Below, in pieces: positions 1 through 64,000 of a stretch of DNA of 64,000 bases. The notes beneath the pieces are model-generated. The model saw only the letters and a list, made by a program, of their open reading frames with translations. It did not search any database and was not told the origin of the DNA. The position numbers and the translations under genes are program-made. Each line of letters begins with the position of its first letter. The first letter of the stretch is position 1. Origin of the DNA: Microbacter sp. GSS18 (GTDB lineage Bacteria; Actinomycetota; Actinomycetes; Actinomycetales; Microbacteriaceae); contig CP119753.1 of the NCBI GenBank assembly GCA_029319145.1, forward strand, positions 2,232,001 to 2,296,000, written 5' to 3'.

Positions 1-116
1 CGGCCAGCCACGACGTTCAGCTCAACATCGCTGGTTGCCAGATCGGCCGCCAGAGACTCGAAGAAAGGTACTCGGTAACCCGGAACGTAGGGCTGGACAA
101 CCCAGACACTGCTCAC
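1..116 (-). CDS. Glycosyltransferase N-terminus, cut by left window edge
   Basis: Only the first 38 codons are present. The frame opens with GTG at 116 and reads V-S-S-V-W-V-V-Q-P-Y-V-P-G-Y-R-V-P-F-F-E and then a helix ending ELNVVAG. A beta strand followed by a loop of the type PYVPGYRVPFF is typical of the N-terminal Rossmann half of GT-B glycosyltransferases. The GTG overlaps the TGA of the upstream glycosyltransferase (113-115) in a four-base GTGA, so the two are translationally coupled. Its sugar donor cannot be told from this fragment. The call rests on the N-terminal pattern plus context; another GT-B enzyme such as a CapM-type transferase is equally possible. Confidence 0.75.
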   Translation of the reverse strand, partial: MSSVWVVQPYVPGYRVPFFESLAADLATSDVELNVVAG

Positions 117-1258
117 GGCTGGCCTGGCTCGATCATCGCATAGATGCCCTCAAGCTCTTTCGCGATGAGGTCGATGTCGAGCAACGCGCGCACGTAGTTC
201 AACCCCCCGTCGCGCAACGAGTCGACCTGACCATCCGTCGTCAGAAGTTCAAACGTCGACTCGGCGAGCTGCTTTGGGCTTCCGTCCGTAACTCGCGCCG
301 CACCAAACGCCCGACACTCTGCCGCGATTCCAAGAGATTCAGTTGTCACTACCGGAGTACCGCTCTGCAGTGCTTCGAGAATCGTCATTGGGAAGACCTC
401 GTTGAAGGATGGCAGCACGTAGGCACGGGCGCTCGCCATGAGCGCACTGGTCTTCTGAGGCGAAACCGCCCCTATCCACTCGAGACGATTGCCCATCCCC
501 GACGCCTGAATCGCATTGCTCACAGCCGGACCTTCACCCTCGTCGGGACCGACCAGCACGAACTTCGTGGTTGGCAACCTATCTTTCAGCATCCTCGCCA
601 TCTCGACGAACGCCATGGGACGCTTGCGCACGTGCAGTCTGGCGAGGAAGAGAACAATGTCATCGCGTCCGGCATACGCCGGGAGATCTCCAACTCGCAC
701 CCCGTTCGCTATCTTGCGCGGGCGAACGGATCGATCCACTTCCGCGATATCCGCCATCTCTCTATCGGTGAGAGCGAGAACGGAGAGCGCGCCCCGGAGG
801 ATCGGCCTCGTGGCGAAGCGGTCGAGCGGCTCCGCAAGGGGGTTGCTGCTCGCATCTATCATCCCGTGCGGTTGAACCACATACTTTGACCGAGCCCGTA
901 GAAGGGTTCTCGCAGCAGGAATAGTCACAAGATCACGCGCGAGATGAACGTGCGCGACATCGAACTCTTTCACGTCCTTCCTGAGCGCCCGCACGAGTTG
1001 TGGGGCGACGAGAGACGCGAATCCTCCAGCTCGAAGGACCTTCCGTGCTGGATATGTCCGCAGCTCGAACCCCTCCTGAAGTGACACCGACGCGGCTTTG
1101 TCCGGTGCGCCGGCATAAACCGTCACTTCGTGGCCCCTGCGCGCAAGCGCCGCGGCTTGGTTGAGCGCGACGCGCACAGGCCCTCCAAATGCACCGTCGG
1201 GCGAGATGTACGTCACGATATGTGCAATTCTCAAGACGCGTATCCACCCACTTGGCAT
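113..1258 (-). CDS. GT-B glycosyltransferase, family 4-like
   Basis: A 381-residue protein if ATG at 1258 is used (an AGG lies about 8 bases upstream); a TTG ten codons further in and a longer frame opening at 1297 are alternatives. The N-terminal half has RIAHIVTYISPDGAFGGPVR, the donor/acceptor loop of family 4 transferases, and a Q-P-H-G-M motif. The C-terminal half has the nucleotide-sugar domain with the stretch FLARLHVRKRP and the E-x7-E element near SFNEVFPMTILEALQSG. It should act at the cytoplasmic face, adding a sugar to a lipid-linked glycan intermediate. It overlaps the next glycosyltransferase by four bases. By eye its base composition is less GC-rich than the ribosomal genes, which suggests acquisition. 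Confidence 0.85.
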   Translation of the reverse strand: MPSGWIRVLRIAHIVTYISPDGAFGGPVRVALNQAAALARRGHEVTVYAGAPDKAASVSLQEGFELRTYPARKVLRAGGFASLVAPQLVRALRKDVKEFDVAHVHLARDLVTIPAARTLLRARSKYVVQPHGMIDASSNPLAEPLDRFATRPILRGALSVLALTDREMADIAEVDRSVRPRKIANGVRVGDLPAYAGRDDIVLFLARLHVRKRPMAFVEMARMLKDRLPTTKFVLVGPDEGEGPAVSNAIQASGMGNRLEWIGAVSPQKTSALMASARAYVLPSFNEVFPMTILEALQSGTPVVTTESLGIAAECRAFGAARVTDGSPKQLAESTFELLTTDGQVDSLRDGGLNYVRALLDIDLIAKELEGIYAMIEPGQP

Positions 1259-1342
1259 ATTGACCTGCCATGCATGCGCTCTGGGCGATTGCTGCATACC
1301 AGCGATGCTGGCGCCTCAGTCATGTAAGTATGCAACGTCATC

Positions 1343-1906
1343 TCAGGCCGCCGAGTACCGGTGTGCAAGGAAGCCAGCAGGGTTGCCGCCCCAGACCTCA
1401 CCGGGGGGAACACTCTGGCCATCGACGAGACTGAGCGGGCGAATCAGCGCGCAGGTGCCGATGCGCGTACCCCCGAGAACTACGCATCGTGCGGTGATCC
1501 AGGCGCCGGCTTGAATGTGAATGGGCCTAGTAACGAGCGCCATGTCTCGGCGATGCGCGTGTGATCCAGTCGTCAGGAAGGTCTCCTGCGAGATCACAAC
1601 GTCGTTCGCAACCCGAATGTGATCCTGATTATGGAACCACACGCCCTCTCCGATCCAGCACCGGTCACCAATCTGCAGCTTCCAAGGGAATCTCACTCGT
1701 GTCCGCGGGCGAAATATGACCCCATCTCCAACCTCCGCGCCGAACAGCCGGAGCATACGAACACGGAGCGCAGAACTGACCTGCCACGGGTTGGTCACGA
1801 ACAGCAGTTCGCACACCCCCCACAGATAGACGAGCCAGACAGGCCGGTCCCACGCGGCCCGCTCCCCCGGGGCCTTCGACAGGTCGATCACCGGAACCTC
1901 TGACAT
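1343..1906 (-). CDS. WcaF-like hexapeptide-repeat O-acetyltransferase
   Basis: This 187-residue protein belongs to the left-handed beta-helix acyltransferases and resembles colanic acid acetyltransferase WcaF. The signs are an N-terminal hydrophobic segment (VWLVYLWGVCELLFV), then FGAEVGDGVIFRPRTRV and IGDRCWIGEGVWFHNQDHI, typical hexapeptide coils, and a WGGNPAGF C-terminus shared by this acyltransferase group. The catalytic-type His is in GSHAHRRDM. It would acetylate a sugar of the glycan built by neighbouring enzymes. The start ATG 1906 has GGGAAG six bases upstream. It is divergent from the WcaI-like gene at 1963, leaving only 56 bases for both promoters. Confidence 0.88.
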   Translation of the reverse strand: MSEVPVIDLSKAPGERAAWDRPVWLVYLWGVCELLFVTNPWQVSSALRVRMLRLFGAEVGDGVIFRPRTRVRFPWKLQIGDRCWIGEGVWFHNQDHIRVANDVVISQETFLTTGSHAHRRDMALVTRPIHIQAGAWITARCVVLGGTRIGTCALIRPLSLVDGQSVPPGEVWGGNPAGFLAHRYSAA

Positions 1907-1949
1907 ACGGTGCTTCCCATCCCGTTACTCATTTGAAACGACAAGTCTC

Positions 1950-1955
1950 TAGTCT
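1950..1955 (+). promoter_or_regulatory. Candidate -10 element for a leaderless WcaI-like transcript
   Basis: The hexamer TAGTCT fits the actinobacterial TANNNT -10 pattern. It ends seven bases before the ATG at 1963, so transcription would start at or next to the start codon. No convincing -35 is visible; a TTGAAA at 1933-1938 is too close. Confidence 0.4.
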
Positions 1956-1962
1956 CAAGGGT

Positions 1963-3243
1963 ATGACCTCGCCGCGCGTACTCGTGCTCGGGCTGAACTA
2001 CCCCCCAGAACCCACCGGCATCTCGCCGTACACCGGGGCGATGGCCCGAGGACTTGCTCGCCGAGGCTTCAACACTCGCGTGCTGACCACCCACCCGCAT
2101 TATCCAGACTGGAGAGTACAGCGAGGTTACGGACAGTGGTCGCGGAGCGAACATGTCGACGGTGTGCACGTCACGCGTCTGCTCCATTACGTGCCGAGGA
2201 AGCCTCACGGCGTTCGACGCCTCGCTTCTGAGGTCAGCTTCGGCGCCCGTGTGCGAGCTAGTCGGTGGCGCGAGGCCGACGCTATTGTGGCCGTCTCACC
2301 GGCCCTGATCTCGTCTACGCTCGCGGCGCTGCGCGCCAGTCTCAGCCATCGGAACACGCCGTTCGTGGTCTGGGTGCAGGACCTGTACACGTTGGGACTA
2401 GCCGAGACTGGCCAGGCCACTGGCTTCGTCGTGCGCGGCATGTCCATCATCGAAGGCTGGCTGCTGCGCCGAGCCGATCGGGTCGTCGTGATCCATGATC
2501 GATTTGCTGAGCGCGTGGCCACGGACTTCGGAGTACCGCGCGAGCGCATCGAGGTTGTCCGAAATTGGACGCACCTGCCTCAAGCACCCGACGTCGATGT
2601 CGACGCGGCGCGTGCGAAGTTCGGGTGGCGGACCGACGAGACCGTGGTGCTTCACGCCGGAAACATGGGAGTCAAACAGGGTCTCGGGAACGTCGTCGAC
2701 GCTGCCCGCTTGGCGCATGCTTCGGGGTCTAGGACACGCTTCGTCCTGCTCGGCGCCGGGTCCGAGCTCGAGGGTCTGAAACGCGCCGGCGCAGGCATAC
2801 CGACCCTTCAGTTCATGGCTCCGCTGGGCGACGGCGACTTCACCGCGGCGCTCGCGAGCGCCGACTGTCTGCTCGTCAACGAGCTACCGGGCGTGTCGGA
2901 GATGGCGGTGCCGAGCAAGCTCACGTCGTACTTCGCGGCCGGCCGGCCGGTCGTCGCAGCGACCGACATCACCGGGATCACGGCAGAAGAGATTCGCGCG
3001 GCTGACGCAGGCGTGGTTGTCCCCGCAGGTGACCCCGCGCATCTCCTCGAAGCGGTCGAGGCGCTCGCGGCGGATCCGGAGCGCTGCCAGATCCTCGGGT
3101 CCAACGGCCGCACGTATCGTCACACCGTGCTCGATGAAGAGACGGCGCTCGATCGATTCAGCACGATGTTGATGCGTCTCATGGGGCGAGACGACACCAG
3201 CGTGCACGACATGTCAGAATCGCTGACTGTCGACGCGTCGTAA
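1963..3243 (+). CDS. WcaI-like glycosyltransferase (family 4)
   Basis: A 426-residue GT-B enzyme. The N-terminus VLVLGLNYPPEPTGISPYTG and the following HPHYPDW segment are characteristic of WcaI-type colanic acid transferases. The C-terminal half has VVLHAGNMGVKQGLGNVVDAA and the donor-binding loop around VPSKLTSYFAAGRPVVAA. In that family the product is presumed to add fucose or another sugar during repeat-unit assembly, which agrees with gmd-fcl just downstream. ATG 1963 is preferred over an in-frame TTG at 1933 because a -10-like hexamer ends seven bases upstream, which gives a leaderless mRNA. The sugar specificity is inferred from context only. Confidence 0.88.
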   Translation: MTSPRVLVLGLNYPPEPTGISPYTGAMARGLARRGFNTRVLTTHPHYPDWRVQRGYGQWSRSEHVDGVHVTRLLHYVPRKPHGVRRLASEVSFGARVRASRWREADAIVAVSPALISSTLAALRASLSHRNTPFVVWVQDLYTLGLAETGQATGFVVRGMSIIEGWLLRRADRVVVIHDRFAERVATDFGVPRERIEVVRNWTHLPQAPDVDVDAARAKFGWRTDETVVLHAGNMGVKQGLGNVVDAARLAHASGSRTRFVLLGAGSELEGLKRAGAGIPTLQFMAPLGDGDFTAALASADCLLVNELPGVSEMAVPSKLTSYFAAGRPVVAATDITGITAEEIRAADAGVVVPAGDPAHLLEAVEALAADPERCQILGSNGRTYRHTVLDEETALDRFSTMLMRLMGRDDTSVHDMSESLTVDAS

Positions 3244-3279
3244 GTTGGAAGAACAATCACTCCCTGGGGGCAAGAACAC

Positions 3280-4314
3280 GTGACCAAGCGCGCACTCATC
3301 ACCGGTATCACCGGACAGGACGGCTCATATCTCGCTGAACTCCTTCTGTCGAAGGGGTACGAGGTGCACGGGCTGATCCGCCGCGCATCGACGTTCAACA
3401 CGTCCCGCATCGACCACCTCTACGTCGACCCGCACGACCCAAACGCGAGGCTCTTCCTCCACTACGGCGACCTCTCGGATGGCGCGCGCCTCGTGACTCT
3501 GCTCGCGCAGATCAACCCCGACGAGGTCTACAACCTCGCCGCGCAGTCACACGTGCGCGTCTCGTTCGACGAGCCTGAGCACACCGCCGACACGACGGGC
3601 ACCGGCACGATCCGCATGCTCGAGGCCGTCCGACTTTCGGGTATCGATACCAGGTTCTATCAGGCGTCGTCTTCGGAGCTCTATGGCGCCACTCCCCCGC
3701 CGCAGAACGAGGAGACGCCGTTCTATCCGCGCTCTCCCTACGCCGCAGCGAAGCTCTACAGCTACTGGATCACCAAGAACTACCGCGAGGCCTACGATAT
3801 GTTCGCGGTGAACGGCATCCTGTTCAACCACGAATCGCCGCGCCGCGGCGAGACGTTCGTGACCCGCAAGATCACCCGTGCGGTCGCCGCGATCCAGGCC
3901 GGCAAGCAGGACTACGTCTACATGGGCAACCTCGACGCCGTGCGCGATTGGGGCTATGCCGCCGAGTACGTCGAAGGCATGTGGCGCATGTTGCAGGTCG
4001 ACGAGCCGGACGACTTCGTGCTCGCCACCGGCACGGGGATCACCGTCCGCGAGTTCCTCGAGATCTCGTTCTCGCACGCGGGCCTGAACTGGGAGGACCA
4101 CGTGCGCTTCGACGAGCGCTACCTGAGGCCCACCGAGGTCGACGCGCTCATCGGCGACCCGACCAAGGCGAAGACCAAGCTCGGCTGGACGCCCACGGTC
4201 GACGGCCGGGCGCTGGCGAAGCTCATGGTCGACGCCGACATCGAGGCGCTGCGCCACGAGGGCAGCCCGTGGATCGACACGGTCAAGCTCGCGAGCTGGG
4301 GGAAGGCGGCGTGA
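3280..4314 (+). CDS. gmd: GDP-mannose 4,6-dehydratase
   Basis: A 344-residue short-chain dehydrogenase/reductase that converts GDP-D-mannose to GDP-4-dehydro-6-deoxy-D-mannose using bound NADP. The N-terminal dinucleotide motif G-I-T-G-Q-D-G-S is at residues 9-16. The catalytic S/E pair lies in SSSELYG near 131-136, and the YxxxK pair is Y154 and K158 in SPYAAAK. Gmd-specific text includes [16 protein letters not shown] and [16 protein letters not shown]. The start is GTG 3280 behind a GGGGG stretch. The stop overlaps the start of fcl by four bases, so the two-enzyme pathway is co-translated. Confidence 0.96.
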
Positions 4315-5291
4315 CCGCTTCGGACGGCCTCGACTACGCGCCGCGCGAGCTCGACCGCGACGCGACCTTCTACGTCGCCGGGCACCGCGGACTCGTCGGG
4401 TCGGCGATCGTGCGCAAGCTCGAGGCTTCGGGCTTCGAGAACGTCGTGGGTAAGACCTCGGCTGAGCTCGACCTCAAGGACCGCGACGCCGTCTTCGCGT
4501 ACATGGCCGAGATCAAGCCGAAGTACATCGTGCTCGCGGCGGCGAAGGTCGGCGGCATCCTCGCCAACAGCACGTACCCGGTCGACTTCCTCAGCGACAA
4601 CATGCGGATCCAGACCAATGTGCTGGACGCGGCGCTCGCGAACGACGTCGAGCGCGTCGCGTTCCTGGGGTCGTCGTGCATTTACCCGAAGTTCGCTGAG
4701 CAGCCGATCCGCGAGGACTCGCTGCTCACCGGTCACCTCGAGCCGACCAACGACGCGTACGCGATCGCGAAGATCGCGGGCATCCTGCACACCCAGGCCG
4801 TGCGGCGTCAGTACGGTCTGCCGTGGATCTCGGCGATGCCGACGAACCTGTACGGCCCCAACGACAACTTCTCGCCGAAGGGGTCGCACGTGCTGCCGGC
4901 GCTCATCCGCCGGTACGACGAGGCAGCTGCCTCCCGCGCACCATCGGTGACGAACTGGGGCACCGGAACCCCTCGTCGCGAGTTCCTGCACTCGGACGAC
5001 ATGGCCGACGCCGTGCTGCACCTGATGGAGCATTACGACGGGCCCGAGCAGGTCAACGTCGGAACGGGCAGCGATGTGACGATCCGCGAGATCGCAGACA
5101 CCATTGCGGACGTCGTCGGGTTCGAGGGTGAGACCGAGTGGGACACCTCGAAGCCCGACGGGACGCCGCAGAAGCTGCTCGATGTGTCGAAGCTCGCCGA
5201 GGCGGGTTGGACGGCGAAGATCTCGCTTACCGAGGGGCTTGAACGGACGATTCGCTGGTATCGCGACCACGTCGGTCTCGTACGCCAGTAG
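4311..5291 (+). CDS. fcl: GDP-L-fucose synthase
   Basis: A 326-residue NADPH-dependent epimerase/reductase making GDP-L-fucose from the Gmd product. The start is GTG 4311 in the GTGA overlap with gmd; the frame is open further upstream, but that part is the shadow of gmd. The Rossmann motif [13 protein letters not shown] lies near residues 22-34. Family signatures are [17 protein letters not shown], the [16 protein letters not shown] block with the catalytic Ser/Cys, and the YAIAK pair with its active Tyr and Lys. The length matches the family norm of about 320. With gmd it indicates a fucose-containing surface glycan. Confidence 0.96.
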
Positions 5292-5311
5292 CTGCCGCAG
5301 GAAACGACCAC

Positions 5312-6292
5312 ATGCCGGTGACTGCTGCATGCTCGGAGGCGGTCGGGGTGCCGAGGATCGAGATCGCACAGCTGGATGCTGTTCGCCTATGTGCCGCGCT
5401 GCTTTACCGTCACGGTGTCGACCACGGGTTTCGCCTGCTGGTGATCAAGGGCGATGCCCCCGCACATCATGGGCTGCGGCCGCCTCACGTCCCCCAGGAC
5501 GTGGACGTCCTGGTGGATCCGCCCGCCTTCGACGACTACGTGCACGACCTCGAACACGCCGGATGGAAGCGCCTGCCGGCTACCTTCCAGACCGAGCACT
5601 TCAGCTCGCACTCAGTCACCATGACTCGCGATGGATGGCCACACTCGATCGACATCCATCGCCACTTTCCGGGGTTCTTGCAGGACCCGAAGGTGGTCTT
5701 CGAGGCGCTATGGGAGCGTCGCACGCCGATCACCATGGCGCATCAACCCTGCGACGCACCTGACCGACTGGGCAGTCTATTGCTCCTGCTGCTACACGAC
5801 GCTCGCAGCCTTCGACGTGCTGTTCTAGACCGAACCGGTCAGAGCACGCTCGGTGATCTCGCTTTGGCTGAGGATGAACTCTCCGAGTTGGCCGCGTTGG
5901 CGCAAGCTACGGGTTGCGCCTCAACACTCGCCGGCGAACTCGCGCTGATGGGCGTTCCCGTTCAGCCAAGCCCGGACGAACTTGCCTCGGCCGAGTACCG
6001 ATCCTGGCTATGGAAGCGCAGCGGGGCTGCGCTCGGCACCGTCCCGGACGCGACGGCCGCCGCATGGATGGGAATGCTCGCGCGAACCCCGTGGCGCGAC
6101 AAGCCCAGGGTCGCTCTCCGAGCGTTGTGGCCGACCCGCTCGGACGTCCTGACCAACAGCCCCCGCGACGACCACTCGACGTGGACGATTCTTCGCGCGC
6201 GACTCTCGAGGCTCGTTCGCGGATCGCTCGCGATTCCGCGTGTATGGCGACGCCGAAACGCCACGATGCGCGCATCGTCGGCAGGACGATGA
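5312..6292 (+). CDS. Nucleotidyltransferase-fold protein (NTP_transf_5-like)
   Basis: This 326-residue protein has the block LLVIKGDAPAHHGL followed by VPQDVDVLVDP near residues 47-71. That is the KG...(R)DxDxLV pattern of the uncharacterised NTP_transf_5 branch of the pol-beta nucleotidyltransferase fold, and D-I-H-R-H carries a likely third acidic residue. The C-terminal third is helical and basic. Such proteins occur near HPr-kinase-like and PqqD-like proteins in peptide-modification and capsule loci; an HPr-kinase/PqqD fusion is present at 36735-38369. The start ATG 5312 has GCAGGAAA upstream, and the gap after fcl is 20 bases. The third-position GC looks lower than in gmd-fcl. The substrate is unknown. 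Confidence 0.75.
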   Translation: MPVTAACSEAVGVPRIEIAQLDAVRLCAALLYRHGVDHGFRLLVIKGDAPAHHGLRPPHVPQDVDVLVDPPAFDDYVHDLEHAGWKRLPATFQTEHFSSHSVTMTRDGWPHSIDIHRHFPGFLQDPKVVFEALWERRTPITMAHQPCDAPDRLGSLLLLLLHDARSLRRAVLDRTGQSTLGDLALAEDELSELAALAQATGCASTLAGELALMGVPVQPSPDELASAEYRSWLWKRSGAALGTVPDATAAAWMGMLARTPWRDKPRVALRALWPTRSDVLTNSPRDDHSTWTILRARLSRLVRGSLAIPRVWRRRNATMRASSAGR

Positions 6293-6466
6293 GGCAGAGG
6301 TTTCTGGCTCGTTAACGGTCGACGTCCGACAAATGGACCCGACGTCTCATCTGCTAGCGTTGGCACAGCGACGGCGTCATGGCGCTGTCGCTTCTTGCTC
6401 CATGCACCACGGTCCGCATCGCCCGTTGCGGACGTCATGCCGAGTATCTACTGGGGGAATGGGCCG

Positions 6467-6943
6467 ATGACCGATGGCGCATCGATTCGCGAGTCAGCGA
6501 ATGACGGCAGAAAGACCGGAGGCGTCAGCCGCCGTCAACTCGTGAAGTCCGGGGTGTGGGCGGCGCCGGCCATCGCGACGATCGCCGTCGCGCCGACCGT
6601 AGCCGCCACAGACACCGTCCGAACCCTCGTCCCCGAAACGACGCCCGATACGGTCACCGGCGATTGGAAGGGCCTCACGGTCATCTTCACTGCGACCGGC
6701 ACGACGGGTGGGACCCCCATCAGCGCAAACGATGTCAGCGCAAGGCTGCACTGGTCACAGGGCGGCACGAAGACCGGGTCGTTCGATGCGATCGTCGGTG
6801 TTACGGGAGGGACCAACAACACGTACACAATCACGTTCACCTTCTCGGACTTCTCGCTGCACAACGCGGGCACCGCAAGCGCATACGTCGACTTCTTCCT
6901 CGACGGCGTGAAGGTACTCACGAGCTCGACCTTCACGGTCTAG
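6467..6943 (+). CDS. Small Tat-exported protein of unknown function
   Basis: A 158-residue product. A twin-arginine signal S-R-R-Q-L-V-K is at residues 21-27, followed by a weakly hydrophobic stretch ending ATVAAT-like (VAPTVAAT), so the mature part should be folded before export. The mature domain of about 110 residues is Thr/Gly/Ser-rich with alternating hydrophobic strands (TVIFTATGTT, YTITFTFSDF, AYVDFFLDGVKV), which suggests a small beta sandwich. The ATG 6467 has GGGGGAA eight bases upstream; an in-frame ATG further up lacks one. It sits inside the glycan locus, so it may be a glycan-associated surface protein. I do not recognise the family. Confidence 0.7.
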   Translation: MTDGASIRESANDGRKTGGVSRRQLVKSGVWAAPAIATIAVAPTVAATDTVRTLVPETTPDTVTGDWKGLTVIFTATGTTGGTPISANDVSARLHWSQGGTKTGSFDAIVGVTGGTNNTYTITFTFSDFSLHNAGTASAYVDFFLDGVKVLTSSTFTV

Positions 6944-7006
6944 CCGAACAGGGCCTCCGAGCACGCCGCGCCTTCAGCAAGCACCCAAGACACAGCAAGC
7001 ACCGCC

Positions 7007-8404
7007 GTGGAACTGCGCGACTACCTGCGAATCTTGCGAGCACATTGGCTCGCGGTGTTCTTGCTCTGCCTGCTCGGGGTGTCGGCGGCCTGGGGGTGGA
7101 GCGCGCTTCAACCTCGCGTTTACACCGCGTCGACGAGTGCCATCGTGAACGCCTCTGGTGGTGATGGAGGAGCCGGTGCACGGCTGGTGGGCAATCAGCT
7201 CGCCCAGAGCGTCGTCAAGTCCTACATCGACATCGGCTCCTGGCGCTCGGTCGCCGAGTACGTGATCGATGATCTGGGGCTCAGTACGACGCCCGAGTCC
7301 CTGGTCGGGCACGTCAGTGTCTCCAACCCGCTCGACACAGTGGTGATCCGCGTATCCGCGGATGCTTCGTCACCGGAGCAAGCCCGCGATCTCGCCGAAT
7401 CGTGGGTGCGCGGGATGATCGCGGAGATCGAACAGATCGAGGGAACCGGCGATGACGCAGCCGTGACAGTCGTTCCGGGCGACTCGGCTCGCCTCCCCAC
7501 CTCACCCTCGTCCCCGAACACACGCCTCAACGTCATGCTCGGCGGCTTGATCGGCCTGGCCCTAGGCATCGGGTACGCGGTACTGCGCCATGTGCTCGAT
7601 CTGCGTGTGCGCGACTCGCGCGAAGTCGAGCGGCAGACGGGCGTCTCCGTCATCGGAGCCTTGCCGGATTCGAAGGATCTGTCGAACGAGCGGCGCGTGC
7701 TCACCTTCACCGGCCGCGGGGACTCCGCGTCTCCGGTCGCCGAGGCGACACGCGAGCTGCGCACCAACCTGCGCTTCGTCGACATCGACAACCCGCCGCG
7801 GACGATCGTCGTCACGAGCCCGACTCCCGGCGACGGAAAATCGACTGTCTCGGCGAACCTCGCCACCAGCCTGGCGGCCGCCGGTGAGCACGTCGTGCTC
7901 ATCGACGCCGACCTGCGGCGGCCCATGGTCGCGACGATGTTCAACCTGCCCGAGGGGGCCGGCCTCACCGACGTGCTCACCGACCGCGCTCAGCTCGCCG
8001 ACGTGGCCCACGTGGTCGGCGGAACCGGCAACCTCGTCGTCATCGGCGCCGGGCGCATCCCGCCCAACCCGAGCGAGGTGCTCGGCTCGCAGCGCATGAA
8101 GGACCTCATCGCGAACCTCTCGGCGCACGCGATCGTCATCATCGACACGCCCCCGTTGCTGCCCGTCACCGATGCAGCCGTCCTCGCCACCGCGACGGAC
8201 GGCGCCGTCGTCGTGCTGTCCACCGGCAAGACGACCTTCGACATGCTGCACAAGGCGCTCGAGAACCTCGACAAGGCCCGTGCGCGCCCGCTCGGCGTCG
8301 TGATGAACAAGGTGCCGCGCCGCGGCGCCGGCGCGACCTACTACGGCTACCAATACCAGGGCGAGTACGGCGCGCGCAGCGACGCCAAGGCGACCACGCG
8401 CTGA
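7007..8404 (+). CDS. Chain-length regulator/BY-kinase (Wzz plus CpsD-like) fusion
   Basis: A 465-residue polysaccharide co-polymerase and tyrosine autokinase in one chain. Membrane segments lie near residues 13-35 and 173-196 and flank the Wzz-type extracytoplasmic domain. The cytoplasmic kinase has Walker A SPTPGDGKST at 271-280 (Lys278) and Walker A' VVLIDADLRRP at 296-306. A Tyr cluster close to the C-terminus (ATYYGYQYQGEY) is the expected autophosphorylation tail. It should control export and length of the polymer made by the neighbouring transferases. The start is GTG 7007, supported by the N-terminus MELRDYLRILRAHW, the usual start of this family. Confidence 0.92.
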   Translation: MELRDYLRILRAHWLAVFLLCLLGVSAAWGWSALQPRVYTASTSAIVNASGGDGGAGARLVGNQLAQSVVKSYIDIGSWRSVAEYVIDDLGLSTTPESLVGHVSVSNPLDTVVIRVSADASSPEQARDLAESWVRGMIAEIEQIEGTGDDAAVTVVPGDSARLPTSPSSPNTRLNVMLGGLIGLALGIGYAVLRHVLDLRVRDSREVERQTGVSVIGALPDSKDLSNERRVLTFTGRGDSASPVAEATRELRTNLRFVDIDNPPRTIVVTSPTPGDGKSTVSANLATSLAAAGEHVVLIDADLRRPMVATMFNLPEGAGLTDVLTDRAQLADVAHVVGGTGNLVVIGAGRIPPNPSEVLGSQRMKDLIANLSAHAIVIIDTPPLLPVTDAAVLATATDGAVVVLSTGKTTFDMLHKALENLDKARARPLGVVMNKVPRRGAGATYYGYQYQGEYGARSDAKATTR

Positions 8405-8435
8405 GCGCTGTTCGCGACCGCCTATGGTTGCTCAG

Positions 8436-10247
8436 GTGACTTCGCCGACACTCCCCCGTCCCGTTCGGGTCGCGGGTGTAGTCGTCTTGTGGGTGGTGGC
8501 CTCGTTGCTCATCCTGGCCCTGATCGCCCTGGGCTGGGTCGCTGCGCGGGGCGGGATCGCGGCCGACCATCTGCGGAGCGCCCGCGAAGGCGCAGTCGAG
8601 GTCGTCGCTAACATCGACGATCCGACATCCGTCGCGGCATCCATCACCGCCATCGCCGAGGACACGGGCACGGCACGCGGACTCACGAGCGACCCCGCGT
8701 GGCGGATCGTCGAGCAGCTCCCCTGGATCGGGCCCCAGCTGCGAGCGATCTCGACCATCGCAGCATCCGCCGACAACGTTACCCGCGATGCGCTGACCCC
8801 CCTCGCCGAGGTCGCCTCGACGCTGTCGACCGACGCGTTCCGTCCCGTCGACGGGCGGATCAGCCTTGATGGATTCGTCGCGGTGCAGGACGCGGCGGCG
8901 CAAGCGGCGCGATCGATGGGCGGAGCCGCGGATGCGGTCGAACTCGCCAACTCGCCGGGACTGGTCCCGCCGCTCGCCGAGGTCGTCGACGAGGTCTCGG
9001 ACCTGTTCACCGAGACCGCCCACGCCACCGATGCGCTCGCACGGGCATCCGTACTCGTCCCGGCGATGCTCGGGCAGGACGGACCACGCGACTACCTCGT
9101 CATCTTCCAGAACAACGCCGAGTGGCGATCGCTCGGCGGGATCGCCGGCGCCCTCGCCGTTGTCCACACCGATGACGGTGACCTGACCCTGACTGAGCAG
9201 GACTACGCGGCGTCGATGGGGGTGTTCATCCCGCCCGTCATGGACCTGGGCCCCGAACTCACCTCGGTCTATGGCGTGCGGCCGGCGACGTGGATGCACA
9301 ACGTCACGCAGGTGCCCGACTTCGCCGTGAGTGGTGAGCTTGCGCGTGCCATGTGGGCCGAGCGGCACGGCATCGAGGTCGACGGCGTCATCGCTCTCGA
9401 TCCGGTCACGCTGTCGTACATCCTCGAAGCGACGGGGCCGGTGGAGCTGCCGTTGGGCGACACGATCAGCGCCGACAACGCCGTCGAGCTGCTGCTCAAC
9501 GAGGTCTACGTGCGCTACCCCGATCCGGCCGAGCAGAACCAGTTCTTCTCGGACACCACCTCGGCGATCTTCACCACGCTCACGCAGAACGGCTTCGACG
9601 CGAGCGGGATGCTGGCCGGACTCGCCCGCGCCGGCGACGAGTATCGCGTGATGCTGTGGAGCGCGCACGACGACGATCAGGCCGTGCTCGCCGACACCAC
9701 GCTCGCGGGAGCTCCGCTCGAGACGACTCGGCGGATCTCTCCGTTCGGGGTGTACCTCAACGACGGCACCGGCTCGAAGATGGACTACCACCAGACCGTC
9801 GAGACGACGGCGATGTGGGATGCGTGCACGCTCGATGCCGCAGGCGCGGCATCCGGAACCGCCGTCGTCGACGTGACGATCGCCAACGAAGCGCCGGACT
9901 CGGGGCTCGCCGAGTACATCACAGGCGGCGGCGCGTACGGCGTCGAACCCGGGTCGGCATCGACGGTCGGCTACGTCTACCTGCCCGCAGGATTCGAGCT
10001 CGTCGACGCGGCGCTGTCGACCGGAGACGGCTTCGGCGGCGCCTTCATCGACGGCCGGCAGGTGCTCAGTTTCGAGATTCTGCTCGCTCCCGGCGAGTCC
10101 GCGACGGCCCACATCGCGGTGCGGACGACGCAGCCCTCGGGGGCTCAATTGGCGGTTCGGCAGACCCCCACTGTTAACGCAGAAGTAACGCCAGAAGTTG
10201 GACCGTGTCTGATGAGACCCCTAGACTCAACGCAGGGGTCGCCGTAG
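8436..10247 (+). CDS. DUF4012 domain surface protein
   Basis: A roughly 603-residue protein with one N-terminal membrane segment (VVLWVVASLLILALIALGWVA) and a long extracytoplasmic part. The block DYLVIFQNNAEWRSLGGIAG and the following DGDLTL region are typical of DUF4012 proteins, which are common beside actinobacterial polysaccharide genes and have no settled function. I place the start at GTG 8436 because TATGGT at 8423-8428 ends seven bases before it, like the other leaderless genes here; an in-frame ATG at 8424 lies inside that hexamer and has no ribosome site. It begins shortly after the BY-kinase stop. Its 3' end contains the promoter of the next gene. Confidence 0.85.
   Translation: MTSPTLPRPVRVAGVVVLWVVASLLILALIALGWVAARGGIAADHLRSAREGAVEVVANIDDPTSVAASITAIAEDTGTARGLTSDPAWRIVEQLPWIGPQLRAISTIAASADNVTRDALTPLAEVASTLSTDAFRPVDGRISLDGFVAVQDAAAQAARSMGGAADAVELANSPGLVPPLAEVVDEVSDLFTETAHATDALARASVLVPAMLGQDGPRDYLVIFQNNAEWRSLGGIAGALAVVHTDDGDLTLTEQDYAASMGVFIPPVMDLGPELTSVYGVRPATWMHNVTQVPDFAVSGELARAMWAERHGIEVDGVIALDPVTLSYILEATGPVELPLGDTISADNAVELLLNEVYVRYPDPAEQNQFFSDTTSAIFTTLTQNGFDASGMLAGLARAGDEYRVMLWSAHDDDQAVLADTTLAGAPLETTRRISPFGVYLNDGTGSKMDYHQTVETTAMWDACTLDAAGAASGTAVVDVTIANEAPDSGLAEYITGGGAYGVEPGSASTVGYVYLPAGFELVDAALSTGDGFGGAFIDGRQVLSFEILLAPGESATAHIAVRTTQPSGAQLAVRQTPTVNAEVTPEVGPCLMRPLDSTQGSP
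10174..10190 (+). promoter_or_regulatory. MtrA-like direct-repeat operator candidate
   Basis: TTAACG and GTAACG are separated by exactly five bases, an 11-base period. This is the arrangement known for MtrA response-regulator boxes in actinobacteria (two GTAAC-type half sites with N5). It lies just upstream of the -35 of the LPVTG-protein promoter, where an activator would bind. It is inside the coding end of the DUF4012 gene, so chance cannot be excluded. Confidence 0.4.
10198..10227 (+). promoter_or_regulatory. Promoter of the LPVTG surface-protein gene
   Basis: The -35 is TTGGAC (10198-10203), then an 18-base spacer and the -10 TAGACT (10222-10227). The -10 overlaps an inverted repeat GACCCCT/AGGGGTC (10216-10222 and 10234-10240). 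The predicted transcription start near 10234 leaves about 100 bases of leader before ATG 10335. Confidence 0.5.
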
Positions 10248-10334
10248 CCCGGGTACTACCGGATGCGGCGTTACTGCTGTCCACCCCGTTCCACGGGAGC
10301 CTTCGAGCCAGCACGAGAAGACACATTGGGGACC

Positions 10335-10898
10335 ATGAAGAACAAGATTCGCAACGCCGTCGCCATCGGAGCACTCGTCGCAGCCTCGACTCTGGGACTC
10401 GGCTCGGCTGCCCAGGCCTCGACCATCTACCCGCCGTCGAACGCCTGCACGGTCGCCCCGACCGTCGCGTCGCCGAACTCGCGCGTCGTCTTCGAGTGCT
10501 CGGACGGCACCTTCTCGCCCAGCGAGCAGGTCACCATCACCGTCGAGGGCGCCACCTCGGTCAGCGTCGGCTTCATGAAGTTCGCCACGACCTCGAGCGG
10601 CACCTCGACCTCGTCGTCGACCGGCTCGCTGTCGACGGGCCTCACCTTCCCGTCCGACGCATCCGGCGTCTACAACATCACCGCGTCCTCGTCGACGTCG
10701 GCCGGCGGCAGCGCCTCGGTCACCGTCAGCGCCACCGGCTCGGGCTCGGGCTCGGACGGCGGCACGCTTCCCGTCACCGGTATGGAGAGCGGCGAGCTGC
10801 TCGGCCTGTGGGTCGGCGGCGGCGCCCTGATCCTCGCCGGCGGCGCGATCGCCGTCGCGGCCTCCATCCGCCGCAATCGCGCGAAGGTCGACGCGTAA
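10335..10898 (+). CDS. LPXTG-type (LPVTG) cell-wall anchored protein
   Basis: A 187-residue precursor. It has a Sec signal peptide MKNKIRNAVAIGALVAAS to about AQA-S at residue 30, a Ser/Thr-rich mature region with one Cys pair (NACTV and FECSDG), then a Gly-Ser spacer. Sortase motif LPVTG lies at residues 145-149, followed by a hydrophobic segment and the basic tail RRNRAK. It should be cleaved by sortase and attached to peptidoglycan. The start ATG 10335 has TTGGGGA upstream; an earlier in-frame start lacks a ribosome site and would spoil the signal peptide. A strong hairpin follows the stop. It closes the glycan locus and may be a scaffold on the coated wall. Confidence 0.88.
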   Translation: MKNKIRNAVAIGALVAASTLGLGSAAQASTIYPPSNACTVAPTVASPNSRVVFECSDGTFSPSEQVTITVEGATSVSVGFMKFATTSSGTSTSSSTGSLSTGLTFPSDASGVYNITASSSTSAGGSASVTVSATGSGSGSDGGTLPVTGMESGELLGLWVGGGALILAGGAIAVAASIRRNRAKVDA

Positions 10899-10920
10899 GG
10901 CGACATCACGACATAGAGGA

Positions 10921-10950
10921 ATCCCCCGGCGGTCGAAGCTGCCGGGGGAT
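10921..10950 (+). terminator. Hairpin terminator after the LPVTG gene
   Basis: A perfect 10-base stem ATCCCCCGGC/GCCGGGGGAT with a 10-base loop starts 22 bases after the stop and is followed by TTCT. It also lies close to the 3' end of the convergent gene at 10968, so it may serve both. Confidence 0.85.
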
Positions 10951-10967
10951 TTCTGTCGCTGTGAGGC

Positions 10968-12212
10968 CTAGGAACGAGGCAGCGGCAGCGGAGATTGGAC
11001 CGCCCGCGTGATGTCGATGGTGGAGCCGAGTCGTCCAACAATCTGACTGTGCCCCGCCGCCACGCCCGCGGCCTTCACGTGAGAGTCCTCTCGGTCAATG
11101 AGCGCATACGTCAGAGAGACCGTCGCAACCCCATGGACCCGGTCCTTGAGGAATGACGCGCGGTCACTCGTGAGCACTGACGCGGACGCACCGGCGACCT
11201 GGACGAAGACGATTCCGTTGTCGTCGCTGAGTTTCAGGCGCTCCACCGCCATGGCAGCAGCCAGCGGGCTCATTGACGACCCTGCCGGGATCGAATCCAA
11301 CGCAGCCAGCACGTCGCGAGCGCTGTCTGCGAGGGAATTCGCCGCAGCTATCCAGCCCTTGTCCTGGTCCCCCTCCGACTTGGCCATCTCGGCCGCGACC
11401 TTCGTCTGCAGGTCGATCAACGCCGACTGCATGGTGTTTCGTGCCTTGAGAACCGGAGACTCAAGCCCCCCGGCGGCATCACCGAGGAAGCGGAATGAGT
11501 CGACCACGATTCGGGCCTCAGGTTCAGCAGCGACAAGGGACCCGGCAACCGCGAACAGCGCCTCTTCGTTCTCGACCGTCAGGTCCTGAGACGTCAGCTT
11601 GCGATGTGCGGCGAATAGACTCAGCAATCCGGGCACGACCTGTGCGGTCGCGGTAAGCGCCGCGGTCACCACACCGCCGGCCACGCCCAACGCGCTCGGC
11701 TCCATGGGAGCGCGCGGCGCGGGGCTGGGGAATGCCGCCAAGATGGACGTCAAGCTCTCCAGTTGAGTCTGAACTCCGACACGCAGAGCGTCACGTTGGA
11801 GCAGCGACGAGTCGGCGGTGATCACCAGTCGGTGCTTCTGTACGCGCCCGACGGCCACTCGAACCTTGTCGGCAGCGTTCTCGAGTGCGGCGGTCTTCAA
11901 GGCCTCCGCGAACACCACGCGATCGTCCGGCGTCGCGAGTTCTCCTCTCGCGACGTTGCTTAGGTCGGGCGTCGCCGCCTTGACCGCGGTCTGCAACTTG
12001 GACACATTGTCCAGCTGCGTTCCCTGCGCCGTGAGATCGGCCGTGCGTTTCCTCGCAGCCGCACTTTCCCGCCACTCTGCGTAGGTGCTCCGAGCCTGCT
12101 GGAGCGTCACCTGCGCTTCGAGCCTCTGCGCAATCGCGGCTTCCTTCGCTGCCTCGGCGGCCTCGGCATCGGCGCGCGCCTTCTGCATTGCCAGTTCATC
12201 CAACGTGCTCAT
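10968..12212 (-). CDS. Coiled-coil protein of unknown function
   Basis: A 414-residue protein with no signal peptide. Residues 1-85 are a highly charged, Ala/Glu/Arg-rich helix (KARADAEAAEAAKEAA), a likely coiled coil. A hydrophobic stretch at about 175-195 (ALGVAGGVVTAALTATAQVV) could be membrane-associated or buried. The C-terminal part has a beta pattern with FVQVAGASASVLT and VATVSLTYALIDRED. AGGGGG precedes ATG 12212 by about nine bases. It sits downstream of the giant-protein operon in the same orientation but beyond a hairpin, so it has its own transcript. By eye its GC content is lower than that of the giant genes. I do not recognise the family. Confidence 0.7.
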   Translation of the reverse strand: MSTLDELAMQKARADAEAAEAAKEAAIAQRLEAQVTLQQARSTYAEWRESAAARKRTADLTAQGTQLDNVSKLQTAVKAATPDLSNVARGELATPDDRVVFAEALKTAALENAADKVRVAVGRVQKHRLVITADSSLLQRDALRVGVQTQLESLTSILAAFPSPAPRAPMEPSALGVAGGVVTAALTATAQVVPGLLSLFAAHRKLTSQDLTVENEEALFAVAGSLVAAEPEARIVVDSFRFLGDAAGGLESPVLKARNTMQSALIDLQTKVAAEMAKSEGDQDKGWIAAANSLADSARDVLAALDSIPAGSSMSPLAAAMAVERLKLSDDNGIVFVQVAGASASVLTSDRASFLKDRVHGVATVSLTYALIDREDSHVKAAGVAAGHSQIVGRLGSTIDITRAVQSPLPLPRS

Positions 12213-12243
12213 GGCATTGACCCCCTGTCATGCACATCAACAT

Positions 12244-12273
12244 CGATGTCGGGCACCCCCGTGCCCGACATCG
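12244..12273 (-). terminator. Terminator hairpin after the giant-protein operon
   Basis: A perfect 13-base inverted repeat (CGATGTCGGGCAC and its complement) with a 4-base loop. On the minus strand it lies about 170 bases after the stop at 12446 and just before the coiled-coil gene. No U-tract follows, which is common for actinobacterial terminators. Confidence 0.6.
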
Positions 12274-12445
12274 TCCCCCGAGAACTAGATATAGACCCAC
12301 CGCGAACACAGCGCTAGTGGCACTCGCGTCACTGAGACGCCAGTCCTCAGGCGCCAGCAGAGATGATTGCAGGCCACACCCCCATCACAGCCACGTGCAC
12401 AGGTAAGGGGCTCAGCGTCACCCGCCCAGCCGAGTTCCCCAATGC

Positions 12446-15400
12446 TCACAGGAAGAACTCGTCGGCGAAGACGATCCTCTGCTCGATCGTGAGGCGGCGG
12501 GGAGAATCGGGGCGGCCGGAGGCCGGGTCGGCGGGGAAGCTCTCCCACTCCTCCACGAGCACCCGCCACGACGCCTTGTCGTCCTCGTCCTGGGGGGTGC
12601 GCAGGGCGATGTCGCCGTCGGCCGACAGCTCGCCTTCGCACACGAACCGCCCGTGGGTGAGGTCGAGGTCGCGCAGCGGCAGCTCGCGCTCGACCTTCGT
12701 CTCCCACGCGAGGTCGCCGTCGTCGGGGTCGGCGCGGAACTGCAGCTTCACGATCAGCCGGCGATCGGCGGCGAACCTCTCCGCGTCGGTGCGGTCGGGG
12801 CCACCGTCCTCCGCGCGGCGGCCCGCGAGCCCGCGCAGCAGCACATCGCCGCCCACGGCCACCCGAATCGTGCGCTCGTCGGTCCGCGACACCGAGCACG
12901 TGCGGTTCGGCACCAGCTGGGCGAAGTCCAGCTGCACCGGCTGAGAGAGGTGGGCTCCGGTCACCGAGTGCGGCTGGAAGCGGGCGACGGCGAGCCTGAC
13001 GAACGGCCAGAAGATCGCATCCGCGTCGAACGCGACGTCGACGTACCAGAGGCCGCGGTCGGCGTTGAACTGCGGCCGATAGCCGGCCGCGAGCACCCGC
13101 CGCACCGGGGACGCGGGGTTGGGGCCGAGCGTCGCCGACGGCTTCGGCGGCGCCGGAAGGTTCAGCGGCATCGGATCACCGATCGGCCGGCCCGGACGTG
13201 CGGGACGGTCGTCGTCGCCCTGCCACCGCAGCGAATGGTCGAGCTGCGCCACCGAGATCGAGCGCCGGGCGACCGGTGTGCCGTCCCAGATCGGATCGGC
13301 GCCCCACTGCGAGTGCCACTCGGGCGCATCCTGCGCGGCGGTCTCGCCGGCGGGGTTGAGGAGCACCGCCAGCAGCTCGCCCGACCCCGTGTCGAACCAC
13401 GGCCGCTCGAGATAGATGCGGATGCCGCCGCGGCGGATGTGGCGGCGAGCGGCCGGCTGATCGGGCTCGCCCTCGCGGAACCAGCGCAGCAGCGGCAGCG
13501 TCGAGACCACCAGCGGCAGCGCCGGGACGCTCGTGTTGGGAACGTGCACCGTGAACGGCCGCCCGACGAGGCTCTGGCCGTCGTCGATCGCGGCATCCGA
13601 GCCGTCGGGCGCGATGCCGGTGTCGGGCAGCGTCGCCGGCGTCGCCGGATCGCCCGGCACGGCCGACGGGATCATCGGCACCTGGAATAGCTCGGGCGCG
13701 AAGTACTCCGCGTAGCGCGTCTGCGCCCGCAACCTGTATGTCACGAGCCGGTGCTTGGTGTCGGGCATCGCGTGCTCGCCGCTGTGGGAGCGGATGCGGC
13801 CGAGCTCGGCGACCTCGAAGTCGTGCGGCTCGATCCCGAACGGTACGATCTTCTCCCACGACACCAGCGGCTCGGTGAGGACGACGGCCCGCCCCGGCGC
13901 GAGACCCGGGCCCGTGGGGTCGGCGAGGTCGTCGACATCGTCGACCCACGCAGCCTCGATCGTGAGGTGCTCGGTCGACGCTCCGTGCGCAGTGAACGTC
14001 GCGTGCAGCGTCGCCAGGCTGCTGCCGAGGAATCGATCGACGAACGGGTCGTCGATGAGCACCGGGCGCTCGACCGGGCGCGGCGTCGCGTTGACGAACA
14101 CCACCCCCTCCCCCGGGGTCAGCGACCAGAGCCGGCCGTCGACGACCTCGTCCTTCAAGTCGAGGGTCGCCAGCGCCGAGGTCGACACCATCGACCACAT
14201 GGCGAGGTGATCGAGGTACGCGGGATCGAGCGAACTCGAGAAGACGACCTTGACCCGCTCCCCCGGCGGGAGCGTGATCGTCAGGGTGTGATCCACCAGG
14301 TCGGCCGACGCCGGTCCCGACTCCAGCCGGACGAACAGCGGCTGCTTCTCGGGCCAGTCCCCCGGGTACTGCACCGTCAGCCCCTCGCTGCGGTGCGGGA
14401 ACGGGATCGGAATGGTGAAGCCCGCGTCGACGAAGGTCAGTGACAGCCCCGCCGCGACAGGGTCGGGCAGGTAGGGCAGCCGCAGCTTCTCGTTCGTGTG
14501 GACGACGTACTGCCCGGGGCCGGGGGCGTTGCCCTGCGCGGGAGGGGGCCCGGGCTGCACCTCGTCGAGTGTGCGCAGCGTCGCGGGATCCGCACCGGGA
14601 TCGGCGACGAGCGCGATGTCGAGCTGGTCGAGTCCCGCCGACAGCGGAGCGCTCAGGTCGACGACGGTCTTGCTGAAGAAGCTGCCGTCCTCGCGCAGCG
14701 ACCACGCGAGCACCTGCTCACGCGCGGTGTCGCGGTCGACCCCGGGCGCGGTGAGGGCCTTGTCGAACAGTCCGTGCAACTCGACGTCGCCCTGCGCGAT
14801 GCGCGGCGGCGCGACGTGACGCCGACCCGCGTCGCGCAGGCCGTGGGCGGCGACGAACCCCGGATGCCGCGACTCGACGTCGACGAAGAAGGCCTCGCCC
14901 TCGAGCACGACCGGCTCGCCCGTGACCTGATCGACGCCGACCCCCGAGCGCACCACGATCGTGCGCAGCGACTCGCCCTCGGTGAAGCGGGCGTAGGCCA
15001 CGATCGCGGGCGGCGGCACCGGATGCCAGCGCAGGAACGGGAACGGCGACGTGACCGTGCGCAGGGCCTGCGCGAGCGCGCCCGGCCGGACTGCGGCGCC
15101 GACGGATGCCGCCCCCACCGCCACGGCGTGCGAGGCGAGCAGATCGATCTGGTCGCGGACGTCGACCCGGACCCCGGTGAGGTCCATCGGCGCCGTCGAT
15201 TGGGACAGCGCCTCCCACGCCGCCTCGGACAGCCGCGGCCGGCGCAGCACTCCGACGCCCGAGCGGACCGTCAGCGCCCCCGCTCCGATCGCGGCGACGA
15301 CCGCCTCCCGGATGTCGTCGGGCAGATCCTCGACCGGCACGGCACCGCTGCCCGCGCGTCGCGAGACGCGCAGCCGTGAGCGCGCAGCCAGGCGCACGGC

Positions 15401-17341
15401 CCGCTGCAGATCGGCGACGCCCTCGGCCGCGAGCAGCGAGTTCACTGCGCGCCGCCGCGCCAGCGGACGCGTGACCGCCGGCCGGTTCACCGCCGCTTCG
15501 ATCGCGACGGGCGGCAGCGGCTGCGGATTGAGCGTGTGGGTGCGCACCTCGCCGGCGAGGTCGACCGCCCACGCGCGGAAGCTGTAGGCGCGGCCGTAGC
15601 GGAGCCGCGGGAGCGTGCCGGCGGCCGCACGGTGGGTGACCCGGAAGGGATGCGGGGGTGTGCGGGGGTCGAGCGCGGCCGGGTCGTCGACCGCGGTCTC
15701 GGTCTGCCGGAACCCGGTGGGTGTGTTCGGGTCGGGCACGGACGCGTCGACGATCGTCTTGCCTGGGCGCGGGGCCGACAGCGACCATCCCTCCCACCCG
15801 AACACCGTCTCGTGGATGTGGATGTCGGCATCGGGCGCCGGCTGCGCCTCGGGCTCGCCGTCCGGGCCGCGCGGCGGCCGCTCCGACGCCGCCGTCCCCT
15901 GCAGGTAGCCCTCGTTCGGGACCTCGTCAGCGACGGCAGTGGGGAAGCCGTCGACCTTGACGGTGCTGATGCGGGAGTGCAGACTCGCCCACTTCTTGAC
16001 CGCGTCGTCCCACACCTCGATCCGCAGGCCCTTGGTCACCTGGTCGGCGAACAGCGGCGCCACGGCGGAATCGTTCGCCCGCACCGGCGAGGTCAGCTGC
16101 CCCTCGAGCGCCTTCTGCCCGGTGAGGGCCGCGTGGGCGGCATCCGATCGCCCCGCCCGTGTCACGATGAGCCCCGGCGCGCGCATTGCCGGCGTCGCCG
16201 CGGTGACGTCGTCGCCGTTCTGCTCGGACGCGATCGTACGCACGAAGCCGAGCAGGTAGTTGTAGTCCTTCAGTGCCGAGCCGTCGGGGTCGACGTCCAT
16301 CACCAGGTACGGCGACTCGCCGAGGGTGACGGCCCCGTCGACGCTCGTGTCGTCGCCCTGCCGCGTCGCGACGACCATCGTGCCGCGGCCCGGGTGGGCG
16401 ACCATCGAGCGCGGGAAGCTGCCGAGCGTCAGGTCGCCGCCGATCGACAGCTCGACGGCGAGCGTCCGCGCCCGCGCCAACCGGGCGGGGTCGCCCTTCA
16501 GCCGCACCGACAGACGCAGCGCGCGCAGCAGGCCGGGGTGGTCGCCGGCGGCCGCGACGCGCTTGTGGAACTCGCCCGCGACCTCGGCGAGCCGCGGCGG
16601 CGGCGTGGTGCGCTTGTCCGGCGGCTCGCCGCGGGTGTCGGGGGGCGACGCGGGCTCGAAGAACCGCGCGGCGGTGTGCATCGTCGTCAGCGCCGCGACC
16701 GCCCACGGCACCGCCGCCCCGGCATCCGGCGTGGTGCCGGGCGTGGTCATGAACCCGCGCAGCCGCTCGACGCCGGCGCCCGGGTCGTCGAGCAGCTCGC
16801 GCAGCCGCCCCTCGGAGAACTCCCGGATCGACATCGGGGCGTCCACCCCGCCGGTGCTCTCGCGCACGCGTCCCGGGACGGCGAGCGCGCCGCTCTCGCC
16901 CAGCCGGCGGAACGCCGGTCCGAGCAGGTGCTCGCTGGGCGCGGGCGGGCTGTCGGGTGACAGGAACGCGGTCTGCAGGTGCAGGGCCTTCGCGACCATC
17001 GCCGTCATGCCGGCGTTGTAGGTGACCTTGTTGCGGTTGCTCCAGTCCGGCACGGTGTTCGCCCGCACCGGGGTGTGGGGCGGGAACGCGGCGCTCCACA
17101 CCCCGGCGTCGACGCCCGAGTCGATGCGCACGGTGTCCATCGGTCCGTCCTGGTCCCAGATGGTGAACTCGCCCTGCTCGTCGATGCGGTGCGCCCAGTC
17201 CAGGAACAGCGGGAACTGCGACAGCACCGCCTGCGGGTCTGCGGTGTCGATCTTGGGCGTGATGAACGCGGTGACGTGCCACTCCGCCCCCGCCGCCGAC
17301 GAATGCGGCAGCGCGACGACGACGAACCGTTCGGTGCTCAT
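12446..17341 (-). CDS. Giant 1631-residue protein of unknown function (giant protein B)
   Basis: The start is ATG 17341, in an ATGA overlap with the stop of the upstream giant gene, so the pair is translationally coupled; open sequence upstream of 17341 is the shadow of that gene. There is no signal peptide and no membrane helix. Residues 1-500 look globular and begin RFVVVALPHSS. A Trp/Tyr-rich beta block follows (WEGWSLSAPRPG near 515, RAYSFRAWAVDLAGE near 585, fibronectin-III-like). Residues 620-760 are Ala/Arg-rich and probably helical. The rest is a long series of beta-type segments, including GIRIYLERPWFDTG. The C-terminus reads RRLTIEQRIVFADEFFL. I recognise no catalytic motif. Size, modularity and lack of a signal suggest a large structural or effector protein. 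Confidence 0.75.
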   Translation of the reverse strand: MSTERFVVVALPHSSAAGAEWHVTAFITPKIDTADPQAVLSQFPLFLDWAHRIDEQGEFTIWDQDGPMDTVRIDSGVDAGVWSAAFPPHTPVRANTVPDWSNRNKVTYNAGMTAMVAKALHLQTAFLSPDSPPAPSEHLLGPAFRRLGESGALAVPGRVRESTGGVDAPMSIREFSEGRLRELLDDPGAGVERLRGFMTTPGTTPDAGAAVPWAVAALTTMHTAARFFEPASPPDTRGEPPDKRTTPPPRLAEVAGEFHKRVAAAGDHPGLLRALRLSVRLKGDPARLARARTLAVELSIGGDLTLGSFPRSMVAHPGRGTMVVATRQGDDTSVDGAVTLGESPYLVMDVDPDGSALKDYNYLLGFVRTIASEQNGDDVTAATPAMRAPGLIVTRAGRSDAAHAALTGQKALEGQLTSPVRANDSAVAPLFADQVTKGLRIEVWDDAVKKWASLHSRISTVKVDGFPTAVADEVPNEGYLQGTAASERPPRGPDGEPEAQPAPDADIHIHETVFGWEGWSLSAPRPGKTIVDASVPDPNTPTGFRQTETAVDDPAALDPRTPPHPFRVTHRAAAGTLPRLRYGRAYSFRAWAVDLAGEVRTHTLNPQPLPPVAIEAAVNRPAVTRPLARRRAVNSLLAAEGVADLQRAVRLAARSRLRVSRRAGSGAVPVEDLPDDIREAVVAAIGAGALTVRSGVGVLRRPRLSEAAWEALSQSTAPMDLTGVRVDVRDQIDLLASHAVAVGAASVGAAVRPGALAQALRTVTSPFPFLRWHPVPPPAIVAYARFTEGESLRTIVVRSGVGVDQVTGEPVVLEGEAFFVDVESRHPGFVAAHGLRDAGRRHVAPPRIAQGDVELHGLFDKALTAPGVDRDTAREQVLAWSLREDGSFFSKTVVDLSAPLSAGLDQLDIALVADPGADPATLRTLDEVQPGPPPAQGNAPGPGQYVVHTNEKLRLPYLPDPVAAGLSLTFVDAGFTIPIPFPHRSEGLTVQYPGDWPEKQPLFVRLESGPASADLVDHTLTITLPPGERVKVVFSSSLDPAYLDHLAMWSMVSTSALATLDLKDEVVDGRLWSLTPGEGVVFVNATPRPVERPVLIDDPFVDRFLGSSLATLHATFTAHGASTEHLTIEAAWVDDVDDLADPTGPGLAPGRAVVLTEPLVSWEKIVPFGIEPHDFEVAELGRIRSHSGEHAMPDTKHRLVTYRLRAQTRYAEYFAPELFQVPMIPSAVPGDPATPATLPDTGIAPDGSDAAIDDGQSLVGRPFTVHVPNTSVPALPLVVSTLPLLRWFREGEPDQPAARRHIRRGGIRIYLERPWFDTGSGELLAVLLNPAGETAAQDAPEWHSQWGADPIWDGTPVARRSISVAQLDHSLRWQGDDDRPARPGRPIGDPMPLNLPAPPKPSATLGPNPASPVRRVLAAGYRPQFNADRGLWYVDVAFDADAIFWPFVRLAVARFQPHSVTGAHLSQPVQLDFAQLVPNRTCSVSRTDERTIRVAVGGDVLLRGLAGRRAEDGGPDRTDAERFAADRRLIVKLQFRADPDDGDLAWETKVERELPLRDLDLTHGRFVCEGELSADGDIALRTPQDEDDKASWRVLVEEWESFPADPASGRPDSPRRLTIEQRIVFADEFFL

Positions 17342-20300
17342 GCCGGCACCTCCTCTGGTGCGAATGCGTCCAGATATCGATCCCAGGCGAGATGCGTGCC
17401 GCCGGGTTCGAGATAGACATCCCGGAACGTCGGGTCGCCGTTGGAGCCCGCGAACTGCCGCTCGGCCTCGATGCGGACCGTGGCCGAGAAGAACAGCACC
17501 TCGACCTTGACCGTGATGCTCGCGCGGCCGATGACCTTGCCGGTCTGCGGGTAGTAGTCCAGCGCCATCAGCATCTCGATCGACGCCGAGATGAGCCCCA
17601 GCACGTCGACCTCGCCGCGCAGGCGCACGAAGCCCGAGATGAGGCCGTTGTCGTCCTGCATCCGCATGTACACGCCGATGGCCGCCGAGATCGAGCCCGA
17701 CGCGACGCCGAAGTCGACGGACAAGTAGGCCCCCGCCTCGAGCGAGAGCTCGAGGATCTCGACGCGCTCGGGCGACAGGCGCAGCGCGAAGAACCCGCCG
17801 CCACCCAGGAAGCACACCGACAGCACGAACGGCTTCTCACGCGTGCAGAAGTTGAACCCGACGGTGACGATCTCGCCGAGGAACGGCACGTGCACGTCGG
17901 CACCGAGCGAGATGTTCGACAGCGAGAACACGCCGATCGCGAGGTTCGGCAGCGCCAGCGAGAACCCGGCCTTGACCCCCTCGGTAGACACCTCCATGAA
18001 CGGCGGATCGCTGAAGCCGTCCAGCGGGATGAGGTCCTTGATGTCGTTGATGAACGACAGGGCACCCTGGAACTCCAGGTCGCCCAGCACGACGTCGACC
18101 TCGGTCTTGCCGGTCGCGCTCGCCCGGAACGACATGTGCTCGAACGGCACCTTCAGCAGGCGCGCGCCCGGCAGCAGGTCGAGCGTGAAGCCGAGGAGCT
18201 CGGCGAGGACCTCGAACCGCGGCGTGCCGCCCCCGGCCGGGATCCTGCCCTCGATGGCGATGGTGAAATGCGGATGGTCATCGGCGAACGTGATGATCGG
18301 ACCGCCCTGCGGCCACGCCGCGAGCTCCGGCTCCCAGTCGTACCGGAACGTCATGTCCTTGCCTGCGACCGGGATCGCGTCGCGCAGCGCCTTCAGCACG
18401 TCGAGCATGGGCTCCGCGGCGAGCGCGGTGTCGATCGCCGCGATGAGGGTCTCGAGCCTGCTGCGCACGAACGGGGTCGCCGCCGGCAGAGCCTGGCGGA
18501 GCTTGTCGGCCGCGGCGCGCAGCTGTCCGAGCATCGTCACGAGGTGCACCGGGTCGAAGTCGCTCGTCAGCTGCGTGAGCTCGGCGTCGAGCTGGTCGAG
18601 CAGCACCTTGGCGTCCTGCGCCGGTCCCGCCCCGTTCGCAGCATCCGCCAGCTTCTGCACGCGGTCGCGCATCTCGGCGATGTCGGTGACGAGCTGCTGG
18701 AGTGCGTCGAGGGATTTCGTGATGACGCTCGGGGCGTTCTCGAACGCCGAGTCGGGGATGAGGTCGGCGATGCTCACGAGACCGAACAGACGCGGGAGCG
18801 CGCCCTTGAGGGCCTTGGCGGGATCGAACACGGCCGCCGTCGCCTGCGCGAGGTCGCCGACCGGACCCTGCTCGGTGCTGAGCGCCCGCAGCGGGAGGTT
18901 CGGCTGCAAGAATCCGCCGCCCCGATCGCTGCCGACCTCGCCGTTCAGTTCGGGCTGGGCCGGGAGGCCCGGGACCGGCGGCGTCTTGCCGAAGGCCAGG
19001 ACCGGCGTGTCGGCCAGGGCGTCGTCGTCTGCGGGACCGGGCTGGCCGAAGGCATGCAGCACATGCTTGCCATAGGAGGCGCCGTCGTTCACGATGTCGT
19101 TGGTCACGATCGCGCCCCACACCCCGACGGCCGGATCCTGCGTGCCGTCGCGGAAGTGGGCCTCGTACGTGATCGGCACGGCGCCGAGCCCGGTGAGGCG
19201 CTGCGCGGCCGGCAGCACGACGCGCGCCGAGCTCATGCGTGGGGTCGAGGTTCCCGCCGTCGCCTCGCCGCGCAGCAGGATGGCTTGGGTCTGCAGCTTC
19301 GCGTCGCCGCCGGCGGTGGGCGGGGCGAAGTCGACGTCCTGCCCGTCGAAGGGCAGGATCCGCTCGCTGGCCTTGTCGTAGATGCCGTCGAGAGACGTGA
19401 ACTGCCCGAACGACTCACGCACCCACATCAGCGGGGCGCGCGTCTTGCCGTGCGCGTGGATGCGGTCCGTGGTGTCCCACGAGAACACGAACGGCACACC
19501 GCCCAGCCGCGGCCAGAACCACGTGTCGATCGATTCGTCCGCGGGCCCGTTCTGCGGGTCGTCGAGGGTCGGTGTCACGATCGGCGCGAGGGCGACCGAC
19601 GTGAACGGCAGATCCGACAGGCCGTAGTCTCGGCGCACGTCGCCGAGGACGATGAACATGCGCTGGTACAGCGCCGCCGCCGGCTTCGTGAACGCGTTGG
19701 TGCCGGTGCCGCGGATCTTGCGCTCGGTGATCTTCACGAGCGTGGCGCGGTGCCCGAGTGGATACAGATACCCCGGGTACATCACGCGGACGAACTGGTC
19801 GCGCCCCTGCGGCGCGATGTGGTCCCACTTCAGGATCGACTGCAGGCGCTGATTCGCGGGCAGATGCGGGTGCGACAGGCCCGAGTATCCCAAGGTCTCC
19901 CACGTGCCGTGGAAGTCCAGCCACGCGCCGAGCGCCGAGAGGTGGAGCCGGTCCGCGCGCACCGGCCGCGGTTCGATCCTGTCGCCGCCGACCGACCACG
20001 TCTCGGCGGTCTGCCGCACGATCTGGTGGCGGTCGGCACGGGTGAGCGACCCCTTGAACGGCCGCTCGTTCGTCGACGACGGCGTGCTCAGCGGTCCCGG
20101 CGGCCGGTCGGCGTCCGATGCCTTCCACGCATTGCCGAGCCCGTCGCGATCGCGCGCCCACAGCGCCCGCACCACGCGCATATAGCCCGGATGCTCGTCG
20201 AGCGACCCGTCCCGGCGCCGGTACGACAGCCGCGTGTGCCACAGCTCGACGTGCTCGGAGTCGGCGGCGCTGCGGACAGGGCCGGCCGCATGCGCCCAGC

Positions 20301-21117
20301 CGGCGTGGGCGTTCGGCGAGATGATCAGCCGGTACGGCGCCTCGATCGCTGTCTCGTCGTCGGCGGGCGGAGCACTGAAGTCGTTCAGCCGGCGCAGGTC
20401 CGGCGGGCGGATGCGGCTGCCAGACAGGCCGAAGCCTCTCAGGTGCTCGAGCAGGCGCTCGTCGCGCTCCCGCGCCACGATGGGCTTGCGTGCGGCCTCG
20501 CGCCGGACCGCGGCGAGGATCTGATTGCGGATCGCGGGGGACGCGGCGTCCCGCGCGATGACGATCCGCTTCTCGGCCGCGTCGGGCTCGGCCAGGACGA
20601 TGCGGTTCGCGTGGATCAGCACCTTGAGGTCGACGCTCAGCAGGAACGCGATGCCGAGGTCGGCCGGATCGTCCTCGGGCTCGGGGGCGTCGGGTCGTGC
20701 ACGATCGGCGAGCGCGAGCGGGAACTTCTGGATCGCCGCGAGGATGCCCTCGGTGCTCAGCTGGGCGCCGTCGTTCTCGGGGATCTCGAACACGAGACGG
20801 CTCGCGCGCGCCGGTGCGAAGCCGACAGGAAGGTCGTGGGACGCGGTCGTCGCGGACGGCTTGAGCGTCTTCGTCGGGTCGTCCGGGTCGGGGATGACCG
20901 TTTTCGGCGGTCCGTCGTAGACGGCTTCCTCGTGCGCGTGCTGGAACGAGAAGTGCACGATCATGCGCGAATGGTCGGTGACCGCCATCGCCCACACGGG
21001 CTCGGTCGGCACGCCGCGCCGCCGTTCGCACCCGCGGAACTCGACACGGAACTGCAACAGGTCTGCCGGGCGCACGACGTCGAGGATGATCGGCGTCTGC
21101 GCATCGTCCGGGGGCAT
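17338..21117 (-). CDS. Giant 1259-residue protein of unknown function (giant protein A)
   Basis: ATG 21117 is backed by GAGGAGGGG; a longer open frame upstream has no such support and no family-like sequence. The N-terminal 690 residues look globular and include VWAMAVTDHSRMIVHFSF and GYMRVVRALWARDRDG. A helical, coiled-coil-like block lies at about 785-880 (SLDALQQLVTDIAEMRDRVQ, DQLDAELTQL). Residues 925-1259 form a long amphipathic beta domain with FVLSVCFLGGGGFFALRL, FGVASGSISAAIGVYMRM and VKVEVLFFSATVRIEAER. From memory this part resembles the DUF6603-type beta domain, which I could not verify. There is no signal peptide. It is coupled to giant protein B by ATGA and is probably its partner. 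Confidence 0.75.
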   Translation of the reverse strand: MPPDDAQTPIILDVVRPADLLQFRVEFRGCERRRGVPTEPVWAMAVTDHSRMIVHFSFQHAHEEAVYDGPPKTVIPDPDDPTKTLKPSATTASHDLPVGFAPARASRLVFEIPENDGAQLSTEGILAAIQKFPLALADRARPDAPEPEDDPADLGIAFLLSVDLKVLIHANRIVLAEPDAAEKRIVIARDAASPAIRNQILAAVRREAARKPIVARERDERLLEHLRGFGLSGSRIRPPDLRRLNDFSAPPADDETAIEAPYRLIISPNAHAGWAHAAGPVRSAADSEHVELWHTRLSYRRRDGSLDEHPGYMRVVRALWARDRDGLGNAWKASDADRPPGPLSTPSSTNERPFKGSLTRADRHQIVRQTAETWSVGGDRIEPRPVRADRLHLSALGAWLDFHGTWETLGYSGLSHPHLPANQRLQSILKWDHIAPQGRDQFVRVMYPGYLYPLGHRATLVKITERKIRGTGTNAFTKPAAALYQRMFIVLGDVRRDYGLSDLPFTSVALAPIVTPTLDDPQNGPADESIDTWFWPRLGGVPFVFSWDTTDRIHAHGKTRAPLMWVRESFGQFTSLDGIYDKASERILPFDGQDVDFAPPTAGGDAKLQTQAILLRGEATAGTSTPRMSSARVVLPAAQRLTGLGAVPITYEAHFRDGTQDPAVGVWGAIVTNDIVNDGASYGKHVLHAFGQPGPADDDALADTPVLAFGKTPPVPGLPAQPELNGEVGSDRGGGFLQPNLPLRALSTEQGPVGDLAQATAAVFDPAKALKGALPRLFGLVSIADLIPDSAFENAPSVITKSLDALQQLVTDIAEMRDRVQKLADAANGAGPAQDAKVLLDQLDAELTQLTSDFDPVHLVTMLGQLRAAADKLRQALPAATPFVRSRLETLIAAIDTALAAEPMLDVLKALRDAIPVAGKDMTFRYDWEPELAAWPQGGPIITFADDHPHFTIAIEGRIPAGGGTPRFEVLAELLGFTLDLLPGARLLKVPFEHMSFRASATGKTEVDVVLGDLEFQGALSFINDIKDLIPLDGFSDPPFMEVSTEGVKAGFSLALPNLAIGVFSLSNISLGADVHVPFLGEIVTVGFNFCTREKPFVLSVCFLGGGGFFALRLSPERVEILELSLEAGAYLSVDFGVASGSISAAIGVYMRMQDDNGLISGFVRLRGEVDVLGLISASIEMLMALDYYPQTGKVIGRASITVKVEVLFFSATVRIEAERQFAGSNGDPTFRDVYLEPGGTHLAWDRYLDAFAPEEVPA

Positions 21118-21540
21118 GGCCCCTCCTCGGTATTGCGCGGCCGAGGCGCTCCCAAGAGTGGATCGGCCCTTCATTGGTTCAGGGAACCGCGCCACCGCAC
21201 TGCCCGTCACGCGGTTCGCGCACCCGCGCGGGCGGCCCGCGTCGATGCGTGCGTCATACCTCGTCGGACCGTCCGATCCCCATCGCGTCCCCGCCGGCCG
21301 ATCGTCCTGGCCACAGGCTAGACCCGTCCTCGGGGACCGACAAGAGGGCGGCGGGGGCGCCCCGCTACAGGCACGTGATCGCCCAGCAGCACGGCCATAC
21401 CCGAGCAGGCAGACCGGCACGAGCGCAGCGGCGCGCTCGACGAACCCTGAACGCACGGTATCCGAGGGGGCCTTACGCGACCTCGTCCTCGTGAGTAGCG
21501 TGGGCCACGGGGACTGCGCATGTGAATTCCAGGTGATTCG
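21118..21540 (+). other. 423-base divergent intergenic region between giant genes and cassette
   Basis: No convincing gene is seen. A TAGCGT (21496-21501) with a weak TTACGC about 18 bases upstream could be the promoter of the rightward cassette; the ATG 21541 has AGG seven bases upstream. A 15-base G/C hairpin (GCGGGG-GCG-CCCCGC) lies near 21350. The region should hold promoters for both directions. Confidence 0.5.
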
Positions 21541-23112
21541 ATGCGAGGCAGGACGAGAGGGATCGCCGCGACGGCCGCGGCCCTGGTCGCGCTCGGCCTG
21601 TGCGCGGCGTCCGCGCCCGCGATCGGCGCCGAACCGGGCGGAGGCACTGCGGATGCCGCACCGAGCCGGGCGATCGGCGCGCAGCCGGCGACGAGTGCCG
21701 GCGGGGCGCTTCCGGCGCGGGTGATCGAGTCGAGCGGGCCGCTCACGCTGATCGACATCACGCCCGACCTCGCCTGCACGGTGCAGCACATCGATGACGC
21801 CCTGCCCGTGCTCTCCGAGAGGGCCGGATGCGGCACCCTCGCGGCCCGGGGCGAGCGCGTCTACGGGCCGAGGGGCATCCTCGAAGGTTCTCTCGGGCAG
21901 AACTACACCCCGTGGGATCCGCAGGGCGATCAGGGCTTCAGCGGCAGCGGCACCCCCGACGACCCCTACGCCATCACGAGTCAGACGGACGTCGGCTTCA
22001 TCCGCGTCACGCAGATCGACAGCTACGTCGTGGGTGAGGAGTCGTACACCACCGACATCATCGTCACCGGCCTCGAAGACGAGGAGTTCGGAGTCGAGAC
22101 CACCATCTACCACGCCGGGAACTGCCAGGTAGGGGGCTCGCTCGAAGGCCTGGGCTCGTACAGTCCGGACACGGGCGCCGTCAGCTGCCTCGCCGCGAAT
22201 GACGCGGGAACGATCGAAGCGGGCGGCCGCGTGCTTCAGTTCGTCCCCCTCACGCCCGGCAGCAATTACCTGTACGGCTCGGCGGACCGCGTCTGGGGCG
22301 CCATCTCGACGCGGCGCCCGCTGCCCGACTCCGTCCTCAGCGCCGACGCCGTGACCACCAACGCCATCGCCCTGAGCTGGACGTTCCTCGCCAGTCCCGA
22401 CCCGACGGTGCTGTCGCTGCGGACGGCCCTCGCCCGAACCGAGGCGCAGGAGCTGCCCACCCAGATCTTCCTGAGCACCGATGCAGCCACCGTCGGCGAC
22501 GACGTGCAGGTCACCGCGGTGATCGAGAACCCCAACGGGTTCCGGCAGGAGATCGACCCCCTCATCGTCACCCTGCCGCCCGGCGTGTCCTACGTCGAGG
22601 GAACGGCCTCGCCGATCGGGGAGCCCACGATCACCGGATCGAGGCTGGACTTCGGCACCGTGACGCTGGCGCCCGACACTCCCTTCGAGTTCGTGTTCGC
22701 CGTGAACGCCACGAGCGCCGGGCGCGGCGCGATCGAGCTGTCGGGCGTCACCAGCAGCGGTGCGCCCGTGCGCCCCGCCGTCGGGGGGATCACGGTGCGG
22801 GACGCGCCGCGACCGCCGATCGAGCCCACAGACCGAGGCGGAGGAGGCGAGATCGACCCGCGCCTGGTCGCCTGGGGCGCGGGCGGGGCGGTGCTGCTGA
22901 TCATCGTGGCCGTCGCGACGATCGCCGCGATCCGGGCCCCGCGCCGGCTGCAGAAGAAGCTCGTGCGCGAGCACGTCCGGCTCATGCCGCGACAGGCCAC
23001 CACCATCCACAACAGATCGACGCCCGACGTGCCCGCGCCGACACCGCCGTCGTTCCATCTCGCCGGCAAGCCCGGCGAATGGGAGCATCGCGTGATCGAG
23101 GAGGAGCCATGA
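21541..23112 (+). CDS. Exported single-pass membrane protein with Ig-like domain (cassette 1, gene a)
   Basis: A 523-residue protein. A Sec signal peptide spans about residues 1-30 (TRGIAATAAALVALGLCAAS, cleavage near AIGA). The exported part carries two acidic beta domains; residues 320-420 read like a DUF11/Ig-type repeat (FLSTDAATVGDDVQVTAVIE, NPNGFRQEIDPLIVTLPPG). A membrane segment at about 442-465 is followed by a basic cytosolic tail containing the motif LVREHVRLMPRQ, repeated almost exactly in the paralogue at 24311. Four Cys residues could form disulfides. The stop overlaps the start of the next gene in ATGA. It is probably a receptor or anchor whose tail binds the co-translated cytosolic partner; the partner role is an inference. 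Confidence 0.78.
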   Translation: MRGRTRGIAATAAALVALGLCAASAPAIGAEPGGGTADAAPSRAIGAQPATSAGGALPARVIESSGPLTLIDITPDLACTVQHIDDALPVLSERAGCGTLAARGERVYGPRGILEGSLGQNYTPWDPQGDQGFSGSGTPDDPYAITSQTDVGFIRVTQIDSYVVGEESYTTDIIVTGLEDEEFGVETTIYHAGNCQVGGSLEGLGSYSPDTGAVSCLAANDAGTIEAGGRVLQFVPLTPGSNYLYGSADRVWGAISTRRPLPDSVLSADAVTTNAIALSWTFLASPDPTVLSLRTALARTEAQELPTQIFLSTDAATVGDDVQVTAVIENPNGFRQEIDPLIVTLPPGVSYVEGTASPIGEPTITGSRLDFGTVTLAPDTPFEFVFAVNATSAGRGAIELSGVTSSGAPVRPAVGGITVRDAPRPPIEPTDRGGGGEIDPRLVAWGAGGAVLLIIVAVATIAAIRAPRRLQKKLVREHVRLMPRQATTIHNRSTPDVPAPTPPSFHLAGKPGEWEHRVIEEEP

Positions 23113-24062
23113 CCACCGCCACCGCGTCCACGACGGTGAAGGACGTCCTGCTGCCCGAGGACGAACCGCCCCCGAAGCTGCGGGAGCAGGCCGCGAAGGC
23201 CGCCGAGCACGGCGGCGTCGCCGACCAGATCGCGCGCCTCACCGCCATCGGGCTCGACATCGTCGGCGCCCGCATCGGGCACGTCGTGGGCGACCTGCTG
23301 GGCGCCGACCTGGGCGGAATCATCGGCTCGGCGCTGACGAAGAACCAGAAGATCGTCGCCGCGATCACCAAGACCCAGAACGACCCGAAGGCCGAAGAGG
23401 TCGTGACGCTCGCGGATCAGAAGCTCGAGTCGAGCTACAAGCCCTCGGTCGACGTGATCGTCGACGAGAAGAAGGTCACCAGCATCCCGTTCGAGGTGAG
23501 CCTCGAGACGAAGATCGAGGGCGGACTCATCGTCGTGAAGGGCGGTGAGATCGTCGCCGTGCGCACCGGCCGCGGAACCATCACCGGGACGCTGAAGTGC
23601 GAGGGGGTCGAGGTCGCCAAGAAGAAGGTCGACTACGACCTCGCGGGAATCCTGCGGATGCCGTCGGCGGACACCTCCGCGACGCGGGGTGCCGCAGGAC
23701 CGGTGGTGACCGGAGCTGCGGCGAGCGCCGCGCGAGCAGCCGGCGCGGCCGCACCGCTGCCGTCCGGGCAGCCGAGCGCACCGGCGCCCGCGCAAGCCCC
23801 GCGCCCGCAGGCATCCCAGCCGCACGCGCCGGCGCAGCCTGCCGGCGCCGCCCCCGCGCAGCCTGCCGGCGCCGCCCCCGCACCCTCACCCTCGATCCCG
23901 CCGCCACCGACCCCGCCGCCCGTCGGCTTCATCCAGGACGGCTGGCGGTTCACGGCATCCGGTCAGTGGGAGCGCGTCACGCACTACCTTCCGGGCGACA
24001 TCGTCAACGGGCACCGGCTCAACGCCGCGGGCAACGCGTGGGAGCCGCTGCCGCCGGGGTGA
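23109..24062 (+). CDS. Cytosolic partner protein with Pro/Ala linker (cassette 1, gene b)
   Basis: A 317-residue protein with no signal. Order of parts: a short N-terminal motif TVKDVLLPEDEPPP, a Gly-rich helical block GLDIVGARIGHVVGDLLGAD, a beta domain (VTLADQKLESSYKPSVDVIV to VDYDLAGILRMP), a Pro/Ala linker at about 200-262 with two exact 24-base repeats at 23832-23879, then a C-terminal module ending GHRLNAAGNAWEPLPPG. Each structured part is matched in the paralogue at 25795; only the linker differs. ATG 23109 overlaps the upstream stop, so it is made with the membrane protein. I recognise no enzyme motif; a structural or adaptor role is likely. Confidence 0.75.
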   Translation: MTTATASTTVKDVLLPEDEPPPKLREQAAKAAEHGGVADQIARLTAIGLDIVGARIGHVVGDLLGADLGGIIGSALTKNQKIVAAITKTQNDPKAEEVVTLADQKLESSYKPSVDVIVDEKKVTSIPFEVSLETKIEGGLIVVKGGEIVAVRTGRGTITGTLKCEGVEVAKKKVDYDLAGILRMPSADTSATRGAAGPVVTGAAASAARAAGAAAPLPSGQPSAPAPAQAPRPQASQPHAPAQPAGAAPAQPAGAAPAPSPSIPPPPTPPPVGFIQDGWRFTASGQWERVTHYLPGDIVNGHRLNAAGNAWEPLPPG

Positions 24063-24074
24063 GTCCGCCGCGGC

Positions 24075-24196
24075 TTCCGTCGCCGTGCGTTGCCGGGCCG
24101 GCATCCGTCGCCGGGCGTTGCCGGGCCGGCATCCGTCGCCGCCCGTTGCGGAGCTCGTTGCGTCGCCCGGCGTTGCCGAGCTCGCTGCGTCGACGG
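24075..24196 (+). repeat. 27-28 bp tandem repeat between the two cassettes
   Basis: Four full copies and one partial copy of a unit like ATCCGTCGCCGGGCGTTGCC plus GGGCCGGC start at 24075, 24103, 24131, 24158 and 24185. Copies 1 and 2 are nearly identical; copies 3-5 have diverged. The repeat lies immediately after a stop codon and holds no gene. Confidence 0.8.
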
Positions 24197-24310
24197 ACCT
24201 GGTGCCGCGGCGCGGGCAGGAGCATCATGGCCGTGAGAGCACCGCGGCTCACCCGATCCGCCGCCCGGCGACGGTGCTCGAGCAGCGTGCTGATCGTGTC
24301 TGGGGGCTCG

Positions 24311-25798
24311 ATGACGAAGCGAACGAGGCGCTCCACCGGCATCCGCTTCTCGCGCGCCTTCGCGGTCGGCGCCGCGGCCGCGTTCGCCGGGGCCGCACTG
24401 CTGACCCCGGTGGCGCAGGCAGTGACCGGCACCGAAGACCTGAGCGGTGCGGTGACACCCATCGAGCTCGCCCAGAAGCTGGCCGGCCCCGGCGTCACCG
24501 TGTCGAACGTCGAGTACACCGGCAGCGACGTCTCTGCGGGGACGTTCATCGAGACCGACCCGGCCGTCTTCGGGTTCGATGACGGCGTCGTGCTCTCGAC
24601 CGGAGCCGTGCGCGACCTCGGGGGCGCCAACGACCGGACGAACACGACGACGCAGCTGAACACACCCGGCGACGAGCAGCTCAGCGCCCTCGCCGGGTAC
24701 GACACGTTCGACGCGACGGTGCTCGCGTTCGACTTCGTCCCGGTCGCCGACACGGTCTACATCAGCTACGTCTTCGCGTCGGAGGAGTACAGCGAGTACG
24801 CGAACGGCACCTTCAACGACGTGTTCGCGTTCTTCGTCAACGGCGAGAACTGCGCCGTCACCGACACCGGCGACCCCGTGTCGATCAACACGATCAACGG
24901 CGGCAACCCCGACGACGGCAGTGCGCCGGTGCGACCCGACCTGTTCCGCGACAACACCGACGCCACCCTCGAGATCCAGCCCGACGGCCTCACCGTGGTG
25001 CTCGTATGCGAGGTCGGTGTGCAGCCGAATGAGCCCAACACCATGCGGCTCGCCATCGCCGACGGGAGCGACGACCAGTGGGACTCGTGGGTGCTGCTGG
25101 CCGCGCGCGGCATCACGACCGTCGCGCCGACCGTCCCGCTGCCCGCCACCCTCACCATCGGCGAGCCGGATGTCAGCGTCGGCGACCCGGTGACCGTCAC
25201 CGCCACCGTCGACAACCCCAACGAGGCCGAGGAGCAGGTGTCGCAGCTGCGCGTCGACCTGCCCGCGGGCATGGCGTACGTGCCCGGGTCGGCATCCGGC
25301 GTCGGGGAGCCGCAGGTGTCGGGACAGAGCCTGGAATTCGCGGATGCCGAAGCCATCGCCGCCGGCGACACGCTCACCTTCAGCTTCGCCGTGATCCCGT
25401 CGGCGCCCGGGTCGGCGACCATCGGAATCAGCGGAGAGACCGCGTCCGGGACCGTCATCGTCGCCGGAGCGGCGGACGTCAACGCGCGCGCCGTCATCGT
25501 GATCCCGCCGCCGCCTCCGCCTGCGCCGTCGTTCCCGTGGGTGCCGGTGCTCGCCGGCGGAGCCGCCGTCGTCCTCGCCGCCGCCGTTGCCACGACGGTC
25601 GCCGCGAACACGCCCCGCGCCCGGCAGACACGGCTGCTGCGCAAGCACGTGCGCCTCACGCCGCGGCAGGACACCGTCGGGAGCTCCGCGGCGACGCCCG
25701 CCTCGAAGACGCCGGCGACGCCCAAGGCCCCGACATTCCGCCTCGTCGCGAGACAGGGAACCGTCGACCACAGCATCCACCTGGAGGACCGATCATGA
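24311..25798 (+). CDS. Exported choice-of-anchor L type membrane protein (cassette 2, gene a)
   Basis: A 495-residue protein. A basic start (TKRTRRSTGIRFSR) leads into a signal sequence ending PVAQAVTG. The next 220 residues match the choice-of-anchor L domain: GVVLSTGAVRDLGGANDRTN, LAFDFVPVADTVYISYVFAS, EEYSEYANGTFNDVFAFFVN, and PVSINTINGG. An Ig/DUF11-like repeat follows, similar to cassette 1 gene a (VSVGDPVTVTATVDNPNEAE), then a poly-Pro stretch, a membrane segment at about 415-435 and a cytosolic tail with LLRKHVRLTPRQ. ATG 24311 has GGGGG five bases upstream. The stop overlaps the next ATG (25795). The adhesion-like ectodomain suggests a surface role. Confidence 0.82.
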   Translation: MTKRTRRSTGIRFSRAFAVGAAAAFAGAALLTPVAQAVTGTEDLSGAVTPIELAQKLAGPGVTVSNVEYTGSDVSAGTFIETDPAVFGFDDGVVLSTGAVRDLGGANDRTNTTTQLNTPGDEQLSALAGYDTFDATVLAFDFVPVADTVYISYVFASEEYSEYANGTFNDVFAFFVNGENCAVTDTGDPVSINTINGGNPDDGSAPVRPDLFRDNTDATLEIQPDGLTVVLVCEVGVQPNEPNTMRLAIADGSDDQWDSWVLLAARGITTVAPTVPLPATLTIGEPDVSVGDPVTVTATVDNPNEAEEQVSQLRVDLPAGMAYVPGSASGVGEPQVSGQSLEFADAEAIAAGDTLTFSFAVIPSAPGSATIGISGETASGTVIVAGAADVNARAVIVIPPPPPPAPSFPWVPVLAGGAAVVLAAAVATTVAANTPRARQTRLLRKHVRLTPRQDTVGSSAATPASKTPATPKAPTFRLVARQGTVDHSIHLEDRS

Positions 25799-26766
25799 GC
25801 ACACCGGTGATGAGCCCGGCGGCCGTCCCGAACTCGGTCAAAGACCTGCTGATGCCGGGCCGAGACATCCCGCCCGAGCTGTCGCAGGCCGTCGGAACGG
25901 TGGCCCAGAGCAGCGGACTCGGCGACGCGCTGTCGAAGCTCACACCGCTCGGGCTCGACATCCTCGGCAAGCGCATCGGCGCTCTGCTCGGCGACATGCT
26001 GAACGTCGACCTCGGCGGGATGCTCGGCGGAGCGCTCATGAAGAACGAGGAACTCGCGGACGCCCTGCGCGCGACCGCCGAGACACCCGGCTCCGAAGCG
26101 ATCGTGACCCTCGCCGACCAGACCCTGCAGTCCGGCTACTCCCCCGCCGTCGACATCGTGGTCAACGAGGTGCCGCTCGTGAGCGTTGCCTTCGACGTAT
26201 CCCTCGCCACGCTGATCGAGGGCGCGCTGGTCGTCGTGCGCGACGGACGGATGACGGCCGTGCAGGCCGGACGCGCGCACCTGACGGCGTCGCTGTCATG
26301 CCAGGGAACTCCGATCGCCGCCCGCGAGGTGGAGCTGAACCTGCCGGCGGTGCTGCGGCTGCCCGAGGCGGTGGCCGGTGGAGCGGGAACGGCCGTGGGT
26401 GCGGTGAGTGCGGCGGCGGGTGTGGCAGGGGTGCAGGCGGCTCCGGAGGCCGGGGGGCCGGGGGCGGGAGTGCCGGGGGCGGCCGTACCGGGGACGCGAG
26501 CGCCTGGGGCCGCGGGGCCGGCGCCCGGGGCGGCGGTGCCCGGGGCGGCGACTGGCGCGGGGGCGGCTGGCGCGGGGGCGCCCGAGGCGGAGGTTCTGGC
26601 GGCATCGGCATCCGTCGTTCCGCCGGTCGGGCTCATCGCCAACGGGTGGCGCTTCACAGCCGCGGGCGCGTGGGAGCCGGCGACGCAGGCGCTGCCGGGC
26701 GACATCGTCAACGGCCACCGCCTCAACGCCGACGGCACGGCGTGGGAGCCGCTGCCGCCCGAGTGA
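25795..26766 (+). CDS. Cytosolic partner protein (cassette 2, gene b)
   Basis: A 323-residue paralogue of the protein at 23109. It matches part for part: SVKDLLMPGRDIPPE, GLDILGKRIGALLGDMLNVD, a beta domain from VTLADQTLQSGYSPAVDIVV to LNLPAVLRLP, then a Gly/Ala/Pro linker of about 85 residues built from PGA/PGT units (bases 26380-26620), and the C-terminal module GWRFTAAGAWEP with GDIVNGHRLNADGTAWEPLP. Translation is coupled to the membrane protein by ATGA. The linker sequence differs from cassette 1, so the linkers evolve faster than the structured ends. Function unknown. Confidence 0.75.
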   Translation: MSTPVMSPAAVPNSVKDLLMPGRDIPPELSQAVGTVAQSSGLGDALSKLTPLGLDILGKRIGALLGDMLNVDLGGMLGGALMKNEELADALRATAETPGSEAIVTLADQTLQSGYSPAVDIVVNEVPLVSVAFDVSLATLIEGALVVVRDGRMTAVQAGRAHLTASLSCQGTPIAAREVELNLPAVLRLPEAVAGGAGTAVGAVSAAAGVAGVQAAPEAGGPGAGVPGAAVPGTRAPGAAGPAPGAAVPGAATGAGAAGAGAPEAEVLAASASVVPPVGLIANGWRFTAAGAWEPATQALPGDIVNGHRLNADGTAWEPLPPE

Positions 26767-26807
26767 CCCGCGGTCCGGCATCCGCCCTCACACGCGGCGC
26801 GGACCGG

Positions 26808-27743
26808 TCAGATGCAAATCGGATCGCCCAGGTCGAAGGACTCGCCGTCGACCGTGAAGCTTCCCTCGGCGCACAGCAGCGTGTCGGGAGTCGGGCGCAC
26901 GATGAGCCCCGTGTAGGCGCCCCGAACATCGGGCTCTGTGGCCTCCTGCCGCTCCAGGCCGTTCGGCGCCGTCTCGGGGTAGATCGCGATCGTGACCGTG
27001 TTGCCCTCGTACTTCGCGTCGTAGCGCGTGAGGCGCGCCCAGCCCGCGTAGCACTGGTCCGACCAGATGATCTCGATGAGCGCGTTGTCGATGCGGCGAG
27101 CGGCCTTCGCCACCTTCGCGTCGTCTATGCATGGCGTGTAGGCGGGGTCTTCGCCTGTGGGGACGTCGATCTGAGGGGCCGGGGCGTCGTCGGCGGATGC
27201 GGGCGTACCCTCGGTCGCTGCTGCGTCGTCCTGGGCGGCGGTCTGCTGCGCCGCCGAGAGCTCCGACTGATAGACCTGCGCGGTCAGCACGGATGCCGCC
27301 GTGCCGCTGGTCGTCGCGCCCAGCAGGAACGCCGCCGCCGCGATCCAGATCGCGGTGCGCTTGCGCATGCCCACGATGGGCGCCGGAACGGCGGGCTCGG
27401 GGGCTGTCGGGGCGGCGGGTGCTGCGGGTGCGGCATCCGTCGCCTCCGAGGGGATCGGCGGCGCAGTGGCGAGCCCGGCGAGCACGTCGCGGCGATCGAG
27501 CCAGGCCGTGGTGTCGCCTCCGCACACCCGCACCACGCCGTCGACCGTGCGAGCGGTCGGCAGCGCCCGGCCCGCGAACGCCTCCGACAGCACCGACCGC
27601 GAAATGCCTGTCTCGTCCTGCAGCCGCTTCAGCGTGGGGTTGCCCCCGTCGAGCCGGAGCTTTCGCAGATCGGCCGCGAACCGCTCCTTCGTGTCGGTCG
27701 CGGACATGTTCCTGTCGTCGCTCGTCGACGGCGCCTCTGTCAT
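26808..27743 (-). CDS. XRE-type HTH membrane regulator with DUF2690-like C-terminus
   Basis: A 311-residue protein. The N-terminal helix-turn-helix region, about residues 20-92, has the recognition-helix stretch LQDETGISRSVLSEAFAGRA. A Pro/Ala linker, a membrane helix at about 131-153 and an extracytoplasmic domain with Cys residues follow (YTPCIDDAKVAKAARRI, WSDQCYAGWARL). That last part matches the DUF2690 pattern found fused to HTH domains in actinobacteria. A GGGGA lies six to seven bases before ATG 27743; the ATG two codons upstream is too close to it. It could sense an envelope signal and bind DNA. It is the nearest regulator to the cassettes, but transcribed towards them. Confidence 0.8.
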   Translation of the reverse strand: MTEAPSTSDDRNMSATDTKERFAADLRKLRLDGGNPTLKRLQDETGISRSVLSEAFAGRALPTARTVDGVVRVCGGDTTAWLDRRDVLAGLATAPPIPSEATDAAPAAPAAPTAPEPAVPAPIVGMRKRTAIWIAAAAFLLGATTSGTAASVLTAQVYQSELSAAQQTAAQDDAAATEGTPASADDAPAPQIDVPTGEDPAYTPCIDDAKVAKAARRIDNALIEIIWSDQCYAGWARLTRYDAKYEGNTVTIAIYPETAPNGLERQEATEPDVRGAYTGLIVRPTPDTLLCAEGSFTVDGESFDLGDPICI

Positions 27744-27797
27744 TCGCATTCCCCAGTTTGCTGTGCTGTGAAAGGGCGGTCCCCACCGCCCACCACT

Positions 27798-27826
27798 TAT
27801 ATAAGCACGACGAGACGGGGTGTCCG
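27798..27826 (-). promoter_or_regulatory. Promoter of the XRE/DUF2690-like gene
   Basis: On the minus strand the -35 CGGACA (27826-27821) and the -10 TATATA (27803-27798) are 17 bases apart. The -10 sits in a perfect palindrome CTTATATAAG (27796-27805), which is very AT-rich for this genome. The leader would be about 47 bases. Confidence 0.6.
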
Positions 27827-27994
27827 GTTCTTCCGGATCCGTCCGAATCGCGGTCAGCGGGAAGGCACGGGTTCGTCGGGCGCGGTTGAATTGCCATGCG
27901 CCGCGCTCCGATCGGGGGATCGGATCGCGCGCCGGGGCGGGCATCGCAGTCGGAACCTTGGGGGAGGTTCGCAAGCGACGCATCCCGAACTGTC

Positions 27995-28020
27995 GGGGAG
28001 GGGCTCGGCGGCCCCTCCCC
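27995..28020. terminator. Orphan terminator-like hairpin
   Basis: A perfect 10-base stem GGGGAGGGGC/GCCCCTCCCC with a six-base loop TCGGCG. It lies between two genes that both start away from it, so neither should need it. Confidence 0.5.
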
Positions 28021-28131
28021 GTTCCCGCCACGGGGCCCGTCACTACTGTCGCTCCTGGGGCGCTGCTCGAGGGCGGGTTCCCGGGGTCGGGGGCGCCGGG
28101 GGCGGAGGTGCCGGGGTCGGGAGCGGTTGCG

Positions 28132-28180
28132 TCCGGGGGCCGGGGGCCGGGGGCCGATGCTGCGGTTCGGGGGCCGGCGC
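28132..28180 (+). repeat. G-run cluster, possible G-quadruplex
   Basis: Three GGGGG runs separated by CC, and a fourth after a longer loop, occur within about 45 bases. This is the layout of a four-tract G-quadruplex. It lies about 140 bases upstream of the HNH gene. Confidence 0.5.
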
Positions 28181-28278
28181 AGCGGTTCGGGGCTGCGCAG
28201 TGCCGGAGGCCAGAGTTCGACGGCATCCTCCTCCCCAACCGCGACGGTGACGCACCTTGCCCACAGCAACGCCAACCA

Positions 28279-28294
28279 TCGAACAAATGTCCGA
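28279..28294 (+). promoter_or_regulatory. LexA (SOS) box
   Basis: TCGAAC-AAAT-GTCCGA differs at one position from the actinobacterial LexA consensus TCGAAC-N4-GTTCGA. It occupies the -35 region relative to the -10 at 28304, a repressing position. DUF222-HNH (13E12-type) genes are known LexA targets in mycobacteria, which supports the call. Confidence 0.75.
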
Positions 28295-28303
28295 GCCCCG
28301 GCG

Positions 28304-28309
28304 TAGCGT
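28304..28309 (+). promoter_or_regulatory. -10 element of the HNH gene (leaderless)
   Basis: TAGCGT ends seven bases before ATG 28317, so the transcript should begin at the start codon. It lies 9 bases after the LexA box. Confidence 0.55.
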
Positions 28310-28316
28310 GTGTGAC

Positions 28317-29921
28317 ATGACGAACCCGTTGCTCCCTCTCGGCGAGGCGGTCGATGCCGCGCGCCGGGTGTGGCGCGACGGGCGCGATCCGGCCGAGCTG
28401 TCGAGTGAAGAGCTCGCCCTGCTGACCGACGAGCTGACGGTCGCGCAGCGCCACATGGATGCGGCCAAAGCCCGCGTCGCTCGCGAGGTCGCCCGCAAGT
28501 CGCATCCGGACCTGGGCCCTGAGGGGTTCGCCAAGGTCCGCGGCTTCCGCTCCCCCACCACATACATCGCGACGACGACCGGCGTGACGACGGCCGAGGC
28601 TGCGCGCCTGATCGAGGTCGGCGAAGCGACCTCGCCGCGCGAGGGCTTCGGCGACGAGGTCAAGCCGCCGAAGTACCCGGCTGTCGCCCGTGCGCTCGAG
28701 CAGGGGCGCATCGGCGTCGCCGCCGCGGGAGCGATCGTGGGGCTCCTCGACAAGGTCGCGCTGCGCACCGATCCCGAGACACTGGCCCGCGCCGAGGCTG
28801 ATCTGGTCGAGAAGGCGCGGCAGCTCTCGATGAACGACCTCCATCGTGTGCTCGCCCGCGCAGAAGCCTGGCTCGACCCGCGCGGGGTCGCCGACCGCGA
28901 GAGCGAGATGCGCCGCAAGCGCTCGCTGCACATCCGCGAGGGTCGAGACGGTCTGGTTCACATCTCGGCGGTCCTCGACCCCGAGCACGGCGCGGTGTTC
29001 AAGACGGCGATCGAGCAGATCGTCACCTCGCGTCTGCGGGCGCAGCGCGAACGCGCCACAGCGCGTGCACCGCGAGAGGGATCGGCGGGTGTCGATGGCG
29101 AAGCGATGACATCGCACGGCCGCCGGGCGGCGGGCGGAGTCGACGGTACCGGCGGCAGCACGGGCGCTGGGGCGGATGGTCGCGCGAGCCATGATTCCGG
29201 AGTCGACGGCGACGACCGGGCGCCGAGTGCGAGCGCGGCAGCGAATGGGGCGACGAGCGCGGCGAGCGCGCAAGCGGATGCGGGCGCGCAGGCGAATGCG
29301 AGCGCGCACGCTGGTGTGGATGCGGGTGTGAGCGACGCGCGCCGAAGCATTCCGCAGATGCAGGCGGAGGCTCTGATCCACCTCATCGAGCACGGGATGA
29401 GCTGCGACGCCGACCTGCCCCTCGAGGGAGCGACCGTCGTGGTGCGGATGACCCTCGAAGATCTCGAATCCGGTGACGGATACGCCACGATCGACGGACT
29501 CACCACTCCCGTCTCGGTTCAGACCGCGCGGCGGATGGCGGCGGGCGGGGCGGTGATACCGTGCGTGCTCGGCGGCGACAGCGAGATCCTCGACTGGGGA
29601 CGCAAGAGACGCCTCTTCACGCCGGCGCAGAAGATGGCGCTCGTCGAACGAGACGGCGGATGCGCCATGTGCGGTGCGCCGCCCGGCTGGACGAAGACCC
29701 ACCACATCCGCTGGTGGCAACGGGATGCCGGCCCGACCGACCTCTCGAACGGCGTGCTGCTGTGCGAGAGCTGCCATCACCGCGTGCACGACAACGGCTG
29801 GGAGATCCGCATCGACGGGGCACGGAGGGACTCCGCGGTGTGGCTCATTCCGCCCGCCGACGTCGATGCCGCGCGAACACCACGGCTGGGAGGGAGGGCG
29901 CTGTATGACTTCGCGGCATGA
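28317..29921 (+). CDS. DUF222-HNH endonuclease-like protein (13E12 family)
   Basis: A 534-residue protein with the DUF222 helical domain (EELALLTDELTVAQRHMDAA near residues 30-60) and a C-terminal HNH nuclease motif. The HNH part has C-A-M-C, KTHHIRWW with the catalytic His pair, SNGVLLCESCHHRVHDNGW and the second zinc Cys pair. Between them lies a low-complexity Ala/Gly/Ser linker of about 85 residues (bases 29080-29340) with repeats such as GANAS and SAHAGVDAG. The start is ATG 28317, leaderless, behind a LexA-like box, so it should be DNA-damage induced. The family is multicopy in actinobacteria, sometimes associated with mobile DNA; its cellular role is unsettled. Confidence 0.88.
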   Translation: MTNPLLPLGEAVDAARRVWRDGRDPAELSSEELALLTDELTVAQRHMDAAKARVAREVARKSHPDLGPEGFAKVRGFRSPTTYIATTTGVTTAEAARLIEVGEATSPREGFGDEVKPPKYPAVARALEQGRIGVAAAGAIVGLLDKVALRTDPETLARAEADLVEKARQLSMNDLHRVLARAEAWLDPRGVADRESEMRRKRSLHIREGRDGLVHISAVLDPEHGAVFKTAIEQIVTSRLRAQRERATARAPREGSAGVDGEAMTSHGRRAAGGVDGTGGSTGAGADGRASHDSGVDGDDRAPSASAAANGATSAASAQADAGAQANASAHAGVDAGVSDARRSIPQMQAEALIHLIEHGMSCDADLPLEGATVVVRMTLEDLESGDGYATIDGLTTPVSVQTARRMAAGGAVIPCVLGGDSEILDWGRKRRLFTPAQKMALVERDGGCAMCGAPPGWTKTHHIRWWQRDAGPTDLSNGVLLCESCHHRVHDNGWEIRIDGARRDSAVWLIPPADVDAARTPRLGGRALYDFAA

Positions 29922-30005
29922 TGGGCGCGACTGGGTGCCGGGAACGGTGGCGGATGCAGGCGGGTTCGGGCCGATGCCGGACGACCTTCTCCCAGGCCCG
30001 GCGGG

Positions 30006-30011
30006 TAATCT
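30006..30011 (+). promoter_or_regulatory. -10 element of the rhodanese gene (leaderless)
   Basis: TAATCT ends six bases before GTG 30018. No ribosome site lies between them, so a leaderless transcript starting at the GTG is likely. Confidence 0.5.
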
Positions 30012-30017
30012 TGGCCG

Positions 30018-30929
30018 GTGCCCGTCTCGAAGATCCTGCTCTACTACCGCTTCACCCCCATCGCCGACCCCGACGCGGTGCGGCTGTGGCAGCGCGACCT
30101 GTGCGAGCTCCTGGGGCTTCGCGGTCGCATCCTCATCTCGAAGGACGGCATCAACGGCACCGTCGGCGGCGAGCTCAACGCCGTCAAGACGTACTGGCGC
30201 AAGACCCGCGAGTACCCCGGCTTCGCCGACATCGACTTCAAGTGGTCCGAGGGCACGGGGCTCGACGAGGACGGACGCAGCCTCGACTTCCCGCGGCTGT
30301 CGGTCAAAGTCCGCGATGAGATCGTCAGCTTCGGCGCCCCGGGCGAACTGCAGGTCGACGAGCACGGCGTCATCGGCGGCGGGACCCACCTCTCGCCGGG
30401 CGCGCTCCACAAACTCGTCGAGCAGCGCGGCGACGACGTCGCGTTCTTCGACGGCCGCAATGCCTTCGAGGCCGAGATCGGGCGCTTCAAGGGTGCCGTC
30501 GTCCCCGACGTCGCCACGACCAGGGACTTCGTCGCCGAGCTCGACTCCGGCAAGTACGACCACCTCAAGGACCGCCCGGTGGTCACGTACTGCACCGGCG
30601 GCATCCGCTGCGAGGTGCTGTCGAGCCTCATGGTCTCGCGCGGCTTCAACGAGGTCTACCAGATGGACGGCGGCATCGTCCGCTACGCCGAGAGCTTCGG
30701 AAACACCGGCCTGTGGGAGGGCTCGCTCTACGTCTTCGACGGGCGCGAGGCGATGTCGTTCGGATCCGCCCCCGCTGTCATCGGGCGATGCCTCACGTGC
30801 GACGCGCCGTCCTCGCTCATGGTCAACTGCGCGAGCGCCGACTGCAAGGTGCGGGTCGTGCAGTGCGACGCATGCACGGATGCCGGCACCCCCGCGAACT
30901 GCGCCAAGCATCCCGTGCTCGTGGCCTGA
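30018..30929 (+). CDS. trhO: tRNA uridine hydroxylase, rhodanese family (TrhO/YceA-like)
   Basis: A 303-residue rhodanese-domain protein. The N-terminal acylphosphatase-like domain has [17 protein letters not shown] and [16 protein letters not shown], both hallmarks of TrhO. The rhodanese loop [12 protein letters not shown] puts the catalytic Cys at residue 192. A Cys-rich C-terminus ([26 protein letters not shown]) may bind a metal. In bacteria TrhO hydroxylates U34 of certain tRNAs using oxygen. GTG 30018 is the start because the family begins just before KILLYYRF and a -10 lies six bases upstream. It is monocistronic here; a tandem array follows. Confidence 0.9.
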
Positions 30930-30960
30930 CGGCTCCCGTCCCAACGGCGAGGCGCTTCGC

Positions 30961-31160
30961 ACAGGCCCGCAGCGGGACGCACAGGCCCGCAGCGGGACGC
31001 ACGGGTTCGTGACGGGACGCACCGGTTCGTCACGGGACGCACGGGTTCGTGACCGGACGCACGGGTTCGTCACGGGACGCACGGGTTCGTCACGGGACGC
31101 ACGGGTTCGTGACCGGACGCACGGGTTCGTGGCGGGAGGCACGGGTTCGTGGCGGGAGGC
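30961..31160 (+). repeat. Ten-copy 20-bp tandem array
   Basis: Ten directly abutting 20-base units fill 30961-31160 exactly. The common unit is ACGGGTTCGTGACGGGACGC; units 1-2 read AGGCCCGCAGC inside, and units 9-10 end GGCGGGAGGC. Each core unit contains CACG-GGTT-CGTG, a small hairpin. There are no spacers. The array fills most of the 346-base gap between the rhodanese gene and the sulfotransferase and shows no supported ORF. Confidence 0.92.
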
Positions 31161-31275
31161 ACACAGTACGCTGAGTCCGAGCGCGCCGCCGGGGCGTGCT
31201 GCTGAGTTTCGGTGCCCGCGACCGGTCGACCCTGTCGACGAGCGGCGCCGGACGAGACGAGCGGAGCGAGCCGAC

Positions 31276-31908
31276 ATGACGCCCGAAGACGACGCCGCGC
31301 CGGCGAAGGTCTTCTGCATCGGCTTCCACAAGACCGGCACGTCGAGCCTCGCCGAGGCGTTCGAGGCGCTCGGGTACCGGGTCACGGGGCCCAACGGCGT
31401 CGACGACCCCGACATCGCCCGCAACGCGCTGCCGATGGCGAAGCAGCTCGTCGAGCAGTACGACATGTTCCAGGACAACCCGTGGCCGATCCTGTTCCGC
31501 GAACTCGATGAGCTCTACCCGGGCAGTCGGTTCATCCTCACGGTGCGCGACACCGACAAGTGGCTCACCAGCCAGCAGCGGCACTTCGGCACGCGGACGA
31601 CCCCGATGCGTGAGTGGATCTACGACGGCGCCGGCTCGCCGGTCGGCAACGAGGAGATCTACCGCGAACGATACGAGCGGCACAACGCCGACGTGCTCGC
31701 CCACTTCGCCGACCGCCCGCAGGACCTGCTCGTCATGCGACTCGAGGACGGCGACGGCTGGGAGAAGCTCGCCGCGTTCCTCGGCGTCCCCGTGCCCGAC
31801 GTGCCGTTTCCCCACGCCAACAGCGCGCAGCAGCGCGTCGAGCTCGGCAACAGCCGCACCGTCACGCAGCGCGTGCGCGACAAGCTGCGACGGATGACCG
31901 CGCGATGA
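31276..31908 (+). CDS. Sulfotransferase family protein 1
   Basis: A 210-residue cytosolic sulfotransferase-fold protein. The PAPS 5'-phosphosulfate loop is VFCIGFHKTGTSSLAEAFEA near residues 12-31, and the 3'-phosphate strand/helix is RFILTVRDTDKWLTS. The conserved YERHN block and a C-terminal LGVPVPDVPFPHAN agree with the family. It should transfer sulfate from PAPS to a hydroxyl acceptor, perhaps a glycan or lipid of the envelope; the acceptor is not visible. ATG 31276 is used; a GGAG lies about ten bases upstream. The stop overlaps the next ATG by four bases. Confidence 0.85.
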   Translation: MTPEDDAAPAKVFCIGFHKTGTSSLAEAFEALGYRVTGPNGVDDPDIARNALPMAKQLVEQYDMFQDNPWPILFRELDELYPGSRFILTVRDTDKWLTSQQRHFGTRTTPMREWIYDGAGSPVGNEEIYRERYERHNADVLAHFADRPQDLLVMRLEDGDGWEKLAAFLGVPVPDVPFPHANSAQQRVELGNSRTVTQRVRDKLRRMTAR

Positions 31909-32087
31909 CGGATCACGGCACGATGACGGACCACCCCGCGACGACCGACCACCGCGGGATGACCGATGACCGCCCGATGACCGACGGCCGCCCGATGACC
32001 GATGACCGCCCGACGACCGATAACCGCGCGATGACCGATGACCGCGCGATGACTCACGGCCGCAGGATGAGGACGGGCCGGCGGTGA
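31905..32087 (+). CDS. 60-residue hexapeptide-repeat ORF bridging two sulfotransferases
   Basis: ATG 31905 overlaps the stop of sulfotransferase 1 (ATGA), and the stop 32085-32087 overlaps the GTG of sulfotransferase 2 (GTGA). The 60 residues are exactly ten hexapeptides of the form MTDxRx (MTDHGT, MTDHPA, TTDHRG, MTDDRP, MTDGRP, MTDDRP, TTDNRA, MTDDRA, MTHGRR, MRTGRR), an 18-base DNA repeat. The peptide would be hydrophilic and disordered, rich in Asp, Arg and His. It may be a real small protein, or simply a repeat expansion that keeps ribosomes flowing between the two genes. Confidence 0.55.
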   Translation: MTDHGTMTDHPATTDHRGMTDDRPMTDGRPMTDDRPTTDNRAMTDDRAMTHGRRMRTGRR

Positions 32088-33364
32088 CCGACACCCCGCC
32101 GGTGTTCGTCGTCGGAGCGCCGCGCTCGGGAACGACCCTGGTCGCCGCGGCCATCGCCGCGCACCCGGACATGCGCAGCGGACCGGAATCCCACTTCTTC
32201 AACAACCTCGCCGCGGCCGACCGCGAAGCGGCGGTCGCAGACCCGGAGTGGCCGACCGAGGCGGCCCGGCTGCTCGAGTCGCTGACGCGCGACGATGAGC
32301 GCGTCATCGACATGTTCGGGGTGACGCCCGACCAAGTGGCGGCGTACCTGCGCACACGGCGGCCATCGCAAGCCGCAATGCTGGCTGCACTCTTCGAGGC
32401 GGCCGCCGAACCGAGCGCAACCCAACCCGGCGCAACCCAACCCGGCACGACCGGACCCGGCGCAACCCAACCCGGCACGACCCAACCCGGCGCAACCCAA
32501 CCCGGCACGACCGGACCCGGCGCAACCCAACCCGGCACGACCCGACCGGGCGCCACCGAACCGGGCGCCGCCGGGCCGGGGACGGCGGGCCGCTGGGTGG
32601 AGAAGACTCCGAACCACATCTGGCGACTCGCCGAGATCGTCGAGCAGTTCCCGGACGCGCCGATCATCCACGTCGTACGCGACCCCCGCGACGTCGCCCG
32701 CTCCCTCGTGGGGCTGCCATGGGCGACGACCTCGCGCGTCGCCAACGCCTGGATGTGGTCCTCGTGGGTGCGCGAACTCGCACGCGCACGCCAGGACCCC
32801 CGCATCGCGGCCCGCATCACCGAAGTCCGATTCGAGGACTTCCTCGCCGACCCTGAAGCGACCCTCACCGCCCTGTGCGCGGCGATCGGCATCCGCTTCG
32901 ACCCCGGCATGCTCTCCCCCGAACGCACGGCGGCGGCCATGGTGTCGTCGGGCGAATGGTGGAAGGCGAAGAACGCCACCGCGATCGACCCGGAGCGTGC
33001 CTTCGCGTGGCGGCGCGACGCGGACGACCTCGACGAGGTCATCGCGACCATGTGCTTCGACGAGCTGCGCCCCCGCGGCTACGACACCGGGGACCACCCG
33101 AGGCGACGAATGCCACTCGCATCGTTCACGTTCCTCGACGCCGCCCTGCTCGAGGACACCCTCGTCCGCGCCGCGCTGGCGGGCGTCGCGATCGTTCCGA
33201 CAGCCGACGACGACCCGGGGAAGTCGTGGCTGTGGTCGGAACGCGAGGCGCTGCGTGCGGGACGCCGCGGCACCGCCATCCGCATCGCCCGCGTCCGGCT
33301 GCGACGCACGCGCGCATTGCGGCCCACCCGCACGCTCAAGCGCGACCGGACGTTCGAGCGGTAG
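32084..33364 (+). CDS. Sulfotransferase family protein 2 with pentapeptide-repeat insert
   Basis: A 426-residue protein of the Sulfotransfer_3 type. The PAPS loop FVVGAPRSGTTLVAAAIAAH is at residues 6-25, and the 3'-phosphate motif IIHVVRDPRDVARSLVG follows the conserved VEKTPNHIWR. Between the N-terminal helices and VEKTPN lies an insert of eleven pentapeptides of the form xTxPG (bases 32416-32580), absent from typical members. The C-terminus ends in a basic helix rich in Arg (RARRTRALRPTR-like). GTG 32084 is coupled to the repeat ORF. It probably shares an acceptor with sulfotransferase 1, because the three ORFs form one unit. Confidence 0.85.
   Translation: MTDTPPVFVVGAPRSGTTLVAAAIAAHPDMRSGPESHFFNNLAAADREAAVADPEWPTEAARLLESLTRDDERVIDMFGVTPDQVAAYLRTRRPSQAAMLAALFEAAAEPSATQPGATQPGTTGPGATQPGTTQPGATQPGTTGPGATQPGTTRPGATEPGAAGPGTAGRWVEKTPNHIWRLAEIVEQFPDAPIIHVVRDPRDVARSLVGLPWATTSRVANAWMWSSWVRELARARQDPRIAARITEVRFEDFLADPEATLTALCAAIGIRFDPGMLSPERTAAAMVSSGEWWKAKNATAIDPERAFAWRRDADDLDEVIATMCFDELRPRGYDTGDHPRRRMPLASFTFLDAALLEDTLVRAALAGVAIVPTADDDPGKSWLWSEREALRAGRRGTAIRIARVRLRRTRALRPTRTLKRDRTFER
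32416..32580 (+). repeat. 15-bp tandem repeat inside sulfotransferase 2
   Basis: Eleven in-frame 15-base units alternate between CGCAACCCAACCCGG and CACGACCGGACCCGG types, with a 60-base higher-order period. They encode ATQPG/TTGPG pentapeptides. The last units drift toward CGCCGCCGGGCCGGG. Confidence 0.92.
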
Positions 33365-33373
33365 CGCCGAGCC

Positions 33374-34066
33374 TCAGGCCACGCCCAGCGCAGCCTCCTC
33401 GGTCACGCGAGCCGTGACCAGGATCGGCAGGTGATCGCTCAGACCCTGCGGGAGCGTCTTGACCTTGTCGATCGTGAAACCCGACGACGTCGCGAAGTCG
33501 TAGTGCCCCTTGAAGAAGCGATACCGGGTGTACGTGTGCGAATCGCTCAGCGACAGCTCGTACCCGTGACGGCGCACGTGCTGGCCCAGCCTCTCCTTGA
33601 AGACCGGATAGTTGTAGTCGCCGACCATCAGCGCCGGAAGGCCGTCGCCGAGGTGCTCGACCTCCTCGAGCGCCGTGCGGATCTGATGACGTCGCAGCGA
33701 GTTGAGGGCCGTCAGCGGCGCGGCGTGGAACGACGCGACGATGATGTCGCGGGCGGCGTCGATGTCGTGCAGGCGCACGCCCAGCATCCGCTCCTCAGCC
33801 GGCTTGAGGACGTAGTCGTGCAACGACTTCTTCAACGCGATCGCCCGCACGTCCACGGCGCGATAGGTGTTCTCGCGGTAGTAGACGGCCAGGCCCAGGC
33901 GGTTGCGCTGCGTCGCCTCAGCCAGGCGCAGCCCGTGGATGTTCGACGGGATGTCGGTCGAATCGCACTCCTGCAGACACAGCACGTCGACGTTATGTCG
34001 TTCGACGAGCATGTCCAGCTCCGTCGCGGCCCGATGCTTGCGCAGGTTGTACGAGATGACCTTCAT
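33374..34066 (-). CDS. Endonuclease/exonuclease/phosphatase family protein
   Basis: A 230-residue compact member of the EEP (DNase I-like) fold. The metal and catalytic motifs are visible: ISYNLRKH near residue 4, LCLQECDSTD near 29-38, VASFHAAPL, LMVGDYNYPVFK and LSDHLPILV at the C-terminus. It should hydrolyse phosphodiesters or phosphate esters with Mg2+; whether the target is nucleic acid or lipid is unclear. There is no signal peptide, so it is cytosolic. It converges on sulfotransferase 2 with nine bases between stops. ATG 34066 gives the usual N-terminus of this branch. Confidence 0.85.
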   Translation of the reverse strand: MKVISYNLRKHRAATELDMLVERHNVDVLCLQECDSTDIPSNIHGLRLAEATQRNRLGLAVYYRENTYRAVDVRAIALKKSLHDYVLKPAEERMLGVRLHDIDAARDIIVASFHAAPLTALNSLRRHQIRTALEEVEHLGDGLPALMVGDYNYPVFKERLGQHVRRHGYELSLSDSHTYTRYRFFKGHYDFATSSGFTIDKVKTLPQGLSDHLPILVTARVTEEAALGVA

Positions 34067-34213
34067 TTCGATGCCAGCCTATGCCCGCCGGTGTTTCGGC
34101 GGTATGACTTTCGGCCGGTGCTGGGCGAGCGTCGAGGCGGCTCACATGAACCACCAGGAACCCTCGCCCGGCCGGCCCCGACACACCGTCACGACACCAG
34201 GCGCAGGGCGCGA

Positions 34214-34219
34214 TACGGT
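34214..34219 (+). promoter_or_regulatory. -10 element of the signal peptidase gene (leaderless)
   Basis: TACGGT ends six bases before GTG 34226, placing the transcription start at the start codon. Confidence 0.5.
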
Positions 34220-34225
34220 GTCGAG

Positions 34226-34933
34226 GTGACTACCACCGAGGCGTCGGAGCGCCCGCCGCTGTGGCGCCGGATCGTCTCGAGCACGTGGTTCCACTTCGCC
34301 GCGGCCATCGTCCTCACGGGCCTCGTGCTGAGCTTCGTCGCCAAGCCCTTCTGGGTGCCGTCGTCGTCGATGGCCGACACCCTCGAGCCCGGCGACCGCG
34401 TACTGGTGAACCGGCTCGCCTACGTCGGCGCGCAGCCGGCGACCGGTGATGTCATCGTCTTCGACGCCGACGAAACGTGGGGCATCACGGGAGGCACGCC
34501 CGCCGACCCGGTCCGCGCCGTGCTGCGCTGGATCGGCGAGATCAGCGGGTTCGGGCCGACCGGCCCGCACACGCTCATCAAGCGGGTCATCGCCGGGCCC
34601 GGGCAGACCGTGGAATGCTGCGACGCCGACGGCAGCGTCGTCGTCGACGGCGAACCCCTCGACGAGACCTACCTCGGCAGCGACTTCCCGTTCGTGCCCG
34701 GCGAACTCGACTGCGAGTCCGACCCCGCGTCGCAGCGGTGTCTCCCCGAGGTCACGGTCGCCGACGGCTCGTACGTCGTCCTGGGCGACAACCGCACCAA
34801 CTCCGCCGACTCGGCCCGCCTGTGCCGCGCGCCCGGCGCAGGCGACGACTGCTGGCGGTTCGCGCCCGGCGACGGCGTCGTCGGCAAGGCCGTCGTCATC
34901 CTGTGGCCGATCGGCCGGTGGAGCGGACTGTAG
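34226..34933 (+). CDS. lepB: Signal peptidase I
   Basis: A 235-residue type I signal peptidase that removes Sec and Tat signal peptides at the outer face of the membrane. One N-terminal membrane helix (FHFAAAIVLTGLVLSFVAK, about 22-40) is followed by the Ser motif W-V-P-S-S-S-M with catalytic Ser48 and the Lys motif LIKRVIAGPGQT with Lys119. The C-terminal box GDNRTNSADSARL is intact, as is the Cys-containing loop. GTG 34226 gives a leaderless transcript. The window encodes several likely substrates. It converges on truA, with only three bases between stops. Confidence 0.94.
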   Translation: MTTTEASERPPLWRRIVSSTWFHFAAAIVLTGLVLSFVAKPFWVPSSSMADTLEPGDRVLVNRLAYVGAQPATGDVIVFDADETWGITGGTPADPVRAVLRWIGEISGFGPTGPHTLIKRVIAGPGQTVECCDADGSVVVDGEPLDETYLGSDFPFVPGELDCESDPASQRCLPEVTVADGSYVVLGDNRTNSADSARLCRAPGAGDDCWRFAPGDGVVGKAVVILWPIGRWSGL

Positions 34934-34936
34934 CCC

Positions 34937-35791
34937 CTACTCGCGATCCCGCCGCGCACGCGTCTGCTCGGCCCGCGACGCCAGCAGCTCATCAGCCGGG
35001 TAGCCCACCTCGGTGAGCGTCAGGCCGCGCGCGGCGAGCACCTTCACCTCGGGGATGCGCTCGAGGCCGTCTCGGATCCGCGCGAGATCACCGACCTCGA
35101 GGCGCCCCTCGCCCACGGCGACGCAGCCGCCGACGAGCGCGCGCACCATGCTGTGGCAGAACGCGTCGGCCTTGACGTTCGCCACGAGCACGCCGTCGCG
35201 ATCGCGGTGCCAGTCGAACTCGAGCAGCGTGCGGATCGTCGTCGCCTCGGGCCGCGGCTTGCAGTAGGCGGCGAAATCGTGGAGCCCGATGAGGCTGCGC
35301 GCCGCGGCATCCATCCTCGACACGTCGAGCGTCGCCTTCACGGTCGTGGTGCGGTTGCGCTCGAGCGGGTCGTAGCCGGCCTCACGGTCGGCGATGCGGT
35401 ACGCGTAGCGGCGCCACACCGCCGAGAACCGCGCGTCGAAGCCGGCGGGCGCGAGCCCCGTGCGCACGACGGCGACGTCGGAGTACTGGCCGAACACCCC
35501 CGTGATGCGGTTCGCGAGCGCGGCGGCCTGATCGACCGGCTCGCCCGATCCGCGTCGGCCGCGCGCGGACAGGAGCCGCGCCTGCTGGTCCTCGTCGAGG
35601 TCGAGATGGGCGACCTGGTCGGATGCGTGGACGCCGGCATCCGTGCGACCGGCGACCACGAGGCGCGGGTCGCCGCCCAGAACGCGCGCGACGGCATCCT
35701 CGATCGTGCCCTGCACCGTGCGCAGGCCGGGCTGGCGCGCCCAGCCGCGGAAGTGCGTGCCGTCGTAGGCGATGTCGAGCCGGATGCGCAC
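34937..35791 (-). CDS. truA: tRNA pseudouridine synthase A
   Basis: A 284-residue enzyme converting uridines 38-40 of tRNA anticodon stems to pseudouridine. The signature GRTDAGVHA places the catalytic Asp at residue 51. The N-terminus MRIRLDIAYDGTHFRGWARQ and the FAAYCKPRPEATTIRTL and FCHSMVRALVGG blocks match TruA. The start is GTG 35791. In many actinobacteria truA follows rplQ; here it is separated from rplQ by about 6 kb of other genes. Confidence 0.95.
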   Translation of the reverse strand: MRIRLDIAYDGTHFRGWARQPGLRTVQGTIEDAVARVLGGDPRLVVAGRTDAGVHASDQVAHLDLDEDQQARLLSARGRRGSGEPVDQAAALANRITGVFGQYSDVAVVRTGLAPAGFDARFSAVWRRYAYRIADREAGYDPLERNRTTTVKATLDVSRMDAAARSLIGLHDFAAYCKPRPEATTIRTLLEFDWHRDRDGVLVANVKADAFCHSMVRALVGGCVAVGEGRLEVGDLARIRDGLERIPEVKVLAARGLTLTEVGYPADELLASRAEQTRARRDRE

Positions 35792-35824
35792 GCCGTCAGC
35801 CTATCGGCGCCGGCTCGCGGCGCC

Positions 35825-36664
35825 TCAGCGCACCACGGCGGCCGAGCTCGGCAGCCGCATCAGCAGCTCCTCGCTCACCGACCCCAGCAGGAACCGCGCG
35901 ATCGTGCCGCGACCGTGCGAGCCGACGACGGTCAGGTGGGCGTGCCAGGCCTGATCCACGACAGCCTCGCCCGGGTAGCCCTGCACGACACGACGCTCGA
36001 CGACGAGGTCGGGGTAGGTCTGCGCGAGGCCCGCGAGCGAGATGCCGGATGCCTCGTCGGCCAGCGCCGCGAGCGAGCGCATGTACTCGGCCGGGTACAG
36101 GCCGGGGCTGCGCGGCACCTCCATCGGCGCCCACGTCGTCACCGCGATCAGCGGCTCGCCGAGACGGTCGGCTTCGGCCGCGGCGAAGGCGATCGCCTTC
36201 TCGCTGAGCTCCGACCCGTCGACGCCCACGACGACGCCGGAGCGCTCGCGGTCGTCGGGTTCGCGCACGACGACCACCGGGCAGTGGGCGGCGCCGACGA
36301 TGCGGATGCCGTGCGGCCCGCGCACCGGCCCGTGGCCCTCGCCGCGGAAGTCGCTGCCGATCACGAGCATCGCGGCATCCTTCGACGCCTCGACGAGTCC
36401 GGCGACCGGGTTGCCGTGGCCCACGTGGATCGTCACGCTGTGCCCCTCGGCGACGAGAGCGTCGCGCTGCGCCTCGAGCGCCTCACGGGCATGGGCCTCG
36501 GCGGCCTCGACGAGCGACTTCTCCCCGACCGCGCCCACGGCGCCGCCGACGATCGAGATCAGCTCGATCGTGCGCTGCCGTCCCTGCGCGTGCGATGCCG
36601 CCCACGCGAGCACGTGCGGACGCGGGGCGCCCGGGAGGACTCCGACCAGGACCTTGTCGCTCAT
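35825..36664 (-). CDS. Tandem-domain universal stress protein
   Basis: A 279-residue protein with two UspA domains, about 1-140 and 145-279. The first begins KVLVGVLPGAPRPHVLAWAA and ends with a conserved VVVVRE strand. The second has VVVGVDGSELSEKAIAFAAA and the ATP-loop text VVGSHGRGTIARFLLGSVSE, followed by an L-x-R-L-P-S-S-A-A-V-V-R end. The intact G-x2-G-x9-G(S/T) loop in the second domain suggests nucleotide binding; the first domain's loop is altered (IGSDFRGEGHGPV). ATG 36664 has GAGAAAGG upstream. It starts about 70 bases after the HPr-kinase/PqqD gene ends and may be transcribed with it. Confidence 0.92.
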   Translation of the reverse strand: MSDKVLVGVLPGAPRPHVLAWAASHAQGRQRTIELISIVGGAVGAVGEKSLVEAAEAHAREALEAQRDALVAEGHSVTIHVGHGNPVAGLVEASKDAAMLVIGSDFRGEGHGPVRGPHGIRIVGAAHCPVVVVREPDDRERSGVVVGVDGSELSEKAIAFAAAEADRLGEPLIAVTTWAPMEVPRSPGLYPAEYMRSLAALADEASGISLAGLAQTYPDLVVERRVVQGYPGEAVVDQAWHAHLTVVGSHGRGTIARFLLGSVSEELLMRLPSSAAVVR

Positions 36665-36734
36665 GTCGACCTTTCTCTCGGTTGTACTTCGAACGTAGAA
36701 GCGCGCGGCGCACCGCGCCAGGGGCGAAGGGCCC

Positions 36735-38369
36735 TCAGGCGAGCCGCTCGACGAGCTGCGTCGCGATGAGCTCGGCCACATACGCCTCGACGTCGACCGC
36801 GACCTGCGGGTCGATCACGCCGGACTCGGCGGTGGCGCGCGCGGCGAGCTGCGTCAGCGTGGTCGGCTCCTCGAGCCAGTCCCAGATCACGGCGGCGGTG
36901 TCGGCGAGCAGACGCGGCTGCGAGGCGAGGTCGCCCAGCGCCAGCGCGTACACGCGGTCCTCCCGGTCGACCCATGCGACGTCCTCGCGGCGCCGCACGC
37001 GCGGCTCGTCGGACACGAGCAGGCCCGCGTCCATGAGCGCCGCCACCACCATCAGGACCGAGGGGCGCGGATGCTGCGCCTCGGGCGCGCCGTACACCGC
37101 CACGGCGACGTCCACCAGCTCGTCGATGGTCGCCGCCTCGGCCGCGCGCCACAGCGCGGGGGCGACGCCGGCGATGACGTGCACGACCCCGCGCCCGCGC
37201 TCGTCGACGGTCAGGATCGAGACGCGGTCGGGATCGTCCAGATCGATGTCGTCGGCCCACGGAGCGCGCGAGAAGCGCGGCGGGGTCGGCGCCGCACCGG
37301 CAGATCCGGCGACCGGGGCGGCATCGGCAGCAGCACCGACCTGGGCCGCATCAGCAGACCCAGCAGCCAGCGCCGCATCCGCAGAAGCGACAGGTGCCGC
37401 ATCAGCAGACCCAGCGGCCTGGGCCGCACCGGTACCCTCAGCGACCGGCGCCGCATCGCCAGACCCAGCGGCCAGCGCCGCATCAGCAGAACCGACCCTG
37501 GCCGCATCAGGAGACCCGGCGGCCGTCGCCGCATCAGCAGACCCAGCGACCGGCGGCGCCTCGGCAGCCTGGACGACCGTGGCTCCACGCGGTGACGGGG
37601 TCGTCGTTGCGATGCGGACCGGCTCCTGGCCGGCCGCGAGCATCCGCTCCACGATCGGCGGGAGGTCGGCGGCCTCGGCATACGCGAGACGCCGCACACC
37701 GCCCGTGGCCTCGGCGACCGCGGCCATGAACCGCAGCGGAGCGTCGGCGTGCACGAGGAAGCTCGACTGCGCGACGAGCTCTTCGAGCGCCTCGCCGAGG
37801 TCGACGGGCTCGAGCGTCGGAACGCCCTCGTGCGCGGGATCCCGGTCGAGCAGCACGATCGCGCGCACCCGCAAGGGGGCGTCGGGCAGCGGCTTCAGGC
37901 CCGCCTCGGAGGGCGGGATCTGGACCTTGGGGCGCGTCGGCTCCTCGATGACCGACAGCGGCTTGCGGTACGCGTGCACCGCGCCGGACTGCTCGATCGC
38001 GATCGTCTCGTCCGACACGTAGCCGAACACCCGGCCGAGCGCCCGCGATGCCGTCGTCTTGCCGCGGCCCGAGGGCCCGACCAGCACGACGACCTCGCCT
38101 GTCTCACCGGCGACCCCGGCGGCGTGCAGCATCCACACCTGCCCGCGCCGCGCCTCGATCGCCGCCAGCGTCACCTGCTGAGAGAGGGACTCCAGGACGC
38201 GGCTCAGCTCGCCCGGCATGGGCTTCACGGTCGCGTCGACCGGTTCGGTGCCGCCGCATACGGCATCCGCCCATGCCCGCCGGACCGCCTGCGCGACGTC
38301 ATCGTCGACGCCCTCGAGGTCGATGCCGATGCGTGCGCCGACGGCGTGGACGCACAGCTGCTCGGGCAC
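36735..38369 (-). CDS. HPr-kinase-like ATPase fused to a PqqD-like domain
   Basis: A 544-residue two-domain protein. The P-loop GPSGRGKTTASRALG at about 98-112 and the adjacent ML-H-A-A-G and FGYVSDETIAIE blocks are typical of HPr-kinase-related proteins that phosphorylate peptides. A low-complexity Ala/Gly/Ser/Asp linker of about 90 residues follows (bases 37290-37560). The C-terminal 80 residues (VAWVDREDRVYALALGDLAS, AAVIWDWLEEPTT, AATAESGVIDPQVAVDVEAYV) match the PqqD fold that binds peptide leaders. Such parts modify lasso-type peptides or occur in capsule loci with NTP_transf_5 proteins. GTG 38369 is the start (leaderless). No precursor peptide is visible nearby. Substrate unknown. Confidence 0.78.
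   Translation of the reverse strand: MPEQLCVHAVGARIGIDLEGVDDDVAQAVRRAWADAVCGGTEPVDATVKPMPGELSRVLESLSQQVTLAAIEARRGQVWMLHAAGVAGETGEVVVLVGPSGRGKTTASRALGRVFGYVSDETIAIEQSGAVHAYRKPLSVIEEPTRPKVQIPPSEAGLKPLPDAPLRVRAIVLLDRDPAHEGVPTLEPVDLGEALEELVAQSSFLVHADAPLRFMAAVAEATGGVRRLAYAEAADLPPIVERMLAAGQEPVRIATTTPSPRGATVVQAAEAPPVAGSADAATAAGSPDAARVGSADAALAAGSGDAAPVAEGTGAAQAAGSADAAPVASADAALAAGSADAAQVGAAADAAPVAGSAGAAPTPPRFSRAPWADDIDLDDPDRVSILTVDERGRGVVHVIAGVAPALWRAAEAATIDELVDVAVAVYGAPEAQHPRPSVLMVVAALMDAGLLVSDEPRVRRREDVAWVDREDRVYALALGDLASQPRLLADTAAVIWDWLEEPTTLTQLAARATAESGVIDPQVAVDVEAYVAELIATQLVERLA
37290..37560 (-). repeat. 27-bp-like repeat in the HPr-kinase/PqqD linker
   Basis: About ten imperfect 9-residue units such as AGSADAAPV, VGSADAALA and AGSPDAARV join the two domains. 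The unit boundaries drift by one residue, so the repeat is degenerate. Confidence 0.75.
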
Positions 38370-38375
38370 ACTCGC

Positions 38376-38381
38376 AGTGTA
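38376..38381 (-). promoter_or_regulatory. -10 element of the HPr-kinase/PqqD gene (leaderless)
   Basis: On the minus strand TACACT ends six bases before GTG 38369. The transcript would start at the start codon. Confidence 0.5.
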
Positions 38382-38515
38382 CGGGGTTCCCCGCCGGGGC
38401 CCCGCGCCGGCCGGGGCGCGGAACCGCCGGATACGCGGGCGGTGGGCGCGGGATGCGAGGCCGTGGACGGCGACGGATCTACCCTGAGGTGCCGGCCACG
38501 TCGGAGTCTCGGATC

Positions 38516-40858
38516 ATGTCTTCGCCCTCTGCCGCCCGCTACGCGGGCCTCGACGGCCTCCGCGCGATCGCGGTGGCCCTCGTCCTGGTGTACCACCTGT
38601 TCCCGCCGGGGATCCTTCCCGGCGGGTTCATCGGCGTGGACGTCTTCTTCGTCATCAGCGGGTTCCTCATCACGAGCCTGCTGCTGCGCGAGCACGTGCA
38701 GCGCCGCGCGAGCATCACGGCGTTCTGGCGCCGTCGCGCGCGACGGCTGCTGCCGGCCCTGGGAGTCATGATCGCGGTGTGCGCGTCGCTCGGGCTCGTC
38801 GTCGGCGGCGACGTGCTGTACCGGGTCGGGGCCCAGGTCGCGGGGGCTGCGACCTTCACGTACAACTGGTGGACGATCGCCGCCGACAGCGGATACTTCG
38901 CCGCGTCGTCGCCCGAGATCTTCCGGAACGTGTGGTCGCTGGCCGTCGAGGAGCAGTTCTACCTGCTGCTGCCGCTCGTGCTGCCGCTGTTCTTCCTGCT
39001 CAAGCGCACGTGGATGCTGGTGGCCGCGGCCCTGGTGCTCGCGGCGGCGTCGGCATCCCAGATGGGGCTGTTGCTCGCGGGTGGAGCCGACCCGGCGCGC
39101 GTGTACTACGGCACCGACACCCACGCCTTCGGCCTGCTGCTGGGTGTGGCGACGGCGTTCGCGCTCGCTCCCGTGCTCAGCCGCGGCGCGGCGCCCGCCG
39201 TCTCGGGCGGCACGAGAACCCAGCAGGCGAGGGTCGCCGCCGGCGCGCGAGGCACCACACCCCAGCGGGCGAGGGTCTTCGCCGGCGCGCGAGGCACCAC
39301 ACCCCAGCAGACGAAGGTCACCGCCGGCGCGCGAGGCACCACACCCCAGCAGACGAAGGTCACCGCCGACGCGCGAGGCACCACACCCCAGCAGACGAGG
39401 GTCGCCGCCGGCGCGCGCGGCACCATCGCGCCGGGCGAGGGTCTGCGCTTCGTGGATGTGCCGCCCAAGCCCCCGGAGCCCGGTGATCCCCTCGACGCCG
39501 CGTACGCTGTGCTGCCCGCGGGCTGGACGATCGTGCTCCCGCCGTCGGCGCGCCCGGCGGCGCCCGAGGCTCCGCGGGCGAGCACGCTCACGCGCGTGTG
39601 GACGATCCTGGTGGGCGCCGCCGCCCTGGCCGGTCTCGTATGGGTCGCCGTCGCCCCCGCCGGCACGGCCGAGACGGCGTACGCGCCGTCGCTGCTCGCG
39701 GCGAGCGCGCTTGCGACCGCGGTCGTGGTGGCCGCGGTGTGGCCGGGGTCGCCGATCGGGCGCGCCCTGGATGCCGCGCCGCTGCGCTGGGTCGGACAGC
39801 GCTCGTACGGCCTGTACCTATGGCACTGGCCGCTGCTCGTGCTCGCGGTGTTCGCGGCGACCGGCGCCGGGCCCGAGACCGGCGTGCCCGCGTGGATCGG
39901 CGCCGGAGTGCTCGTGGCGACCGTCGCCGTGGCGTGGGCGTCGTACCGCTTCGTCGAGGAGCCGGTCCGGCGCCACGGGTTCCGCGGCGCCGCGCGACGC
40001 TTCGGCGCGTCGCTGCGCGCCGGGGGCGCCCGCCGCCTGCGCCCGGCCGTGATCGCCCTCGCCACAGTCGTCGTCATCGCCGGGACGACCGGCGCCATCG
40101 CCGCCGCGCCCGAGCAGACGTCGGCTCAGGCGGCCGTCGCCGCCGGAGAGGCCGCGCTCGCAGAGGAGGCACGCCAGGCTGCGCTCGAGGCGCTCGCAGA
40201 GGCGGACGCCGCGGCGGAGTCAGGCGGCACGGCGGAGGCTGCACGCTCCGGCAGCGAGGCCGGGACAGCCTCGGCCGGTGCGGTCGACACCACGCGCGGG
40301 ATCGCCGGCACCGCCGTCGACGCGATCGGCGACTCGGTCATGCTCGCCGCCTCGCCCGCTCTGCTCGAGGCGCTCCCCGGCATCCGCATCGACGCCGAGG
40401 TCTCGCGGTCGATGTGGGCGGCGCCGCGGCTCGTGAGTGCGCTGACGGATGCGGGCAGCCTGCGCGACGTGCTGGTGATCGCCCTGGGGACGAACGGACC
40501 GATCGACCCGTCGACGCTCGACACCGTCGCGGACGTCGCCGGCCCACGCCGCACGATCGTGCTCGTGAACGCGTCGGCGCCGCGCAGTTGGATCCCGGGG
40601 GTCAACGAGACGCTGCGGGCGTTCGCCGACGCCCACGACAACGTCATCGTCGCCGACTGGGCCTCGGCGATCGGCCCGCACGCCGGCGAGCTCGCGAGCG
40701 ACCGCATCCACCCGGGCGCCGCCGCAGGACGCCGCTATGCCGCCGCCGTCCTCGACGCCGTCGAGCGCGGCGAGCAGCGCCGGCTCGACCTCGGCCGCGA
40801 ACGGCTCGCCGAGCGCCGGGACGCCGCCCGCGAGGACGGCCTTCCGGTCCCGCAGTAG
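38516..40858 (+). CDS. OafA-type acyltransferase with C-terminal SGNH domain
   Basis: A 780-residue membrane O-acyltransferase. The N-terminal acyltransferase-3 domain starts RYAGLDGLRAIAVALVLVYH and continues with the GGFIGVDVFFVISGFLI and WSLAVEEQFYLLLPL blocks, with about ten membrane helices. The last helix is followed by an Ala/Glu helical stretch and a C-terminal SGNH-hydrolase domain with IGDSVMLAA, a G-T-N turn and D-R-I-H-P near the end. It should acetylate surface glycan or peptidoglycan. Unusual is a loop of about 120 residues between helices (39209-39580) containing five 14-residue repeats. ATG 38516 has CGGAG about nine bases upstream and a TACCCT -10 at 38480-38485. Confidence 0.9.
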   Translation: MSSPSAARYAGLDGLRAIAVALVLVYHLFPPGILPGGFIGVDVFFVISGFLITSLLLREHVQRRASITAFWRRRARRLLPALGVMIAVCASLGLVVGGDVLYRVGAQVAGAATFTYNWWTIAADSGYFAASSPEIFRNVWSLAVEEQFYLLLPLVLPLFFLLKRTWMLVAAALVLAAASASQMGLLLAGGADPARVYYGTDTHAFGLLLGVATAFALAPVLSRGAAPAVSGGTRTQQARVAAGARGTTPQRARVFAGARGTTPQQTKVTAGARGTTPQQTKVTADARGTTPQQTRVAAGARGTIAPGEGLRFVDVPPKPPEPGDPLDAAYAVLPAGWTIVLPPSARPAAPEAPRASTLTRVWTILVGAAALAGLVWVAVAPAGTAETAYAPSLLAASALATAVVVAAVWPGSPIGRALDAAPLRWVGQRSYGLYLWHWPLLVLAVFAATGAGPETGVPAWIGAGVLVATVAVAWASYRFVEEPVRRHGFRGAARRFGASLRAGGARRLRPAVIALATVVVIAGTTGAIAAAPEQTSAQAAVAAGEAALAEEARQAALEALAEADAAAESGGTAEAARSGSEAGTASAGAVDTTRGIAGTAVDAIGDSVMLAASPALLEALPGIRIDAEVSRSMWAAPRLVSALTDAGSLRDVLVIALGTNGPIDPSTLDTVADVAGPRRTIVLVNASAPRSWIPGVNETLRAFADAHDNVIVADWASAIGPHAGELASDRIHPGAAAGRRYAAAVLDAVERGEQRRLDLGRERLAERRDAAREDGLPVPQ
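39209..39424 (+). repeat. 42-bp tandem repeat in the acyltransferase loop
   Basis: Units of 14 residues like GARGTTPQQTKVTA start at 39242, 39284, 39326 and 39368, preceded and followed by partial units. Units two and three are almost identical in DNA, so the expansion is recent. Confidence 0.92.
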
Positions 40859-40873
40859 CCGGTCCCGCAGTAG
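40844..40873 (+). repeat. 15-bp tandem duplication covering the acyltransferase stop codon
   Basis: CCGGTCCCGCAGTAG occurs twice in direct succession, so the TAG stop is duplicated just downstream. It lies in the 19-base gap to the convergent GNAT gene. Confidence 0.9.
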
Positions 40874-40877
40874 CCGC

Positions 40878-41927
40878 TCAGAACTCGGCGACCAGCACCC
40901 GCTCACGCTCGGTCGCGACGAAGCCCAGCCCCTCGTACAGCGTGTTCGCGCCGGTGGGGCTGTCGGTGTCCACGTCGAGCACGGTCTTGGACAGGCCCGC
41001 GTCGGTGATCGCCTGCAGGGTGCGGGCGATCACACGCGGCGCGAGCCCCTGCCCGCGATGGTCGCGCACCACGCCGATCAGGTCGATGTACGAGTTCGAC
41101 GCCCCCAGCGTCGCCCAGTCGTCCTCGTTGACCGAGGCGAGACAGAACGCCACGATCCGGCCGTCGGCGTCGACCGCGAGGGTCGACAGGTCGGGCCGGA
41201 AGAACGGACCGCCGACGAACTGCTGCCAGCGCTCCGGCGCCGAGGGCAGGCTCCCCCAGTGGTCGCGGAAAGCGTCGTTGCGCGCGAGCCGGGCGTCGTC
41301 GGCACGGTCGGCGCTGTAGCCGACGATCCGGACGCCGTCGCGCGCGGGCAGGTCGGGCACCGGCCCGTCGTTGTCGCGCACCATCGAGGCGAACCATCGC
41401 GCCGTGCGCAGCCCCAAGGCCTCGGCGATCACGATCGCGCCGTCGTTGCCGTCGTGGGCGTAGAAGTCGACCTCGCCGGGCAGCGACGACGCCGACGCCG
41501 CGAGCTGCTGCATCGCCCGCGCGTACTGCCAGCGCGCGACCTGCGTGCCGATGCCGCGACGACGCCAGTCGGGGTGGACGGCGCCCTGCAGATACGCCTT
41601 GATGCGGACGGTCTCGTCGGGGTGCCGCAGCGCCGTGCCGACGGCGACGACGGTGCCGTCGTGCGCGACGGCGAGGATCGTGTCGCGGGCGTGGTCGAGC
41701 TCGGGCAGATCGAACCCGTCCGCGACGTCCTCGCGGGGCGTCACCCACGTGGGGTGGTCGACGCGGTCGGCCGCCGCGATCACGGCGTGCATCGGGTCGA
41801 TGTCGTCGCGCGTCGCACCGCGCCAGTGCGCGATGTCGGGGTGCTGCGGAGCGGCGGGACCCGAGATGTCGATCCCGGCCGCGGCGATCCGCTCCGCCAA
41901 CGTAGGTGCGTTGTCCGAGGTGCTCAT
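40878..41927 (-). CDS. Tandem GNAT-fold N-acetyltransferase
   Basis: A 349-residue protein with two GNAT domains. The first (about 30-170) has AYLQGAVHPDWRRRGIGTQV, the acetyl-CoA pyrophosphate loop. The second has a similar loop DLIGVVRDHRGQGLAPRVIA and ends with the family C-terminus LDVDTDSPTGANTLYEGLGF. Both loops are intact. This layout resembles mycothiol-synthase-like or antibiotic acetyltransferases, but no diagnostic feature picks one. I prefer ATG 41927 over GTG 41936 because TATCGT at 41940-41935 ends seven bases before it. It converges on the acyltransferase. Confidence 0.85.
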   Translation of the reverse strand: MSTSDNAPTLAERIAAAGIDISGPAAPQHPDIAHWRGATRDDIDPMHAVIAAADRVDHPTWVTPREDVADGFDLPELDHARDTILAVAHDGTVVAVGTALRHPDETVRIKAYLQGAVHPDWRRRGIGTQVARWQYARAMQQLAASASSLPGEVDFYAHDGNDGAIVIAEALGLRTARWFASMVRDNDGPVPDLPARDGVRIVGYSADRADDARLARNDAFRDHWGSLPSAPERWQQFVGGPFFRPDLSTLAVDADGRIVAFCLASVNEDDWATLGASNSYIDLIGVVRDHRGQGLAPRVIARTLQAITDAGLSKTVLDVDTDSPTGANTLYEGLGFVATERERVLVAEF

Positions 41928-41934
41928 CCGCTCC

Positions 41935-41940
41935 ACGATA
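41935..41940 (-). promoter_or_regulatory. -10 element of the GNAT gene (leaderless)
   Basis: TATCGT on the minus strand ends seven bases before ATG 41927. Confidence 0.45.
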
Positions 41941-42040
41941 CGTCGCCCTGTGCGATCCGCGACATCACCGACCGCACACGCCGTCCAGGACCTTCCGCCC
42001 CTCGTGCGCGATCGGCAGCCGCGGTCAGGCCCGGAACGCA

Positions 42041-42078
42041 GCGAGACCCGCGGGCCCAGACGGGTCCGCGGGTCTCGC
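42041..42078 (-). terminator. Terminator at the end of the alpha operon
   Basis: A 17-base stem GCGAGACCCGCGGGCCC with its complement (one G-T pair) and a four-base loop, about 60 bases past the rplQ stop. No clear U-run follows on the minus strand. Confidence 0.85.
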
Positions 42079-42136
42079 GATGCACAGTCGGTCAGTCAGA
42101 GCCGACCCGGCCGGGCTCGAGTGCCCGGCCATCCGA

Positions 42137-42655
42137 TCACTCGGACTTCTCCTCGGCGGGAGCCTCCTCGGCCGGAGCCTCGGTGGTCTCCTCGGCGGCG
42201 GCCTCCTCGACCGGAGCCTCCTCGACGGGAGCCTCCTCGACGGTAGCCTCCTCGGCGGCCGGAGCCGCCTTCGGGGCGGCCTTGGCCTTCTTGGTCACGG
42301 GCTCGAGGACGAGCTCGATGACGGCCATGGGGGCGTTGTCACCCTTGCGGTTGCCGACCTTGGTGATGCGGGTGTAGCCGCCCTCACGGTCCGCGACCAG
42401 CGGAGCGATCTCGGAGAACAGGACGTGGACGACTTCCTTGTCCCCGATGACCGACAGCACGCGACGGCGCGCGTGCAGGTCGCCGCGCTTGGCGAACGTG
42501 ATCAGGCGCTCGGCCAGCGGACGCAGGCGCTTCGCCTTGGTCTCGGTCGTGGTGATCGACTTGTGGGTGAACAGCGCAGCGGCCAGGTTCGCCAGCAGCA
42601 GACGCTCGTGGGCGGGGCCGCCTCCGAGGCGGGGACCCTTCGTGGGCTTGGGCAT
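42137..42655 (-). CDS. rplQ: 50S ribosomal protein L17
   Basis: A 172-residue L17, the last gene of the alpha operon. It starts [12 protein letters not shown] and has the [20 protein letters not shown] block. The first 120 residues are the canonical core, which lies near the peptide exit region of the large subunit. The C-terminal 45 residues form an acidic Ala/Glu extension with repeated EEAPV units, as in other Microbacteriaceae. ATG 42655 follows rpoA by about 50 bases. Confidence 0.97.
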
Positions 42656-42707
42656 TCTCAGTTACTCCAGGGGTGGGAAGTTGATCCGGACGACGTCAGG
42701 ACGCCGC

Positions 42708-43697
42708 TCAGGCGTTCTCGTCGTCGTAGCCGCCGTAGAAGTGCGCGCCGTCGAACCCGGGAACCGAGTCCTTCAGCGACAGACCGAGCGAGACGAGCTT
42801 GTCGCGCACCTCGTCGACCGACTTCTGGCCGAAGTTGCGGATGTTCATCAGCTGCGTCTCCGACAGGGCGACGAGCTCCGAAACGGTGTTGATGCCCTCG
42901 CGCTTGAGGCAGTTGTACGAGCGGACCGAGAGGTCGAGGTCCTCGATCGGCATCGACAGCTCGCTCGAGACGACGGCCTCGACCGGTGCGGGGCCGATCT
43001 CGATGCCCTCGGCCTCGACGTTCAGCTCGCGGGCGAGGCCGAACAGCTCGGTGAGGGTGCGGCCGGCCGAGGCGACGGCGTCGCGCGGGGCGATCGAGGG
43101 CTTGGTCTCGACGTCCAGGATGAGCTTGTCGAAGTCGGTGCGCTCACCGGCACGCGTCGCGTCGACGCGGTACGACACCTTCAGGACCGGCGAGTAGATC
43201 GAGTCGACCGGGACCTGGCCGGCCTCGGCGTACTCGTTGCGGTTCTGGGTCGCCGACACGTAGCCGCGGCCGCGCTCGATCGTGAGCTCGAGCTCGAACT
43301 TCGCGGTGTCGTTGAGGGTCGCGATGACCAGGTCGGGGTTGTGCACCTCGACGCCCGCGGGGGCGGAGATGTCGGCCGCGGTGACCTCGCCGGCGCCGGT
43401 CTTGCGCAGGTAAGCCGTGATGGGCTCGTCGCGCTCGGACGAGACGACCAGCTGCTTGATGTTGAGGATGATCTCGGTGACATCCTCCTTCACACCGGGG
43501 ATGGTGCTGAACTCGTGCAGGACGCCGTCGATGCGGATGCTGGTGACGGCCGCACCGGGGATCGACGACAGGAGGCTGCGACGCAGCGCGTTGCCGATCG
43601 TGTAGCCGAAGCCGGGCTCCAGCGGCTCGATGACGAAGCGGCTGCGGAACTCCCCGATCTTCTCCTCGGTCAGAGTGGGACGCTGTGCAATGAGCAC
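42708..43697 (-). CDS. rpoA: RNA polymerase alpha subunit
   Basis: A 329-residue alpha subunit. The N-terminal domain, which dimerises to assemble beta and beta', contains [20 protein letters not shown]. The C-terminal domain begins about residue 240 ([20 protein letters not shown]) and contacts DNA and activators. GTG 43697 is chosen over longer frames because AAAGGA precedes it by 7 bases and the family starts MLIAQRPT. A 175-base gap with a GGATGCC hairpin precedes it, unusual inside this operon. Confidence 0.97.
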
Positions 43698-43872
43698 TGT
43701 GTGTTCCTTTCGATCACGTGCCCGCCATATGACACGTGGTGGATGAGAGGTGTTGAGTTTTGATCCGGGATGCCTCGTGGCCGGCATCCGTTCGAAACGT
43801 GCTCTAGCCGGGAGCCGGCCCGCCGTCGTCTCCCAGAGGGGTCACGAGGCGGGCACGACGCCCGGCGGCAGA

Positions 43873-44271
43873 TCAGACGCGGCGGCGCTTGGGGGGACGG
43901 CAGCCGTTGTGGGCCTGGGGGGTGACGTCCTGGATGGAACCCACCTCGAGGCCCGCGGCCTGCAGCGAGCGGATCGCGGTCTCGCGACCCGAGCCCGGGC
44001 CCTTCACGAAGACGTCGACCTTCTTGACGCCGTGCTCCTGCGCCTGGCGGGCGGCCGACTCGGCGGCCATACCAGCGGCGTAGGGGGTCGACTTGCGCGA
44101 GCCCTTGAAGCCCACGCCGCCCGAGGACGCCCAGCTGATGACGGCGCCCGAGGGGTCGGTGATCGAGACGATCGTGTTGTTGAACGTCGACTTGATGTGG
44201 GCCTGGCCCAGCGCGATGTTCTTCTTCTCCTTGCGGCGCGGCTTGCGCGCAGCGGACTTGGCCTGTGCCAT
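43873..44271 (-). CDS. rpsK: 30S ribosomal protein S11
   Basis: A 132-residue S11 of the small-subunit platform. It starts [17 protein letters not shown] and contains [16 protein letters not shown] and the C-terminal [18 protein letters not shown]. Length and motifs are standard. It follows rpsM by 34 bases in the alpha operon. Confidence 0.97.
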
Positions 44272-44305
44272 GTTCTTGTTCTCCTAAACCCTGCGGCGGC
44301 CGCGC

Positions 44306-44680
44306 TTAGCGCGCCTTCTTCTTGCCGGCGACGGTGCGCTTCGGGCCCTTGCGGGTACGCGCGTTGGTCTTCGTGCGCTGACCGCGCACGGGAAGGCCGC
44401 GGCGGTGGCGAAGGCCCTCGTAGGAGCCGATCTCGACCTTGCGGCGGATGTCAGCGGCGACCTCGCGGCGAAGGTCACCCTCCACCTTGTAGGTGCCCTC
44501 GATGTAGTCGCGGAGCGCGACGAGCTGGTCGTCGCTGAGGTCCTTGACGCGGATGTTCTCGTCGATCTCCGTCGCGGTGAGGATCTCGTTCGAGCGGGTA
44601 CGGCCGATGCCGTAGATGTAGGTCAGGGCGATGACCACGCGCTTGTCGCGCGGGATGTCGACGCCGGCGAGACGTGCCAT
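44306..44680 (-). CDS. rpsM: 30S ribosomal protein S13
   Basis: A 124-residue S13 in the head of the small subunit. It starts [15 protein letters not shown], has the [10 protein letters not shown] helix-hairpin and ends [10 protein letters not shown] after the [20 protein letters not shown] signature. A long gap separates it from rpmJ. Confidence 0.97.
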
Positions 44681-44802
44681 GCGGCTCTCCTAGGAGTGTC
44701 GTGGAGGTGTGGAGCAAGATCGGTGCCCGGGCCTCCAGCCCGAGGTGTCCCCCGCTCGCGCGGGTTCTGATCCTGCCGTGTATTCGTGTTGAGTTATGTG
44801 TT

Positions 44803-44829
44803 CCGGATGCCGGCGGAACCGGCATCCGG
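44803..44829 (-). terminator. Hairpin between rpmJ and rpsM
   Basis: A perfect 11-base stem CCGGATGCCGG/CCGGCATCCGG with a five-base loop, 21 bases past the rpmJ stop on the minus strand. It may attenuate transcription between infA-rpmJ and rpsM. Confidence 0.6.
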
Positions 44830-44849
44830 CAAGCCGTGATCCGTCGGGA

Positions 44850-44966
44850 TCAGCCCTGGCGCTGCTTGTGACGCGGGTTCGACTTGCAGATGACCATCAC
44901 GCGGCCGTGGCGGCGGATGACCTTGCAGTGGTCGCAGATGGGCTTGACGGAGGGGTTGACCTTCAT
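44850..44966 (-). CDS. rpmJ: 50S ribosomal protein L36
   Basis: A 38-residue L36. It reads [20 protein letters not shown], then [18 protein letters not shown]. The three Cys plus the His of the zinc ribbon are present, so this is the zinc-binding (C+) form. ATG 44966 was read directly; the gene is short. It follows infA by 83 bases and shares the infA promoter. Confidence 0.97.
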
Positions 44967-45049
44967 GATGTTTCCTGTTCGCTGTCTTCGCCGGGCACTC
45001 CCGACCGCGCCGAAGCGGGCCGGAACCGGGGCGTTACTTCTCGACCGGT

Positions 45050-45271
45050 CTAGCGGTAGCGGTAGACGATGCGCCCGCGGGTGAGGTCGTAGGGGCTGAG
45101 CTCCACGACGACACGGTCCTCGGGGATGATACGGATGTAGTTCTGCCGCATCTTGCCCGAGATCGTGGCGAGCACCTTGTGTCCGTTGGTCAGCTCAACG
45201 CGGAACATCGCGTTGGGCAGCGCCTCGGACACCGTGCCCTCGATCTCGATGACACCGTCTTTCTTGGCCAT
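45050..45271 (-). CDS. infA: Translation initiation factor IF-1
   Basis: A 73-residue IF-1 that occupies the ribosomal A site during initiation. It begins [20 protein letters not shown] and ends [11 protein letters not shown], the S1-like OB fold. ATG 45271 is chosen over a longer frame because the family starts here, with GCGAGG just upstream. A hairpin GCAGACC/GGTCTGC at 45290-45307 lies in its leader. Confidence 0.97.
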
Positions 45272-45289
45272 AGCCTCGCTTACGCTTGT

Positions 45290-45307
45290 GCAGACCGGTC
45301 GGTCTGC
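45290..45307 (-). promoter_or_regulatory. Hairpin in the infA leader
   Basis: A perfect seven-base stem GCAGACC/GGTCTGC with a four-base loop, 19-36 bases upstream of the infA start in the transcript. It could modulate initiation or stabilise the mRNA. Confidence 0.45.
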
Positions 45308-45365
45308 GGTGGATGGGTGCGTGGTGTCGCGACACGCCACAACGGGCGCAAGACACCAAAGATCA

Positions 45366-45394
45366 ATGGTACGTGATAGTCGCGCGCACGGCAA
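45366..45394 (-). promoter_or_regulatory. Promoter of infA-rpmJ-rpsM-rpsK-rpoA-rplQ
   Basis: On the minus strand TTGCCG (45394-45389) and TACCAT (45371-45366) are exactly 17 bases apart, matching the primary sigma factor. The leader to infA is about 90 bases. Confidence 0.65.
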
Positions 45395-45456
45395 CTTGAC
45401 GGCAGCGCCGACGGATGATGTCGCGCCGCGTGCCGACATGGTAGCTTCGCCGCAAG

Positions 45457-46980
45457 ATGATGGGCGAAAGCGAAGTGGCCGCGCCTTCGCTCATGCGAAG
45501 CGCCCGGCTCTGGGGAACGGCCGCCGCGACGGCGCTGCTGGCGGCGGCGCTGCTGGCATGGGCCGTGGTGACGCCCGGGTTCCGGGCGCCGGACGAGCCC
45601 AACCACGTCTCCGCGGTCATCGATCTCGCGCTGGAGGGCGAGTGGGCCGAGCCCAACACCGCGCCACTGGATTCCGGCATGCGCGCGTCGTACGAGTGGT
45701 TCGGCTTCCCCGGGGTGTCGAAGATGTTCAGCGACGGCGGACCGGTCTCCGCCGCGATGCTGCCGCCGGACGCCCCCTCGCTCGCCGAGCTGCGCGGCGG
45801 GCCCGCCCCCGAGATCGACGCCGAGCAGACCAACCAGATCACCCAGCATCCGCCCCTGTACTACGCCTACCTGGCGCTGTGGCTGCACGCGTTCTCGCTC
45901 GACGAGGCGCCGGTCACGACGATGCTCCTCGTGCTCCGGCTCGCCTCGGCCCTGCTTCTTCTGCCGATCCCTGCGCTGCTGGCGTGGACGGCCACGCGCA
46001 TCGGCCTGCCGCCGACCGCCGCGCTGATCGCCGCGGTCGTCCCCGCGGCCTGGGTGCAGTTCACTCACATCGGCGCGACGGTGAACAACGGCGCTCTGCT
46101 GGTCCTGGCCTCGACGGTGTTCCTGGCCATGCTGGTGCGGGTGGTCACCGGCGATCTGCGGATGCGCATCGCGGTCATCGCCGGGGCCGCGCTGGCGGTC
46201 GCGCTGCTGACCAAGGGCTTCGCGCTCGCGCTCGCTCCGCTCGGTCCGGTCGCATACCTCTGGCGGTGGCGGGCGGATCGCGCGCGCATCTGGCGGCCGT
46301 TCATCGTGGCGGCCGCGATCGCCCTGACCGGTTTCAGCTTCTACGTCTACACGCTCATGCAATACGGCACGCTCGCGACCGTCTCGCGAGCGACCGAGTT
46401 CACCTACACGTGGGACCGGTTCGCCGGCTGGACCGTCGCGTTCGTCGAAGAGGTCTCCAAGTCGATGTGGATGAACCTCGGCTGGCTCGAGACCCCGCTG
46501 CGCCCGTCGATCCTGCACTACGCCGTCAGCATCGGCGCGCTCGCCCTCATCGTCTACGGCTCCTGGCTGCTGCGCCGCTCCCCCGGCCTCGTCGTCATCC
46601 TCAACGGCGCGTGGGTGCTCACGCTCATCATGTTCGCCATCCCGAGCCTGCGCACGTGGCTGTGGAACGAGACGATCCGCGCAGCACAGGGCCGCTACCT
46701 GCAGCAGGCCGTGCTCGCGCTGGCGATCCTCATCGCGGTGGCGCTCGCGCGGCCGCGATGGATCTCCCTCGCCGCACCCGGCGTCGCGGCCGCCGCCGTC
46801 GTCGGCGGGCTGTGGTGGGGCACCCGCCATTTCTGGGTGAGCGAGGCGCTGTTCGATCCGGCCGATGCATGGCCGGCCGGCCGCATCATCCTCGGGATCG
46901 CCGGCATCCTCCTCATGGCGGGCACCGCGGTCGCCACGGGCGCGGCGCTGCGCCTGCCCTACGCTCCGCTGAAGACCTGA
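45457..46980 (+). CDS. DUF2142-like polytopic membrane protein
   Basis: A 507-residue protein with about ten membrane segments. The first helix [16 protein letters not shown] is followed by [20 protein letters not shown], the conserved P-D-E-P-x-H loop of DUF2142 proteins, which resemble GT-C glycosyltransferases and act on lipid-linked donors. The Asp-Glu pair is the likely active site. It is transcribed opposite to the ribosomal genes and sits between map and infA. TAGCTT at 45442-45447 could be its -10. A terminator follows the stop. It may glycosylate an envelope polymer. Confidence 0.8.
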
Positions 46981-47043
46981 CGCGCGCCCGGGGGCCCCGC
47001 CCCGGCGACCCCCGCCCCGAACACCGATCCCCGCACATGCGGA

Positions 47044-47073
47044 ACGGCCCGGACCCACGGGGGTCCGGGCCGT
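47044..47073. terminator. Bidirectional terminator between convergent genes
   Basis: A perfect 13-base stem ACGGCCCGGACCC/GGGTCCGGGCCGT with loop ACGG, 63 bases after the DUF2142 stop and 32 bases past the end of the thioredoxin-fold gene. Confidence 0.88.
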
Positions 47074-47104
47074 CGTGCGTGCCGGCTGTCCGTCCGGCGG
47101 CGGC

Positions 47105-47788
47105 TCAATCGAAGAGCGACGCGAGGTTCTCCGGCTCGGGCAGGTCGGAGTTGGCGATGGCTTCGCCGTTGACCGCGACGGTCGGCGTCGCGATGCCCGA
47201 CAGGCCCGGCTGGATCGGGGTCTCCTCGGTCAGCCGCGTGACGTAGCTGACGTACTCGCCCTCGGTGACGCACGTGTCGATGCCGGTGACGCCGACGCCC
47301 GCGGCGATGTCGAGGATCTGCTCGTCGGTGAGGCCCGTGCTGTTCTCGGCGGGCTGGTTCTCGAACATGGCCTGCATGAACGGCACGGCCGCCTCGCCGT
47401 CGGCCACCGCCACGCAGTACATGGCGTTCGCCGAGCGCGTCGAGTACTCGGTGCCCTGCGAGAAGCGGTCGAGGATCGCGATGGGGTGGATGCCGACGGT
47501 CGCGGTGCCCTCGTCGGCCAGCGTGAGGATCGACTCGCCGTACAGCTGCTCGAACTGGTTGCAGATCGGGCACATGAAGTCGATGTACGTGTCGAGTCGG
47601 TTCTCGCCGTCGCCGATGACGATGGCGCCGGTCTCCTCCTCGACGACCGCGGCCTGCGGCGCGGTGGTGGGTCCCTGCTCGGCGCTGTTGAGGGTGACCA
47701 CGAGCACCGCCACCAGTGCCAGCGCGACGACGACGCCGACGCTCACCCAGATCGCGAACCAGTTGGTCTTCCGTGCCTGTGCTGCCAT
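47105..47788 (-). CDS. Membrane-anchored DsbA-like thioredoxin-fold protein
   Basis: A 227-residue protein with one N-terminal membrane helix (WFAIWVSVGVVVALALVAVLVV, about 10-31) and an exported DsbA-like domain. The redox motif is C-P-I-C in FMCPICNQFEQLYG; the cis-Pro region is IATPTVAVNG near the end. It should oxidise or isomerise disulfides in exported proteins, and several exported proteins in this window contain Cys pairs. ATG 47788 has AAGGAAAG upstream. It lies downstream of map in the same orientation. Confidence 0.9.
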   Translation of the reverse strand: MAAQARKTNWFAIWVSVGVVVALALVAVLVVTLNSAEQGPTTAPQAAVVEEETGAIVIGDGENRLDTYIDFMCPICNQFEQLYGESILTLADEGTATVGIHPIAILDRFSQGTEYSTRSANAMYCVAVADGEAAVPFMQAMFENQPAENSTGLTDEQILDIAAGVGVTGIDTCVTEGEYVSYVTRLTEETPIQPGLSGIATPTVAVNGEAIANSDLPEPENLASLFD

Positions 47789-47843
47789 CACTCTTTCCTT
47801 GCTGTGGGGAGGGCGGACGCGGGACGTCCGGGTTCGGGAAGGC

Positions 47844-48677
47844 TCAGGCGATCGGCTGGGGCGTGACACCGAACGGTGCCAGCCCGGCCGCGCCGCCGTC
47901 GGGTGCCGTGAGCACCCAGATGCCCCCATCGTGCACCGCCACGCTGTGCTCCCAGTGGGAGCCGGCCGTGCCGTCGAGGGTCGAAACGGTCCAGTCGTCA
48001 TCCTCGACGAACGTCGCCTGATCGCCGATGACGACCATCGGCTCGATGGCGACCGCCAGGCCCGGGCGCACGTCGGCCCCGCGGTCGGGCGTGCGGTAGT
48101 TGAAGATCGGCGGCGACTCGTGCATCTTGCGCCCGATGCCGTGGCCCACGTAGTCGCGCAGGATGCCGTATCCGCCCTCGGGGGCGTTCTGCTCGATGTG
48201 CTCCTCGATGGCGGCGCCCACCTCGCCCAGGTGCGACGCCGTGGCCAGCGCCGCGATGCCGGCCCACAGCGAGCCGCGCGTGACGTCGCTCAGCCGCTCG
48301 CGCTCGGCGACCACGTCGGGACGGGCTGCGTCGGGGACGACGACGGTGAAGGCCGAGTCGCCGTTCCAGCCCTTGTACTCGGCTCCGGCGTCGATCGAGA
48401 CGATGTCGCCGGGCTCGAGCACACGCTTGCCGGGGATGCCGTGGACGACCTGCTCGTTCACCGACGCGCAGATCGTGTGGCGGTAGCCGCGCACCATCTG
48501 GAAGTTCGATCGCGCTCCGCGCCCGGTGATGGCCCGGTGCGCGGCGGCATCCAGCTGCGCCGTGGTGACGCCGGGGGCAATGAGCGACCGCACCGCGTCG
48601 AGGGCCGCGGCCGTGATCAGTCCGGGCTCGACCATCGCGCGCAGCTGCGCGGGGGTCTTGTAGATGGAGCGGCGCAA
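47844..48677 (-). CDS. map: Methionine aminopeptidase type I
   Basis: A 277-residue enzyme removing N-terminal Met. The metal ligands lie in SIDAGAEYKGWNGDSAFTVV, the block DYVGHGIGRKMHESP, and EPMVV followed by a late Glu (HWEHSVAVHDGG). TTG 48677 is the start: GGGAG lies seven bases upstream and the family begins (M)LRRSIYKTPAQLRAM. An in-frame ATG 14 codons in is too short. It follows adk by 13 bases and precedes the thioredoxin-fold gene. Confidence 0.95.
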   Translation of the reverse strand: MRRSIYKTPAQLRAMVEPGLITAAALDAVRSLIAPGVTTAQLDAAAHRAITGRGARSNFQMVRGYRHTICASVNEQVVHGIPGKRVLEPGDIVSIDAGAEYKGWNGDSAFTVVVPDAARPDVVAERERLSDVTRGSLWAGIAALATASHLGEVGAAIEEHIEQNAPEGGYGILRDYVGHGIGRKMHESPPIFNYRTPDRGADVRPGLAVAIEPMVVIGDQATFVEDDDWTVSTLDGTAGSHWEHSVAVHDGGIWVLTAPDGGAAGLAPFGVTPQPIA

Positions 48678-48690
48678 GCCACGGCTCCCG

Positions 48691-49299
48691 TCAGGCGGCC
48701 GCCGAGCGCTCGAGCCCGCGGGCCTCGAGCGCCTCGACGATGCGCGCCGTGATCTCGTCGAGCGAGCCGACGCCGTCGATCGGGTCGACGATGCCGCGCT
48801 CGCGGTACACGTCGAGGATCGGCGCCGTCTCGCGCTCGTAGATCGCGAGACGGTTGGCGATGACCTCTTCGGTGTCGTCCGTGCGACCCTGATCCTTCGC
48901 GCGCAGCGCGAGACGCGAGATGCTCTCGTCGCGCGGCACGGTGAGCTCGATGACCGCGTCGAGCGCCTCACCGCGACCGCCGAGGAACGCGTCGAGGTCG
49001 CCGACCTGGCCGAGGTTGCGCGGGTAGCCGTCTAGCAGGAAGCCGCCGGTGGCGTCGTCCTGGGACAGGCGCTCGCGCACGACCGCGCTGGTCAGCTCGT
49101 CCGGCACGAGGTCGCCGGCTTCGATGATGGCCTTGACCTGCACACCGAGATCGGTGCCGGCCGCGACCGCACCGCGGAACACGTCCCCCGTCGAGATCGC
49201 CGGGATCCCCAGCGCCTCGGCGATGCGCACGCCCTGCGTGCCCTTGCCGGAGCCCTGCGGCCCCACGATCAGAAGACGTGCCTGCGGTGCGTTGGTCAT
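48691..49299 (-). CDS. adk: Adenylate kinase
   Basis: A 202-residue kinase converting ATP and AMP to two ADP. The P-loop is IVGPQGSGKGTQG near residues 11-23, the AMP site ISTGDVFRG, and the lid GFLLDGYPRNLGQ. It lacks the Cys-rich zinc lid. The ATG 49299 overlaps the secY stop by four bases. The gene order secY-adk-map is the classical one. Confidence 0.97.
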   Translation of the reverse strand: MTNAPQARLLIVGPQGSGKGTQGVRIAEALGIPAISTGDVFRGAVAAGTDLGVQVKAIIEAGDLVPDELTSAVVRERLSQDDATGGFLLDGYPRNLGQVGDLDAFLGGRGEALDAVIELTVPRDESISRLALRAKDQGRTDDTEEVIANRLAIYERETAPILDVYRERGIVDPIDGVGSLDEITARIVEALEARGLERSAAA

Positions 49300-50621
49300 C
49301 GGAGAAGCCCCTCGTAGTGTCGCTGCTGAAGCTGTGCGTCGATCTGCTTGACGGTCTCGAGTCCGACACCCACCATGATCAGGATCGACGCGCCGCCGAA
49401 CGGGAAGTTCTGGTTCGCGCCGACCGTGGCCAGGGCGATGAGCGGCACCAGGGCGATCAGACCGAGGTAGATGGATCCGGGTGCGGTGATGCGCGTGAGG
49501 ACGTAGTCCAGGTACTCGGCCGTCGGACGACCCGCGCGGATGCCCGGGATGAAGCCGCCGTACTTCTTCATGTTGTCGGCGACCTCGACCGGGTTGAACG
49601 TGATCGCGACGTAGAAGTACGTGAAGCCGACGATGAGCAGGAAGTACAGCAGCATGTACAGCGGGTGGTCCCCCTGCGTCATGTACTGCTGGATCCACGC
49701 GACCCACGGAGCGATGTTGCCGTCGGCGTCGGGCGTCTGGTTGAACTGGGCGATCAGCGCCGGGATGTACAGCAGCGAGGACGCGAAGATGACGGGCACG
49801 ACGCCGGCCATGTTCACCTTGATCGGGATGTAGGTGTTCGTCCCGCCGTAGGTGCGGCGCCCGACCATGCGCTTGGCGTACTGCACCGGGATGCGGCGCT
49901 GCGACTGCTCGACGAAGACGACCAGGCCGATGATGACGATGCCGACCGCCAGCACGAGGAGGAAGACCTCGAAGCCGTTCGACTGCCAGATCGCCCACAG
50001 CGACGCGGGGAAGGCCGCGGCGATAGAGACGAAGATCAGCAGCGACATGCCGTTTCCGATGCCGCGCTCGGTGACGAGCTCGGCGAACCACATGATGAGG
50101 CCCGTGCCCGCGGTGAGCGTGATGATCATCAGGAGCTGCGCCCACCACACATCGTTGGTGAGGAGCTGCTCGCACTCGGGGATGCCGGTGATGCCGAACA
50201 GCTGGCCGCTGCGGGCCACAGTGACAAGCGTCGTCGACTGCAGCAGCGCGAGGGCGATGGTGAGGTAGCGGGTGTACTGCGTCAGCTTGGCCTGGCCCGC
50301 CTGGCCCTCCTTGTAGAGGGACTCGAAGTGCGGGATGACGACGCGCAGGAGCTGAGTGATGATCGTCGCGGTGATGTACGGCATGACGCCGAGGGCGAAG
50401 ATCGACAGCTGCAGCAGCGCACCGCCGGAGAACAGGTTGACCAGCGACAGCAGTCCGTCGGTGCTCGCCGACTGCGCGAGGCAGGACTGCACGTTCGGGA
50501 AGTCGACGAACGGCGCGGGCACGTGGGCGCCGAGCCGGTAGATCGTGATGATGGCCAGGGTGAATGCGATCTTCCGACGAAGGTCGGGGGTACGGAAGAC
50601 CCGCGCGAGGGCGCTGAACAA
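49296..50621 (-). CDS. secY: Preprotein translocase subunit SecY
   Basis: A 441-residue channel protein with ten membrane helices. It has KIAFTLAIITIYRLGAHVP at the N-terminus and the SecY signature GIGNGMSLLIFVSIAA and MPYITATIITQLL plug region. TTG 50621 is the start: GGAGG lies seven bases upstream, and the family starts LFSALARVFRTPDLRRK. An own promoter is likely, because a strong terminator lies between rplO and secY; TACCCT at 50680-50675 is a candidate -10. Confidence 0.96.
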   Translation of the reverse strand: MFSALARVFRTPDLRRKIAFTLAIITIYRLGAHVPAPFVDFPNVQSCLAQSASTDGLLSLVNLFSGGALLQLSIFALGVMPYITATIITQLLRVVIPHFESLYKEGQAGQAKLTQYTRYLTIALALLQSTTLVTVARSGQLFGITGIPECEQLLTNDVWWAQLLMIITLTAGTGLIMWFAELVTERGIGNGMSLLIFVSIAAAFPASLWAIWQSNGFEVFLLVLAVGIVIIGLVVFVEQSQRRIPVQYAKRMVGRRTYGGTNTYIPIKVNMAGVVPVIFASSLLYIPALIAQFNQTPDADGNIAPWVAWIQQYMTQGDHPLYMLLYFLLIVGFTYFYVAITFNPVEVADNMKKYGGFIPGIRAGRPTAEYLDYVLTRITAPGSIYLGLIALVPLIALATVGANQNFPFGGASILIMVGVGLETVKQIDAQLQQRHYEGLLR

Positions 50622-50685
50622 GAGGATGCCTCCAGGAGAGGGGGATGCAAGCGCGCACGGGCGCACCGGCTTCCAGGGTAACGCA

Positions 50686-50716
50686 AGGGGGCCGGAGCGA
50701 AATTCTCCGGCCCCCT
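50686..50716 (-). terminator. Terminator between rplO and secY
   Basis: A perfect 12-base stem AGGGGGCCGGAG/CTCCGGCCCCCT with a seven-base loop starts about 9 bases after the rplO stop. It is probably the end of the spc operon mRNA. Confidence 0.88.
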
Positions 50717-50724
50717 GGCGTGGA

Positions 50725-51246
50725 CTACTTGACGGTGCCGCCTGCGGCGACGATCTTCTGCTCGGCGGAACCCGAGACCTTGTCGACCGCCACGTTGAGC
50801 TTCACCGAGATGTCTCCGGTGCCGAGCACCTTGACCTTCTCGTTCTTGCGGACCGCACCCTTGGCGACCAGGTCGCTCACGGTCACGTCTCCGCCGTTCG
50901 GGTACAGCTCGGCGAGCTTGTCCAGGTTCACGACCTGGTACTCGACCCGGAACGGGTTCTTGAATCCGCGCAGCTTCGGGGTGCGCATGTGCAGCGGCAT
51001 CTGGCCACCCTCGAAGCCGACCTTGACCTGGTAGCGGGCCTTGGTGCCCTTGGTGCCGCGGCCTGCGGTCTTGCCCTTCGAGCCCTCACCGCGACCCACG
51101 CGGGTCTTGGCGGTGTGGGCGCCGGGGACCGGACGCAGGTGGTGGACCTTCAGCACGCCGGGGCGCGCGGCCGCGGCGTCCTTCTTCTCGTCGGCCTTGG
51201 CGGCCGCCGGCTTCTTGGAAGAAGCCTTCTTGGCGTTCTCAGCCAT
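50725..51246 (-). CDS. rplO: 50S ribosomal protein L15
   Basis: A 173-residue L15. The core holds [20 protein letters not shown] and the RGTKGTKAR and [15 protein letters not shown] signatures. The N-terminus is extended by about 25 Lys/Ala residues ([18 protein letters not shown]). ATG 51246 overlaps the rpmD stop by one base. Confidence 0.97.
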
Positions 51247-51431
51247 CAGTCGATCTCCTCAACCTTCACGAGGTGAGAGACGGTCTTGACGTAGCCGCGC
51301 GTCTGCGCGTCGTCGGGACGGACGACCGAGTCGCCGATCCGCTTGAGACCCAGCGAACGCAGCGTGTCGCGCTGGTTCTGCTTCTCGCTCACCTTGGACT
51401 TGACCTGGGTAACCTTCAGGCGCGCGGCCAT
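51246..51431 (-). CDS. rpmD: 50S ribosomal protein L30
   Basis: A 61-residue L30 starting [20 protein letters not shown] and ending [14 protein letters not shown] 51431 gives the conserved N-terminus; a second ATG one codon upstream (51434) lies in an ATGA overlap with rpsE and is also possible. It shares one base with rplO (TGATG). Confidence 0.95.
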
Positions 51432-52114
51432 CATGCACCAACCTTCGGGGCAGCGGCGGCCTCGGCCTCCGCGCGCACGAGGCGCGCCGGGGCCACCTGG
51501 TCGAACTCGAGGCCACGCCGAGCGGCGACCGCACGGGGCTCCTCGAGCTGCTTGAGGGCCTCGACCGTCGCGTGCACGATGTTGATCGTGTTCGACGAGC
51601 CGAGCGACTTCGACAGCACATCGTGGATGCCGGCGCACTCGAGCACGGCACGCACCGGGCCACCGGCGATGACACCGGTACCGGCGGCGGCGGGGCGCAG
51701 GAGCACCACACCGGCAGCCGCCTCACCCTGGACGGGGTGAGGGATGGTCGAGGCGGCGCGGGGCACGCGGAAGAAGTTGCGCTTGGCCTCCTCGACACCC
51801 TTCGAGATCGCCAGCGGCACCTCGCGGGCCTTGCCGTAGCCGACGCCGACGACGCCGTTGCCATCGCCCACGACGACCAGCGCCGTGAAGCTGAAGCGAC
51901 GACCGCCCTTGACGACCTTCGACACGCGGTTGATGGTGACGACCTTCTCGAGGAACTGGCTGTCACCGCGGTCGCGGCCACCGCGGTCGTTGCGCTGGTT
52001 GCGGTCGCGACCGCCGCGGCGCTGCTCGCGCGGCTCGCGCTCGGTGGCGGGCGCCTCGGCCGGAGCCTCGGCAGCTGCCTGCTCGGTCACGGTGTTCTCC
52101 TTGTTCTCGCTCAC
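51431..52114 (-). CDS. rpsE: 30S ribosomal protein S5
   Basis: A 227-residue S5. The core starts near [20 protein letters not shown] and includes [20 protein letters not shown] and the [20 protein letters not shown] block. The N-terminal 50 residues are an Ala/Glu then Arg/Gly-rich extension ([14 protein letters not shown]), common in this group. GTG 52114 overlaps the rplR stop by four bases. Confidence 0.97.
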
Positions 52115-52470
52115 AGGTTCAGACCTCCCTCGCGGGCGCCGTCCGCGATCGCGGCGACGCGGCCGGCGTAGCGGTTGCCACCACGGTCGAACACGACGTC
52201 GGCGACACCGGCCGCCTTGGCGCGCTCGGCGAGGAGCTCGCCGACCTTGTGCGCCTTGGCGGTCTTGTCACCGTCGAAGGCACGCAGGTCGGTCTCGAGC
52301 GTCGAGGCCGAGGCCACGGTGTGGCCCTTCGAGTCGTCCACGATCTGGACGAACACGTGACGCGACGAACGGGTGACGACCAGGCGGGGACGCTCGGTGG
52401 TGCCGACGACCTTCTTGCGAAGGCGGGCGTGACGACGCGCGCGCGCGTCGGTCTTCGACTTCACAGCCAT
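52111..52470 (-). CDS. rplR: 50S ribosomal protein L18
   Basis: A 119-residue L18 binding 5S rRNA in the central protuberance. Standard motifs are [38 protein letters not shown] and [23 protein letters not shown] 52470 follows rplF by two bases. Confidence 0.97.
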
Positions 52471-52472
52471 GG

Positions 52473-53009
52473 TTACTTACCAGCCTTTCCGGCCTTGCGG
52501 CGGACGACCTCGCCCGCGTAACGCACACCCTTGCCCTTGTACGGCTCGGGCTTGCGGATCTTGCGGATGTTCGCAGCCGTCTCGCCGACGGCCTGCTTGT
52601 CGATGCCGCTCACGGTGACCTTGTTGTTGCCCTCGACCGTGAACGTGATGCCAGCGGGAGGCTCGACCAGGACGGGGTGCGAGAAGCCGAGCGCGAACTC
52701 GATGTTCGAGCCCTTCTGCTGCACGCGGTAGCCCGTGCCGACGACCTCGAGGCCCTTGGTGTAGCCCTGGGTGACACCGATGATGTTGTTGTTGATGAGC
52801 GTGCGGGTCAGGCCGTGAAGCGACCGCGACTCGCGCTCGTCGTCGGGACGGGAGACCAGAACCTGGCCCTCCTCGACCTTGACCTCGAGGGGCTTGGCGA
52901 CGGTGAGCGTCAGCTCACCCTTCGGGCCCTTGACAGCGACCTGCTGGCCGTCGACCGAAACGGTCACGCCGGCGGGGATGTCGATGGGAAGACGTCCAAT
53001 ACGCGACAT
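52473..53009 (-). CDS. rplF: 50S ribosomal protein L6
   Basis: A 178-residue L6 with two similar domains. It starts [17 protein letters not shown] and contains [20 protein letters not shown] and the C-terminal [20 protein letters not shown]. Length is standard. Confidence 0.97.
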
Positions 53010-53015
53010 GTCAGA

Positions 53016-53414
53016 TCACCACACGTAGGCGAGGACTTCCCCACCCACGCCCTTCTGCTCGGCCTGGCGGTCGGTGAGAAGACCGGAGGAGGTGGACAGG
53101 ATCGCGACGCCGAGGCCACCGAGGACCTTGGGGATCTCGTTCGACTTCGCGTAGACGCGCAGGCCGGGCTTCGACACGCGCTTGATGCCGGCGATCGACC
53201 GCTCGCGGTTCGGGCCGTACTTGAGGGTCATCGTGAGAGTCTGGCCGACGCGGGCTTCCGCGACCTCCCAGCTCGAGATGTAGCCCTCCTGCTTGAGGAT
53301 CTCGGCGATGTGCGACTTGAGCTTCGAGCTCGGCAGCGACACGGAGTCGTGGTGAGCCGAGTTCGCGTTGCGCAGACGGGTCAGCATGTCTGCGACCGGG
53401 TCTGTCATTGTCAT
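53016..53414 (-). CDS. rpsH: 30S ribosomal protein S8
   Basis: A 132-residue S8 that binds helix 21 of 16S rRNA. It starts [20 protein letters not shown] and ends [14 protein letters not shown] 53414 has AAGGA eight bases upstream; ATG 53408 would also work. It directly follows rplE; rpsN is absent from this position. Confidence 0.96.
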
Positions 53415-53475
53415 TTCGTGTTTCCTTCGTTCACCAGGTTTCGTACGCCGTTACACGACGGCCGACCTGTGGTGG

Positions 53476-53502
53476 TGTGGGCCCGGATGTCCCGGGCCCA
53501 CA
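53476..53502 (-). terminator. Hairpin between rplE and rpsH
   Basis: A perfect 11-base stem TGTGGGCCCGG/CCGGGCCCACA with a five-base loop, eight bases past the rplE stop. It may be an attenuator or processing site at the place where rpsN lies in other actinobacteria. Confidence 0.65.
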
Positions 53503-53509
53503 GGGTGTG

Positions 53510-54100
53510 TCAGGCCTGAGCGTTCTCGGCGCGGAACGGGAAGCCGAGGTGGCGCAGGAGCGCGCGGCCCTCGTCGTCCGTGTCGGCCGACGTCACGATC
53601 GTGATGTCGAAGCCGCGCACGCGGTCGATCTTGTCCTGGTCGATCTCGTGGAACACCGACTGCTCCTGGAGACCGAACGTGTAGTTGCCGTGACCGTCGA
53701 ACTGCTTGGCCGACAGACCGCGGAAGTCGCGGATGCGGGGCAGCGAGAGGTTGACCAGGCGGTCGATGAACTCCCACGCGCGGTCACCGCGGAGGGTGAC
53801 GTGCGCGCCGATGGCCTGGCCCTCACGCAGCTTGAACTGCGCGATCGACTTGCGTGCCTTGGTGACGACCGGCTTCTGACCGGTGATCTTGGTGAGGTCG
53901 TCGACCGCACCCTCGATCACCTTGGAGTCGCGAGCGGCCTCGCCGACACCGGTGTTCACGACGACCTTGACCAGGCCCGGGATCTGCATGACGTTGGCGT
54001 AGCCGAACTCGTCCTGCAGAGCCTTCTTGATCTCGGTGTTGTACTTCTGCTTCAGGCGGGGCTGGATCTTGCCAGCCTCCACGGCAGTGGCGGTGCTCAT
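53510..54100 (-). CDS. rplE: 50S ribosomal protein L5
   Basis: A 196-residue L5 of the 5S rRNA complex. It has [20 protein letters not shown] near the start, and [17 protein letters not shown] and the C-terminal [20 protein letters not shown]. Length is standard. It follows rplX by two bases. Confidence 0.97.
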
Positions 54101-54102
54101 AT

Positions 54103-54462
54103 TCAGAGGTCCTTGCCTGACTTCTTCGCGTAGCGCACGCGGACCGTGCGCTTCACGCCGTCCTTGACCTGCTCCTCGACGCGGTGCCCGACGCGGGTCG
54201 GCTGCTTCGTCTCGGGGTCGACCAGGGCGACGTTGGAGATGTGGATCGGCGCCTCGAAGGTCTCGATGCCGCCGGTCTTGGTGCCGCGCTGGGTCTGGCC
54301 CACGCGGTTGTGACGGGTGACGTAGTTCACGCCCTCGACGATGACGCGGTTCTGCTCGGCGAGGACCTCGAGGACCTTGCCCTGCTTGCCGCGGTCGCCG
54401 CCGTTGTCCTGCTTCTTGCCGGTGATGACCTGGACCAGGTCACCCTTCTTGATGCTGGCCAT
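54103..54462 (-). CDS. rplX: 50S ribosomal protein L24
   Basis: A 119-residue L24, an assembly initiator of the large subunit. It shows [20 protein letters not shown] and [20 protein letters not shown] (the KOW motif). Start ATG 54462, three bases after rplN. Confidence 0.97.
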
Positions 54463-54465
54463 GGG

Positions 54466-54834
54466 TCAGATCACCTCCGGTGCGAGCGAGACGATCTTCA
54501 TGAACTTCTTGTCACGAAGCTCGCGGCCGACCGGGCCGAAGATGCGGGTGCCGCGGGGCTCCCCGTCGCTCTTCAGGATGACGGCGGCGTTCTCGTCGAA
54601 CTTGATGTACGAGCCGTCGGGACGACGGGTCTGCTTGACGGTGCGGACGACGACGGCCTTGACCACATCGCCCTTCTTGACGTTGCCGCCCGGGATCGCG
54701 TCCTTGACCGTGGCGACGATGACGTCGCCCAGGCCCGCGTAGCGCCGGTTGGAGCCGCCGAGCACACGAATGGTGAGCAGCTCCTTGGCGCCGGTGTTGT
54801 CGGCGACCTTGAGGCGGGATTCGTTCTGAATCAC
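54466..54834 (-). CDS. rplN: 50S ribosomal protein L14
   Basis: A 122-residue L14 starting at GTG 54834 ([20 protein letters not shown]), with the [20 protein letters not shown] signature and the C-terminal [20 protein letters not shown]. Standard length. Confidence 0.97.
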
Positions 54835-54869
54835 TTCTTACTCCTTGGGTTCCAAGTAGGCCCGAGGGC

Positions 54870-55208
54870 TTACTTGGCCTTCTCGAGGATCTCGACCAGG
54901 CGCCAGCGCTTGGTGGCGCTGAGCGGACGGGTCTCGTTGATGAGGACGAGGTCGCCGATGCCGGCGGTGTTGTTCTCGTCGTGCGCCTTCACCTTGGAGG
55001 TGCGGCGGATGACCTTGCCGTAGAGCGGGTGCTTAACGCGGTCCTCGACCTCGACGACGATGGTCTTGTCCATCTTGTCGCTGACGACGTAGCCGCGACG
55101 GGCCTTGCGGTAACCGCGGGCGTCGGCGTCGCGCACGTCGTGCTCGGCGCTCTCGTGGCCCGCGACGACCTCGGTCGCCTCAGCGGCAGCCTTCTTCGTG
55201 GTGGCCAT
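54870..55208 (-). CDS. rpsQ: 30S ribosomal protein S17
   Basis: A 112-residue S17. The core begins [20 protein letters not shown] and includes [20 protein letters not shown]. The N-terminus is extended by about 32 acidic/Ala residues. ATG 55208 shares one base with the rpmC stop (TGATG). Confidence 0.96.
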
Positions 55209-55516
55209 CACTCAGCCTCTTCCTTCACGGCCTCGGCGGCGTCCGCCTTCTTGGCCTTCGTCTTCTTCGCCTTCGTCACCTCGACCGGAGCGGGCGTGGC
55301 ACGGATGCCGAGCTCGCGCTCGCGGATCACGGTGTAGAGCCGCGCGATGTCGCGCTTGACCGCACGGATGCGGCCGTGGCTCTCGAGCTGGCCGGTGGCC
55401 GACTGGAAGCGCAGGTTGAACAGCTCTTCCTTGGCCTTGCGCAGCTCCTCGACGAGGCGCTGGTCTTCGAACGTGTCGAGCTCGCTCGGGGCGAGCGTCT
55501 TGGTGCCGATCGCCAT
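55208..55516 (-). CDS. rpmC: 50S ribosomal protein L29
   Basis: A 102-residue L29 near the peptide exit tunnel. It starts [18 protein letters not shown] and has [20 protein letters not shown]. The C-terminal 30 residues are a Lys/Ala/Glu extension. ATG 55516 shares a base with the rplP stop (TAATG). Confidence 0.96.
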
Positions 55517-55935
55517 TATGCGTCGCCTTCCTCGCGCTTGATGATGCGTGCCTTCAGCGGCAGCTTGTGGATGGCACGGGTCAGGGCCTCGCGAGCGAGT
55601 TCCTCGTTGACACCGGCGACCTCGAAGAGGACGCGACCCGGCTTGACGTTTGCGACCCACCACTCCGGCGAACCCTTACCGGAACCCATGCGGGTCTCGG
55701 CCGGCTTCTTGGTGAGCGGTCGGTCGGGGTAGATGTTGATCCACACCTTGCCGCCGCGCTTGATGTGACGGGTCATCGCGATACGAGCGGACTCGATCTG
55801 ACGGTTGGTCACGTAAGCGGGGGTGAGGGCCTGGATGCCGTACTCGCCGAAGGAGACCTTCGTGCCGCCGGTGGCCTGGCCGTCGCGCTTGGGGTGGTGC
55901 TGCTTGCGGTACTTGACCTTGCGGGGGATAAGCAT
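55516..55935 (-). CDS. rplP: 50S ribosomal protein L16
   Basis: A 139-residue L16. It starts [20 protein letters not shown] and has the [20 protein letters not shown] signature and the [20 protein letters not shown] block. ATG 55935 shares a base with the rpsC stop. Confidence 0.97.
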
Positions 55936-56693
55936 CAGGCAGACGCTCCTTCTGCGACGGGGGCCTCAGCGGAGCGGTTGTCGCGGCGGGGGCCACGGCG
56001 GTCGCCGCGCTCGCGGGCCGGCTTCTGGTTCGCCTGCTCGCGGGCCAGTTCCTTGTTGGTGAGGTCGCCCTTGTAGATCCAGACCTTCACGCCGATGCGG
56101 CCGAAGGTGGTCTTGGCCTCGTAGAAGCCGTAGTCGATGTTCGCGCGCAGCGTGTGCAGCGGCACACGACCCTCGCGGTAGAACTCCGAGCGGCTCATCT
56201 CGGCGCCGCCGAGGCGGCCGGAGACCTGGATGCGGACGCCCTTGGCGCCGGCGCGCTGCGCGCCCTGCAGACCCTTGCGCATCGCGCGGCGGAAGGCCAC
56301 GCGAGCCGAGAGCTGCTCGGCGATGCCCTGGGCGACCAGCTGAGCGTCGGCCTCGGGGTTCTTGACCTCGAGGATGTTCAGCTGGATCTGCTTGCCGGTG
56401 AGCTTCTCGAGGTCGGCGCGGATGCGCTCGGCCTCGGCGCCGCGGCGACCGATCACGATGCCCGGGCGGGCGGTGTGGATGTCGACGCGGACGCGGTCAC
56501 GCGTGCGCTCGATCTCGATGTTGCTCACACCGGCGCGGTCGAGCTGCGTGGTGAGGAGCTTGCGGATCTTGATGTCCTCGGCCACGTAGTCCGCGTAGCG
56601 CTGGCCCGGCTTCGTCGAGTCGGAGAACCACCGCGACACGTGGTCGGTGGTGATGCCGAGGCGGAAGCCGTACGGGTTGACCTTCTGTCCCAT
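55935..56693 (-). CDS. rpsC: 30S ribosomal protein S3
   Basis: A 252-residue S3 at the mRNA entry. It starts [20 protein letters not shown] and has the KH-domain stretch [20 protein letters not shown]. The C-terminal 40 residues are an Arg/Asp/Gly-rich tail. ATG 56693 shares a base with the rplV stop. Confidence 0.97.
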
Positions 56694-57091
56694 TACTTGC
56701 TCGCCTTCTTCGTCTTGGCAGCCGGCGCCGTCTCGGCGACCTCGGGGGTCGACAGCACGACGGTGATGTGGCTGGTGCGCTTCTTGATCTGGAACGCGCG
56801 GCCCTGGGCGCGGGGCTGGAAACGCTTGAGCGTCGTCCCCTCGTCCACGTACGCGTTCTTCACGTACAGGTCCTGCTCGTCCAGGTACTCGCCGTCCTTG
56901 TCGGCCTTCACGCGAGCATTCGCGATCGCCGAGGCGACGAGCTTGTAGATCGGCTCGCTCGCGCCCTGCTGCGCGAACTTGAGGATGGCCAGGGCCTCCT
57001 CGGCCTGCTTGCCCTTGATGAGCGCGACGACACGACGAGCCTTCTGAGGGGTCACGCGGATGTGTCGCACGCGTGCGATGGACTCCACCAT
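56693..57091 (-). CDS. rplV: 50S ribosomal protein L22
   Basis: A 132-residue L22 lining the exit tunnel. It contains [20 protein letters not shown], then the hairpin [20 protein letters not shown], where macrolide-resistance changes occur in other bacteria. A Lys/Ala tail ends the protein. Confidence 0.97.
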
Positions 57092-57116
57092 TTCTCTCTC
57101 CTCTATCGCCCCCGCG

Positions 57117-57398
57117 TCAGCGGCGGCGGCCCTTCTTGTCGTCCTTCACGTGGCCGCGGAAGGTGCGGGTGGGCGCGAACTCGCCCAGCTTGTGGCCGAC
57201 CATGGTCTCGGACACGAACACGGGGATGTGCTTGCGTCCGTCGTGCACGGCGATGGTGTGACCCAGCATTGCCGGGACGATCATCGAGCGGCGCGACCAG
57301 GTCTTGATGACGTTCTTGGTGCCGGCTTCGTTCTGCGAGACGACCTTGCGAAGCAGGTGCTCGTCGACGAAGGGGCCCTTCTTAAGGCTGCGAGGCAT
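57117..57398 (-). CDS. rpsS: 30S ribosomal protein S19
   Basis: A 93-residue S19. It starts [20 protein letters not shown] and has [20 protein letters not shown]. Standard length and position after rplB. Confidence 0.97.
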
Positions 57399-57410
57399 CT
57401 TCCTCTACTC

Positions 57411-58250
<840 letters not shown>

Positions 58251-58274
58251 ATCTCTAGTCCTCTATCCCGACCG

Positions 58275-58574
58275 TCAGCCGACTGCCGTGAAGATGTCGA
58301 TGGTGCCCGACTTCAGGGTCACGATGGCGCGCTTGGTGTCCTTGCGCTTGCCGGTGCCGAAGCGGGTGCGGCGGGCCTTGCCGACGCGGTTGATCGTGTT
58401 GACCGCTGCGACCTTGACGCCGAAGATCTTCTCGATCGCGAGCTTGATCTCGGTCTTGGTGGCGCGGGGGTCCACGAGGAACGTGTACTTGCCCTCGTCG
58501 ATGAGCCCGTAGCTCTTCTCCGAGACGACCGGCTTCAGGATGATGTCGCGCGGGTCCTTGTTCACGGCGCTCAT
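58275..58574 (-). CDS. rplW: 50S ribosomal protein L23
   Basis: A 99-residue L23, docking site for trigger factor and SRP at the exit tunnel. It has [20 protein letters not shown] and the [17 protein letters not shown] loop. ATG 58574 overlaps the rplD stop by four bases. Confidence 0.97.
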
Positions 58575-59230
58575 GCCGAGACCTCCTCGGTGGCCGACTT
58601 CGAGGCGACAAACGCGTCGAAGGCGTCCTTGGTGAAGACGATGTCGTCCGAGACGAGCACGTCGTAGGCGTTCAGCTGGTCGAACGTCAGCACGTGGGCG
58701 AACGCGAGGTTGCGCAGGCTCAGGATGCTGAGGTCGTCGTCGCGGTCGATGACGACCAGGACGTTCTTGGTGGCGCCGAAACCGTTCAGGACCGACGCGG
58801 CGGCCTTGGTCGACGGAGCACCCTCGATGCCGAACGACTCCACGATGTGGAGACGCTCGCCGCGCGCGCGGTCGCTCAGCGCGCCCAGCAGGGCGGCGGC
58901 GATCATCTTCTTGGGGGTGCGCTGCGCGTAGCCGCGCGGCTTCGGGCCGTGGACGATTCCACCGCCGGTCATGTGCGGCGCGCGGATCGAGCCCTGACGG
59001 GCGTTACCCGTGCCCTTCTGCTTGAAGGGCTTGCGGCCGGCGCCCGAGACCTCACCGCGACGCTTGGTCGAGTGGGTGCCCTGGCGAGCCGCCGCGCGCT
59101 GCGCGACGACGACCTGGTGGATGAGCGGGATGTTCGTCTTGACGTCGAACAGGTCGGCGGGCAGCTCCACGGAGCCGGCCTTCTTGCCGTCTGCCTTCAC
59201 GACGTCGAGCGCGAGAGTCGAGTCAGCCAT
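58571..59230 (-). CDS. rplD: 50S ribosomal protein L4
   Basis: A 219-residue L4. The loop [20 protein letters not shown] reaches the exit tunnel. In enterobacteria L4 also represses the S10 operon; whether it does so here is unknown, but a structured leader precedes rpsJ. ATG 59230 follows rplC by five bases. Confidence 0.97.
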
Positions 59231-59235
59231 GAGAT

Positions 59236-59895
59236 TCAGGCACCCTTCACTGCGTTGCGGACGTAGACGGTGCGGCCACGCGAACCGGGGACGGCGCCCT
59301 TGACGAGCAGCAGGCCCTTCTCGGCGTCGACGGCGTGGACCGTGAGGTTGAGGACGGTCACACGGTCGTTGCCCATGCGGCCGGCCATGCGCTGTCCCTT
59401 GAAGACGCGGCTCGGGGTCGACGAGGCGCCGATCGAACCGGGCTTGCGGTGGTTGCGGTGCGCACCGTGCGAAGCCGAGACGCCCTTGAAGTTGTGGCGC
59501 TTCATGACACCCGCGGTGCCCTTGCCCTTGCTGGTGCCGACGACGTCGACCAGCTGGCCGGCCTCGAAGGTGCCGTCCACGGTGAGCTCCTGACCGAGCG
59601 AGTAGTCAGCGGCGTCGGCCGTGCGGACCTCGACGAGGTGGCGGCGAGGGGTGACGCCGGCAGCCTCGAAGTGAGCGGTCTGCGGCTTGTTCACCTTGCG
59701 GGGGTCGATCTGGCCGGCGGCGATCTGGACGGCGCTGTAGCCGTCCTTCTCGACGGTGCGGACCTGGGTCACCACGTTGGGGGCGACCTCGATCACGGTG
59801 ACGGGAACGAGCTTGCCGTTCTCGTCCCAGACCTGCGTCATGCCGAGCTTGGTGCCCAGCAGAGCCTTGGAAATCTTGGAGTTGATGTCAGCCAT
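59236..59895 (-). CDS. rplC: 50S ribosomal protein L3
   Basis: A 219-residue L3. It has [20 protein letters not shown] at the start and the [20 protein letters not shown] region with the loop reaching the peptidyl-transferase centre. Start ATG 59895, eight bases after rpsJ. Confidence 0.97.
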
Positions 59896-59903
59896 GTCGA
59901 ACC

Positions 59904-60212
59904 TCAGAGCTTGATCTCGATGTTGACGTCGGCCGGAAGGTCAAGGCGCATCAGCGAGTCGACGGCCTTGGGCGTCGGGTCGATGATGTCGATCAGACGC
60001 TTGTGGGTGCGCATCTCGAAGTGCTCGCGGCTGTCCTTGTACTTGTGGGGCGACCGGATGACGCACACGACGTTCTTCTCGGTCGGAAGGGGCACCGGGC
60101 CCACGACGCTCGCGCCCGCACGGGTCACGGTCTCGACGATCTTGCGGGCGGACGAGTCCAGGCCGGCGTGATCGTACGACTTCAGGCGAATGCGGATCTT
60201 CTGTCCCGCCAT
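59904..60212 (-). CDS. rpsJ: 30S ribosomal protein S10
   Basis: A 102-residue S10, the standard actinobacterial length. It starts at ATG 60212 ([20 protein letters not shown]); four extra upstream codons are open but not conserved. It is the first gene of the S10 operon and is preceded by a leader of about 320 bases with hairpins. Confidence 0.97.
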
Positions 60213-60536
60213 TTGTCTGCTCACTCTCTTTCTCGCGTCTTACCTCTCGGGCTCCCCGAGGGCATTGGACGCACGGTGGCGCTTTCGCGCCATGGCACTT
60301 CCACCAGCTGGGCTGGTGCTGCTGCACCGCTGTTCTGATGTCAAACCGGAGGCTCGCTCCGGCTCCTGCTCCCCCGGCCGGCACGCGCACGTGCGGATCC
60401 CGTTTCCGGGAGGGGGTTTCGGATGTCGTGTTCTGCTGCCCGCGGCCTAGGACCTGCGCGTATCGCGCCGCCTATGCACTGCCCTGGCAGTGATCCTGCG
60501 CACGCCAACAGGCGCGCCGGAATGTGGAACCTGACT
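60213..60536 (-). promoter_or_regulatory. Structured 5' leader of the S10 operon
   Basis: No gene is supported here. On the minus strand the leader forms three clear hairpins: CCGGAG/CTCCGG near 60345-60361, CACCAGC/GCTGGTG at 60302-60318, and TGGCGC-GAAA-GCGCCA at 60277-60292 with a GNRA tetraloop. Such a leader is a possible target for L4-type or stringent control, but no mechanism can be shown from sequence alone. Confidence 0.5.
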
Positions 60537-60565
60537 AGTCTACGGGTCTCCCGGGCGTGTCGCAA
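60537..60565 (-). promoter_or_regulatory. Promoter of the S10 ribosomal operon
   Basis: On the minus strand the -35 TTGCGA (60565-60560) and the -10 TAGACT (60542-60537) have a 17-base spacer, a good match to the primary sigma factor. The start of transcription would be near 60530. Confidence 0.7.
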
Positions 60566-60659
60566 ACCCGGGCGTGTCGCGATCCGGGGTATGGAGGACC
60601 TTCCCAGTGTCGCAGGCCGTCACGATCAGAGCACAACCCGTATCCGGGCGGGACGCGCA

Positions 60660-62288
60660 GTGGCAGAATGGTCGTCGTTGCGCCGCCCGAACCCCTCGTC
60701 GGACGGTGTCGCCGCTCCGGCGGCGGGGAAGGGTGCTGTGGCGTCGAACGTCATCGGACCGGCGAAGACGCCGAGCGATCCGGAGCCCGAGGAGCTGAAG
60801 ACCTCGGAGATCCGTCGTGTAGCGACGGCCGCCCCCGCTCCGCACCGAGCCGACTGGCGCGTGCGGTATTCGCGCGTGCTGTGGCTGAGCGACCTGCTGG
60901 TCCTCGTCGCCGTCGTCTACGGAACGCAGCTGCTGTGGTTCGGCATCGGCGGCGCGAGCGTGTCGATCCGCGAGGACTCGCGTCTCAGCGTGTTCTCGTA
61001 CTGGCTGTTCTCCACCGGGCTGGTGCTGCTGTGGATGTGGTCGCTGAGCCTCATCGACTCGCGCACCGACCGCGTCTTCGGCACCGGGTCGACCGAGTAC
61101 ATCCGCATCATCTCGGTCAGCACCCGCCTGTTCGGCATCATCGCGATCGCCGCGTTCCTCCTGCGCGTCGACGTCGCGCGCGGCTACCTGCTCATCAGCC
61201 TGCCCCTCGGCGTGGCCGTGCTGCTGCTGGAGCGGCGGATCTGGCGGCAGTGGCTCATCAGCCGGCGGCGGCGCGGCGAGTTCAGCGCCCGCGTCCTGCT
61301 CGTCGGCTCGGAGCGCTCGGTCGCCCAGATCGGCGAAGCGCTCACGCGGGTGCCGAGTGCCGGCTACCACGTCGTCGGGGCGTGCGTCCCCGGCGGCCGC
61401 GAACGCAGCGGCGACGAGGTCGACGGCCTGGGGATCCCGGTCCTCGGCGACGTGACGGCCGTGGCCGCGGTCCTGCGGGCGGCATCCGCCGACACCGTGG
61501 CCATCACCAGCACCGACGATCTCCCGCCCTCGAGCGTCAAGCGCCTCTCGTGGGATCTCGAGGCCGGCAGGCAGCATCTCGTGCTCGCGCCGAGCATCGT
61601 CGACGTCGTCGGCCCGCGCATCCAGACGCGGCCGGTGGCCGGCCTTCCGCTGATCCACGTCGAGACGCCTCGCTACAGCAAGGGCCAGAAGGTGGTCAAG
61701 CGCTCCACCGACGTGGTGCTGGCCGCGGTGGCGCTGGTCCTCCTCAGTCCCGTCATGCTGGCGATCGCCGCGGCGATCCGCGCGACCTCCCGAGGACCCG
61801 CCCTGTTCCTCCAGACCCGCGTGGGCCTGGACGGGCGCGAGTTCCGGATGGTCAAGTTCCGCACCATGGTCCACAACGCCGAAGAGCTCCTGACCGACGT
61901 GCACGCTCTGCAGGACGCCGGCAACGAGGTGCTGTTCAAGATGCAGCGCGATCCGCGCGCGACCAGGATCGGCGCTTTCCTGCGCCGCTACAGCCTCGAC
62001 GAGCTGCCGCAGCTGTTCAACGTGGTCACGGGGTCGATGTCCCTCGTGGGTCCGCGACCGCCGCTTCCGCGTGAAGTGGCCAAGTACGCGGACCACGTCC
62101 ACCGGCGGTTCATGGTCAAGCCGGGGATCACGGGCCTGTGGCAGGTGTCCGGGCGCTCGAGCCTGTCGTGGGAGGAGTCGGTGCGCCTCGATCTGTCGTA
62201 CGTCGAGAACTGGACGCTCGTCGGCGATCTGGTGATCCTCTTCCGGACCGCGCGCGCAGCGTTGCGCCCGGGCGGAACCGCCGCGTGA
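60660..62288 (+). CDS. Polyprenyl-phosphate sugar-1-phosphate transferase (WbaP/CpsE type)
   Basis: A 542-residue initiating transferase that loads the first sugar-1-phosphate onto undecaprenyl phosphate. Membrane helices occupy about residues 85-200. A central Rossmann-like domain has FSARVLLVGSERSVAQIGEA. The C-terminal PF02397 catalytic domain begins KRSTDVVLAAVALVLLSPVM and includes MVKFRTMVHNAEELL, RRYSLDELPQLFNVVTGSMS and LVGPRPPLPREV with the catalytic Asp-Glu pair. GTG 60660 has GGGA seven bases upstream; an ATG at 60591 is possible. It is divergent from the S10 operon and coupled to the next gene by GTGA. Confidence 0.92.
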   Translation: MAEWSSLRRPNPSSDGVAAPAAGKGAVASNVIGPAKTPSDPEPEELKTSEIRRVATAAPAPHRADWRVRYSRVLWLSDLLVLVAVVYGTQLLWFGIGGASVSIREDSRLSVFSYWLFSTGLVLLWMWSLSLIDSRTDRVFGTGSTEYIRIISVSTRLFGIIAIAAFLLRVDVARGYLLISLPLGVAVLLLERRIWRQWLISRRRRGEFSARVLLVGSERSVAQIGEALTRVPSAGYHVVGACVPGGRERSGDEVDGLGIPVLGDVTAVAAVLRAASADTVAITSTDDLPPSSVKRLSWDLEAGRQHLVLAPSIVDVVGPRIQTRPVAGLPLIHVETPRYSKGQKVVKRSTDVVLAAVALVLLSPVMLAIAAAIRATSRGPALFLQTRVGLDGREFRMVKFRTMVHNAEELLTDVHALQDAGNEVLFKMQRDPRATRIGAFLRRYSLDELPQLFNVVTGSMSLVGPRPPLPREVAKYADHVHRRFMVKPGITGLWQVSGRSSLSWEESVRLDLSYVENWTLVGDLVILFRTARAALRPGGTAA

Positions 62289-63451
62289 CCGGCCTCATCG
62301 TCACCGAGTGGATCGAGCCCGCCGGCGGAGCCGAGCGCGTGCTGGACCGCCTGGCGATGCTCTTCCCGAACGCGGACATGCTGGCGCTGTGGAACGACGC
62401 GCCGGGGCGGTACCCCGATCGCATCGTGCGCGAGACGTGGCTGGCACGCACGCCGCTGCGACGCCGGAAGGCGCTCGCGCTTCCCGTGATGCCGATCACG
62501 TGGCGCATCCCCCGCCGGCGCGGCCACGACTGGACCCTGGTCAGTTCGCATGCCTTCGCCCACCATGTCCGCGCCGAGGCCGGCGCACCCAAGCTCGTCT
62601 ACGCGCACACGCCGGCCCGGTATCTGTGGGCTCCCGAGCTCGACGCCCGCGGCGACAACCTGGCCGCTCGCGTCGCGGGGCCGCCGCTGCGCGCGATCGA
62701 CCGCCGCGCGGCGGCGGGCGCCACCGCGCTGGCCGCGAACAGCCGGTTCGTCGCCGAGCGCATCGCCCGATCCTGGGACCGCGAGGCGACCGTCGTGCAC
62801 CCGCCGGTGGATGTCGCCGCGATCCGGTCAGGCGCTTGGCGCGGCGACCTCACCGACAGCGACCGGCGGGTGCTCGACGCGCTCCCGGCGGACTTCGTGC
62901 TCGGGGTGTCGCGCTTCATCCCCTACAAGCGGATGGACGAGGTCATCGCCGTGGGCGAGGCGCTGGACCGTCCGGTCGTGATCGCCGGCTCCGGGCCGCT
63001 CGAGGCCGAGCTGCGCGCCGCGGCGGACGCGGCATCCGTTCCCGTTCAGGTGCTCGTCGCACCCAGCGACGCGCTCGTGCGGGCGCTCATGGAGCGGGCG
63101 TCGCTGTTCGTCTTCCCGCCCGTCGAGGACTTCGGGATCGTCGCCGTCGAGGCGATGGCGGCCGGGACGCCCGTCATGGCGAATCGGCGCGGAGGGGCGG
63201 AGGAGTCCGTGGTCGACGGGGTCAGCGGGGCTCTGTTCGACCCTCGCTCCGCCGCCGAGACGACCGCCGCCGCAGACGTGTGCGCGGGCATTCCCCGCGA
63301 CCGGGTCAGCACGCACGCGATGCGGTTCGACGCCGAGGCCTTCGACAGCGATCTGCTCGCGTGGCTCTCCCCCTACGTGCCGGACGCGGCGTCCGGGTCA
63401 GACCAGCGCTTCCAGACCGGCATGCGTGCCGACGAAGGATCGGATGCGTGA
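62285..63451 (+). CDS. GT-B glycosyltransferase, family 4
   Basis: A 388-residue enzyme starting at GTG 62285, overlapping the sugar-phosphate transferase by four bases. The N-terminal half has VTEWIEPAGGAERVLDRLA and VYAHTPARYLWAPELD. The C-terminal donor domain shows FVLGVSRFIPYKRMDEVIAV and FVFPPVEDFGIVAVEAMAAG. It should add the second sugar to the lipid-linked primer made by the upstream gene. Its last 54 bases overlap, in antisense, the end of a paralogous transferase. Confidence 0.9.
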   Translation: MTGLIVTEWIEPAGGAERVLDRLAMLFPNADMLALWNDAPGRYPDRIVRETWLARTPLRRRKALALPVMPITWRIPRRRGHDWTLVSSHAFAHHVRAEAGAPKLVYAHTPARYLWAPELDARGDNLAARVAGPPLRAIDRRAAAGATALAANSRFVAERIARSWDREATVVHPPVDVAAIRSGAWRGDLTDSDRRVLDALPADFVLGVSRFIPYKRMDEVIAVGEALDRPVVIAGSGPLEAELRAAADAASVPVQVLVAPSDALVRALMERASLFVFPPVEDFGIVAVEAMAAGTPVMANRRGGAEESVVDGVSGALFDPRSAAETTAAADVCAGIPRDRVSTHAMRFDAEAFDSDLLAWLSPYVPDAASGSDQRFQTGMRADEGSDA

Positions 63452-64000
63452 GGTGAACACGCTCGTGTCGAAGTCCGCGGCGCGCGCGATGCAGTCCTGC
63501 GGGCGCGCCTCGAGCGCACGGGCCACGGCATCGCGCAGCTCGCCGCGCTTCCACGTCGCCACGTGCGCGCCCGTCACGCCCTCGATGACCGACTCGGACG
63601 CCCCGCCGACGGCGTTGGCGATGACCGGCGTCCCCGAGGCCATGGCCTCGACGGGCACGATCCCGAAGTCCTCGACGGGCGCGAACACGAGGGCGGACGC
63701 GCGCCGGTAGATCGCCCGCAGCAGCGCGTAGGACGGCTGGTGGACGAGCACGACGGGAATGCCCGCCCGCGCGCCGATCTCGCGGAGGTGGCGCTCCTCG
63801 GGCCCGGCCCCGGCGAGCACGACCGGCATCCCCGAGGCGAGGCCCGCTTCGATCACGGCGTCGAGGCGCTTGTAGGGCACGAAACGGCTGACGCCGAGCA
63901 GGAATTCGCTCGGGAGGGCATCGAGCGCCCGCTGCTCCTGGTCGGTGAGATCCAGCGGTGCGGCGAAGGCTCCGACGTCGACCGGCGGGTAGATGACCTC
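63398..64000 (-). CDS. GT-B glycosyltransferase C-terminal half, cut by right window edge
   Basis: The last 200 codons of a minus-strand family 4 transferase; the frame is open to the window edge. It reads VIYPPVDVGAFAAPLDLTDQ, then FLLGVSRFVPYKRLDAVIEA and ALVFAPVEDFGIVPVEAMAS, all closely matching the same parts of the gene at 62285. The two are therefore paralogues facing each other, and their 3' ends overlap over 63398-63451. The missing N-terminal half lies beyond 64000. Confidence 0.9.
   Translation of the reverse strand, partial: EVIYPPVDVGAFAAPLDLTDQEQRALDALPSEFLLGVSRFVPYKRLDAVIEAGLASGMPVVLAGAGPEERHLREIGARAGIPVVLVHQPSYALLRAIYRRASALVFAPVEDFGIVPVEAMASGTPVIANAVGGASESVIEGVTGAHVATWKRGELRDAVARALEARPQDCIARAADFDTSVFTSRIRSFVGTHAGLEALV

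What the first reader, a model, noticed from the sequence alone, without database searches (positions are those of the whole stretch)
12446..26766. Candidate undescribed system: two coupled giant proteins divergent from a duplicated two-gene cassette
Two giant cytosolic proteins (1631 and 1259 aa, ATGA-coupled, no signal or membrane helix) face two consecutive copies of a pair: an exported, membrane-anchored beta-rich protein with a conserved basic tail, and a cytosolic protein with a variable linker. Coupling inside each pair and the shared 423-base divergent region suggest one functional unit spanning the membrane. I recognise no known system; that they act together is an inference.
Basis: partly seen in the sequence, partly recalled or inferred. 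Interest (0 to 1): 0.85.

Follow-up and report, generated by a model that had tools for sequence, protein, structure and literature searches.

The report
Undescribed two-gene giant protein operon
Two very large bacterial proteins of unknown function travel together as a two-gene unit across several bacterial phyla and match no catalogued family, while the membrane-protein cassette beside them here is a separate gene pair.

Summary
The genes are real and correctly placed, but "one six-gene system" is not supported. The giants form a genuine, undescribed two-gene operon: B (1259 aa, upstream) and A (1631 aa) are adjacent in 80 of 80 relatives from named genomes, gap median 13 bp in 77 of 80, and their distance matrices correlate at r = 0.98 (68 pairs). 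The pair occurs in several phyla, with signs of inter-phylum transfer, and in 13 of 396 actinobacterial genomes. Neither giant reaches a Pfam, NCBIfam, PADLOC or PHROGs family. A is predicted as Ig/FnIII-like sandwiches; B ends in an amphipathic porin-like barrel. No third gene is conserved. Window B lacks an export signal, but 9 of 98 B proteins examined start with what I read as a Tat signal, while A does not. The cassette is absent from all 80 loci; in 246 genomes A and cassette b share only the window's own. The cassette is a conserved pair of its own. Proposed mechanism, inferred: one folded A-B complex whose barrel contacts lipid, exported by Tat in some lineages.

The parts
17338..21117 (-). 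Giant B, 1259 aa, first gene of the conserved two-gene operon
   Evidence: homologues; A adjacent in 80 of 80 loci
17446..18021 (-). B residues 1033-1224: predicted up-and-down beta barrel, porin-like fold, mostly amphipathic strands; inside the best conserved part of B
18376..18720 (-). B residues 800-914: predicted bundle of helices before the barrel, variable in length among relatives
12446..17341 (-). Giant A, 1631 aa, second gene, ATGA overlap with B
   Evidence: homologues
12449..14086 (-). A residues 1086-1631: predicted consecutive Ig/FnIII-like beta sandwiches
21118..21540 (.). 423-base divergent region; this arrangement was seen in no other giant locus examined
21541..23112 (+). Cassette gene C1a: exported single-pass protein, DUF11-like stalk, TM, basic cytoplasmic tail (separate from the giants)
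23109..24062 (+). Cassette gene C1b: cytosolic partner, conserved N-terminal domain, proline/alanine-rich linker, conserved C-terminal motif
24311..25798 (+). Cassette gene C2a: choice-of-anchor L ectodomain, DUF11-like stalk, TM, basic tail
25795..26766 (+). Cassette gene C2b: cytosolic partner, second copy

Best explanation
Giants B and A are the two obligate subunits of one horizontally mobile accessory complex, encoded as a self-sufficient two-gene operon. Shown: they are adjacent, in fixed order, inherited as a pair, and share no third gene. Inferred: the two fold and assemble in the cytosol. A, a chain of Ig/FnIII-like sandwiches, is a scaffold or recognition arm. B ends in an amphipathic beta barrel that is the working end and contacts lipid, holding or moving a hydrophobic cargo or inserting into a membrane. 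In some divergent lineages B begins with a Tat-like signal and A has none, so the folded pair is probably exported through Tat with A carried along. The window's pair has no signal and either stays inside or leaves by an unknown route. The divergent cassette is an unrelated neighbour.
Against: The mechanism is untested. 4 of 15 strands show little difference between faces. Foldseek matches to porins have low TM-scores (about 0.25 by target) and rmsd near 20. Sandwich chains and up-and-down barrels are common folds. Joint inheritance follows from linkage and does not prove a complex. Most B proteins (89 of 98) have no recognised signal. One divergent B-like protein (L019, E 1e-20) has no A match in its 20.9-kb stretch. 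MAG binning errors may inflate the signs of transfer.
Confidence: 0.45

Rival explanations
1. One reading: giants and cassette are one six-gene unit spanning the membrane.
For: Divergent adjacency in this genome and coupling inside each pair.
Against: Cassette absent from 80 of 80 giant loci and from all 12 other B-positive genomes of the 396; giant A absent from the 7 other cassette-positive genomes of the 246. The cassette pair exists alone elsewhere.
Confidence: 0.04
2. B and A are an abortive-infection type defence module whose barrel permeabilises the membrane after an infection signal recognised by the sandwich domains.
For: Patchy (13 of 396 genomes), mobile, stand-alone, porin-like barrel. 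One divergent relative lies beside dpdE/dpdF on an Agrobacterium vitis plasmid.
Against: No PADLOC match for B and one sub-threshold line for A at E 0.03. Of 130 nearest neighbour genes few match PADLOC models, mostly ones I take as generic (methyltransferase or OmpA-like), and the commonest Pfam neighbours are metabolic; no baseline was computed. Tat-like starts on some B proteins do not fit an intracellular effector. No hit in 50,697 phage records or viral contigs.
Confidence: 0.12
3. The pair is an extracellular or surface complex throughout (adhesive fibre, matrix or secreted effector complex), exported by Tat in some lineages and by an unrecognised route in the rest; the barrel is structural.
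For: Chains of Ig-like domains are typical of surface proteins. Tat-like starts on B in L014, L018, L020, L021, L059, L060, L082, L119 and L139, tatA behind A in L021.
Against: 89 of 98 B proteins, the window's among them, show no such signal; no secretion gene recurs nearby.
Confidence: 0.25
4. B is a remote member of the DUF6603 superfamily, and the operon is a two-gene version of the DUF6603 giant-protein operons (compatible with the explanations above).
For: DUF6603 proteins (about 770-1330 aa in the six loci read) also sit in rows of very large hypothetical proteins in bacteria and a haloarchaeon. B's barrel end and DUF6603 align collinearly over 189 columns.
Against: That profile match has P 0.056, not significant. 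No PF20248 match in B (E up to 1), in 29 barrel-region relatives (E up to 5) or in the own genome. A does not match the DUF6603 partner (P 0.66).
Confidence: 0.3

Closest known systems
DUF6603 (PF20248) giant-protein operons
   Same: Rows of very large hypothetical proteins in tight same-strand operons, on plasmids and chromosomes, in Actinomycetota, Pseudomonadota and a haloarchaeon; 0 papers of the library hold the term DUF6603.
   Different: No significant sequence relation to B or A; more genes per operon; different partner families.
Outer-membrane porins such as OmpG
   Same: Up-and-down amphipathic beta barrel at B's C-terminus.
   Different: B is a 1259-aa protein, the barrel being roughly its last fifth; the window's B has no signal peptide; it occurs also in Actinomycetota; some relatives carry Tat-like rather than Sec signals.
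Large lipid-transfer proteins (microsomal triglyceride transfer protein, lipovitellin)
   Same: Appear among Foldseek's five best matches to B; also combine beta sheets and a helical domain.
   Different: Low probability (0.25 and 0.16) and TM-score under 0.1; no sequence relation seen; bacterial.
Choice-of-anchor L surface proteins (NF038133), cassette only
   Same: C2a ectodomain matches at E 4.5e-65.
   Different: The conserved part of the cassette is the TM, the basic tail and the cytosolic partner b; C1a has another ectodomain.

Membership tests
DUF6603 (PF20248) | Match to the PF20248 profile | tested here: not met
   No match in B at E up to 1, in 0 of 29 barrel-region relatives at E up to 5, none in the own genome
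DUF6603 (PF20248) | Remote homology by profile-profile comparison | tested here: inconclusive
   P 0.056, 189 columns, alignments of 29 and 6 rows
DUF6603 (PF20248) | Encoded in an operon of very large hypothetical proteins | tested here: met
   for DUF6603; for the A-B pair
Outer-membrane beta-barrel porins | Up-and-down amphipathic beta barrel | tested here: inconclusive
Outer-membrane beta-barrel porins | N-terminal signal peptide for export | tested here: not met
   No hydrophobic N-terminus in the window's B or in the frame before it
Known anti-phage defence systems (PADLOC-DB 2.0.0) | Match of a component to a defence model | tested here: not met
   B none, A one line at E 0.03
Known anti-phage defence systems (PADLOC-DB 2.0.0) | Location in defence islands | tested here: inconclusive
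   Few PADLOC matches among 130 neighbours, no baseline
Large lipid-transfer proteins (MTP, lipovitellin) | Same fold with a lipid cavity | tested here: inconclusive
   Weak Foldseek matches only
Tat substrates | N-terminal twin-arginine motif followed by a hydrophobic stretch | tested here: not met
   Not in the window's B or A; flagged in 6 of 74 and 6 of 24 B relatives, 9 of these 12 read by me as Tat-like
Choice-of-anchor L proteins (NF038133) | Match to the profile over its cut-off | tested here: met
   C2a 219 bits against cut-off 27; C1a does not match

The most novel reading that the evidence does not exclude
A previously undescribed, cross-phylum, horizontally mobile two-protein machine: a giant (B) carrying a porin-like barrel and its obligate sandwich-chain partner (A), assembled in the cytosol, which handles hydrophobic cargo or opens a barrel pore without the usual outer-membrane assembly route, and which in some lineages is sent out whole through Tat with A as a passenger.
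Probability: 0.35. Interest if true: 0.85.

Novelty: categorically new. Interest (0 to 1): 0.58.

Why it matters
A pair of genes totalling almost 9 kb that has stayed together across several phyla is probably under strong joint selection, yet neither protein is in a curated family searched here. If the barrel touches lipid, it would be an unusual use of a porin-like fold in a giant soluble-looking protein; if B carries A through Tat, it would be a very large passenger complex. The defined pair, its conserved barrel end and its named hosts make the question directly testable. The work also separates a second conserved pair, the anchored surface protein and its cytosolic partner.

Tried and rejected
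One six-gene system: rejected on independent occurrence. Phage origin: no match in 50,697 phage records; in viral contigs 61 stretches matched a pattern and none was a relative; best PHROGs lines E 0.25 (B) and 0.18 (A). Defence: no model match. Known domains: none over a cut-off. PDB sequence search: the 60 shown of 349 matches to B fall on the helical region and look like coiled-coil composition; A had none below E 0.13. Conserved third gene: none; the largest group outside A and B spans 9 of 80 loci at scattered distances, and a gene of 494-658 aa about 300 bp upstream recurs only in five loci that are all Achromobacter. A-B common ancestry: not seen by profile. Sigma-70-type promoters in the divergent gap: 0 found, about 0 expected. 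A contig search with B alone found no relative among 42 pattern matches. Papers: searches; the last four were seen as listings with the starts of abstracts, 78 and 113 returned nothing; no paper was opened. In them I saw no description of this pair; most subscription journals and preprints are not held, and the pair has no name to search by.

Weak points and mends. A first test for Tat-like starts (0 of 74 B, 0 of 71 A) was too strict: it would have missed the two starts I had seen in L014 and L018. A relaxed test that recovers both flags 6 of 74 and 6 of 24 B and 1 of 71 A; I read 9 of the 12 B as Tat-like (L107, L125, L132 not) and the one A (L073) as not. Open frames begin at the longest start, so two B frames with a hydrophobic start (L134, L125) may include upstream sequence. 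The A3 alignment held one row in a wrong frame (L058) and was not used for a conclusion. P0004, P0005 and P0006 carry extra residues before the true starts (used or in the blast queries), and C2a lacked its first 13 residues. The gap count leaves out L091, L092 and L105, which have several matching frames; the mirror tree used 66 of 80 loci plus the window and L058. Only 10 of 13 cassette-b relatives were examined for the a gene (not H27, G114, G078). 130 of the 131 picked neighbours were scanned, several from one genus. Of the 16 plasmid records with B, five were not read (H2, H13-H16).

Full report
WHAT IS THERE. The window is G000:C1:2232001-2296000 of a complete 4.03-Mb genome. Its phylum is Actinomycetota by inference: two genomes drawn as same-phylum have contigs of the same length as named Nitriliruptorales/Nitriliruptoraceae contigs. 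The giants B (17338..21117, -) and A (12446..17341, -) overlap by ATGA. On the other strand, after 423 bases, come two copies of a two-gene cassette, each with an ATGA-type overlap. The order of transcription is B then A, and C2a starts at 24311.

THE GIANTS BELONG TOGETHER. A search with B alone found, besides the own genome, one relative at 34% in 150 genomes drawn from the family. Protein searches of plasmids found B in 16 records and A in 9, and all 9 A records are among the 16. In the eight A-positive records read (among them Cupriavidus metallidurans CH34, Diaphorobacter, Rhizobium and Streptomyces) the two are adjacent, B being split over two frames in L012. Of three more divergent records, L020 and L021 have A-like matches behind B, and L019 has a B-like protein and no A match. 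A profile of B found 13 of 396 phylum genomes including the own one. A profile of B's C-terminal part found 87 relatives in genome contigs, of which 80 loci were kept. In 80 of these 80 loci A follows B on the same strand (recounted). In 77 of the 80 the gap could be measured: -4 to 99 bases, median 13, with three 4-base overlaps. For the 12 other B-positive phylum genomes, A was found in the same stretch in 12, the match in G241 being weak (B E 5.6e-9, A E 2e-5). Starting from A in 246 class genomes, 7 including the own one match; the other 6 all have B adjacent, G640 only as fragments. Distance matrices of A and B correlate at r 0.984 over 68 pairs; 200 label shuffles reach at most 0.21. Linkage alone could give this, so it shows joint inheritance rather than physical interaction.

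DISTRIBUTION. A tree of 68 B proteins puts the window's B in a 99%-supported set of four with the same-genus genome, Phycicoccus and a Lysobacterales MAG, and more broadly in a mixed Actinomycetota/Pseudomonadota group; Pseudomonadota needs six label changes. Long branches and MAG binning are caveats; the join of the window with the same-genus row is flagged as a possible long-branch artefact. No gene other than A recurs widely near B: the largest neighbour group spans 9 of 80 loci at scattered distances, and one upstream gene recurs only within Achromobacter. The commonest Pfam families of 130 nearest genes are metabolic, with few defence-model matches. The pair is therefore self-contained, patchy and mobile.

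WHERE THE PROTEINS ACT. The window's B and A have no signal or anchor, nor has the frame before B. A relaxed test that recovers two known cases flags 6 of 74 B proteins in the named loci and 6 of 24 others; I read nine of the twelve as Tat-like: L082 and L139 (Bacteroidota), L119 (Myxococcota), L014, L018, L020, L021, L059 and L060 (motif recalled). The A proteins of the named loci show none that I accept (1 of 71 flagged). In L021, whose B has such a start, a tatA gene follows A directly. The simplest reading is that in these lineages B and A are exported already folded, A as a passenger.

MECHANISM. Shown: two genes, fixed order, inherited together, no conserved helper. Inferred: A is a scaffold and B's barrel the lipid-contacting end of one complex that assembles in the cytosol and in some lineages is exported through Tat. 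Whether the barrel carries cargo or inserts is open. A defence pore is less likely given Tat-like starts in relatives and no defence-island signal.

THE CASSETTE IS SEPARATE. In 396 phylum genomes 3, including the own one, match cassette b, and neither of the other two carries B. In 246 class genomes 8, including the own one, match b, and none of the other seven carries A. A family search gave two other marginal matches at E 1.6e-4 and 9.9e-4 in 150 genomes, and plasmids gave two Embleya records. In 8 of 10 relatives outside the window examined (L152, L153, L154, L168-L172) b is directly preceded by a frame ending in a hydrophobic segment, a basic tail and a closing acidic motif; L153 is cut by the contig end; L173 and L174 do not show it. 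The likely reading is an anchored surface protein with an exchangeable ectodomain (choice-of-anchor L in C2a) whose cytoplasmic tail is bound by b. The binding is inference.

COMPARISON WITH KNOWN SYSTEMS. The nearest kind by organisation is the DUF6603 operon, also rows of giant hypothetical proteins; no paper of the library holds the term. Sequence tests of kinship are negative or inconclusive. I do not file the pair in that family. I rate it categorically new because no described kind fits. This is a statement about the collections searched, not a claim of a known new function.

Noticed in passing
window 21541-26766; L152, L153, L154, L168-L172: The cassette is a conserved pair of its own in Actinomycetota: single-pass surface protein with conserved basic juxtamembrane tail plus cytosolic partner b. 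Ectodomains differ.
   Followed up: partly
L014, L018, L020, L021, L059, L060, L082, L119, L139: Divergent B proteins start with what I read as Tat signals while their A partners seem to have none; a tatA gene follows A in L021.
   Followed up: partly
L156-L161: DUF6603 proteins lie in operons with several other giant hypothetical proteins, one of which aligns across the six operons (alignment A13), including a haloarchaeal plasmid.
   Followed up: partly
L020, L021: Divergent Rhizobiaceae plasmid relatives have B enlarged to about 3,040-3,050 aa; one is beside dpdE/dpdF, the other beside type IV secretion genes.
   Followed up: no
window 32084-38369: Sulfotransferase, signal peptidase (S26) and PqqD-domain genes form a further unusual neighbourhood.
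   Followed up: no
window 7007-10247: Wzz/ParA-type chain-length protein followed by a DUF4012 protein, likely a polysaccharide locus.
   Followed up: no
   Followed up: no
L017:15602-20494: A Streptomyces nigrescens A protein has an insert that I read as peptidoglycan-binding-like (motif recalled, not scanned).
   Followed up: no
L011:24878-25756: A PatG-domain protein lies just downstream of the giants on a Streptomyces plasmid.
   Followed up: no
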